From: Bacteroidaceae bacterium
GTDB taxonomy: Bacteria > Bacteroidota > Bacteroidia > Bacteroidales > Bacteroidaceae
DNA: 33,591 nucleotides
Assembly: GCA_017483765.1 (NCBI GenBank)
Contig: JAFUVE010000015.1
Location: 1 to 33,591 of the forward strand
Direction of reading: 5' to 3'
A model generated the notes under the pieces. It had not been told where the DNA came from. It saw only the letters and a list, made by a program, of their open reading frames with translations, and did not search any database. Both the position numbers and the translations under genes were made by a program. Positions 1-33,591 of the stretch are shown here, one piece after another. Each line of letters starts with the position of its first letter. Positions within the stretch are counted from its first letter, which is position 1.

Positions 1-159
1 ATCAGAGAGAATCCTCAAATTACAACAGAGGAACTTGCCAAAATGAGTAAAAAGGGACTTAGAACTATCAAGCGCCATATCGCAAAAATGCCACACGTTC
101 GATATGTGGGTAGTGGTTATAGTGGCCATTGGGAAGTTGATGCCAACGAGGAAGGATAA
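1..159 (+). CDS. C-terminal fragment of a winged-helix-like DNA-binding protein
   Basis: The reading frame is open from base 1 and stops with TAA at 157-159. The 52 visible residues contain a helix-turn-helix-like stretch (TTEELAKMSKKGLRTIKRHI) followed by a short beta-hairpin-like end (VRYVGSGYSGHWEV). This resembles the C-terminal winged helix often found after an AlbA_2 (AAA_4, 'RecG-like') domain in Bacteroidetes proteins. That family link is from memory of such tails. The N-terminal part lies outside the window, so the full function cannot be given. Confidence 0.6.
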   Translation: MRENPQITTEELAKMSKKGLRTIKRHIAKMPHVRYVGSGYSGHWEVDANEEG

Positions 160-221
160 GTTGATGAAAAAATAGTCTTACTCGTATTACTGATATTACT
201 GAATAATATGCCGAAAAATGG

Positions 222-332
222 TTTGCGAACAAAAATTATGGGATTTGCGAACAAAATGAGTGAATCAATTATTGCAGAAAGATTATATTGGTGTTCGCGA
301 AATGCAATTTTGTTCGCAAATTGTTCGCAAAA
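222..332. repeat. Nested inverted repeats of TTTGCGAACAAAA
   Basis: TTTGCGAACAAAA occurs at 222-234 and 244-256, and its reverse complement at 308-320 and, one base shorter, at 321-332. The inner pair matches over 13 bp and the outer pair over about 11 bp, so a two-layer hairpin could form. The block is AT-rich, has no convincing gene, and lies between the fragment at the window start and the tRNA terminator. Its function is unknown. Confidence 0.7.
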
Positions 333-333
333 C

Positions 334-369
334 AAAGAAAAAGGAGCTACATTTTTGACGTAACTCCTT
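334..369 (-). terminator. Rho-independent terminator of the tRNA operon
   Basis: Arms at 341-350 and 360-369 (AAGGAGCTAC / GTAACTCCTT) pair over 10 bp with one G-U, around a 9-nt loop. On the minus strand the hairpin is followed by a T-rich run (334-342). It lies just downstream of tRNA-Met, which fits the end of the two-tRNA transcript. Confidence 0.75.
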
Positions 370-380
370 GATTTCCAAAG

Positions 381-454
381 TGGACCAGCCAGGGCTTGAA
401 CCTGGGACCTCCAGATTATGAGTCTGTTGCTCTAACCAACTGAGCTACAAGTCC
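381..454 (-). tRNA. tRNA-Met (anticodon CAT)
   Basis: The minus strand folds into a cloverleaf: acceptor GGACTTG/CTGGTCC with one T-T mismatch, D stem GCTC/GAGC, anticodon loop CTCATAA giving CAT, and T arm CCAGG-TTCAAGC-CCTGG. The discriminator base is A and CCA is not encoded. The acceptor starts with a normal G-C pair, so it is not an initiator. An Ile2 (lysidine) identity with CAT is possible, but elongator Met is preferred. Confidence 0.88.
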
Positions 455-462
455 AATGTTGG

Positions 463-533
463 TAGTCCCATCAAGATTCGAACTTGAAATGACAGAACCA
501 AAACCTGTAGTGTTACCATTACACCATGGGACT
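463..533 (-). tRNA. tRNA-Gln (anticodon TTG)
   Basis: The cloverleaf on the minus strand has acceptor AGTCCCA/TGGGACT, D stem GTGT/ACAC, anticodon stem ACAGG/TCTGT and loop TTTTGGT giving TTG. The T arm is TCAAG-TTCGAAT-CTTGA. Discriminator A, CCA not encoded. It is 8 nt upstream of tRNA-Met and in the same transcript. Confidence 0.88.
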
Positions 534-635
534 TTATCGAGCCTGGCTTTTAGGAAGCCATGCGAAACCGATAATCCGCCGAGGCGGAGACCTAAGCGTT
601 TGGGAAAACAGATGGTGGATTCCCAAATGCGGATG

Positions 636-667
636 CAAAGTTAGTCAATTTTCATAAATCTGCCAAA
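636..667 (-). promoter_or_regulatory. Promoter of the tRNA operon
   Basis: On the minus strand TTTG (667-664) is followed after 20 nt by TAACTTTG (643-636), the Bacteroidetes -33/-7 pair. It faces the two tRNAs and diverges from the psd promoter. Confidence 0.75.
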
Positions 668-723
668 TAAAAATGATAATTTGTTTGAAAAATTATTTGA
701 AAAAAGCTTAAAAGGATGAAAAA

Positions 724-755
724 TTTGCTTTTTCTGATATATTTTCGTAACTTTG
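724..755 (+). promoter_or_regulatory. Promoter of the psd-pssA cluster
   Basis: TTTG (724-727), 20-nt spacer, then TAACTTTG (748-755), followed by a leader of about 50 nt before the psd start. This matches the Bacteroidetes primary sigma factor consensus. Confidence 0.75.
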
Positions 756-815
756 CATGAATTTGTATTCTAAATTTCACAGAAGAACATCTACGAGAAA
801 AAAGATAACATCCTT

Positions 816-1520
816 ATGGCAAAGGAAAAACCATTAATCCATAACAAACGCAGAAATAAAATCCGCCTTCATCATGAAGGCAACGAGACCTTGTTGTTTT
901 GCGGTCTTGTGATGGCCGCCATAGTCTTTGTATGTTTGAAGTTCATCCCTATCACATGGATATCTTATGCTGTCATAGGAGTATTCCTTGTGATCTATGG
1001 AATCCTGGTGAACTTCTTCCGTTGTCCTGTCCGTATGTTCCAGGGTCCGACGAACAAGACCGTAGTTGCCCCTGCTGACGGCAAGATAGTGGTGATAGAG
1101 GAAGTGGATGAGGACGAATATTTCCACGACCGGCGAATCATGGTGTCGATATTCATGAATCTGACCAACGTTCATGCGAACTGGATACCCTGCGAGGGTA
1201 AGATTGTGAAGGTGGAGCATCAGCAGGGTAGCTTCATGAAGGCCTACCTGCCAAAGGCAAGCACAGAGAACGAACGCTCGACAGTGGTGATCCGCACTCC
1301 CAGCGGCCATGAGGTACTGACTCGCCAGGTTGCCGGCGCGATGGCCCGCAGGATCGTGACCTACAGCGAGGAAGGGCAGGACTGCTATATCGACGACCAC
1401 ATGGGCTTTATCAAGTTAGGCTCTCGCGTAGACGTCTATCTGCCGCTTGGCACGGAGATAAAGGTATCTCTGAACCAAAAGACCGTAGGCGACGAGACAG
1501 TGATAGCAAAACTGAAGTAG
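816..1520 (+). CDS. psd: Phosphatidylserine decarboxylase proenzyme
   Basis: This enzyme decarboxylates phosphatidylserine to phosphatidylethanolamine at the inner membrane. The 234-residue protein has the length of the short bacterial form. Two membrane segments lie near residues 25-65, followed by the PSD domain. The self-cleavage site LGSRVD places Gly202-Ser203; Ser203 would become the pyruvoyl group of the small alpha chain. Upstream residues [10 protein letters not shown] and the conserved MARRIV stretch also fit the family. The start at 816 follows a clear promoter. pssA, which makes its substrate, is the next gene on the same strand. A degenerate AGTTTT-type repeat lies between them. 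Confidence 0.93.
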
Positions 1521-1524
1521 ATTA

Positions 1525-1556
1525 CAGTTTTCAGTTTTTAGTTTTCAGTTTTTTAG
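1525..1556. repeat. Degenerate CAGTTTT-type short tandem repeat
   Basis: Four near copies of (C/T)AGTTTT(T) follow the psd stop codon and fill most of the psd-pssA gap. It resembles the heptad-like repeats at 9389, 18913 and 24793. Confidence 0.55.
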
Positions 1557-1596
1557 TCTGACTGAATAAATAGATAAAATTGACAAATACACACAA

Positions 1597-2397
1597 ATGA
1601 AAAAACAAATCCCCAACATACTGACATGCTGCAATTTGATATGCGGCTGTATAGCCACATGGGCTGGCTTCATGTCGATGATGCTTCCTGGGAGCGAAGG
1701 CAATCCGTTATATGGTGCGCGCTTCGCCTTTTACTTTATTATATTAGGCGCTGTGTTTGACTTCTTTGACGGCTTTGTGGCCCGCCTGCTTGGCGTGTCG
1801 GGTCCGTTGGGCGTACAGCTGGACTCGCTGGCCGACGTGATTACGTTTGGCCTTGCCCCCGCATCCATGATATTTTCACTGTTCTCGAAAGTGTACTATC
1901 CTGAGGCCATGGCCGACCCGATATGGCATAAGATCCTGCCATTCACCGCATTCATCCTTCCGGCTTTTGCGGCGATGCGTCTGGCTAAGTTCAACATCGA
2001 CGAACGACAGCACGACGGCTTCATCGGGCTCCCCACCCCAGCCTGCGCCATCTTCTGGGCTGCGCTGATCTCAAGCTGTCCCAACTACCTGACCTCTCCT
2101 CATTTCAACGCCACGTTCCTGTTTGCGTTCGTAGTTGTGTCGGGCCTGCTGATGGTGAGCAAGATACCGATGTTCAAGATGAAGTTCAAGAACCTCAATT
2201 TCTCAGACAGCGAGAACAAATGGAAGTTCCTGTTTCTGACAGTCGCCGCAGTCGCCCTGATATTGGGAGCCATCTCCGGTATCGGCACAGGCCATGTCAT
2301 ACGCAATATGACTCGCGCCCTGGCCGCAGTCATCGGATTCTACATCCTTCTGTCAATTGCGAAGATGTATCACGACTACTACAAGGGGTCGGAATAA
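1597..2397 (+). CDS. pssA: CDP-diacylglycerol--serine O-phosphatidyltransferase
   Basis: The enzyme joins CDP-diacylglycerol and serine to give phosphatidylserine, the substrate of the preceding decarboxylase. The CDP-alcohol phosphotransferase motif DGxxARx8Gx3Dx3D is complete: Asp58, Gly59, Ala62, Arg63, Gly72, Asp76 and Asp80. The 266-residue protein has about seven hydrophobic segments, as expected for this membrane family. The start MKKQIPN is typical for PssA. Together with psd it forms the phosphatidylethanolamine branch; no regulatory site of its own was seen. Confidence 0.95.
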   Translation: MKKQIPNILTCCNLICGCIATWAGFMSMMLPGSEGNPLYGARFAFYFIILGAVFDFFDGFVARLLGVSGPLGVQLDSLADVITFGLAPASMIFSLFSKVYYPEAMADPIWHKILPFTAFILPAFAAMRLAKFNIDERQHDGFIGLPTPACAIFWAALISSCPNYLTSPHFNATFLFAFVVVSGLLMVSKIPMFKMKFKNLNFSDSENKWKFLFLTVAAVALILGAISGIGTGHVIRNMTRALAAVIGFYILLSIAKMYHDYYKGSE

Positions 2398-2422
2398 ATT
2401 ATTTAAGGTTTATTTGACATGA

Positions 2423-2481
2423 TTTTCGGCTGCGCTCGGCAAAGTTCAAACAAGCGTGGCTTTGTATTCTCTTCAAGAAAG
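2423..2481. repeat. Palindromic intergenic element, copy A
   Basis: The block starts TTTTCGGCTGCGCTC and has a central stem CAAAGT (2440-2445) / GCTTTG (2459-2464). It is the diverged partner of copy B at 4005-4064, with the same distance (17 nt) from the TTTTCG start to the stem. It begins 25 nt after the pssA stop. The rest of the 209-nt gap to the next gene is AC-rich leader with nothing else recognisable. Confidence 0.7.
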
Positions 2482-2606
2482 CTGAACTTCAGCAACGACA
2501 GCCAGAAGTCTCAACAAGCCCTTAAGCCCAAAGGGAATGCAGCTATAAGAGCCTAAAGAATTAGAAAAGACAAACAGGACAAAAAAAACGAGAAAACAGA
2601 ACGCGA

Positions 2607-2897
2607 ATGGGTTGCCTGATATCAATACTGTGTTTCATATTTTTTCCAGTCATTTATTTCTGGTATCAGTTTCGTCGTGCCCGTAAAGGGCTGGACGAGA
2701 TGGTGAGAGACCAGATGCGGCGCCAAGGCCGGACTTCGGACCACACCTCCAACAGCGACACATACAACTCAAGCGGAAGCAGCCGTGAGGAGGAAGTGAG
2801 TCCTGGCGGAAGTGGAATTCGTAAGCCCCACATTTTCAAGCCAGGAGAGGGCGAATATGTAGACTACAAGGAAATAGACGACACAAGCACGACATAA
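2607..2897 (+). CDS. Small single-span membrane protein, possibly DUF4834
   Basis: The 96-residue protein has one hydrophobic segment (residues about 2-20), then basic and charged residues, then a Ser/Gly/Glu-rich disordered tail ending in Thr-Thr. This layout resembles DUF4834 proteins of Bacteroidales, known to me only as a domain of unknown function. It stops 2 nt before tadA, so the two are almost surely cotranscribed. No catalytic motif is visible. The assignment to DUF4834 is from general shape and is not firm. Confidence 0.7.
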   Translation: MGCLISILCFIFFPVIYFWYQFRRARKGLDEMVRDQMRRQGRTSDHTSNSDTYNSSGSSREEEVSPGGSGIRKPHIFKPGEGEYVDYKEIDDTSTT

Positions 2898-2899
2898 GT

Positions 2900-3349
2900 A
2901 TGAACGAAGACGAACGCTATATGCGCATGGCCCTTCAGGAAGCCGAATCCGCAATGTCGGCTGGCGAGATTCCGATAGGAGCCGTGATGGTGTCTGCCGG
3001 CCGAGTGATAGGTCGCGGTCATAATCTGACTGAGACCCTCCAGGACGTGACCGCCCATGCCGAGATGCTGGCGTTGACTGCCGCCGCCGGAAGCATAGGC
3101 GGCAAATACCTGACCCAAAGCACACTATACGTGACCGTAGAGCCATGCGTGATGTGTGCTGGCGCACTGGGCTGGGCACAGGTGAGCCGCGTGGTGTATG
3201 GCGCGAGTGAAGAAAGGCGTGGATTCCGCACCTATGCCCCTCAGGCATTGCATCCACGCTGTGAATGCATTGGAGGCGTACTGGAAGAAGAATGTAGCAG
3301 GCTGATGATAGATTTTTTCAAGAAGAGAAGAAAGGCGAAAAGTGAATAG
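2900..3349 (+). CDS. tadA: tRNA-specific adenosine deaminase
   Basis: TadA converts adenosine 34 to inosine in the anticodon of tRNA-Arg(ACG). The zinc deaminase signature is present: His53-Ala-Glu55 and Pro82-Cys83-x2-Cys86, with the family-typical stretch YVTVEPCVMCAGAL. Length 149 is normal. It starts 2 nt after the upstream small membrane gene. A guanine-deaminase-like role is less likely because the HAE and PCVMCAGA context is that of TadA. Confidence 0.9.
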   Translation: MNEDERYMRMALQEAESAMSAGEIPIGAVMVSAGRVIGRGHNLTETLQDVTAHAEMLALTAAAGSIGGKYLTQSTLYVTVEPCVMCAGALGWAQVSRVVYGASEERRGFRTYAPQALHPRCECIGGVLEEECSRLMIDFFKKRRKAKSE

Positions 3350-3389
3350 AGAAATCTCACTAAACTAAGAATAACAACTATAAAACATA

Positions 3390-3989
3390 ATGACAATGAA
3401 GAAGATATTATTCATGATGGCAATGACAACCTGCATGATGCTGGCAGGTTGTGGTGGCCAGAAAGACGGCAAGGAAGCCGCAGCAGACGTGCAGAGTGAC
3501 GAGAAGCAAGAAGCCGTTGAAAGTCCCAAAGCAGAAAACGCGGCAGCAGAAGACCTTGGCTATAATCCAGAACTGCTGAAGGAGGGTGCCGCAGCACCCA
3601 CTTTCACGCTGAAGGACGAGAATGGCAAAGACCTGTCGCTCTCCGACTTGAAAGGCAAGCATGTGGTGATCGACTTTTGGGGTACCTGGTGTCCATGGTG
3701 CGTGAAAGGCATTCCCGAGATGAAGGCCTCTTACGAGAAATACAGCGACAAGCTGGAGATTGTGAGCGTGGACTGCGGCGACAAGGAAGGCGACTGGAAA
3801 GACGCTATAAAAGAGCATGAGATGACATGGAAGAACGTGTTTGACGGAAACAACGAAGTGGCAGAAAAATACGAGATTCAAGGATTCCCCACAAAGATAG
3901 TGCTTGACCCTGACGGCAAGATTCTGAAAGTGTTTGTGGGCGAGAGTGAAGATTTCTACAAGTATCTGGACGAAACCTTGAAAATTTGA
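3390..3989 (+). CDS. TlpA/ResA-like thioredoxin lipoprotein
   Basis: The N-terminus is a lipoprotein signal with lipobox LAGC (Cys21), followed by an Ala/Glu/Lys-rich linker to about residue 55. A thioredoxin-like domain (about 65-199) carries the active site WCPWC (Cys101, Cys104) and a cis-Pro region FPTKIVL. It is probably a periplasm-facing thiol-disulfide reductase or isomerase. The start could also be the ATG at 3396. It is followed by a palindromic repeat and a strong terminator, and is the last gene of the rightward cluster. The redox partner cannot be told from the sequence. Confidence 0.85.
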   Translation: MTMKKILFMMAMTTCMMLAGCGGQKDGKEAAADVQSDEKQEAVESPKAENAAAEDLGYNPELLKEGAAAPTFTLKDENGKDLSLSDLKGKHVVIDFWGTWCPWCVKGIPEMKASYEKYSDKLEIVSVDCGDKEGDWKDAIKEHEMTWKNVFDGNNEVAEKYEIQGFPTKIVLDPDGKILKVFVGESEDFYKYLDETLKI

Positions 3990-4004
3990 AATTTATTGGC
4001 ATGA

Positions 4005-4064
4005 TTTTCGGCTGCGCTCAACATAGCTCAAGCAAGCTTGGCTATGTATGCGCTTGCACGAAAA
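4005..4064. repeat. Palindromic intergenic element, copy B
   Basis: A 60-bp imperfect palindrome runs from TTTTCG (4005) to CGAAAA (4064). The inner stem CATAGC (4022-4027) / GCTATG (4041-4046) encloses an AAGC/GCTT core, and outer TGCGC/GCGC blocks also pair. It is related to copy A at 2423 and sits 15 nt after the TlpA-like gene. Confidence 0.75.
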
Positions 4065-4088
4065 TTTATAGTTACTTACCCTATAGGA

Positions 4089-4130
4089 AGGCGGGCATAC
4101 CCAAAGTGGTACGCCCGCCTTTTTTTCTTT
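4089..4130 (+). terminator. Strong rho-independent terminator
   Basis: The GC-rich stem AGGCGGGC-x-TACC pairs with GGTA-x-GCCCGCCT around a short loop and is followed by a run of T (4120-4130). It ends the rightward cluster and its T-tract overlaps the stop codon of the opposing beta-helix gene. Confidence 0.9.
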
Positions 4131-6399
4131 ACAGCCTATAGAGGCGTAATCGATGGAGCATGAGAGCGGACGCGCCGGTGGTTCCGGTGTGCTGCATATA
4201 GACGGAGTTGCCTGACGCCGGTGCTTCGACCGACAGTTCGACAGCGGAATAGATGCCATTCTCAGACATTTCTGACGAGGACGGCGTCTGCCCGTTCCCA
4301 TCAGGCATCCTGGCTGTCTCTCTGTCCGCCTTGACATGGAGAACGCCGTCCTTACGGGTGATGACGAGATGGAATCCCGTCTTGAAACAAGATGAAGGAA
4401 CAGACTTGGTGACAGGCGTAGTCTGTCCGTGGTCGTACTTGTAGATGGTGAATGTGACAGCACGGTCGAACTGCGGTGTGCGCTCAATGCGCAGGACATA
4501 ACCCGACAGCGTCGTCATGTCGAAAGCAATGCCGACATCGAAATACTGAGCCGTAGCCGACCCGAACCCTTGTCCCGCAGTCTTGCAAGGGTCGGCCCAG
4601 AGTTCGAGTCTGACGTTGTCATCCGCCTTTTCCTCAGGCGTGTACCAGAGCCTGGCTCCCCGTAAAGCCGTTACGAGTCCCTCTCCCCTCGCCCCGTCTG
4701 GAGCAGTGCCGTATCGCCATGCAGGGGCGGAGTTGTCGACTTTCCACTGATGTGCGCCGGTGTCGGCCGGCTTGAAGCAGTCCATCAGCCAGCAGTCTGT
4801 CAGCGTGCGGTCGTCCGCGACGACGCAAGGAACGTCCTTGAAGTCCGTGTCGACGGACAAAGTCCTTTTCATGTTGCGCTTTTGCGGCGTCTCGAGGTAG
4901 GCCCTTGCCTCATAGTAATGTCCGGTCTCCGTGTCGAGATATTTTGGCATGACACTGACAAACGCCTCATCGTCGTAAACCTCCATGCAGTCAATGTCAG
5001 GGACTTCCCCCACCCTTCCCTGACGGACGGGTATGATTTTCCCGTCGCTTTTTACTTTATACCACGTGATGAGCGAGTTGTCAACGTTTGTCTCCTTGTT
5101 TTTCGGTGCCGGGTCGTCCGCCAGCTTGTACGTCACCCTAAGCATATTCTTTTTCCTCTTCAGTTTAGGGTTGACCAGGAAAGAAGGCGCCCAGTAGACC
5201 TGCCCGTCGATGTTGACCTCGGCGATTCCCCGCATACCGTCGTGGTCGATTTGGATGGTGTCGCTTATCGGTCTGAACGACGGGTTGACCCTGAAGTAGT
5301 TCGTCTCGAAATGGCGTTCCGCCTCCTTGACCGGCTGTCCCCACTCGACGATTCGGTAATAGACCGGCAGCTCCATGCCCAGCGGTGGATAATGGTTGGT
5401 GATTGCCGGCTCCGGAATGAGGTATTTATGCATGGGCTCGCTGCAAGAAACTGTCCTCCAAGGCCTTTTGACATCAATTTCGAGAGGTTTTCCGTTGAGC
5501 GTGTTGCCCGAGGCATAGCACACACAGTATGGTTTGTCGTCGTTCGACCACATGATTTTCAGGGAGTCAGACGGTGCGTGCCATCGTGTGTTGATCATCG
5601 TGAGCGGTCCGCCGGCCTTGGTTAGGAACTGTCTGTCGGACAATCGGGTATGGATGTCGCAGTCGTAAAAAATGGCTCCGGTGGTTGCCGTGGAATAGAA
5701 AGGTCTGGAGCTGTAGAAATCGAAGGTGCAGTGGTTGTAGAAAGCCGCCCCGTTGAGCGCGTCGTCTGTGCATTCGAAGTGACAGTCGTTGAAGAACGCC
5801 CTGCGTGCTCCTACAAACGGGCAGAGGTTGAGCCGGGAGATGAAACGGCAGTTCTTCATCCTCACGGTCTCAGTCCGTTCGCATATGGCCAGTTGTGCCT
5901 GCACGATGGCTTTAGCCCTTGCCTTCCGGCCGAGTTCCGGTTTGTCGGGATAGACAAGGTCCACATTGCAGTAGTTACCGAATGTGACACCTTCTGCCTC
6001 CACATATTTTCCTATGAAATGAATCATCGTGTAGTTTCCGATCGCGCCCTGCGTCTGTCCGCGGTTGACGGCAAAGATTGTGTTATCCGGCTTCCCCGAC
6101 AGTCCGCGGATGATGAGCGAGTCCGTGCGTATGGTGACGGCAAAAGGTATTCCAGAAGGGCTGGTCCTCACGTCCGGGTCGTCGGGATTGTCGAGCCAGT
6201 AGACCCCCGGCGCGACATGGAGAATGGTGGTGCCGTGGTCAGGAACTGCCGCGAGCGCATCGAGGGGATTATTGTACACACCCTCTCCCTTGTCCTGTCT
6301 TTTGGCACTGGCGTCAAGACGTATGACGGTCTGGGCAGAAACCGGAAGGAGAACAAGGAAGAAAGCAAAAAAGGAATAATAATGTCGCCACTGATTCAT
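4129..6399 (-). CDS. Secreted right-handed beta-helix protein, pectinesterase-like
   Basis: A signal peptide (residues 1-22, ending VSAQ) is followed by a long region with beta-helix-type rungs. Short repeats such as RMKNCRFIS, FFNDCHFEC, FYNHCTFDF and FYDCDI (about residues 180-260) look like the coils of a pectin-lyase fold. The order of these coils recalls pectin methylesterases (CE8), but I cannot find a clear catalytic Asp/Gln set, so activity is uncertain. Residues about 540-756 look like a separate beta-sandwich (concanavalin-like or carbohydrate-binding). Total length is 756 residues. It diverges from the GH10 xylanase, which suggests plant cell-wall glycan use. Confidence 0.75.
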   Translation of the reverse strand: MNQWRHYYSFFAFFLVLLPVSAQTVIRLDASAKRQDKGEGVYNNPLDALAAVPDHGTTILHVAPGVYWLDNPDDPDVRTSPSGIPFAVTIRTDSLIIRGLSGKPDNTIFAVNRGQTQGAIGNYTMIHFIGKYVEAEGVTFGNYCNVDLVYPDKPELGRKARAKAIVQAQLAICERTETVRMKNCRFISRLNLCPFVGARRAFFNDCHFECTDDALNGAAFYNHCTFDFYSSRPFYSTATTGAIFYDCDIHTRLSDRQFLTKAGGPLTMINTRWHAPSDSLKIMWSNDDKPYCVCYASGNTLNGKPLEIDVKRPWRTVSCSEPMHKYLIPEPAITNHYPPLGMELPVYYRIVEWGQPVKEAERHFETNYFRVNPSFRPISDTIQIDHDGMRGIAEVNIDGQVYWAPSFLVNPKLKRKKNMLRVTYKLADDPAPKNKETNVDNSLITWYKVKSDGKIIPVRQGRVGEVPDIDCMEVYDDEAFVSVMPKYLDTETGHYYEARAYLETPQKRNMKRTLSVDTDFKDVPCVVADDRTLTDCWLMDCFKPADTGAHQWKVDNSAPAWRYGTAPDGARGEGLVTALRGARLWYTPEEKADDNVRLELWADPCKTAGQGFGSATAQYFDVGIAFDMTTLSGYVLRIERTPQFDRAVTFTIYKYDHGQTTPVTKSVPSSCFKTGFHLVITRKDGVLHVKADRETARMPDGNGQTPSSSEMSENGIYSAVELSVEAPASGNSVYMQHTGTTGASALMLHRLRLYRL

Positions 6400-6578
6400 A
6401 TCGATGTGAATATTTTTTTATTGGTAATACCCGAAAAAGAGAAGACAGAACACCACAGTTTTGTGTTCCCTTTAAATAAAACGAAGAAGTACAGCATTTT
6501 TGTATAAACACCTTCATTTTTCTTTATGTCAGCCATCCTTGTGTAAATGCTACAATCGTATGACATTTGCGTTTCCAC

Positions 6579-6605
6579 GTTACATTTACTGTAAAAAAAG
6601 TTACA
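6579..6605. promoter_or_regulatory. Direct repeat GTTACA in the xylanase upstream region
   Basis: GTTACA occurs at 6579-6584 and 6600-6605, 21 nt apart, which is about two helical turns. It lies in the AT-rich 312-nt region between the divergent beta-helix and xylanase genes. A TAAATTTG (6636-6643) could be a -7 element but has no good -33 partner. A role as an activator site is only a guess; nothing else stands out in this gap. Confidence 0.3.
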
Positions 6606-6711
6606 AATCTTATAATATATATATTAATAAAGATGTAAATTTGTAAAAATTTGCGGCTTGGCGATAGTCACAAGCCACAAGAGAGAAAAGTATAAAATTC
6701 CAGACATAACT

Positions 6712-9387
6712 ATGCAAACTAAAAAAACACTAATCAGTCTTGCCTTAGCCGCAAGCACCCTTATCCCTGGATCCGCCGATGCCCAGCTGTCGTCCAACCC
6801 CGACAAGTTCTTAGGCAATATCACGACCAGGTACAACGTGGATTACGGTAAAGAGCCCTTCCACACCCTTTGGAACCAGATCACCTGCGAGAACGAGTCG
6901 AAATGGAGCTCGATAGAAGGCAATTCCCGCGGCAGCTTCAACTGGGACGGCTGCGACAACGCATACAACTATGCCAAAAAGCACGGATTCCCGTTTAAAT
7001 TCCACACACTGGTGTGGGGGTCGCAATACCCTGGCTGGATGGACAACCTGTCTACCTCTGAGCAGTATAAAGCCATAGAAGAGTGGATGGACGCCATACA
7101 GAAGCGCTACCCCGACCTCGACATCATAGACGTGGTGAACGAGGCAGTGGAAGGCCATGCCCCGGCTCCCTACAAAGCCGCACTGGGCGGTGACGGTGTG
7201 ACTGGATATGACTGGATTGTGAAAGCATTCGAGATGGCACATGAGCGCTGGCCCGACGCCATCCTGGTGTACAACGACTACAACTCATTCCAATGGAACC
7301 GCTCCCAGTTCATCACCCTGGTGAAAGCCGTCCGAGACGCCGGTGCTCCGATTGACGCCTACGGCTGCCAGTCGCACGACCTGACCGACTGCGACATCAA
7401 CACGTTCAAGTCGGCTATGAACGAGCTGCAGACGAACCTGAAGATGCCGATGTACAGCACGGAGTATGACATCGGCACCAGCGACGACAACTACCAGCTG
7501 CAGCGCTACAAAGAGCAGATTCCATATATGTGGGAGTCGAGCTACTGCGCCGGCATCACGCTGTGGGGCTATATCTACGGTGCCACATGGACCACCAACG
7601 GCAACTCCGGCCTGATACGCGACGGGGAGGACCGTCTGGCGATGACCTGGCTCCGCGATTACATGGCAAGCGACAAGGCCAAGAACGCCAAGAGCCCGTT
7701 CCCAGGCATGAAGAAAGAAGCATCGGTCTACGTGAAGCCTGCCGGCCCGAGGGTATGCCTCGGTGACTCCATCCCCATCACTGTCAGGGCAAGAATGCGC
7801 ACGAAGACCATCGACCACGTGGAGCTCTACGTGAGGAACAGACTGTACGAGACGATGACCGAATCGCCCTATGTGTCGTATTACAAACCGACCGTGACGG
7901 GCGCCCACGCGTTGAAAGCCATCGTCTATACCACCGACGGAGAGAAATACGAGCGTATCGGCAACTTCACCGCCGGCAGGCGCAGGAGCGTGTTTACCGA
8001 AGGCGGAGCGGTTCTGCCCGGCATTGTGGAGTGTGAGGACTTCGACGCAGGAGATAACGGAATCGTCTACCACGACAGCGACGCAAGCAACAGCGGCAAT
8101 GCGAAGACGTACCGCACGAACGCTGGCGGCGTGGACATCGTGACCGCAGACGAAGGATATGCCCTGGGCAACACCAAATCCGGAGAATGGGTGGAATACA
8201 CCGTGAACGTGGAGGAAGAAGGACTCTATTCATTTGAGGCCTTAGCAAGCGCCGGTGCGTCGGGTGCGTCGTTCAACCTGGCACTGAGCAACTATATGGA
8301 CCAGACTCCGCTGACAGGCGAGATTGCCGTTCCGTGTCCGGAACTCGGGAATTTCGACAACTATCAGACCATCTACGGCCGTACACTCGTCCCGCTGTCG
8401 AAAGGCAAGCAGATCATACGTCTGAACGTGACTGGCGGTCAGTGTCAGGTGGACCGCATCGAATTCAAACGCCTGGAGGTGAATGAAGACATCAAGGTCC
8501 GCGTGAGTGCCACCCCGATATCTCTGACCGTAGGCGATGTGACGACCGTGAAGGTGAGCGCCTCAGCCGGAACTGACCAGATTAAGGAAGTTCGTCTGTA
8601 CGCCAACGGCGTGTATATCGGCACCGTCGATGAGATTCCATCTCAGATGGAGTATGTTCCCGAGTCCAAGGGCACATGCACGCTGTCTGCCATCGCAGTC
8701 GACGAGGCAGGACGAGAAGGCCTGATATCCACCTATAAGATAAATGTGAAGAACAAGCAGAGTGTGTATGGCGACATGGCCGCTTTGCCAGGCATAGTTG
8801 AAGCAGAGAACTTCGACCAGGGCGGCGAGACCATCTCGTTCCACGACAGCGACAGCGAAGACCAGGGCAAGGCCAACTACCGCCTTGACAACGAAGGCGT
8901 GGACATCGTCCGGAGCAACAACCGCTATGTGCTGGGCTACACGGCTCAGAATGAATGGGCCGAATACACCGTTGACGTGACGATGTCAGGCAAGTATGAG
9001 TTCGAGGCCACCGTATCTTCCGGCGTGAGCGGCTCCGCGTTCCGCATCAGCCAGGTGAAGAACGGCAGTATAGTGAACCTTGCCACCGTGACCGTTCCTC
9101 AGACTGCCGACGGCAACTGGGACTCCTATCGCGTGGTGAAAGGCACGCTCAGCCGCAATCTGACCAAGGGGGAGGCCCTCCTTCGCATCACCATCACCGG
9201 CGCACAATGCAACATCGACAAAATCAAGTTCACCTGCGTTGACGCCACCGGCATCGACGACGTGATGGCCGACCAACCGACGAACACAAACGAGAAACCC
9301 GTGATCTACAACCTGAGCGGCCAGCGTCTGAACAGCCTTCAGAAAGGTATCAACATCGTGAATGGCAAGAAAGTGCTGGTGAAGTGA
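6712..9387 (+). CDS. GH10 endo-1,4-beta-xylanase with two CBM6-like modules
   Basis: The protein hydrolyses internal beta-1,4 xylosidic bonds. The ATG at 6712 is chosen because it begins a signal peptide (ending SADAQ); the frame extends upstream only to a TTG. With this start the GH10 barrel spans about 30-325, with acid/base Glu144 in DVVNEAV and nucleophile Glu251 in MYSTEYD. A linker/Ig-like part leads to a CBM6-like module (about 433-576: LPGIVECEDFDAG, GEWVEYTV), a second Ig-like part, then another CBM6-like module (about 670-835: LPGIVEAENFDQG, NEWAEYTV). The last 25 residues (YNLSGQRL, GINIVNGKKVLVK) resemble the short T9SS sorting tail of Prevotella, implying export to the surface. 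Length is 891 residues. Confidence 0.92.
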   Translation: MQTKKTLISLALAASTLIPGSADAQLSSNPDKFLGNITTRYNVDYGKEPFHTLWNQITCENESKWSSIEGNSRGSFNWDGCDNAYNYAKKHGFPFKFHTLVWGSQYPGWMDNLSTSEQYKAIEEWMDAIQKRYPDLDIIDVVNEAVEGHAPAPYKAALGGDGVTGYDWIVKAFEMAHERWPDAILVYNDYNSFQWNRSQFITLVKAVRDAGAPIDAYGCQSHDLTDCDINTFKSAMNELQTNLKMPMYSTEYDIGTSDDNYQLQRYKEQIPYMWESSYCAGITLWGYIYGATWTTNGNSGLIRDGEDRLAMTWLRDYMASDKAKNAKSPFPGMKKEASVYVKPAGPRVCLGDSIPITVRARMRTKTIDHVELYVRNRLYETMTESPYVSYYKPTVTGAHALKAIVYTTDGEKYERIGNFTAGRRRSVFTEGGAVLPGIVECEDFDAGDNGIVYHDSDASNSGNAKTYRTNAGGVDIVTADEGYALGNTKSGEWVEYTVNVEEEGLYSFEALASAGASGASFNLALSNYMDQTPLTGEIAVPCPELGNFDNYQTIYGRTLVPLSKGKQIIRLNVTGGQCQVDRIEFKRLEVNEDIKVRVSATPISLTVGDVTTVKVSASAGTDQIKEVRLYANGVYIGTVDEIPSQMEYVPESKGTCTLSAIAVDEAGREGLISTYKINVKNKQSVYGDMAALPGIVEAENFDQGGETISFHDSDSEDQGKANYRLDNEGVDIVRSNNRYVLGYTAQNEWAEYTVDVTMSGKYEFEATVSSGVSGSAFRISQVKNGSIVNLATVTVPQTADGNWDSYRVVKGTLSRNLTKGEALLRITITGAQCNIDKIKFTCVDATGIDDVMADQPTNTNEKPVIYNLSGQRLNSLQKGINIVNGKKVLVK

Positions 9388-9388
9388 T

Positions 9389-9445
9389 AGTTGAATGTTT
9401 AAAGTTGAATGTTGAATATTTAAAGTTGAATGTTTAAGTTTAAAG
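9389..9445. repeat. AGTTGAATGTTTAA-type short repeats
   Basis: AGTTGAATGTTTAA-like units recur directly after the xylanase stop codon, mixing AGTTGAATG, TTGAATATTTAA and AGTTTAA. It belongs to the same loose group of intergenic repeats as those at 18913 and 24793. Confidence 0.6.
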
Positions 9446-9494
9446 AACTATCCTGACTGAGAGTGCTGTGTACAGCAGCCTTGAGATATCATCC

Positions 9495-9535
9495 GAACAA
9501 ACGGGCATTCCTCTAATGAGGATGTCCGTTTGTTC
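9495..9535 (+). terminator. Long hairpin after the xylanase gene
   Basis: GAACAAACGG-x-CAT pairs with ATG-x-CCGTTTGTTC, extended by TCCTC/GAGGA around a TAAT-like loop. The stem is long (over 15 bp) and the following bases are only weakly T-rich, so termination is likely but not certain. The hairpin lies in the 359-nt gap before the barrel gene. Confidence 0.55.
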
Positions 9536-9650
9536 TAATAATGAGAGTAATTTGTGCCATAGGTATTTGAAATTCATCCAAAAGTAATGAAAATAAACTT
9601 TTTTGCAAAAAAAGTTTTGTGATTATTAGTGAAATCACGAATAAATGTCG

Positions 9651-9658
9651 TAACTTTG
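9651..9658 (+). promoter_or_regulatory. -7 element TAACTTTG upstream of the small barrel gene
   Basis: TAACTTTGCA is the Bacteroidetes -7 box. The -33 box is not clear (TTAG about 21 nt upstream is the best match). Transcription would start near 9665, leaving a leader of about 80 nt. Confidence 0.5.
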
Positions 9659-9746
9659 CATTTTGAAAGAGAGAAAGTCCCAAAAGAAGTTTATGGGGTT
9701 GTCCTTTCCTGGATACACAGAAAATAATCAAAACAAATAAAAAATT

Positions 9747-10448
9747 ATGAGCAGAATAAAGAATTTGGCATTGGCAGCACTGTTTGCATGCGGAATGACC
9801 GCCAACGCCCAGTCCGTTCAGTCCACAACACCAGTCACTTCGGGCTGGCAGTCAGTTTGGTTCAACTGGAACAAGAGCAAGGTGAAATCAGACTACAAAG
9901 AATTCAATGCAATCAAGTTCAACCAGCTGTCGCTGGGCTACAGCCGTGCGTTCAGCGTGTCGCGCGACCTTCCTTTGTTCGTAGAGGGCGGTCTTGGTGT
10001 TCAGTATTCCTATGACAAGGAGACGAAAATATTCAACGAGACAGCCAACGTTTATCACACAGAGAAATACCGCGTGCTGTCTGCAGTTGTACCAGCCAAT
10101 TTCCTTTACCGCTGGGACATTCCCTCTTCAAAGTTGTCGCTGATGCCCTACGTGGGTCTTGACTTCCGTTTCAATATCGTAGGACGCAACCGTCGCGAGG
10201 CTGCAATGATTGGCGACGGCTCGATTCAGGACTTCGACAAGAAATCCTACGACCTGTATGAGGACTCAAAAGACGAGACCTACAGCCACAAGGCATGGAA
10301 CCGCTTCCAGTGGGGCTGGCATTTCGGTGTGAAACTTCAGTACGACAAGCACTACACCATTGGTCTGTCGTGGGGCCGCGAATTCAACGACTTCGCTCAG
10401 AACAGCAAGATCCGCTCACGTGCCATCACACTTGAATACGCATTCTAA
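9747..10448 (+). CDS. Outer-membrane beta-barrel protein
   Basis: The 233-residue protein has a signal peptide (MSRIKNLALAALFACGMTANAQ) and alternating hydrophobic strands such as FNQLSLGYSRAF, LFVEGGLGVQYSY and LMPYVGLDFRFNIV. It ends in an aromatic residue (LEYAF), as outer-membrane barrels do for Bam recognition. It is probably an 8-stranded porin-like or adhesin-type barrel; substrate is unknown. It has its own upstream -7 box and a terminator after it, so it is likely a single-gene unit. Confidence 0.8.
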   Translation: MSRIKNLALAALFACGMTANAQSVQSTTPVTSGWQSVWFNWNKSKVKSDYKEFNAIKFNQLSLGYSRAFSVSRDLPLFVEGGLGVQYSYDKETKIFNETANVYHTEKYRVLSAVVPANFLYRWDIPSSKLSLMPYVGLDFRFNIVGRNRREAAMIGDGSIQDFDKKSYDLYEDSKDETYSHKAWNRFQWGWHFGVKLQYDKHYTIGLSWGREFNDFAQNSKIRSRAITLEYAF

Positions 10449-10475
10449 GCACATCCAAAAACTATCAATATGACA

Positions 10476-10505
10476 AAAAAGCAGCCTTTATGGTTGCTTT
10501 TTTTT
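10476..10505 (+). terminator. Rho-independent terminator
   Basis: GCAGCC pairs with GGTTGC (one G-U) around TTTAT, flanked by an A-run before and a T-run after. It ends the small barrel gene 27 nt after its stop. Confidence 0.88.
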
Positions 10506-10642
10506 ATTTTATTCACGTTTCATTAAACCATTTGTTTGTTTCATTGTCAAAATCAATGTATGGACGGCAAAAACAAATTTTCTCTTGTGTTTTTGATCCA
10601 CACCCCCACACAATTACAAAAAAACAAACATCCTTTTCTTAT

Positions 10643-13612
10643 ATGAAACGTATCCTACTGCTTCTACTGCTGATTTTGCCAGCGCTCAGCCTGTCGGCTC
10701 AGAAGAAATCCAACGTGACCGGTCGTGTGCTGGACTCCGAGAGCGCCGAGGCCCTGTCGTATGCCACAGTCCAGATATTGAAGTCCGACAGCACGTCGAT
10801 GATAGGCGGCGCAGCGACTAACCTGAACGGATATTACACCGTGAAGAACATTCCAGCCGGCAACTACGTGATGAAGGTGTCGTATATCGGCTACCACAGT
10901 TTCTTCCGCCAGCTGGAAGTGAAGTCCGGCCAGACAGAGGTGAACGGCGGAACAATCCTGATGACCCCCAACTCCGTCATGCTGCAGGAGGCCGTGGTTC
11001 AAGGCACGATGCGCCAGGTTGAAGTGAAAGAAGACACGCTGATATTCAATGCCGACGCCTTCAAGACTCCCGAAGGCAGTGTGCTTGAGGAGTTGATCCG
11101 CAAGCTGCCCGGCGCAGAGGTAGGCGACGACGGCTCCATCAAAATCAACGGCAAGCCCGTGTCGAAAATCCTGGTGGACGGCAAGGAGTTCTTCTCCAAC
11201 GACAAGAGCATGGCGATGAAGAACCTGCCCACCTACATCGTAGACAAGGTGAAGACCTACGACAAGCAGTCTGATATGGCAAAGATGACCGGCATCGACG
11301 ACGGCGAGGAAGAGACAGTGATCGACCTGTCAATCAAGAAAGGGATGAAGAACGGCTGGTTCGGCAATTTTGACCTTGGTGCCGGCACGAAGGAGCGCTT
11401 CGCCAACCGTGCGATGGTAAGCCGTTTCGCCGACCAGACACAGATAACCGCCGTAGGACAGTACAACAACACCGGCGGCCGTGGCTTCGGCGGCGGCGGT
11501 GGTGGCGGCGGTAAGACGAAGATGGGCATGGGCGGTGTGACGCTGGCCCTGGAACGTGGCAAGGTGGAGATAGGCGGCAACGTGCGCTATCAAGGCCGTA
11601 AGAACACATCGAGCACAAAGTCGGCCACCCAGAACTTCATCACCACCAACTCGTCGTACTCCAACTCCCGGAACTGGAGCCTGAGCCGCAGCAACTCCGT
11701 GAACGGCGACTTCAAGATAGAATGGAAGCCCGACTCGATGACCACCGTGCTGTTCCGTCCGAATTTCTCGTTCGGCGACTCAGAATCGAACGGTAACGGC
11801 ACAAACGTCACGTTCAACGACGACCCTTACGAGCAGGACGGAGTGAAGAACCCGCTTGAGGACATGGACCAGATCAGCCACGACATCAAGGTGAACCAGA
11901 ACATCACCGGCTCGAAGAGCGAGGGAGACAACTACAGCTTCAACGGCAACCTGATCATGAACCGCCGCCTGAACAACTTGGGGCGTAACTTCTCTATCCA
12001 ACTGGGAGGCTCATTCAGCAAGAACGAGAACAAGAGCTTCAACCTGAGCGACGTCACCTACTTCCAGAGAGACGACTCCCTGGCCCTGACCTACCGCTAC
12101 CGCACGACGCCCAACAGTTCTAAGAACTTCAACGTGAGTTTCAACTACAGCGAGCCTCTGATTGCCAAGAAACTCTTCCTGCAGACCTCCTACCGCTTCA
12201 ACTACCAGAACAACCACAGCGACGGCAAGGCCTACGACATGGGTGGCATTGACGCGCTGATCACCGACATCCGCAACACCGGAGCCGGCTACCTGCCCTG
12301 GGACTACTACGAATACCTTGACGATGACCTGAGCCGCTACACCGACAACACGAACTACATCCACAACATCGACGTGCAGCTCAGACTGGTGACCCCCAAG
12401 ATCAACATGAACTTGGGCGTGAACATCCAGCCCCAGCGCCAGCGGATGGAATACAACTACCAGGCACTCGACACCATAGCCACCCGGAATTATGTGCGCG
12501 TGTCGCCCACCCTGAACTTCCGCTACAGGTTCAACAAGCAGCACACGCTGCGCATCCGCTACCGCGGCCAGACACAGCAGCCCAGCATCACCGACCTGTT
12601 CAACATGACCGACAACTCCAACCCTCTGAACATCCGTATGGGTAACCCGAACCTGTCGCCCTCGTTCAACAACAACATCAGCGTGGACTGGAACAACTAC
12701 CTGTCGACGACGATGCAGAGTTTCGTGGCACGCCTGAGCTTCCAGAACACGCTGAACGCCATCGAGAGCCGCACCCAGTACAACGAGGAGACCGGTGGAC
12801 GCATCACCCAGCCTACGAACGTGAACGGCAACTGGAGCATCAACGGCAACTTCGGATGGAACCGTCCAATCTTCCTCGACAACCTGACTTTCAACACCAA
12901 CACGTCGTCGAGCTACCGCAACAACGTGGGCTACATCTACCAGAATAACCAGTCGCTAAAGAACAAGGTGAAGAATTTCTCCATCGGCGAGAATATCCGG
13001 TTGAACTACCGCACTGACTACAGCCTGGGCTCATGGGACGTGACGCTGAACGGCAACGTGAACTACAACAACCAGAAGAGTGAGCTCGTCCCGACCAACA
13101 ACCGCAGTACCTACGACTTCTCCTATGGCGGCAGCTACAACCTGAACATGGACAACGGTTTCGGCTTCTCCACGAACCTGAGCATGAACAGCCGCCGAGG
13201 CTATGCCAGCGCAGAGATGAACACCAACGAGCTGATATGGAACGCCCAGGTGTCGTACCGCTTCCTGAAAGGAAAGGCAGCCACCGTGTCGCTTCAGGCC
13301 TACGACATCCTTGGTCAGCGTAGCAACATCAGCCGCACCATCAACGCGACGATGCGCCGCGACAGCGAGACCAATGCCATCTATTCTTATGTGATGGCCC
13401 ATTTCATCTACCGTTTCAACATGTTTGGCGGCCGCAACGCCAACCGTGGCGGAGGCAACGACCGCGGCAGCTATATGCGCAGCTACGATGCAAACGGAGG
13501 CCGTGGCGGCTACGAAGAGGGAGGCGGCAACCGAGGAGGCGGCAACCGTGACGGCGGTGGCAACCGTGGCGGCGGTGGCGGCAACCGAGGAGGTGGCGGA
13601 TTCTCAGACTGA
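10643..13612 (+). CDS. Outer-membrane receptor-like barrel with CarboxypepD_reg domain and Gly-rich tail
   Basis: The ATG at 10643 begins a signal peptide (MKRILLLLLLILPALSLSAQ); the frame continues upstream without a sensible protein. Residues about 24-105 form a carboxypeptidase-regulatory-like domain, followed by a plug-like region (EELIRKLPGAEV, GKPVSKILVDGKEFF at about 145-185). The rest is a large barrel of the 'outer membrane beta-barrel family' type related to TonB-dependent receptors. A run of glycine interrupts the region near residue 285. The C-terminus, about 60 residues, is built of GGNRGGG-type units and ends FSD and not in an aromatic strand. Substrate is unknown. Length is 989 residues. 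No clear promoter was seen in the 194-nt upstream gap. Confidence 0.85.
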   Translation: MKRILLLLLLILPALSLSAQKKSNVTGRVLDSESAEALSYATVQILKSDSTSMIGGAATNLNGYYTVKNIPAGNYVMKVSYIGYHSFFRQLEVKSGQTEVNGGTILMTPNSVMLQEAVVQGTMRQVEVKEDTLIFNADAFKTPEGSVLEELIRKLPGAEVGDDGSIKINGKPVSKILVDGKEFFSNDKSMAMKNLPTYIVDKVKTYDKQSDMAKMTGIDDGEEETVIDLSIKKGMKNGWFGNFDLGAGTKERFANRAMVSRFADQTQITAVGQYNNTGGRGFGGGGGGGGKTKMGMGGVTLALERGKVEIGGNVRYQGRKNTSSTKSATQNFITTNSSYSNSRNWSLSRSNSVNGDFKIEWKPDSMTTVLFRPNFSFGDSESNGNGTNVTFNDDPYEQDGVKNPLEDMDQISHDIKVNQNITGSKSEGDNYSFNGNLIMNRRLNNLGRNFSIQLGGSFSKNENKSFNLSDVTYFQRDDSLALTYRYRTTPNSSKNFNVSFNYSEPLIAKKLFLQTSYRFNYQNNHSDGKAYDMGGIDALITDIRNTGAGYLPWDYYEYLDDDLSRYTDNTNYIHNIDVQLRLVTPKINMNLGVNIQPQRQRMEYNYQALDTIATRNYVRVSPTLNFRYRFNKQHTLRIRYRGQTQQPSITDLFNMTDNSNPLNIRMGNPNLSPSFNNNISVDWNNYLSTTMQSFVARLSFQNTLNAIESRTQYNEETGGRITQPTNVNGNWSINGNFGWNRPIFLDNLTFNTNTSSSYRNNVGYIYQNNQSLKNKVKNFSIGENIRLNYRTDYSLGSWDVTLNGNVNYNNQKSELVPTNNRSTYDFSYGGSYNLNMDNGFGFSTNLSMNSRRGYASAEMNTNELIWNAQVSYRFLKGKAATVSLQAYDILGQRSNISRTINATMRRDSETNAIYSYVMAHFIYRFNMFGGRNANRGGGNDRGSYMRSYDANGGRGGYEEGGGNRGGGNRDGGGNRGGGGGNRGGGGFSD

Positions 13613-13777
13613 CAAGGCCCCAAAAAACAGAGCTGGAAGTGTTTTTCATAGAAGAACAACATTCTGCATAATCCTCTACCATAACAACAAAAAAGAACAG
13701 AATGATAGCACTTTGACAATATTTAGAATCATATTCCAAAAATTTTTGGATTCATAGTTAAAATCACCCATTTTTCA

Positions 13778-13785
13778 TAACTTTG
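13778..13785 (+). promoter_or_regulatory. -7 element TAACTTTG of the LuxR-type regulator
   Basis: TAACTTTGCA precedes the regulator start by only 21 nt, so the mRNA leader would be very short (about 15 nt). No good -33 box is visible. The upstream gap after the barrel gene (13613-13777) is AT-rich without other features. Confidence 0.55.
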
Positions 13786-13806
13786 CACACAAAAAGTTAT
13801 AGAAAA

Positions 13807-14448
13807 ATGGGTAATTTTATTTTAGCAGACAATCAGGACCTGACCCGCTTCGCCGTTGAGCGCATAATCAGAGAGGACGAGCGGAACCAGGTCCGCCGCG
13901 CCCGCGACAAAGCCGGCCTTCTCCAGCTCCTGCAGGAGAACGAGAACTCTACAGTCGTTCTCGACTATACATTGTTCAATTTCGTGGATGAAGACCAACT
14001 GCTGGTGATCAGCGAGCGCTACGCCATGACGAGCTGGCTGCTGCTCAGCTACGAGCTGACAGAGAAATTCCTCCGCCGAATCATCTATTCATCCCATGCC
14101 TTCAGCATCGTCTTCAAGGACAGTCCGATGCAGCATATCCGGGAGGCACTGCATTCTGCCAGTCAAGGCCACCGGTACATCAGCCAACGCGCGATGGAGA
14201 TGCTGCTTGAAAGCAGGAAAGAGGAAACGGAGACTGAGCTGCTGACCGCCACAGAACTGGCCATCGTGAAACTGATTGCGCAGGGAAAGACAACGAAGGA
14301 AATCGCCACTGAGCGGTTCTCAAGCATCCACACCATCACCACCCACCGGAAGAACATCTTCCGCAAACTGAACGTGAACACGGCCCATGAAGTGATAAAA
14401 TATGCACTACGCGCCGGATGGGTGGATCCGTCCGAGTTTTATATATAG
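13807..14448 (+). CDS. LuxR-type response regulator
   Basis: Start ATG 13807 (MGNFILADNQD) is preferred over an upstream TTG because the -7 box lies across that TTG. The N-terminal half resembles a receiver domain: an acidic ADNQD after the first strand, Asp55 region (TVVLDYTLFN) as the possible phosphoacceptor, and Lys in VFKDSP at the last strand. The C-terminal half (about 145-205) is a GerE-type helix-turn-helix (TATELAIVKLIAQGKTTKEI, then HTITTHRKNIFRKLNV). Length is 213 residues. No sensor kinase is adjacent. It converges on metY with 10 nt between stop codons. Confidence 0.85.
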   Translation: MGNFILADNQDLTRFAVERIIREDERNQVRRARDKAGLLQLLQENENSTVVLDYTLFNFVDEDQLLVISERYAMTSWLLLSYELTEKFLRRIIYSSHAFSIVFKDSPMQHIREALHSASQGHRYISQRAMEMLLESRKEETETELLTATELAIVKLIAQGKTTKEIATERFSSIHTITTHRKNIFRKLNVNTAHEVIKYALRAGWVDPSEFYI

Positions 14449-14475
14449 GCAGGCCTGCTTACGCAAGGGCCTGCC
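14448..14475. terminator. Shared hairpin between convergent genes
   Basis: GGCAGGCC (14448-14455) and GGCCTGCC (14468-14475) form an 8-bp perfect stem. It overlaps the last base of the LuxR-type gene and the end of metY, whose stop lies in the loop. Flanks are A/T-rich on the left but not a clean T-tract, so it probably acts as a bidirectional terminator. Confidence 0.6.
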
Positions 14476-15691
14476 TGATGTCTTTCAGGATGTCCTCCGG
14501 ATTTTCAAGCCCCAGACTGATACGCACCGTCGTGTCGTGTACACCCATGTCGTCCAGCTGTTCTTTGGTGAAGAGTCCGAAGATGGTGGACGCCGGGTGG
14601 ATGGCGAGCGTCTTGCGGTCGAAGAGGTTGGTGGCACGGCGTATGACCTGCAGACGGTCGATAAAGTCGAAGGCCTGTTCACGCGAAGCCAGATCGATGG
14701 TGAACACAGCACCGGGGAGCGGTCCGAACTGGCGAAGCGACAGCTCATGGAACGGATTATCGTCCAGACCAGTGTAGTTGACACGTTTGATATCCGTTAT
14801 TTCCTTGCATTGTTGTGCCAGCCACAGCGTGGACTCCGACTGACGGCGGAAGCGGATGTCGAGCGTGTCGAGTCCCAGCGTCTCCATATACGCCACCTGC
14901 GGTGTCATCAGCGCACCCAGGTTGGTGACCAACTCCGTCTTCACCCTGGCAGTAAACGCCATCTTCTTCCCCACCCTTTTTGTCTTAGCCGCCAGCAATG
15001 GGTTGGGCGAGCGGCTCCAGTCGAACTGGCCATAGTCGATGACCAGTCCTCCCAGCCCGGTTCCTCCCCCCGATATATATTTCGTGCTTGACACCAGCTC
15101 GATGTCGACCCCCCACTCTCTTGCATGAAAGGCAGAGAATGGCACGATGGTAGTGTCCGCCATCAGCGGCACCCCGTGCTGGTGTGCGATGTCCGCCAGC
15201 TGGCGTATGTCCGCTACGAGCAGCTGCGGGTTGGTGATAATCTCGAAGAAGAGCGCACAGGTATTCCCGTCAATCAGCTGTTCCACCTGTCCCGGATCAG
15301 TAAAGTCTGCAAACCGGGACTCGATGCCCAACGTTCCGAGCGTGTCGCGTATGAGCGAGACTGAGTTTCCAAAAAGATGTTTCGATGCCACGATATTGAG
15401 CCCCTGCGCAGCCACGGCCGTCAGTGCCGTGGCGATGGCCGCCATGCCGGTGTTGAGGGCAGTGACGCTGACCGCCTCCGTAGCCTGTCTGACCCTCTCC
15501 TCAAGGTAGGTAGTCGTAGGGTTTGCAATACGCGCATACGACGGTGCCATGGACCGGCCGCAGAACGCGTCACTCATCGCCTTCGCCGACGGGAACTCGA
15601 ATGCCGCAGTGAGATAGACCGGCATTGAGAGAGCCCCGTAGGCGTCTGGCTTCTGGTATTTCGTAGTCAGAATTTTGGTTTCGTAATTCAT
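14459..15691 (-). CDS. metY: O-acetylhomoserine sulfhydrylase (PLP-dependent)
   Basis: MetY replaces the acetyl group of O-acetylhomoserine with sulfide to form homocysteine. The PLP lysine is Lys204 in SSTKYISGGG, with family features such as SYARIANPTTTYLEERV and ALNTGMAAIATAL. Length is 410 residues, near the normal 420-430. Its ATG overlaps the desulfurase stop by 4 nt (ATGA), so it is translationally coupled as the last gene of the sulfur operon. In the HcyS pathway of Wolinella, MetY accepts sulfur from a thiocarboxylated carrier protein; genes for that carrier are at 31-32.5 kb here. A cystathionine-type lyase is less likely. Confidence 0.88.
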   Translation of the reverse strand: MNYETKILTTKYQKPDAYGALSMPVYLTAAFEFPSAKAMSDAFCGRSMAPSYARIANPTTTYLEERVRQATEAVSVTALNTGMAAIATALTAVAAQGLNIVASKHLFGNSVSLIRDTLGTLGIESRFADFTDPGQVEQLIDGNTCALFFEIITNPQLLVADIRQLADIAHQHGVPLMADTTIVPFSAFHAREWGVDIELVSSTKYISGGGTGLGGLVIDYGQFDWSRSPNPLLAAKTKRVGKKMAFTARVKTELVTNLGALMTPQVAYMETLGLDTLDIRFRRQSESTLWLAQQCKEITDIKRVNYTGLDDNPFHELSLRQFGPLPGAVFTIDLASREQAFDFIDRLQVIRRATNLFDRKTLAIHPASTIFGLFTKEQLDDMGVHDTTVRISLGLENPEDILKDIRQALA

Positions 15692-17223
15692 CTTCCAATG
15701 ATTTTCTTGATGGCGATGACCAGCTTGTCAACGTCCTCACGTGTGTTGTAGAGCGCAAAAGTAGGGCGCACGCTCATCTCATATCCCAATGCGCGCAGAG
15801 CGGGCTGAGCACAGTGATGGCCTGCACGCACCGCTATCCCCTCCTTGTCGAGGAGCGTGCCCGTCTCAGGCACGGGTATGCCGTCGAGCACGAAGGAAAC
15901 GACCGACACCCTCTGCTTGGGGTTGCCGATGAGCGTAAGTCCCTTGATTTGTGCCAGCTGTTCCCTCGCATACTCTGTGAGTTGATGCTCATGGTGCTCG
16001 ATATTCCGTATGCCGATATGGCTGACATAATCGAGGGCTACGCCCAGTCCGATGGCGTCTGCCACATTGGGCGTGCCGGCCTCGAAGCGTGCCGGCGGCA
16101 CATTGTATTCCGTCCGCTCGATGGTCACGTCCTTAATCATGTTGCCGCCACCCTGCCACGGCTGCATCTTATCCAGCAGGTCCTTCCGTCCGTAGACCAC
16201 GCCAATGCCGTTCGGTCCGTAGATCTTATGTCCGCTGAAGACGAAGAAGTCCGCACCGAGCGCCTGCACGTCCACTTTCGTGTGGGCGATGGACTGCGCG
16301 CCGTCAATCAACACCGGGATGTGGTGGCTGTGAGCAATGTCGATGATACGCTTCACGTCGTTGATGGTTCCGAAGGTGTTGTTGACGTGTCCGACGCTGA
16401 CGAACCGTGTGCGTGGAGTGATCAGCCGCTCCAGCTCAGAGAGGATGAGGTCGCTGTTCTTGTCAGTCGGTATGGCCTTCAGCTGGCAACCCTTCTCTCG
16501 GCACACCTGCTGCCATGGGACGATGTTGGCATGGTGGTCGAGTTCCGAGACGATGACCTCGTCGCCCGGGGTAAGGAACTGCCGTCCGTAGGTCTGCGCC
16601 ACGAGGTTGATACCCTCCGTAGTGCCTCTGACGAAGATGATTTCCTCGTTTGACGCCGCGTTGATGAAGCGCTGCACCTTCTCGCGGGCCTCCTCGTAGG
16701 CATCGGTGGCACGGGCTGCAAGCGTATGTGCGCCACGGTGGATATTCGAATTGTCATGTTTGTAGTAATCCGAAATCCGGTCAATCACCTGTATCGGTTT
16801 TTGCGTGGTCGCCCCGTTGTCGAGCCAGACCAGGTCGTGGCCGTTCACCTTCTGCTGGAGCACAGGGAAGTCCTTCTTGATTTGCTCTGCGTTGAGCGTG
16901 TCCGCCTCCTCATAGTTGAGGTCGCGGAGGATATGCGTCTCCGGGATGCCGATGCCGAACCCGTCCTCATGGGGGATGGCAGCGGATTTTGAATCACCGT
17001 CGTCGTCTCCGACATAAGGGAGACCGGGAAATCCGTCGCCACCCTCAAGCAGGCGCCTGAATCCCTGCTCCAGCTCATCCAGCCGCAGCTCCTCGTCAGG
17101 CAGAATCTGCCTGCGGATGCCGCGGAATTCCTCCGGGCAGTATTTCTGTGCGATTTCGCGCAACCGACCGAGTTCACCCCCGTCGGTTGCGGAAAAGGTA
17201 TTGAGTTCAGAAAGATTCAACAT
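15688..17223 (-). CDS. SufS-type cysteine desulfurase with N-terminal extension (predicted encapsulin cargo)
   Basis: The enzyme takes sulfur from cysteine as an enzyme persulfide and releases alanine. The catalytic core begins near residue 113 (AEQIKKDFPVLQQKVNG), with PLP Lys333 (FSGHKIYGPNGIG) and active-site Cys471 (RAGHHCAQPALRALG). A normal SufS has about 405 residues; this one has 511 because of a roughly 112-residue N-terminal extension. The extension has a charged helical part (1-60) and a Gly/Asp-rich, likely disordered part (61-100). Such extensions load cysteine desulfurases into Family 2 encapsulins. The start is fixed by a TAATG overlap with the encapsulin stop. Cargo status is inferred from this context. 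Confidence 0.88.
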   Translation of the reverse strand: MLNLSELNTFSATDGGELGRLREIAQKYCPEEFRGIRRQILPDEELRLDELEQGFRRLLEGGDGFPGLPYVGDDDGDSKSAAIPHEDGFGIGIPETHILRDLNYEEADTLNAEQIKKDFPVLQQKVNGHDLVWLDNGATTQKPIQVIDRISDYYKHDNSNIHRGAHTLAARATDAYEEAREKVQRFINAASNEEIIFVRGTTEGINLVAQTYGRQFLTPGDEVIVSELDHHANIVPWQQVCREKGCQLKAIPTDKNSDLILSELERLITPRTRFVSVGHVNNTFGTINDVKRIIDIAHSHHIPVLIDGAQSIAHTKVDVQALGADFFVFSGHKIYGPNGIGVVYGRKDLLDKMQPWQGGGNMIKDVTIERTEYNVPPARFEAGTPNVADAIGLGVALDYVSHIGIRNIEHHEHQLTEYAREQLAQIKGLTLIGNPKQRVSVVSFVLDGIPVPETGTLLDKEGIAVRAGHHCAQPALRALGYEMSVRPTFALYNTREDVDKLVIAIKKIIGR

Positions 17224-18662
17224 TATTTCTCTACTTTATTTCTATGCTGATAATCATGGTAATAACCCACTTCCACGTTCTCAAGAACGGCAATGGCGTC
17301 GTCGGTGAGCGCAGCAAGTGAGAAGTATTTGGTGAGCAGATATGATGCCACGCCGAACTTGTCAAGTCCCATGAGTCTTGCGCTCAGGCTGGGAGCGATT
17401 TCTCCCGGGATGCCGCTCTGGTGGAGTCCGATGACTCCCTGGCTCTGCTCTCCCACCCTGACGAGGATGATTTTCGTGGTGCCGACACCGCGTCCGGTGA
17501 GGTACTGTCCTTCCACTTCCACCTTGTCGGACGGGATGATGGGCACACCTCTCCAGAGGATGACTTTCGTGCCGAAGAGATCGGTTGTCACCGGTGGCAC
17601 CCCTCTCCATGTGCACTCCCGCTCGAATGCAGCGATGGCACGCGGATGGGCGATGAAGAAAGCCGGCTCCTTCCATACGAGCGAAAGCAGCTCGTCAAGG
17701 TCGTCAGGCGTGGGAGACCCATAGCGGGTAGTTATTCTGTAAGCCGGATTGACAGCAGACAAGAGTCCAAACTTACGGTTGTTGATGAGTTCCCATTCCT
17801 GACGTTCCTTGATGCTTTCGATGGACAGGCGCAGCTGCTCTTCCAGCTGGTTGTAGGGGTTGTTATAGAGGTCGGACACTCGTGTATGCACGCGCACCAC
17901 GGTCTGCAACGTGTTGAGACTGTATTCCGTAGGGTTCTCCTCGTAGTCGATATAGGTCTCAGGAATGATGTTGTCCTCCTCATGCCCGCTGACCAGGTCG
18001 ATATGTTTCTCTCCGTGGTCGTTCACCGTCGCCTTCAGTCTGAGCTGCTTGTCCACCGCCTTGTTGAACGTCTCCCTGAAGTCAGGCACCTCCTTGATGA
18101 ACTTCTCCAGCTCCTTGAGTTTGAGTCCGAGGAAGACGGTCGGCGTAAGCGCCCTGACCGACACGGTCGACTCCGCATCGTCGAGGAGGTCTGCCTCTCC
18201 GAAGTACTCGCCGTCGCCGAGCAGAGCGATCCTGAGTTCCTCGCCGTGTGGTCCTTTGCTGATAACCTCAGCCTGTCCGCTCGCCACGATGAAGAAGCGC
18301 TGCTTGTCGACCCCTTCCTTGACAAAGAGTTTTCCGAACTCCACCTCCTGTGTCTCGAAGGAGCGAGCCAGACGGTTGACGATCTCGTCCTTAAATTCAG
18401 AGAAAAGCGGTATCGCCTTCAGGCTCTTAGCTGAGAACGAGGGTTGTCCGTCGATGTACTGTATGGGAAGGCGCTCGCTCTTCCTAAGCTCCACTTTCGT
18501 GCGGTTGACGCGGAAAGTTCCTCCGCTCACCTGCACCCAAGGTAGCAGCTTAAGCAATAAGCGGGGGGTGATGCTCCCCATCTGCGGGGGAGTCTTAGTC
18601 GTAGTCGCCAGTCGTCTGGCTGTGGCAGTAGTGACACTGCGCTGAAGATTTGAATCTGCCAT
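17223..18662 (-). CDS. Family 2 encapsulin shell protein with cyclic-nucleotide-binding-like insertion
   Basis: Encapsulins are HK97-fold proteins that self-assemble into closed protein nanocompartments. The shell-like part spans about residues 28-80 and 245-479, with the family-typical stretch SIKERQEWELINNRKFGLL, the fold elements AFFIAHPRAIAAFEREC and a late QSGIPGEIAPSLSARLMGLDKFG. Residues about 84-205 form a cNMP-binding-like domain (FVKEGVDKQRFFIVASGQAEV, GEYFGEADLLDDAESTVSV). The phosphate-binding cassette lacks its usual Arg: the aligned position is Ser165. Length is 479 residues, against about 300 for shells without the insertion. It lies between a TusA-like gene (15 nt) and the desulfurase (TAATG overlap). 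The encapsulin call is by fold and context, without a search. Confidence 0.85.
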   Translation of the reverse strand: MADSNLQRSVTTATARRLATTTKTPPQMGSITPRLLLKLLPWVQVSGGTFRVNRTKVELRKSERLPIQYIDGQPSFSAKSLKAIPLFSEFKDEIVNRLARSFETQEVEFGKLFVKEGVDKQRFFIVASGQAEVISKGPHGEELRIALLGDGEYFGEADLLDDAESTVSVRALTPTVFLGLKLKELEKFIKEVPDFRETFNKAVDKQLRLKATVNDHGEKHIDLVSGHEEDNIIPETYIDYEENPTEYSLNTLQTVVRVHTRVSDLYNNPYNQLEEQLRLSIESIKERQEWELINNRKFGLLSAVNPAYRITTRYGSPTPDDLDELLSLVWKEPAFFIAHPRAIAAFERECTWRGVPPVTTDLFGTKVILWRGVPIIPSDKVEVEGQYLTGRGVGTTKIILVRVGEQSQGVIGLHQSGIPGEIAPSLSARLMGLDKFGVASYLLTKYFSLAALTDDAIAVLENVEVGYYHDYQHRNKVEK

Positions 18663-18677
18663 AATGAATGTTCGATT

Positions 18678-18902
18678 TTATTTTTGAATTGTTACTTTAT
18701 GTGTCGTTCCCTCCACATGCTCCACGCTGAGCACGTTGTATCCCTGCTCGCGTGCGTTTCTCGGCACGTTGTCGAGGGGTTCGCCTTCAGCGAGCAGCAC
18801 CTCGAGGATGTCGCCCTCCTGAAGTTTTGATAATTCAATTTTTGTCTTGACGAAGGTCATCGGGCAATGCTCCTTCGTGATGTCTAATACTTTTGTTGCC
18901 AT
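18678..18902 (-). CDS. tusA: TusA-like sulfur carrier protein
   Basis: The 74-residue protein has the TusA/SirA shape: a first strand (KVLDITKEHCP) with Cys13, then helix FVKTKIELSKL and strands ending in KVTIQK. The usual motif is CPxP; here it is Cys-Pro-Met-Thr, so the second Pro is replaced by Thr. TusA relays persulfide sulfur from cysteine desulfurases. Neighbours are a DsrE-like protein and the encapsulin, which supports a sulfur-relay role. It could accept sulfur from the predicted cargo desulfurase. Confidence 0.85.
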   Translation of the reverse strand: MATKVLDITKEHCPMTFVKTKIELSKLQEGDILEVLLAEGEPLDNVPRNAREQGYNVLSVEHVEGTTHKVTIQK

Positions 18903-18912
18903 GTTGTTGTTG

Positions 18913-18947
18913 AGTTGAGAGTTTAGAGTTGAGGGTTGAGAGCGAAG
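18913..18947. repeat. Heptad repeat AGTTGAG/AGTTTAG
   Basis: Five tandem 7-nt units (AGTTGAG, AGTTTAG, AGTTGAG, GGTTGAG, AGCGAAG) lie between the TusA-like and DsrE-like genes. The last unit is degenerate. Confidence 0.65.
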
Positions 18948-19026
18948 TAAGATATTCTCAGTCGAAAGGGCAAATCAACTGATCAATCTTCACAAATCAC
19001 TCTTTACTAATACATTGACATTGTTT

Positions 19027-19506
19027 TTAAATAAATAAAGTCTGTCCTCCTTCCGAGAGGTTGAGGAAGGATGCCACGCCGAGCACGTCCTTCACTTCCG
19101 GTATGAAGTCGTCCTTTGTAAGTCCGAGCACGTGCATCGCCATCTCGCAGGCATAGAAGTTGACGTCCAAGGCTTTCGCCGCATCTACCAGTTCCTCCAG
19201 TGTGGCCACATTGTTCTTTTTCATGAGTTTTCGGAAAATCTTGGGTCCGATACCCCAGAAATTGAACCTGCTGTTGGGAGCCACCTTGAGTCCGCCCATC
19301 ATGAACCCGAAGGTCTTGGTGAGCCAGTTGCTTCCGATGAAGCTCCTGCCCTGCTTCCGCTTGATGGCATCGAGTCCCCAGAAGGTAAAGAAGATGTTGA
19401 CCTCGTATCCTACTGCCGCCGCGCCTGTGGCGAGCGTGAAGACGGCCGTGAGCTTGTCGAAGTCACCGCTGAAAGCGATGATGCTGAGTTTCTTCTGGTT
19501 GCTCAT
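19027..19506 (-). CDS. DsrE-like sulfur-relay protein
   Basis: This 159-residue protein has the DsrE/DsrF-like alpha/beta fold signature: an opening strand LSIIAFSGDFDKL, a following helix and strand (AVGYEVNIFFTFWGL), and a conserved Cys120 in FYACEMAMHVLGL. Proteins of this family bind sulfur as a persulfide or act as thiol carriers beside TusA. It starts with a 4-nt overlap with the cysK stop, and the TusA gene follows after the heptad repeat. The exact partner is inferred from the operon. Confidence 0.82.
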   Translation of the reverse strand: MSNQKKLSIIAFSGDFDKLTAVFTLATGAAAVGYEVNIFFTFWGLDAIKRKQGRSFIGSNWLTKTFGFMMGGLKVAPNSRFNFWGIGPKIFRKLMKKNNVATLEELVDAAKALDVNFYACEMAMHVLGLTKDDFIPEVKDVLGVASFLNLSEGGQTLFI

Positions 19507-20444
19507 GACTGTTCAAAATTAAAGAGTTGCGTACTGAGATAGCGTTCTCCTGTGTCGGGCAGGAGCACGACGATGGTCTTGCCTTCGTTCTCCGGCCGGC
19601 GGGCGATTTTCAGTGCCGCTGCCAGCGCTGCGCCTGAGGATATTCCAGCCAGCACCCCGTCTTTCTTAGCCAGCAGCCGTCCGGCTTCGAACGCCTCCTG
19701 GTCCTTGATGCGTATGAGCTCGTCATAGACTCGGGTGTCGAGTGTCTGCGGGACAAAGCCGGCTCCGATTCCCTGGATCTTGTGCGGCCCCGGATTTCCG
19801 CCCGAAAGCACGGGCGAGGTATAGGGCTCCACTCCTATGATTTTTATCCGTTCATTATTCTGCCGCAACACCTGCCCCACTCCGGTGATGGTTCCACCGG
19901 TGCCGATTCCTGCCACGAAGAAGTCAATCTGACCGTCGGTGTCGCTGAGAATCTCCTCCGCCGTGGTTCTTCTGTGTACCTCCGGATTGGCGGGATTCTC
20001 AAATTGCTGGGGGATATAGGCGTCGTCGGTGGCATCAGCAAGTTCCTGTGCCTTTCTCACAGCTCCAGCCATCCCCTCATAAGCCGGCGTGAGCACGATT
20101 TCCGCCCCCAGCGCCTTGAGCAGTTCCCGTCGCTCCACAGACATGGCGTCGGGCATGGTGAGCACGAGGCGGTATCCCCTGATTGCTGCGATGAGCGCCA
20201 GTCCGATACCGGTGTTTCCGCTGGTCGGCTCGATGATAGTGGTGTGCGGTCCGATCAGTCCGTTACGCTCAGCCCGTTCGATGAGTGCGAGCGCCGTGCG
20301 GTCCTTCACGCTTCTCGCTGGGTTGAAAGACTCCAGTTTTGCGACAAGGCGGGTTTTGAGCTTCAGTTCCCGCTCTATACCAGACAGTTCCAGCAATGGA
20401 GTGTGTCCGATCAAGTCGATTAAGTTATGAGCTATTCTTGCCAT
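19503..20444 (-). CDS. cysK: Cysteine synthase (O-acetylserine sulfhydrylase)
   Basis: CysK makes cysteine from O-acetylserine and sulfide. PLP Lys47 is in NPARSVKDR; the substrate loop PTSGNTGIGLA and PLP-phosphate loop GTGGTITGVG are intact. Length 313 is typical. It is the first gene after promoter P1, with a leader of about 20 nt. It stops with a 4-nt overlap into the DsrE-like gene. Its place in the operon suggests production of cysteine that feeds the downstream desulfurase. Confidence 0.92.
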   Translation of the reverse strand: MARIAHNLIDLIGHTPLLELSGIERELKLKTRLVAKLESFNPARSVKDRTALALIERAERNGLIGPHTTIIEPTSGNTGIGLALIAAIRGYRLVLTMPDAMSVERRELLKALGAEIVLTPAYEGMAGAVRKAQELADATDDAYIPQQFENPANPEVHRRTTAEEILSDTDGQIDFFVAGIGTGGTITGVGQVLRQNNERIKIIGVEPYTSPVLSGGNPGPHKIQGIGAGFVPQTLDTRVYDELIRIKDQEAFEAGRLLAKKDGVLAGISSGAALAAALKIARRPENEGKTIVVLLPDTGERYLSTQLFNFEQS

Positions 20445-20469
20445 AGTTTTTGCGTTTAGAAATATGTTG

Positions 20470-20504
20470 CAAAGTTAAGGCGATTTCGCCGATTACGAAA
20501 TCGC
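20470..20504 (-). promoter_or_regulatory. Promoter P1 of the encapsulin sulfur operon
   Basis: On the minus strand GCGATT (20504-20499) stands 21 nt before TAACTTTG (20477-20470). The spacer and -33 box also contain a perfect inverted repeat, GGCGATTTCG (20479-20488) / CGAAATCGCC (20496-20505). Transcription would start about 20 nt before cysK. The same arrangement is found at P2 and P3. Confidence 0.7.
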
Positions 20505-20512
20505 CCTGTTAT

Positions 20513-20537
20513 GGCATTTGTTGTACCATATTTATGG
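20513..20537. promoter_or_regulatory. Predicted regulator site upstream of P1
   Basis: GGCA (20513) N7 TACCA (20524) N-ATGG (20534-20537) matches the shared upstream motif of P2 and P3 at the same distance from the -33 box. Here TACCATA-tt-TATGGTA (20524-20539) is a perfect palindrome. It lies just downstream of the symporter stop. Confidence 0.55.
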
Positions 20538-20551
20538 TAAGAGCCAATGGC

Positions 20552-21736
20552 TCAGCTGAGGTCATGGTCCGTCATGGCGCATACGCAGGAGTCCGACCAC
20601 ACGTTTTCCGCGGTCTCTACCATGTCGATGACGCTGTAGACCGGCAGGATGATACCCATGACAGCCACCGGAGCACCGATTCCCGACATCAGGGAGAAGG
20701 TGAGGAAGAAGCAGCCCATCGGCACGCCGGCGTTTCCCACTGCCGCGATGACGGAGATCAAGATCCATAGCAGGATAGTAGGCAGGTTCAGAACAGTACC
20801 TCCGTTCTGCATGACGAAGAGCGATGTGACGAGGATGAATGCCGCGCACCCATTCATGTTGATGGTGGTGCAGATGGGCAGGACGAACCGCGCCACTTCT
20901 TTTTTCACGCCCAGACGCTGCTCTGCCGATTCCATGGTGACGGGGAGTGTGGCAGCACTGCTTTTGGTGAAGAGCGCCATGAGCACGGCCGGGCTCATCT
21001 TTGAGAATACCTTTAGCGGGTTGAGTCCTCTCAAGAGCAGAAACAAGGGAAGGATGACGAAGAACTGGATGACATTGCCTGCCAGCACCACCAGCACATA
21101 TTTCCCGACAGAGTCTGCCATGGTGCCCGTCCCCACCTGAGCCGTGAGTAGGGCAGCAAACGCCACGATACCGACAGGAAGGGTCCAGATGAGACCTTTG
21201 ATTAGCAGGAAGAGCAGATCCTGCAATCCGTTCAGACTGCTGACCACCACCCGCTTGCCTTCCGTCTCCGGCAGTTTGGAGAGTCCGATTCCGATGGCAA
21301 ACGCCAAAAGGAGGAGTGCCAGGACATTGCCTTCGAGGAAAGGCCTGAGGATATTGTCGGGAATGACATTGATGATGTGGTCGTAATAGGATGACTCCTG
21401 TCCTTCAGGGATATTCTGCGAAGAGACGATGTCGGCCGGCAGGTTTTCTGGAGCGATTGCCCAGAAGAGAACAGCCCCGACAACGGCCGCGCAGAGAGTG
21501 GTCAGCAGGGTGTAACTGATTGTCCTTCGGAAAAGCCGTCCGGTTCCCTGCCCCGTCCCCATGCGTGTCATGGTGGTGATGACCGCCAGCACGATTGTCG
21601 GCACAGCCAGCAAACGGAAGAGCCTTGTGTAGACCGTAGCCACAAAATCAGCAATAGCATCCACTGCAGGAATCTGCAGCAATCCAAGCAGAGCCCCGAC
21701 GAGCAAGGATCCTATCCAAATGAGTATTTGACGCAT
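20552..21736 (-). CDS. Dicarboxylate/amino acid:cation symporter family (DAACS)
   Basis: A 394-residue membrane protein with about eight hydrophobic segments and two re-entrant loops. Features of the family: loop TKSSAATLPVTMESAE, unwound helix INMNGCAAFILV (NMDGT-like), and later GNAGVPMGCF. Members carry glutamate, aspartate, C4-dicarboxylates, serine/threonine or cystine (TcyP type) with Na+ or H+. The substrate is not readable, but the sulfur setting makes cystine plausible. The ATG at 21736 is chosen; an upstream extension would overlap the TonB receptor gene and is unlike the family. It is the last gene of unit 2, without a clear terminator after it. Confidence 0.85.
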   Translation of the reverse strand: MRQILIWIGSLLVGALLGLLQIPAVDAIADFVATVYTRLFRLLAVPTIVLAVITTMTRMGTGQGTGRLFRRTISYTLLTTLCAAVVGAVLFWAIAPENLPADIVSSQNIPEGQESSYYDHIINVIPDNILRPFLEGNVLALLLLAFAIGIGLSKLPETEGKRVVVSSLNGLQDLLFLLIKGLIWTLPVGIVAFAALLTAQVGTGTMADSVGKYVLVVLAGNVIQFFVILPLFLLLRGLNPLKVFSKMSPAVLMALFTKSSAATLPVTMESAEQRLGVKKEVARFVLPICTTINMNGCAAFILVTSLFVMQNGGTVLNLPTILLWILISVIAAVGNAGVPMGCFFLTFSLMSGIGAPVAVMGIILPVYSVIDMVETAENVWSDSCVCAMTDHDLS

Positions 21737-21744
21737 ATGATGAA

Positions 21745-21780
21745 ATGGGAGTAAAAGTGGGAGTAAAAATGGGAGTAAAA
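21745..21780. repeat. Three 12-bp tandem repeats before the symporter start
   Basis: Units ATGGGAGTAAAA, GTGGGAGTAAAA and ATGGGAGTAAAA run in tandem, followed by GTGGACGA. They fill the gap between the TonB receptor stop and the symporter start, near the ribosome binding region. A related degenerate stretch lies at 30725-30770. Confidence 0.8.
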
Positions 21781-21807
21781 GTGGACGAAAGTGATTTGGA
21801 TGAGAAT

Positions 21808-23790
21808 TTATAAGTCCAGTGTGAGGTTGAGGTAGATGTTGCGTCCTTTCTGCGGGATGTGGTTCCAGTCGGCATAGGTAGCATACCGCTTGTCGAAGAC
21901 ATTCTCGATGCCAGCCCTTAGCGTGAAGGGAGCAAAGACATACTGTGCGTTCAGGTTGCACACGGCCCAGGGCCGTGCCTGCGTCTCACCATATTTCCGG
22001 CCATATTTCTGTTGCCTGGCATTACCTTTCAGCTCTACCCTGCCCTGCCATTTGCCGACAGAGACGACCAAGTCTGTGGCATAAGCCCAGGGAGCGATAA
22101 GTGGCAGGGGGTCACTGTCGGCATCCCTTCCGAGAGCATAGGAGAGCGAGCCGTTCCACCGCAACCAGTCCGTCAGCTGCCACTCCCCCTTCAGGGAGAA
22201 GTTGGCAATCGTTGCGTGGTTGATATTCCCATAGACCTTCACGCCTTCTGCGTCGACCGTCATGGGGCTGAGCCGGGTCTCAAACTGGCCGATGATGTAG
22301 TTGGAGAAGAAGAACGCATTGGCATCAAGCGTGATTGTCAGTTCCTTGCCGGCCTGCCATCTCACCTGCGTGTTCAGCTCCACCGCAGACTCGTTTTTCA
22401 GGTGGGGATTCCCGATGTAATCGTATTGGTCGAACGTGTTGTTCAGATAATAGCCGTAAGCTTCCGTGACTGTAGGCGCGCGGCTTCCCCACCCGCCGCC
22501 CACGGCAAGCAGGACCGGCCCGAGCGGATGCGAATAGCTGGCGGCAATGCGTCCGGTGGTCTGATGGTAGGTGTCGCCCATTTGGGGGAAGAACACCTTC
22601 AGCGCTTTGAATCCTTCCTCATTGTTCAGTTTCTGATGCTGCCATGCCATCTTGGCAGAGACAGAGAAGGAGCGACCTCCCGTCAGCCAGATTTTGTCCC
22701 TGACCGCCAAACCGGCGTTGAGCGTCCCCACGTCGGGCCATGTGACCATATACATCGGTGCCGCACCACCCGGATACATCGTCATGTCGGCAAACAGGCG
22801 GTTATAGTAGACATCGCCATTGACCGAGAGGTCGTGCTGCCGGACAGAGGCCGTGAACAGGCTGTAGCCTCCCGCCGTCCAGCTCTTTCCGGACATATCC
22901 ATATGGATCTGCACGTCAGGCCGCTGGGTGTCGTCCATCTCGTGGGTGATATGGTTATAATAAGCCTTGGTCTCCCAAGCCGCATGCCGGAACTGGTGCC
23001 GGAACGAGAGAGAGGAAATCAAAGCCTGGGCCTTCGCCACGTCCATATTCAGAGCCGGGTAGCCCACATCCGTCGCCCGGTCGAAGATAAAGGTGCCCTC
23101 CAGGATATCATCATGGGTGAGCTTCACTCCCAGGTTGGTGAAAGCATTCACTTTCTGGAACTGCGAAAATGGCAGCCGTTCTCCCCCGCCCGTCTTGTAG
23201 TCGCCGGCATGTCGGTAGAACAGTCCGGCGTTGGCATACAGCGTCTGCCGGCTCACCGCCGCGTCTGCCCCATAGACCTGCACATGGCCGTTCCACTCAT
23301 GCCCCGCAGAGAGCGTGAGATGAAATGGGTCGCCGTCGAATCCAGCCTTCCTCAACCTCAAGTCGAGGCTTCCCCCGATGTTGCCGGTGGCCTGCGGATT
23401 ACCGTCAAGTCCGCTGTTGAGGCTGATACTCTGCAGGTTTCCGCTCTCCACATAACTGGTGACTGGGTCCATCTTGTCCGTGCAGGCGTAGAAGATCTTC
23501 ATGCCGTCGATGGTGGTGGCGACACGCTCCGTCTGCATGTTGTTGACAACCGGCTCCCATGCATACGACCCACGGCGGATGAGATTGACATGGCTGAGCT
23601 CTGACAGGTGCTCGTCGATTGTGGCCACCTGCCCTTTCGCCGACCGTTTCCGTCGGTCGGACGGGATGGAGACAACCACGACCTCGTCGAGCGAGTGCTC
23701 GTCGCCTGCAATAAGTGAGTCTGCAGGAGCAAAGGGCAGCGAGTCTGCAGGAGCAAAGGGCAGAATGGTCAAGAAGAAAGGGAAGAACAT
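21808..23790 (-). CDS. TonB-dependent receptor
   Basis: The 660-residue outer-membrane receptor has a hydrophobic N-terminus, a TonB-box-like stretch DEVVVVS (about 35-42), a plug (to about 150, with DGMKIFYACTDKMDPVTSYVE and GNIGGSLDLRLRKAG) and a barrel with a typical end (GRNIYLNLTLDL). The plug motif MDPVTSY recalls copper/metal-type receptors, but I cannot set a substrate. The N-terminus carries a tandem LPFAPADS duplication. It lies 41 nt after a YtkA/FixH-like lipoprotein and upstream of the symporter, within unit 2. A metal, a heme or a sulfur compound are all possible substrates. Confidence 0.82.
   Translation of the reverse strand: MFFPFFLTILPFAPADSLPFAPADSLIAGDEHSLDEVVVVSIPSDRRKRSAKGQVATIDEHLSELSHVNLIRRGSYAWEPVVNNMQTERVATTIDGMKIFYACTDKMDPVTSYVESGNLQSISLNSGLDGNPQATGNIGGSLDLRLRKAGFDGDPFHLTLSAGHEWNGHVQVYGADAAVSRQTLYANAGLFYRHAGDYKTGGGERLPFSQFQKVNAFTNLGVKLTHDDILEGTFIFDRATDVGYPALNMDVAKAQALISSLSFRHQFRHAAWETKAYYNHITHEMDDTQRPDVQIHMDMSGKSWTAGGYSLFTASVRQHDLSVNGDVYYNRLFADMTMYPGGAAPMYMVTWPDVGTLNAGLAVRDKIWLTGGRSFSVSAKMAWQHQKLNNEEGFKALKVFFPQMGDTYHQTTGRIAASYSHPLGPVLLAVGGGWGSRAPTVTEAYGYYLNNTFDQYDYIGNPHLKNESAVELNTQVRWQAGKELTITLDANAFFFSNYIIGQFETRLSPMTVDAEGVKVYGNINHATIANFSLKGEWQLTDWLRWNGSLSYALGRDADSDPLPLIAPWAYATDLVVSVGKWQGRVELKGNARQQKYGRKYGETQARPWAVCNLNAQYVFAPFTLRAGIENVFDKRYATYADWNHIPQKGRNIYLNLTLDL
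23717..23764. repeat. 24-bp in-frame tandem duplication
   Basis: Two 24-bp units (23717-23740 and 23741-23764) differ at one base and encode LPFAPADS twice at the start of the TonB receptor. The frame is kept. Confidence 0.85.
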
Positions 23791-23831
23791 TTATAATATA
23801 GTCTTAAAAAAATAGGAACAAAAATAGTAAA

Positions 23832-24791
23832 TCAAATGGTAACATCCCAGTAGAGGGAACTGTAGCCATCGGAGAGGTCGTCCCCTCCCGCCAGGATGTT
23901 TCCTTTCTGGTCTCTCACAGTGAGATGGATTCTCCAAAGCCCCGTCATCGTGAGGTTGACAGTGCCCTGATAGGTTCCGTCCGCCTGAGGCGTGAGGCCC
24001 ACATTGTCTGGCGAGGTGTGGTTACCCATATCAGGCATACGAGGGTCGATATCGATAACGAACTGTTCGGAAGCCAGCTGATAAGGCTGTGTGGAGTCGT
24101 CGCTTTTGACTGAGACGAATGCCTCGACCGTATTGGTGCCGGTCTGCCAAGCCGACGGGTCTTTCAACGTCAGGTAGAAAGTGGTGTTGTCCTTCTTGAA
24201 CGATTTCAGCCAACTCTGGCCTTCGGGCAGCGGACCGACTACGATATCCGACTCTTCCACGCCTCCTGTTGCACCGAGCACATTGGCATCATAGGAGAAA
24301 GTCCATGAGCCGCTATCTCCCGAATTCATGAGGAATGCCACCCAGCCTTTCTTCACAGCGAGGTAATTGTCGTTGAATGAGGCAACACCGGAAGAGACCG
24401 GTGTGCTGTGTCTCATTCCCATCTTGGTCATCAGCATGAGCGGCGACAGGTTCGTAATGTCAAAATTCTTGATGTAGTTGCCGTTGGATTTTTTTGTGGC
24501 GACAAAATACAGCTCGTTATATCCTGTATGGAACGATGCCGACTTGGCATACGCAAAGACATTGTATTTACCGTCGACCACCGTTGAGAGTTCCGGGATG
24601 ATATAGACCGTCTGCAAGAACTTGTACACCTGCAAAGCCTCTTCCGCCGAGCAGCAGTCCACGTCACCGTCGATGGTGATTCCCGGAATTTCTATGGCTT
24701 GGTTCTCCACGTCGTCATTGGAGTTGCAGGATGTAGTGGCAGTGCCCAGGAGCACCGCCACTACGAATGGAAAAAAATTGCGTTTATACAT
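23832..24791 (-). CDS. Lipoprotein with C-terminal YtkA/FixH-like domain
   Basis: A lipoprotein signal (lipobox TTSC, Cys22) precedes an unrecognised middle part (about 40-215). The last 90 residues (IDIDPRMPDMGNHTSPDNVG, YQGTVNLTMTGLWRIHLTVRD) resemble YtkA/FixH-like domains, a small beta-sandwich found in several periplasmic metal-related proteins. The Met/His cluster MPDMGNH might bind a metal such as copper. It sits between SusD and the TonB receptor. Function is unknown; the domain match is from recall. Confidence 0.7.
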   Translation of the reverse strand: MYKRNFFPFVVAVLLGTATTSCNSNDDVENQAIEIPGITIDGDVDCCSAEEALQVYKFLQTVYIIPELSTVVDGKYNVFAYAKSASFHTGYNELYFVATKKSNGNYIKNFDITNLSPLMLMTKMGMRHSTPVSSGVASFNDNYLAVKKGWVAFLMNSGDSGSWTFSYDANVLGATGGVEESDIVVGPLPEGQSWLKSFKKDNTTFYLTLKDPSAWQTGTNTVEAFVSVKSDDSTQPYQLASEQFVIDIDPRMPDMGNHTSPDNVGLTPQADGTYQGTVNLTMTGLWRIHLTVRDQKGNILAGGDDLSDGYSSLYWDVTI

Positions 24792-24792
24792 A

Positions 24793-24820
24793 AGAGTTTA
24801 GAGTTGAGAGTTGAGAGTTA
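24793..24820. repeat. Heptad repeat AGAGTTT/AGAGTTG
   Basis: Four perfect 7-nt units (AGAGTTT, AGAGTTG, AGAGTTG, AGAGTTA) lie in the 42-nt gap between the SusD and lipoprotein genes. Confidence 0.75.
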
Positions 24821-24833
24821 TGTGGTTAGGCAA

Positions 24834-26495
24834 TCAATAGCCGGGGTTCTGTGCGATTCCGAGCGCTTCGCCAGAGAGTCCTGTTGGTATAGGCTGGCGG
24901 TAGTGCTTTCCGCGCACGTTGTTGTACTTAGCCACGAGGTGGTTATGAACTTTCTGGAAATAGGCCTTCTGGTCTGATGTGAACGTCTGCTTGCTTTCCC
25001 AGTCTTCGGCGAAGTGTTTGTAGTTCTTCACTTCCTTCACGGACGAGATCAGGTTCTTCCATCTGTAGCTGTTAAGCACGGAGAACTGCTCGTAAGTGAA
25101 CTCATAGTCCCATTCTCGCTTGATTTCGTCGAAGGTTGGTGCGCTGACCGTAGCGATTCCGGCACGTGATCTAAGCTGGTTGAACGGTTCAGCAGCCTCT
25201 GTGTTGCGTCCCAGCTGCACGAGAGCCTCTGCTTTGGTGAGGAGAACCTCCGCATAGCGGATTTCGATGCGGTCCACGGAGTTCTTCGTGATTTCCAGGT
25301 TCTCTGCGTTGGCATAGCTCTGGTCCACGCCCTTACCGTTGACGGGAGTGTAGACTGGTGAGTAATAATGGTGTGTGAGTCCGGTCTCCGGGTTTACGAT
25401 GTCGATGAAGTAAGTCTCAGCCAGTCGCTTGTCGTTCGGCTGCTCTGCCTTCCAGTCGTCATAGAGGTCATCGTCAGCCACTTCGGTGTGGTTCTGTGTG
25501 TATCCGTTGCCGTTCTCTCCGTTCTGGAAGGGGAAGGTCCAGGAGCAGTGGGTCTGGTGGTTGCCCTGTGCGTCAATCTTGTCGCCGTCGTGAGCGATGG
25601 TAAAGAGGTGTTCGTTTGTGCCGCGCTTGTTGCTCTCATAGTCTCTTCCGTAGAGTTTGTTGTATTCCGGGTCGAGTGCCAGACGTCCGCTGCTGATCAC
25701 CTTGTCGGCATATTCAATTGCTTTCTCCAGGCGGCTGTCGGTCTTGGTAAATGCAGGGTCGGTCTGCGATGTGGCAATAGCCGCCACCTCAGTCTGAGTG
25801 AGCGGATTGTCACCCCATACGAGATAGGTTCTTGCAAGCAATGCCTGAGCCGCCTGCTTTGACGGAACACGAGGGTCGCCATCATAATCGAGCAGGAGGG
25901 ATTCAGCATCTGTGAGGTCGCTGACCACCTGGTTGAACACGACGTTGAGTTCCTGACGCTCAGTGGTAGAACCGCCTTGCTCTGTGAACACCGGCACCTC
26001 ACCCCAGAGCTGCGCCAGCTTCAGGTAAGCCAGTCCGCGCAGGAATTTTGCCTTTCCTACCGCTGCGTTATAGCCGGCCTGCGTCACCTTTCCCGCTTTC
26101 AGAGAGTTCGTGATGGTGGTGATGGCCTCGTTGTCCTGTGCTATGCCAAGAAGGAGGTGGTTGAAGATCTTCACCTGGTACCATGTGGTCGGTTCCTGCT
26201 CAAAGCGGCTGTTCACCGGCCCGGCCTCGCTCTCCTCGCCCTCGAAGGAGATCAACTTGTTGGAGTTCAACTCTATGATGAACGAGAAAGAAGAGCTGAG
26301 CGGCTGCCAATGGCTGTACACGCCGTTCACGAGCGACAGAGCGCTGGCGTCGTCTTTCACCACGTTCGTTTCGTCAATCTGGTTACCACTGGTATTGTTG
26401 TTGTCATCATCGTCACTGTCGGAAGAGCAAGATGCAAATCCAGTCAGCAATGTTGCCGCGATGGCGGCTGTCCATAAAAAGTTCTGTTTTTTCAT
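24834..26495 (-). CDS. SusD/RagB-like surface lipoprotein
   Basis: SusD proteins sit on the outside of the outer membrane and bind the ligand above the SusC channel. The start at 26495 gives a lipoprotein signal with FASC (Cys23) followed by an Asp-rich surface-export-like stretch (SDSDDDD). The N-terminal helices and the C-terminal region YAEVLLTKAEALVQLGRNTEAAEPFNQLRSRAG are SusD/RagB-type. Length is 553 residues. It is 81 nt after SusC. The ligand cannot be read from sequence, but the shared promoter design links it with sulfur genes and not with glycan use. Confidence 0.92.
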   Translation of the reverse strand: MKKQNFLWTAAIAATLLTGFASCSSDSDDDDNNNTSGNQIDETNVVKDDASALSLVNGVYSHWQPLSSSFSFIIELNSNKLISFEGEESEAGPVNSRFEQEPTTWYQVKIFNHLLLGIAQDNEAITTITNSLKAGKVTQAGYNAAVGKAKFLRGLAYLKLAQLWGEVPVFTEQGGSTTERQELNVVFNQVVSDLTDAESLLLDYDGDPRVPSKQAAQALLARTYLVWGDNPLTQTEVAAIATSQTDPAFTKTDSRLEKAIEYADKVISSGRLALDPEYNKLYGRDYESNKRGTNEHLFTIAHDGDKIDAQGNHQTHCSWTFPFQNGENGNGYTQNHTEVADDDLYDDWKAEQPNDKRLAETYFIDIVNPETGLTHHYYSPVYTPVNGKGVDQSYANAENLEITKNSVDRIEIRYAEVLLTKAEALVQLGRNTEAAEPFNQLRSRAGIATVSAPTFDEIKREWDYEFTYEQFSVLNSYRWKNLISSVKEVKNYKHFAEDWESKQTFTSDQKAYFQKVHNHLVAKYNNVRGKHYRQPIPTGLSGEALGIAQNPGY

Positions 26496-26576
26496 TTTTT
26501 CAATCTTTTTTAAATTAATACTTTGAATTATAATATCACAATCTCTAAAAACAATTTGCAAAGAATCGTTATACAA

Positions 26577-29500
26577 TTAAAGCGAGAGGTTCACGCCGAA
26601 GGTGAAGGTTCTGGACGATGGATATGCTCCGCTGTCGGTCCCGCCACTCACCTCAGGGTCATATCCCTTGTAGGGTGTGATGGTGAAGAGGTTGGTCGCC
26701 GTGGCATAGAGTCTGACACCGAGTGGAAAGGTCTTAGGCAGCCTGAGTCTGTAGCCCACGGTGACGTTTCTCAGCTTGAGGAAAGAGGCGCTCTGCACGT
26801 ATCTGCTGTCGATATAGGAGAAGGGTCTGGCGAGCGAGGCGAGCGGGAGTGTGTTTCCGCCGTTTTCGGGAGTCCACGACTTCTTGACGGTCTCCAGCAC
26901 ATTGTAAGAGTCTCCCGTCAGCTCAAGCCGGCGCTGTAGAGCATTATAAAGTTTGGCACCATGGCTTCCTGCGAAAGCAACCGAGAAATCCCATTGCCTG
27001 TAGACCACCTGCGATGCAAACCCGTAGATGATGTCAGGCTGTATGCTGCCGAGCACCACCCGGTCGTTTCCGTCAATCCTTCCGTTGCCGTCGGTATCCG
27101 TGTATTTCAGGTCGCCAGGCCGTGGTGTCTGTCCGTTGACCGTCGGTAGGAGGCTGATGTCCTCTCCGTTCTGCACGATTCCGTTGAAACGGAGCCCGTA
27201 GAAAGCACCGAGCGGCTCACCTTTCCTCAGGATCTGCTGCTTGTCGGAGCCCTGGATCACGTCGTCGGTAGCCCCCATGTCCGTAATCTCGTTACGGTTG
27301 TAGGCCAAGTTGGCCGACACGTTCCACTGAAACCGCTTGCGGTTGACGAGTGCCGCGTTGACAGACAGCTCCACGCCTTTGTTCACCACGTTTCCCACGT
27401 TCTGCAGCTGGTTGGTCACTCCCGAGGCGAATCCCATCGGGACGATAAGCAGCAGGTCGTTGGTCTTCTTGTAATAGGCATCGAACACGATGTTGACACG
27501 CGTCTTGAACAGTCCGAGGTCAAATCCGATGTTATAGGACGCGGTAGTTTCCCATTTCAGGTCGTTGTTCGCCGTGTTCTGCTTCGCATAGCTGCTGGAG
27601 CCTCCGTAAGAGCCGGTGGCATAACTCGTGGCAAAGGCATAATCGGATATCTCCTGGTTTCCCACCAGTCCGGCGGAAAGTCTCAGTTTCAGATAGTCGA
27701 TCTTTTGGAGTCCTGTGGTCCAGAACGGCTCTTTGTCGATGTTCCAGGAAAGTCCGACGGACGGGAAGAATCCCCACCTGTGGTCCTTTGAGAACCTGCT
27801 GGAGTTGTCGGCGCGGAAGGTGGCCGTCGCGTTATAGCGGTCGAGGAGCGTGTAGTTGACACGTGCGATGATGGAGTTGAGCGACGACTCTGCGATACCG
27901 GTCTGCGGAGTGTAGATGCCGGATCCGTCGCCCAGATTGTACTGTTTGAGCACCTCGTTCGTGAAGTGGTTGGTCCGGATGGAGCTGTAGGTTGACGTGC
28001 TGGTCTGCCGTGTGTAGCCGATGAGTGCGTCGATGAAATGCTTGTCGCTGATGTCCTTGGTATAGGAAGCAGTATATTCCTGTTGCCAGATGTCGGTCTG
28101 CCGGTTGCCGGTGCCTCCGATGCCTTCTGTGGCGAGGCCCAGGGAAGTATAGGCTCCGGAGAAATAGTTCTGCGTGAGTTTCTCGCTGTTGAGTCCCACT
28201 GCAGCCTTCAGTTTCAGGTCACCAATCCGGTAGCTGGCCCAGATGTTGGTGAGCAGGTAGTTGTTGGTATTCTCCGCCACACTCTCCTTGAGGTCATAGA
28301 CCGGGTTGGCGGCATGGTCTCCAATGGCGAAATAGGCATACTCGTAGGGATTGGTGAAATTATAGGATCCATCCTCGTTGTAGACGCTGATGACCGGCGG
28401 CATGAGCAGCGCATAGACGAAGCTGTTGGTGATGCCTGCAGAGAAGGGTGAGGAATTGAACACCTGCTCCTCCGTGGTGGTGAGCCCGGTCTGTCTGGAC
28501 CGTCCGTAGGTGGCGTTGATGCCGAACTTCAGGTTTTTGAGCAGGTCCCACTCCACGTTCGTATGGAAGTTATAACGTTGGAAACCGGAGTTGAGGATGA
28601 TTCCGTCCTGGTCTGTGTAGTTGGCGGAGAAAGCGTAGCGGCTCTTGTCCGTGGCGCCGGTGACGCTCAGCTCATGGGTCTGCTGCGTGGCTGTCCGCAA
28701 CACCTCGTCCTGCCAGTCGGTTCCCTTTCCCAGGGCTGCGATCTGTTCATCTGAATAACCGCCTTTATTGCTCCAGTAGTCTTTTTGGAACTGTGCCCAC
28801 TCGGTGGCGTTGAGCAGGTTGAGATGCTTTGCCGCGTTGCTGAATCCGATGCTGTAGTTGTAGCTGACATGCGCCTTCTTGTCGCCTGCCTTTCCCTGCC
28901 GGGTGGTGATGATGATCACTCCGTTTGCACCTCTCGAACCGTAGATGGCCGTGGCAGACACGTCCTTGAGCACTTCCACGCTCTCGATGTCGTTGGGGTT
29001 GATGATGGAGAGGGGGTTCAGGCTGCCGTCGATTCCTCCCAGCCCGGTGGAGTTGTTGGCCGCGTCCTTGAAGTAGATGAATCCGTCAATCACGTACAAG
29101 GGCTCGTTGCTGGCGTTGACGGAGTTGCCGCCCCTTATGCGGATCTGGCTGTCTGCCCCCGGCTGGCCGCTTGCCGCCGTGACATTGAGTCCCGCCACCT
29201 GTCCGCTGAGTGCCTGGTCGAGCGTAGGTGCCTGTGAGTTGGAAAAGACATCAGCCTTAACCGTGGCGACGCTGCCGGTGAGCTGCGTCCGTTTCTGCGT
29301 GCCGTATCCAACAACCACGATCTCACTCAGTTTGTTCAGGTTCTCGAGCAGTTCCACCTCCACCGGCTCAGAAGCGTCGTAGACGTCCAGTTCCTGCGGG
29401 CGGTAGCCCACATATTTCACGTCGAGCGTGAGCGGCAGCTGCACGTTGGTCGTCAACGTGAAATGGCCGTCGATATCAGTGAGTGCTCCCTTCTCCTTGC

Positions 29501-29639
29501 TTGACTTCGGCACGATGGTGGCACCGATGAGGGGCTCTCCGGTCCTGCCGTCGGTGACGGTTCCGGTGATGACGGTTTGCGCCCATGTGCTGAAGGCAGA
29601 GTAAAGTGTAAGAAACAGTATAAACAATCTTTTTTCCAT
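26577..29639 (-). CDS. SusC/RagA-like TonB-linked outer-membrane transporter
   Basis: The 1020-residue protein has a signal peptide (ending TWAQ), a CarboxypepD_reg-like domain (about 22-100: VITGTVTDGRTGEPLIGATI), a SusC-type TonB box/plug (EIVVVGYGTQKRTQLTGSV at about 105-125, then IRIRGGNSVNASNEPLYVIDG) and a large barrel. SusC moves ligand captured by SusD through the outer membrane. It follows a PstS-like periplasmic protein by 87 nt in unit 2. No polysaccharide enzymes lie in this operon, so a non-glycan ligand is likely. Confidence 0.93.
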   Translation of the reverse strand: MEKRLFILFLTLYSAFSTWAQTVITGTVTDGRTGEPLIGATIVPKSSKEKGALTDIDGHFTLTTNVQLPLTLDVKYVGYRPQELDVYDASEPVEVELLENLNKLSEIVVVGYGTQKRTQLTGSVATVKADVFSNSQAPTLDQALSGQVAGLNVTAASGQPGADSQIRIRGGNSVNASNEPLYVIDGFIYFKDAANNSTGLGGIDGSLNPLSIINPNDIESVEVLKDVSATAIYGSRGANGVIIITTRQGKAGDKKAHVSYNYSIGFSNAAKHLNLLNATEWAQFQKDYWSNKGGYSDEQIAALGKGTDWQDEVLRTATQQTHELSVTGATDKSRYAFSANYTDQDGIILNSGFQRYNFHTNVEWDLLKNLKFGINATYGRSRQTGLTTTEEQVFNSSPFSAGITNSFVYALLMPPVISVYNEDGSYNFTNPYEYAYFAIGDHAANPVYDLKESVAENTNNYLLTNIWASYRIGDLKLKAAVGLNSEKLTQNYFSGAYTSLGLATEGIGGTGNRQTDIWQQEYTASYTKDISDKHFIDALIGYTRQTSTSTYSSIRTNHFTNEVLKQYNLGDGSGIYTPQTGIAESSLNSIIARVNYTLLDRYNATATFRADNSSRFSKDHRWGFFPSVGLSWNIDKEPFWTTGLQKIDYLKLRLSAGLVGNQEISDYAFATSYATGSYGGSSSYAKQNTANNDLKWETTASYNIGFDLGLFKTRVNIVFDAYYKKTNDLLLIVPMGFASGVTNQLQNVGNVVNKGVELSVNAALVNRKRFQWNVSANLAYNRNEITDMGATDDVIQGSDKQQILRKGEPLGAFYGLRFNGIVQNGEDISLLPTVNGQTPRPGDLKYTDTDGNGRIDGNDRVVLGSIQPDIIYGFASQVVYRQWDFSVAFAGSHGAKLYNALQRRLELTGDSYNVLETVKKSWTPENGGNTLPLASLARPFSYIDSRYVQSASFLKLRNVTVGYRLRLPKTFPLGVRLYATATNLFTITPYKGYDPEVSGGTDSGAYPSSRTFTFGVNLSL

Positions 29640-29726
29640 AGATAATTTTCTTTATAGGAACGGGGAACCCATCCCCCGTTCCTTTCAACCTAAAAACAAT
29701 AGAAAGTGATAAAAAATGGCAATGGC

Positions 29727-30581
29727 TTATTTGCTGACAAGTTCGTTTTGCTGAAGTTGCAGGAGTCCGAACTGATGGACATACTGCGTGCCGTTCAGTA
29801 GTACCCACCTGACAAAATCAGCCAGGACCGGGTTTTGCTGGTCGAAAGCCAGTCCGGCCTTCACCACAGGAATCTCGCTGTAGTGACGCTGCTCAAGCAG
29901 GGAGATGATGTCGTCGAGGTTGCCCTGGCTGAGAATCTGCTTACCCTGTTTGTCGATGTCGAGCGGCAGAAGCGCCAGTTCCTCATGGATGGTGCGGTTT
30001 TCCAGGTCGAAGATATTGGAGAGGGAGTTGACGGTGATGCCGAGCGGGTCGCGGCTGATGGCGTTGTTGAGGAAAGAGTCGTCGCCATAGATTTTCTTTC
30101 CCTTGAAGGCGGCTGCCGGTTCTCCCAGATATTCTGCGAAAGGCTTAGAGGCTGAGAGCTGGTTGCTGGCCACATAGACATGGATTTTGCGTTCTGCCTT
30201 GCTCAGTTCCTCTTCCTCTTCCAACTCCTCATCCAGGAAGAAGAGGTTTCTGAGCCGCCGGGTGTTCAGTTTGTGGCTGGAGATAATCTTCTCTGCCTCC
30301 GACTGCCGGGTGGTCACTGGCAGTATGGCAAACCGGGCGAAGCTGACGCCTTCATTCTGACTTGCAGTAAATGCGATGGTGTTTTTGTTATCCTGTGATT
30401 TCCCTGAAACAAACTGGAAATCGATGTTTTCGTTGGTCTTTCTATATTCAGCAACCCACTTCTCGACCAACGGGCGTACAAAATTCGGTACGCGGAGGGT
30501 TACAGTCTGGTTTTGTGCTTCTGATGTGATGCTATACAGCAGGCTGAAGAGCAATGCAATGGTAAATACTGATTTTTTCAT
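29727..30581 (-). CDS. PstS-like periplasmic substrate-binding protein
   Basis: A signal peptide (ending TSEA) is followed by 260 residues with the type-2 periplasmic-binding-protein layout. Signs are an opening strand VTLRVPNFVRPLVEKWVAEYRK, FQFVSG, a central VYVASNQLSA, and a C-terminal region ADFVRWVLLNGTQYVHQFGLLQL as in phosphate-binding PstS-like proteins. A Glu-rich insertion (DEELEEEEELSKAE) is unusual. No ABC permease or ATPase lies nearby; the protein instead heads the SusC/SusD operon. It may pass a captured small anion or sulfur compound to an inner-membrane carrier. The substrate is unknown. Length is 284 residues. Confidence 0.75.
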   Translation of the reverse strand: MKKSVFTIALLFSLLYSITSEAQNQTVTLRVPNFVRPLVEKWVAEYRKTNENIDFQFVSGKSQDNKNTIAFTASQNEGVSFARFAILPVTTRQSEAEKIISSHKLNTRRLRNLFFLDEELEEEEELSKAERKIHVYVASNQLSASKPFAEYLGEPAAAFKGKKIYGDDSFLNNAISRDPLGITVNSLSNIFDLENRTIHEELALLPLDIDKQGKQILSQGNLDDIISLLEQRHYSEIPVVKAGLAFDQQNPVLADFVRWVLLNGTQYVHQFGLLQLQQNELVSK

Positions 30582-30859
30582 GTTTTTTTCGTTTTTTATA
30601 TTTATACAATTCTATTTGAAGGTTCCACACTCGGGACTTGATATTCTCACGTATGCCGTTACAACAACAGCAACAACAGCAACAGAGCTGCATACACATT
30701 CGGAAAAAGTTGATCATTATTTTCATTGGGAGTATAATTTGAAGTAAAATTTGGGAATAAAAATGGACGACTGTGAGAGCTTCGGGAAGCTCACTCTGCG
30801 TTCGATTGTTATTATATATTGATTATGTAAATTTCATATAAGATATATTGTTTTGATTT
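30582..30859 (-). other. Long 5' leader of the SusC/SusD sulfur operon
   Basis: Between the predicted P2 start (near 30859) and the first gene there are about 280 nt of untranslated RNA. It holds a CAA/CAG tract (30661-30685 on the plus strand), a hairpin GAGCTT-CGGG-AAGCTC (30777-30792), and a degenerate repeat of the GGGAGTAAAA type (30725-30770). P1 and P3 have leaders of only about 20 nt. I cannot match it to a known riboswitch. Confidence 0.45.
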
Positions 30860-30865
30860 CGAGTG

Positions 30866-30900
30866 CAAAGTTACGGCGAAAAATTAGATGGGGCAATCGC
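30866..30900 (-). promoter_or_regulatory. Promoter P2 of the PBP-SusC-SusD operon
   Basis: GCGATT (30900-30895, minus strand) is followed after 21 nt by TAACTTTG (30873-30866), the same spacing as P1 and P3. The bases GCC-x before TAACTTTGCA are shared with P3 and P1. Confidence 0.7.
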
Positions 30901-30908
30901 CTTGGTTT

Positions 30909-30933
30909 GGCATTCCGCATACCAAACAAATGG
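30909..30933. promoter_or_regulatory. Predicted regulator site upstream of P2
   Basis: GGCA (30909) N7 TACCA (30920) N6 ATGG (30930-30933) matches the sites of P1 and P3. A further inverted repeat GTTTGG / CCAAAC (30905-30910 / 30922-30927) overlaps it. Confidence 0.55.
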
Positions 30934-30960
30934 GAGGAACCACCCAGCAGGGTCCCTCCC
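30932..30960 (-). terminator. Possible terminator after the JAMM protease gene
   Basis: GGGAGG (30932-30937) can pair with CCTCCC (30955-30960), with inner AACC/GGGT pairing. On the minus strand it is followed only by ATTTGTTTGG, not a good T-tract. The stretch 30961-31049 holds nothing else recognisable. Confidence 0.3.
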
Positions 30961-31049
30961 TTCTTCATGCTTGACGCACAACATGGCATATAGAATCATA
31001 AATGGATGGAAAACAATCGCCTCAACAACGTCAAGCACGATATTCATGG

Positions 31050-31439
31050 TCAGAGATGTTCCTCCTTGTTGACGACCGCTCCCTGTCTGATGGCGAAGGA
31101 GTTGAGCCGTGGCTGGCCGTCGAGTAGCGAGAGGATGGCATATCTGATTGATGGGTCGTTGGCGAGCCGTAGGTCTTCCTGCGAGGGTCTTGATGGCGAT
31201 GCGGGATGGGAATGCCAGTTGGCCAGTATTCTCAGCCCGTTCTGCCTTGCATAGCGCATGGCCTGGAACTGCTGTCTGGGGTCGAATGAGAAATGTTCGG
31301 GTGAATGGTCCACATTCTCCATGGGGAAGTTCTCCGTGACGGTATCGTCCCTGCCGAGCAGGTAGCCGCACGACTCGTTGGGCAGCTCTGCACGGGCCTG
31401 TGCGATGAGTTGATCTATCACGTTCTTTTTGATGGTCAT
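31050..31439 (-). CDS. hcyD: JAMM-domain metalloprotease, HcyD/Mec-like
   Basis: The zinc metalloprotease signature is complete: Glu22 (NESCGYLLG) and His76-x-His78-x7-Ser86-x2-Asp89 (WHSHPASPSRPSQED). Related enzymes are Mec of Mycobacterium, which frees cysteine from CysO, and HcyD of Wolinella, which trims a residue from the C-terminus of HcyS to expose Gly-Gly. Length is 129 residues. It lies 12 nt after the ThiF-like gene in the same operon as a carrier that ends beyond its Gly-Gly, which favours the trimming role. Symbol by analogy. Confidence 0.82.
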   Translation of the reverse strand: MTIKKNVIDQLIAQARAELPNESCGYLLGRDDTVTENFPMENVDHSPEHFSFDPRQQFQAMRYARQNGLRILANWHSHPASPSRPSQEDLRLANDPSIRYAILSLLDGQPRLNSFAIRQGAVVNKEEHL

Positions 31440-31451
31440 AGTCTCCTTGTT

Positions 31452-32258
31452 TTAGTGTTTGAGGTCACAAGCAGCCTGCTCGTAGTCAATGAGGTGGTCG
31501 ATGGTAGGGTTCGTCCCGCAGATGGCGCAGGAGTCGCGATGTCTGACCGGCACGGTACGGAACTGCATGGTCTTGGCGTCGAAGGTGAGAAGACGGTTGG
31601 TCAGCAGCTCTCCTACTCCGGTGAAATACTTGAGTGTCTCCGCCGCCTGGATGGTGCCGAGCATGCCGGCGATGGCGCCGAGCACCCCAGCCTGCGAGCA
31701 GGTGGGCACAGCGCCTGGAGGAGGCGGTTCCTTGAACATACAGCGGTAGCAGGCGGTGCCGGGCAGATGGGTGAACGTCTGACCGTTGAACCGTAGGATC
31801 CCACCATGCGAGAAGGGCTTTCCGGCCATCACGCAGGCGTCGTTGATCAGGAATTTCACGGGGAAATTGTCCGTACCGTCCACCACGAAGTCATATTCTT
31901 TGATGATGTCGAGGGCGTTTGAGGAGTCGAGAAACTCATGATAGGTGTCGACCGTCACGTCGGGATTGATGGCGAGCATCTTCTCCTTGGCGCTCTCCAC
32001 CTTCGGCACGCCCACGTCCTTGGTGAAGTGGATGACCTGTCGCTGCAGGTTGCTGAGGTCCACCACGTCGGCATCGACGATGCCGATGCGTCCGACTCCG
32101 GCAGCAGCCAGGTAGAGTCCTACGGGTGCGCCAAGGCCTCCCGCGCCGACGATGAGAACTTTGGCATTCAGGATCTTCTCCTGGCCTTCCACGCCCACGT
32201 CCTGCAGGAGGATATGGCGTGAATAGCGTTGTATCTGTTCTTCGGTGAAGTCAATCAT
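31452..32258 (-). CDS. hcyF: ThiF/MoeB-family activating enzyme, HcyF-like
   Basis: This E1-like enzyme would adenylate the C-terminal glycine of the ThiS-like carrier with ATP and help form its thiocarboxylate. The nucleotide-binding loop GAGGLGAPV is near residues 38-46, followed by IGIVDADVVDLSNLQRQ (family signature). Two CxxC pairs (ACYRCMF and CAICGT) form the usual zinc site, and VPTCSQAGVLG carries a conserved Cys. Length is 268 residues. It starts with a 4-nt overlap with the carrier stop. There is no C-terminal rhodanese domain, so sulfur would come from another donor. Confidence 0.85.
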   Translation of the reverse strand: MIDFTEEQIQRYSRHILLQDVGVEGQEKILNAKVLIVGAGGLGAPVGLYLAAAGVGRIGIVDADVVDLSNLQRQVIHFTKDVGVPKVESAKEKMLAINPDVTVDTYHEFLDSSNALDIIKEYDFVVDGTDNFPVKFLINDACVMAGKPFSHGGILRFNGQTFTHLPGTACYRCMFKEPPPPGAVPTCSQAGVLGAIAGMLGTIQAAETLKYFTGVGELLTNRLLTFDAKTMQFRTVPVRHRDSCAICGTNPTIDHLIDYEQAACDLKH

Positions 32259-32467
32259 CGCGCACCTCCTCCCATAAAATAAAGGAAATCCACGCTGTCG
32301 TTCTCATTGAGCCTGATACTTTTCCAGTCGTCACGCTCCGCAAATTCCTCGTTCACCTGCACGGACACCATCTCCGGGTTTTCAACATGCAGAAACTCAA
32401 TCAATTCAGTCACTGTCAGCGGCAATACGACGTCCCGCTGCTCTCCGTTTACATAGATTTTTGCCAT
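32255..32467 (-). CDS. hcyS: ThiS/MoaD-like sulfur carrier, HcyS-like
   Basis: A 70-residue ubiquitin-fold carrier (IYVNGEQ, LPLTVTELIEFLHV, VQVNEEF, LNENDSVDFLYF). The C-terminus is Gly66-Gly67-Gly68-Ala69-Arg70, not a free Gly-Gly as in mature ThiS or MoaD. The extra residues would block thiocarboxylate formation until a protease removes them, and the JAMM gene is in this operon. The ATG at 32467 is chosen; the frame runs upstream to 32554 across promoter P3, which cannot be coding. In Wolinella, HcyS delivers sulfur to MetY for homocysteine synthesis. A thiamine role is possible but no thiamine genes are near. Confidence 0.82.
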   Translation of the reverse strand: MAKIYVNGEQRDVVLPLTVTELIEFLHVENPEMVSVQVNEEFAERDDWKSIRLNENDSVDFLYFMGGGAR

Positions 32468-32494
32468 AGTTTTGAATAGTTTTGTTTTCCGCTG

Positions 32495-32529
32495 CAAAGT
32501 TACGGCAAAAACCGCTGCTGCACAATCGC
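32495..32529 (-). promoter_or_regulatory. Promoter P3 of the hcyS-hcyF-hcyD operon
   Basis: GCGATT (32529-32524, minus strand) lies 21 nt before TAACTTTG (32502-32495); transcription would start near 32488, about 20 nt before hcyS. This is the third copy of the design seen at P1 and P2. Confidence 0.7.
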
Positions 32530-32537
32530 ACAACAGC

Positions 32538-32562
32538 GGTAAAACGGATACCAAGAAGATGG
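32538..32562. promoter_or_regulatory. Predicted regulator site upstream of P3
   Basis: GGTA (32538) N7 TACCA (32549) N6 ATGG (32559-32562) has the same spacing as at P1 and P2; GGTA-N7-TACC is a perfect inverted repeat here. Confidence 0.55.
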
Positions 32563-32669
32563 TAGAGAATAAAGCCTATGCGTGGGTTTCAACGGTGGAT
32601 GGGCAGAAACGAAAACAGAAATGGCAAACCGGTTCTTGTCGCTGCAAAAAACAAAAATCATCTGATTTA

Positions 32670-32701
32670 TTTGCGATTCTCCCTTTTTCTTTGTAATTTC
32701 G
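32670..32701 (+). promoter_or_regulatory. Promoter of the AAA ATPase gene
   Basis: TTTG (32670-32673), 20-nt spacer, TAATTTCG (32694-32701). It matches the Bacteroidetes consensus apart from C in place of T in the -7 box. The leader is about 20 nt. Confidence 0.65.
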
Positions 32702-32727
32702 CAAAAGAAACGAAAAAAAACAACGTT

Positions 32728-33591
32728 ATGGATGAAATGAGATTGTATCCCACGGGTGTGCAGACCTTCTCGAAGATGATTCAAGACGGATATGTGTACA
32801 TAGACAAGACCGACGTGATGTGGCGGATGACCAAACTGAGCAACTACGTGTTCCTGAGCCGACCCCGCCGTTTCGGAAAGTCACTGCTCTCTTCCACACT
32901 ACACAGCTATTTCGACGGCGACCGCAAGTTGTTCGAAGGACTGAAAATCATGGACCTGGAGACAGAATGGAAACGCTATCCGGTGATCCATCTTGACTTA
33001 AGCGGGGCAAAAGGACAGACATCTGCGCAAGAATTACGCGATAAATTGTTCGTACTATTAAATCCATATGAAAAAGTTTATGGGAGAGAAAAGGTGGAAA
33101 AACAGCCAGGAGATCTCTTGAAAGGTATTCTCAACCGTGCTAATGAGCAGAGCGGCTCACGTGTAGCTGTCATCATCGACGAGTACGACGCGCCCCTACT
33201 TGGCGCACTCGACAAGCCGGAACTGCTCGAAGACCTACGCAATGTGATGCAGGAGTTTTTCATTCCCCTGAAGGCCGCCGACCCCATCATGAAATTCTGC
33301 TTCATCACCGGCATCACGAAGTTCTCGCAGCTGAGCATCTTCTCCACCATCAACAACCTGAAAAACATCAGCATGCTGCCGCGCTTCTCCACCCTCTGCG
33401 GCATCACCGACGAGGAAATCGACACGCAACTGAAAGACGATATTGCCATGATGGCGGAGGAGATGGGATTCACCCCTGAAGTGATACGGGAGAAGCTGCG
33501 ACTAAGGTACGACGGATATCATTTCTCAAAAAACTCAAAGGCCGTATATAACCCATACAGTCTTTTCAACGCATTATCAGACAGAGACCTG
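32728..33591 (+). CDS. AAA-ATPase-like protein (PF09820 type), 3' end beyond the window
   Basis: The ATG at 32728 opens a frame that runs to the window end (288 codons seen). The N-terminus YPTGVQTFSKMI, then YVYIDKTDVM and VFLSRPRRFGKSLLSS are hallmarks of the large Bacteroidetes family with an AAA-ATPase_like domain. The P-loop is RPRRFGKS (Lys51, Ser52) and the Walker B site VIIDEYDAPL (Asp151-Asp154). Members usually end in a PD-(D/E)XK nuclease-like domain; that part lies outside the window. Their cellular role is not established. The family is often present in many copies per genome. Confidence 0.88.
   Translation, partial: MDEMRLYPTGVQTFSKMIQDGYVYIDKTDVMWRMTKLSNYVFLSRPRRFGKSLLSSTLHSYFDGDRKLFEGLKIMDLETEWKRYPVIHLDLSGAKGQTSAQELRDKLFVLLNPYEKVYGREKVEKQPGDLLKGILNRANEQSGSRVAVIIDEYDAPLLGALDKPELLEDLRNVMQEFFIPLKAADPIMKFCFITGITKFSQLSIFSTINNLKNISMLPRFSTLCGITDEEIDTQLKDDIAMMAEEMGFTPEVIREKLRLRYDGYHFSKNSKAVYNPYSLFNALSDRDL

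Follow-up and report, generated by a model that had tools for sequence, protein, structure and literature searches.

The window, the whole stretch of DNA that was analysed, covers 33,591 nucleotides of a Bacteroidaceae contig (JAFUVE010000015.1, assembly GCA_017483765.1) and holds two gene units of interest (Table 1). The first comprises six genes, all on the minus strand, and their ORF coordinates confirm the leftward operon with coupled starts that had been read from the sequence earlier. cysK and dsrE2 overlap by 4 bases (ATGA), dsrE2 and tusA are 124 bases apart, and tusA and the shell gene 15; in the distal part, the shell and desulfurase genes overlap by 1 base (TAATG) and the desulfurase and metY genes by 4 (ATGA). 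These six genes are a real unit, and their family matches greatly exceed chance. The second unit, at 31050-32467 on the minus strand, lies 11 kb upstream of cysK with other genes between, and its hcyS and hcyF genes overlap by 4 bases.

Table 1. Genes and candidate regulatory features of the two units in the window.
Feature	Position	Strand	Basis
MetY-like enzyme	14459..15691	-	3ri6 relative; below NCBIfam cut-offs
SufS-type cysteine desulfurase, 511 aa, N-terminal extension	15688..17223	-	PF00266, NF041166
Family 2B encapsulin shell (predicted), 479 aa	17223..18662	-	NF041163, PF19307, 9bje_A
TusA-type sulfur carrier	18678..18902	-	PF01206, E 2e-20
DsrE2-type sulfur carrier, stand-alone	19027..19506	-	DrsE_2 PF13686, E 8e-41
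CysK, cysteine synthase A	19503..20444	-	TIGR01139, 443.9 bits, cut-off 351
TAACTTTG, candidate -7 box before cysK	20470..20477	-	Bacteroidales-type
Composite motif TACC-N8-GGTA-N9-CC-N6-GNGCGATT, upstream of cysK	20499..20539	-	like sites before cysK, dsrE2 or hcyS in relatives
HcyD-like JAMM metallopeptidase	31050..31439	-	PF14464, E 4e-25
HcyF-like (ThiF/MoeB family) activating enzyme	31452..32258	-	PF00899, 275.9 bits, sole Pfam match; without rhodanese domain
HcyS-like (ThiS family) carrier, 70 aa, ends MGGGAR	32255..32467	-	PF02597, 48.5 bits
TAACTTTG, candidate -7 box before hcyS	32495..32502	-	Bacteroidales-type
Composite motif, same as that of cysK, upstream of hcyS	32524..32564	-	pattern match

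What kind of shell does the operon encode? The HMM search of 17223-18662 bore out the encapsulin-like shell of the original prediction, with 567 bits against NCBIfam encap_f2b (NF041163; cut-off 400) and a match to SrpI-like PF19307 (E = 4e-113). The protein also matched the solved shell 9bje_A across residues 7-466 (E = 2e-113). The 2A shell 6x8m_A aligned to it in two parts, 2-56 and 225-474, with a cNMP_binding match (PF00027, E = 6e-15, residues 107-191) between them. The HK97/SrpI-like parts cover approximately residues 1-78 and 209-479, and a cNMP-type insert, overlooked in the original prediction, covers approximately 79-208. These matches assign the shell to Family 2B encapsulins and not to the cyanobacterial 2A type cited earlier; the broader call of a Family 2 encapsulin of the sulfur kind, with SufS-type cargo, stood. 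Its score against the 2B equivalog model and its solved shell counterparts speak against a phage capsid, and icosahedral assembly is predicted from the shell family. cNMP-binding domains carry an arginine in the phosphate cassette. At this site, placed by eye, Ser165 was found in all 101 family sequences and serine in 42/42 green sulfur shell sequences. We dropped cyclic nucleotide control of the shell because the arginine site is serine in all aligned sequences and the cNMP-type domains of 2B shells are reported to be without cyclic nucleotide binding (PMC12407261).

The desulfurase matched Aminotran_5 (PF00266) with E = 1e-147 and NF041166 with 719.8 bits, under the cut-off of 800 and from position 220 of 623 of the model. 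The PLP-lysine motif SGHK and the catalytic-cysteine motif RxGHHC were each intact in 87/88 desulfurase sequences. Its long N-terminal extension, already recognized in the original prediction, runs about 105-113 residues ahead of the SufS-type match, and stretches resembling AQKYCPEE and GFGIGIPE are kept in most relatives. We presume that this region of approximately 105 residues loads the cargo, and the neighbourhood together with the extension suggests that the desulfurase is encapsulated. In 28/29 shell genomes a shorter frame encodes another SufS, which would leave the extended desulfurase free for a special task.

Both members of this pair have known counterparts. The 2A SrpI/CyD system of Synechococcus elongatus likewise sets a SufS-type desulfurase beside an HK97-fold shell, and its cargo extension, 225 residues long with the motifs LARLANEFFS and AASPYYFLDG, was shown to load cargo (PMC8049743). 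As described there, the 2A shell is without the cNMP-type domain, whereas here the domain is present and the shorter extension has no YYFL-like motif. That published 2A loading motif was found in 0/74 unique desulfurase extensions and was dropped as a loading signal. Family 2B encapsulins with cysteine desulfurase are known from 199 operons in nine phyla (PMC8346489) and share with our locus the cNMP-type insert and the SufS-type cargo with its N-terminal extension, so that shell and desulfurase are not new alone. The most enriched accessory genes reported for those operons are serine acetyltransferases and rhodaneses (PMC8346489), whereas the constant partners here are TusA, DsrE2, MetY and the HcyS trio described below. 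Serine acetyltransferase was found in 9/80 shell loci (best 80 of 438).

To place the operon among its relatives, we used 438 stretches encoding a relative of the shell, from which the best 80 loci were analysed; these are 92-100% identical, come from one lineage and are mostly metagenome-assembled. Forty-two of the 80 extend 6 kb to either side of the shell and are called loci with room. Identity floors for neighbours were 50% for MetY and LuxR, 60% for HcyF and 65% for CysK, with others as matched. Some genomes recur (e.g., L068/L141, L030/L149 and L033/L150), and two loci, L001 and L160, nearly duplicate the window; the sequence counts for carrier tails, YHG loops, motifs and residues are therefore not all independent. 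This survey of neighbours, which the original prediction had called for, upheld the constant partnership of TusA and DsrE2 with the shell (42/42 loci with room for either carrier, among the best 80 of 438) and the direction toward MetY (41/42 on the same basis). It did not uphold CysK, which was present in 16/42 and is optional among relatives, and it revealed the HcyS trio besides. The cysteine motif YACEMAM was present in 84/90 DsrE2 sequences and CPMT in 89/90 TusA sequences.

By its domains and motifs, the second unit encodes HcyS, HcyF and HcyD, the set that serves homocysteine synthesis by way of a protein thiocarboxylate. All 83 HcyS-like carriers carry 2-24 residues after GG, the third G counted in; the nucleotide loop and Cys motif were intact in 69/69 HcyF-like proteins and HSHP-x6-S-x2-D in 67/67 HcyD-like proteins. 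Protein-thiocarboxylate methionine synthesis in Wolinella succinogenes was reportedly described by Krishnamoorthy and Begley in 2011. The sulfur source of the Wolinella HcyS pathway is sulfite reductase. Our genes resemble HcyS, HcyF, HcyD and MetY of that methionine pathway (PMC6271081, PMC6225789, PMC5764234) in the carrier tailed after GG, the ThiF-like protein without rhodanese, the JAMM peptidase and a MetY in one clade with Wolinella 3ri6. They differ in that an encapsulated cysteine desulfurase would replace the sulfite reductase. Neighbourhoods of ThiS, JAB, E1, SirA, sulfite reductase and OAH sulfhydrylase have been tied to sulfate assimilation (PMC1779556, Table 1 row 4e); this class has the same trio, SirA (TusA) and an E1 without rhodanese, and the passages describing it name no encapsulin or desulfurase.

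Could the trio instead have nothing to do with the encapsulin and act in thiamine synthesis or in ubiquitin-like conjugation? The ThiS, ThiF and JAB families permit this, and the window carrier exceeded the TIGR01683 thiS cut-off (61.8 against 37.45). We give this explanation hardly any credence, given that all 83 carriers extend past their glycines, against four ThiS in green sulfur loci that end in GGG, and that the trio co-occurs tightly with the shell. An Rfam search at the gathering threshold over seven sources returned nothing but two tRNAs, a further point against it, and riboswitch control was dropped on the same result. Very unlikely, in our judgement, is that the carrier serves cysteine synthesis with the operon CysK as acceptor enzyme. 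Mycobacterial CysO, CysM and Mec+ form a carrier-based route to cysteine. Other genomes do combine ThiS-like, JAB and cysteine synthase genes (PMC1779556, Table 1 rows 4c and 4d), and CysK adjoins the trio in loci L144 and L146; however, making cysteine from cysteine-derived sulfur would be futile, and it is MetY, in 41/42 loci with room, rather than the optional CysK that stays with the operon (among the best 80 of 438).

We then asked how closely the trio follows the shell. One sample of 201 genomes of the family, as listed, underlies the counts of shell, HcyD, MetY, DsrE2 and sulfite reductase. The shell was present in 29 of the 201; its carriers are rumen bacteria of the Prevotella group. 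HcyD was found in 29/29 shell genomes versus 2/172 others, and within the nine shell-holding genera in 29/29 versus 0/60 (Fisher P = 4e-24, a hand tally of genomes that are not independent). Operon-type DsrE2 (at least 80% identity) was likewise present in 29/29 versus 0/172. By hand tally, hcyD lies <3 kb from the shell in 24/29 shell genomes. Among the best 80 of 438 loci, many of which end at a contig edge, HcyS and HcyF were found in 64 and HcyD in 58; HcyF, in all 64, lies at most 4 kb from the shell, and linkage of HcyS, HcyF and HcyD held in 37/42 loci with room. The position of the trio varies (upstream of, downstream of or divergent from the shell operon), but linkage is kept. The nearest shells outside the family belong to green sulfur bacteria; no DsrE2 or TusA adjoins them, and no HcyD was found in the genomes sampled, although Chlorobium phaeobacteroides is listed for a ThiS/JAB/E1-type trio (PMC1779556).

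A common upstream motif fits co-regulation of the two units. Of 110 motif site readings in the best 80 of 438 loci, a dyad on both strands giving two readings, 86 lie at most 200 bp before hcyS, dsrE2, cysK or the shell gene, with 12 gene types tried as neighbours, and the other 24 may precede unlisted genes. We derived the pattern from the two sites in the window once the consensus of relatives was known; the window is thus not an independent test, whereas the sites in relatives are independent. Between motif and gene stands TAACTTTG, a candidate Bacteroidales-type -7 box, and paired candidate -7 boxes were present in 27/28 divergent loci, as for divergent promoters.

The sequence establishes linkage and co-regulation, whereas the flow of sulfur is an inference, and linked genes may be passed on together without a common reaction. 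The two units may be separate pathways in one sulfur regulon, with the encapsulin and desulfurase storing or detoxifying sulfur while HcyS, HcyF, HcyD and MetY use sulfide from elsewhere. Sulfur storage has been cited for desulfurase encapsulins (PMC12407261), a common motif fits co-regulation without contact, and in G414 and G439 the shell unit and the trio are on separate contigs; at four loci of these genomes (L030, L033, L149 and L150), neither MetY nor the trio adjoins the shell. We nevertheless consider this explanation unlikely, although a serious competitor. In two outgroup genomes with no shell over the cut-off (L143 and L144), the order is sulfite reductase-tusA-hcyS-metY-hcyF-dsrE2-tusA-hcyD, which argues for TusA and DsrE2 as members of the HcyS module, and these same carriers adjoin the shell in 42/42 loci with room (among the best 80 of 438). 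In L142, L155 and L156, the order hcyS-hcyF-dsrE2-tusA-hcyD-shell-desulfurase interleaves the two units. From gene content and order, we therefore lean slightly toward an encapsulated SufS-type desulfurase that is built into a protein-thiocarboxylate homocysteine/methionine pathway.

Would the desulfurase then take the place of sulfite reductase? In G414, G439 and G419 (the last genome 56% complete), the trio has as neighbours CysD, CysN, CysH and a protein of the sulfite/nitrite reductase family that carries a TusA domain at its C terminus; in all, five other genomes have the trio next to sulfite reductase and TusA. The argument for such a swap rests on G414, G439, G419 and the two outgroup genomes. 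In G573, sulfite reductase is present, yet the trio stays with the shell. NIR_SIR was found in 3/29 shell genomes and absent from 26/29, including G000 (70% complete). Sulfite reductase is rare family-wide (4/201), so its absence from the 26 is background, and we no longer count that absence as peculiar to shell genomes.

The MetY step is the weakest of the proposed flow. The window protein was below the cut-off of all 25 NCBIfam models listed, of 44 matched; the top one was the O-acetylhomoserine sulfhydrylase subfamily TIGR01326 (312 bits, cut-off 495). Its best solved relative is Wolinella 3ri6 (322 bits, the next at 259). In a tree that sampled 12 of the 43 downstream-type MetY and 12 of the 26 upstream-type ones, the operon MetY groups in one clade (support 1.0) with Wolinella 3ri6 and with the MetY linked to hcyS in L143 and L144, apart from loop-bearing MetY; the MetY of shell genomes is spread over several branches of this clade, which suggests more than one recruitment into the operon. 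The sulfide-type YHG loop is missing from the window MetY and from 79/79 relatives of at least 50% identity, and green sulfur bacteria have a cystathionine-synthase-like protein that likewise lacks it. By hand tally, MetY of at least 50% identity occurs in 29/29 shell genomes and also in 20/172 shell-free genomes, none of which gave an HcyD match. These 20 fall in the same clade, with the loop in 0/20. Since clade and loop absence are common to trio-free genomes, neither proves HcyS use by MetY, and after this control we dropped the missing loop as proof. In 12 loci a MetY that has the loop is encoded close to the operon, so the HcyS route would not be the sole route.

These controls bear on two other readings. 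In one, the desulfurase feeds HcyS, but the MetY-like enzyme is cystathionine-type or sulfide-using and HcyS-COSH has another acceptor. The MetY relatives in the 20 shell-free genomes without HcyD favour it, and a PatB-type C-S lyase in 15/20 of those stretches points to a cystathionine route there. We hold this reading improbable: hcyS-linked MetY of L143 and L144 and Wolinella MetY share the clade, and MetY is kept in 41/42 loci with room against a PatB-type gene in 2/80 loci (best 80 of 438). The other is the original scheme, in which CysK gives cysteine, the shell holds sulfur and TusA and DsrE pass it to an ordinary MetY. Operon order and protein families are consistent with it, but MetY lies outside the loop-bearing clade and under the model cut-offs, CysK is present in only 16/42 loci (among the best 80 of 438), and direct transfer overlooks the thiocarboxylate carrier set and leaves the trio unaccounted for. 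We regard it as decidedly improbable.

On the reading we favour, cysteine from CysK or import would be converted by the desulfurase inside the shell to alanine and sulfane sulfur, which would leave the shell and be carried by TusA and DsrE2. HcyD would trim the HcyS tail back to its glycines, HcyF would activate the trimmed end, and added sulfur would give HcyS-COSH. MetY would join this sulfur to acylated homoserine, and HcyD would release homocysteine; a homoserine acyltransferase family was present in 27/29 shell genomes. The encapsulated desulfurase would then replace sulfite reductase, the source in Wolinella and in some relatives here, as the sulfur source in most Prevotella-group genomes here. 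That a virus-derived nanocompartment supplies such a pathway, with sulfur passing from cysteine to homocysteine wholly on proteins (shell-held persulfide, TusA, DsrE2 and HcyS-COSH) in a transsulfuration that involves no cystathionine or free sulfide, is plausible, although we place it somewhat short of an even chance.

The locus would thus be a new variant that joins two known kinds, the desulfurase encapsulin and the HcyS pathway. Among open-licence papers, we found none linking encapsulin with TusA or with thiocarboxylate and none naming two of HcyS, HcyD and HcyF, and those on encapsulin and Prevotella were unrelated by title. The 2021 description of a desulfurase encapsulin left the fate of the sulfur open (PMC8049743), and storage has since been cited (PMC12407261); the genome names a concrete acceptor chain for shell sulfur and so suggests where it may go. 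If this is true, the HcyS pathway would draw its sulfur from a source of a second kind, and would do so in bacteria that rumen metagenomes commonly contain.

The original prediction of a leftward operon with close gene spacing was borne out, each gene lying where it had been put, and profile searches assigned the products to CysK, DsrE2, TusA, an encapsulin shell, a SufS-type desulfurase with an N-terminal extension and a MetY-like enzyme. The shell passed the NCBIfam Family 2B encapsulin model (567 bits; cut-off, 400), and the solved shell 9bje_A aligned with its residues 7-466 (E 2e-113). The call of an encapsulin stood, with the addition of a cNMP-type domain inside the shell that had gone unmentioned. 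The phosphate-cassette arginine site of this domain, placed by eye, is Ser in 101/101 shells of the family and 42/42 shells of green sulfur bacteria. This agrees with PMC12407261, in which such domains of 2B shells do not bind cyclic nucleotides; the Streptomyces shell described there carries the domain on the outside, above two-fold pores that measure 14 by 60 Angstrom. Shell and cargo are of a known kind.

Features of the window and their positions
Feature	Position	Strand	Remark
LuxR/NarL-type regulator	13783-14448	+	faces operon
metY-like	14459-15691	-	
desulfurase	15688-17223	-	
shell	17223-18662	-	
tusA	18678-18902	-	
dsrE2	19027-19506	-	
cysK	19503-20444	-	
composite motif	20499-20539	-	before cysK
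SDF-type symporter	20552-21961	-	directly before operon
TonB receptor	21808-23790	-	
YtkA-domain protein	23832-24791	-	
SusC-like receptor and SusD-like protein	24834-29639		
284-residue protein	29727-30581	-	
composite motif, third copy	30895-30935	-	two mismatches
HcyS/HcyF/HcyD trio	31050-32467	-	
composite motif	32524-32564	-	before hcyS
AAA-ATPase-like gene	32578-33591	+	PF09820, E 8e-61

In the loci of relatives, taken as the nearest 80 of 438 stretches encoding a shell relative, genes for a ThiS-like carrier, a ThiF-like activator and a JAMM peptidase adjoin the operon; these are the parts of the HcyS/HcyF/HcyD pathway. The window holds the same trio on the strand of the operon, ~11 kb upstream of cysK. 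Among these best 80 of 438, 42 loci have 6 kb on either side of the shell, and there the predicted neighborhood held for DsrE2 (42), TusA (42), the desulfurase (42) and MetY (41), and failed for CysK, found in only 16. HcyS, HcyF and HcyD were each present in 37/42. The five loci without the trio are L001, a near copy of the window, where the trio sits farther away; L030 (genome G439), with the trio on a separate contig; L038; L063; and L067. The position of the trio varies (divergent upstream, in-line upstream or in-line downstream), and three loci (L142, L155, L156) have the interleaved order hcyS-hcyF-dsrE2-tusA-hcyD-shell-desulfurase.

Across the 201 genomes of the family, 29 have a shell above the cut-off and 31 have HcyD (E 1e-20 or better), namely, all 29 with a shell plus G419 (56% complete) and G429. 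Within the nine shell-holding genera, HcyD occurs in 29/29 genomes with a shell versus 0/60 without (hand tally; Fisher 4e-24, a value overstated because the genomes are related). HcyD lies <3 kb from the shell in 24/29 genomes and 12.4 kb away in G000; in G561, G456, G414 and G439 the two are on different contigs. Operon-type DsrE2 (80% or more) was likewise found in 29/29 shell genomes and 0/172 others; the best matches in the latter, from 57 genomes, were 32-44% identical and lay inside open frames of 693 to 1,483 residues. As far as the open-licence literature tells, this joining of shell and cargo to a thiocarboxylate trio is new, and it is testable. In PMC1779556, Table 1 row 4e gives the same neighborhood class, with carrier, JAB, E1 without rhodanese and always SirA/TusA, accompanied by OAH sulfhydrylase and genes of sulfate assimilation; a prediction is cited there that SirA works like rhodanese.

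Sequence motifs are well kept: the HcyD metal motif in 67/67, the HcyF nucleotide loop and Cys motif in 69/69, CPMT of TusA in 89/90, the desulfurase Lys and Cys motifs each in 87/88 and the MetY Lys motif in 77/77. All 83 carriers with FLYFMGG extend 2-24 residues beyond the second glycine (third G included), and none ends at GG or GGG, unlike four ThiS of green sulfur loci, which are GGG-terminal. The desulfurase extension (79 sequences, 74 unique) measures 90-149 residues up to the core landmark in 77/79; an AQKYCPEE-like stretch is kept in 62 and an FGIGIPE-like one in 64 of the 74. A YYFL-like motif occurs in 0/74; for 2A and green sulfur shells, six extensions could be cut by script from 17 loci, and each of them has it.

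The two units also appear to share control elements. A divergent arrangement of hcyS and shell operon occurs in 28 loci, with a median of 184 bases between them, and a TAnnTTTG box stands on both sides in 27 of these (random 120-mers, 0.049). A dyad like GGTAAATCGCATACC-N8-GGTATGCGAAATGCC is common to 24 unique divergent regions under 230 bases. In the window, the composite motif precedes both units and has its only two exact matches there, though the units are far apart. At up to two mismatches, the best 80 of 438 loci gave 110 motif readings, 86 of them <200 bases before hcyS (38), dsrE2 (33), cysK (14) or shell (1); the motif precedes 37/63 hcyS and 43/73 first genes of the shell operon and none of the remainder. 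The main rival explanation accepts this co-regulation and holds that it is the only tie, storage being separate from the trio pathway. Our best reading joins the two: cysteine sulfur would pass from the putatively encapsulated desulfurase to TusA and DsrE2, from these to HcyS and from HcyS, as putative donor, to MetY. PF04204 is present in 27/29 shell genomes (both without a match are ~70% complete), so that acyl-homoserine, acetyl or succinyl, is likely supplied. A second SufS with a shorter frame is present in 28/29.

Loci with the trio apart from a shell bear on the relay. Two genomes outside the class (G074, G188), with no shell above the cut-off, have clusters (L143, L144) ordered sulfite reductase-tusA-hcyS-metY-hcyF-dsrE2-tusA-hcyD, with Rrf2 and CysK genes inserted in L144. 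In G419 the trio adjoins CysH, CysN, CysD and a nitrite/sulfite-family reductase with a C-terminal TusA domain; in G414 and G439, which have a shell too, it shares a contig with CysD/N/H and the TusA-fused reductase, not with the shell (models run on L161, and on L162 for the fusion). All four such reductases in the family have this C-terminal domain (G414, G419, G439, G573; L145, L161, L162, L163), perhaps for direct hand-over to the carrier. They score below the cut-offs of named sulfite reductase models, so that the name depends on their neighbors. In G573 the reductase is on a different contig and the trio stays close to the shell. These shell-free and split loci suggest a role for TusA and DsrE2 as the HcyS module's relay, with the reductase and the encapsulated desulfurase as alternative feeders. 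As a control, the reductase was found in only 4/201 family genomes, all four with HcyD, so its absence alone says little. In shell-free G429, only a 60-residue frame with DsrE2-like and TusA-like pieces lies between hcyF and hcyD (L146, 3108-3290, minus strand), as if the relay had decayed; this could be an assembly fault.

MetY is the weakest link of the proposed pathway. The solved structure nearest the operon MetY is 3ri6 (322 bits; next, 259), the MetY of Wolinella succinogenes. The Wolinella succinogenes enzyme draws sulfur from a carrier protein, not sulfide, according to PMC6271081. The P-[DE]-x-x-YHG loop of sulfide-type MetY is missing from all 79 complete MetY that reach 50% identity, from the L143 and L144 MetY and, in the alignment used, from 3ri6; 7kb0 carries it, as do 12/12 second MetY copies near the operon. 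The tree unites the operon MetY, 3ri6 and L143/L144 in one clade (support, 1.0), separate from loop-bearing MetY. MetY of 50% identity or more was also found in 20/172 shell-free genomes in which HcyD was not found; the loop is present in 0/20, and the tree puts these among the shell-linked MetY. Shell-linked MetY occupies several branches, so it was taken into the operon more than once, which favors a role with the shell and says nothing on which sulfur donor is used. In shell-free Bacteroidaceae (L165-L183), the loop-less MetY often adjoins a PatB-type C-S lyase. Of the 20 shell-free MetY stretches, 15 hold this lyase (its score passes the model cut-off in L165), which suggests that those bacteria use a cystathionine route. 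Among shell loci, PatB-type genes turned up in 2/80 (best 80 of 438), plus L142, L154 and L156.

The nearest 80 of 438 belong to Prevotellaceae, Bacteroidaceae or Bacteroidales and are mostly MAGs, and the record titles of many give the rumen or another ruminant stomach as the source; Prevotella aff. ruminicola Tc2-24 (L068) and Bacteroidales bacterium KHT7 (L033) carry no MAG mark. Among 395 phylum genomes drawn, the nearest other 2B shells fall in one green sulfur bacteria family (median identity, 64.8%), with FMO protein in 7/7 tested and two shell genes in G141, G161, G197, G217 and G307. Their operon has CysK, often serine acetyltransferase (one tested by models), shell and desulfurase (L123-L134), with neither DsrE2 nor TusA seen adjoining the shell. 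HcyD was not found in the green sulfur genomes drawn, although PMC1779556 includes Chlorobium phaeobacteroides among the organisms with such a trio.

Other genes flank these units. The third motif copy precedes the gene of a 284-residue protein without a Pfam match, followed by the SusC-like and SusD-like genes, and the whole is possibly a sulfur-regulated uptake unit. The YtkA gene is immediately preceded by a motif site in L041 and L063. The SDF-type symporter, a possible importer of cystine or an organic acid, also occurs in 11/80 relatives' loci (best 80 of 438); every NCBIfam model that it matched scored below cut-off. The LuxR/NarL-type regulator, near the operon in 38/80 loci (best 80 of 438), has a receiver domain that scores weakly, at 21 bits and under the cut-off. 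The predicted AAA-ATPase-like gene continues past the window end.
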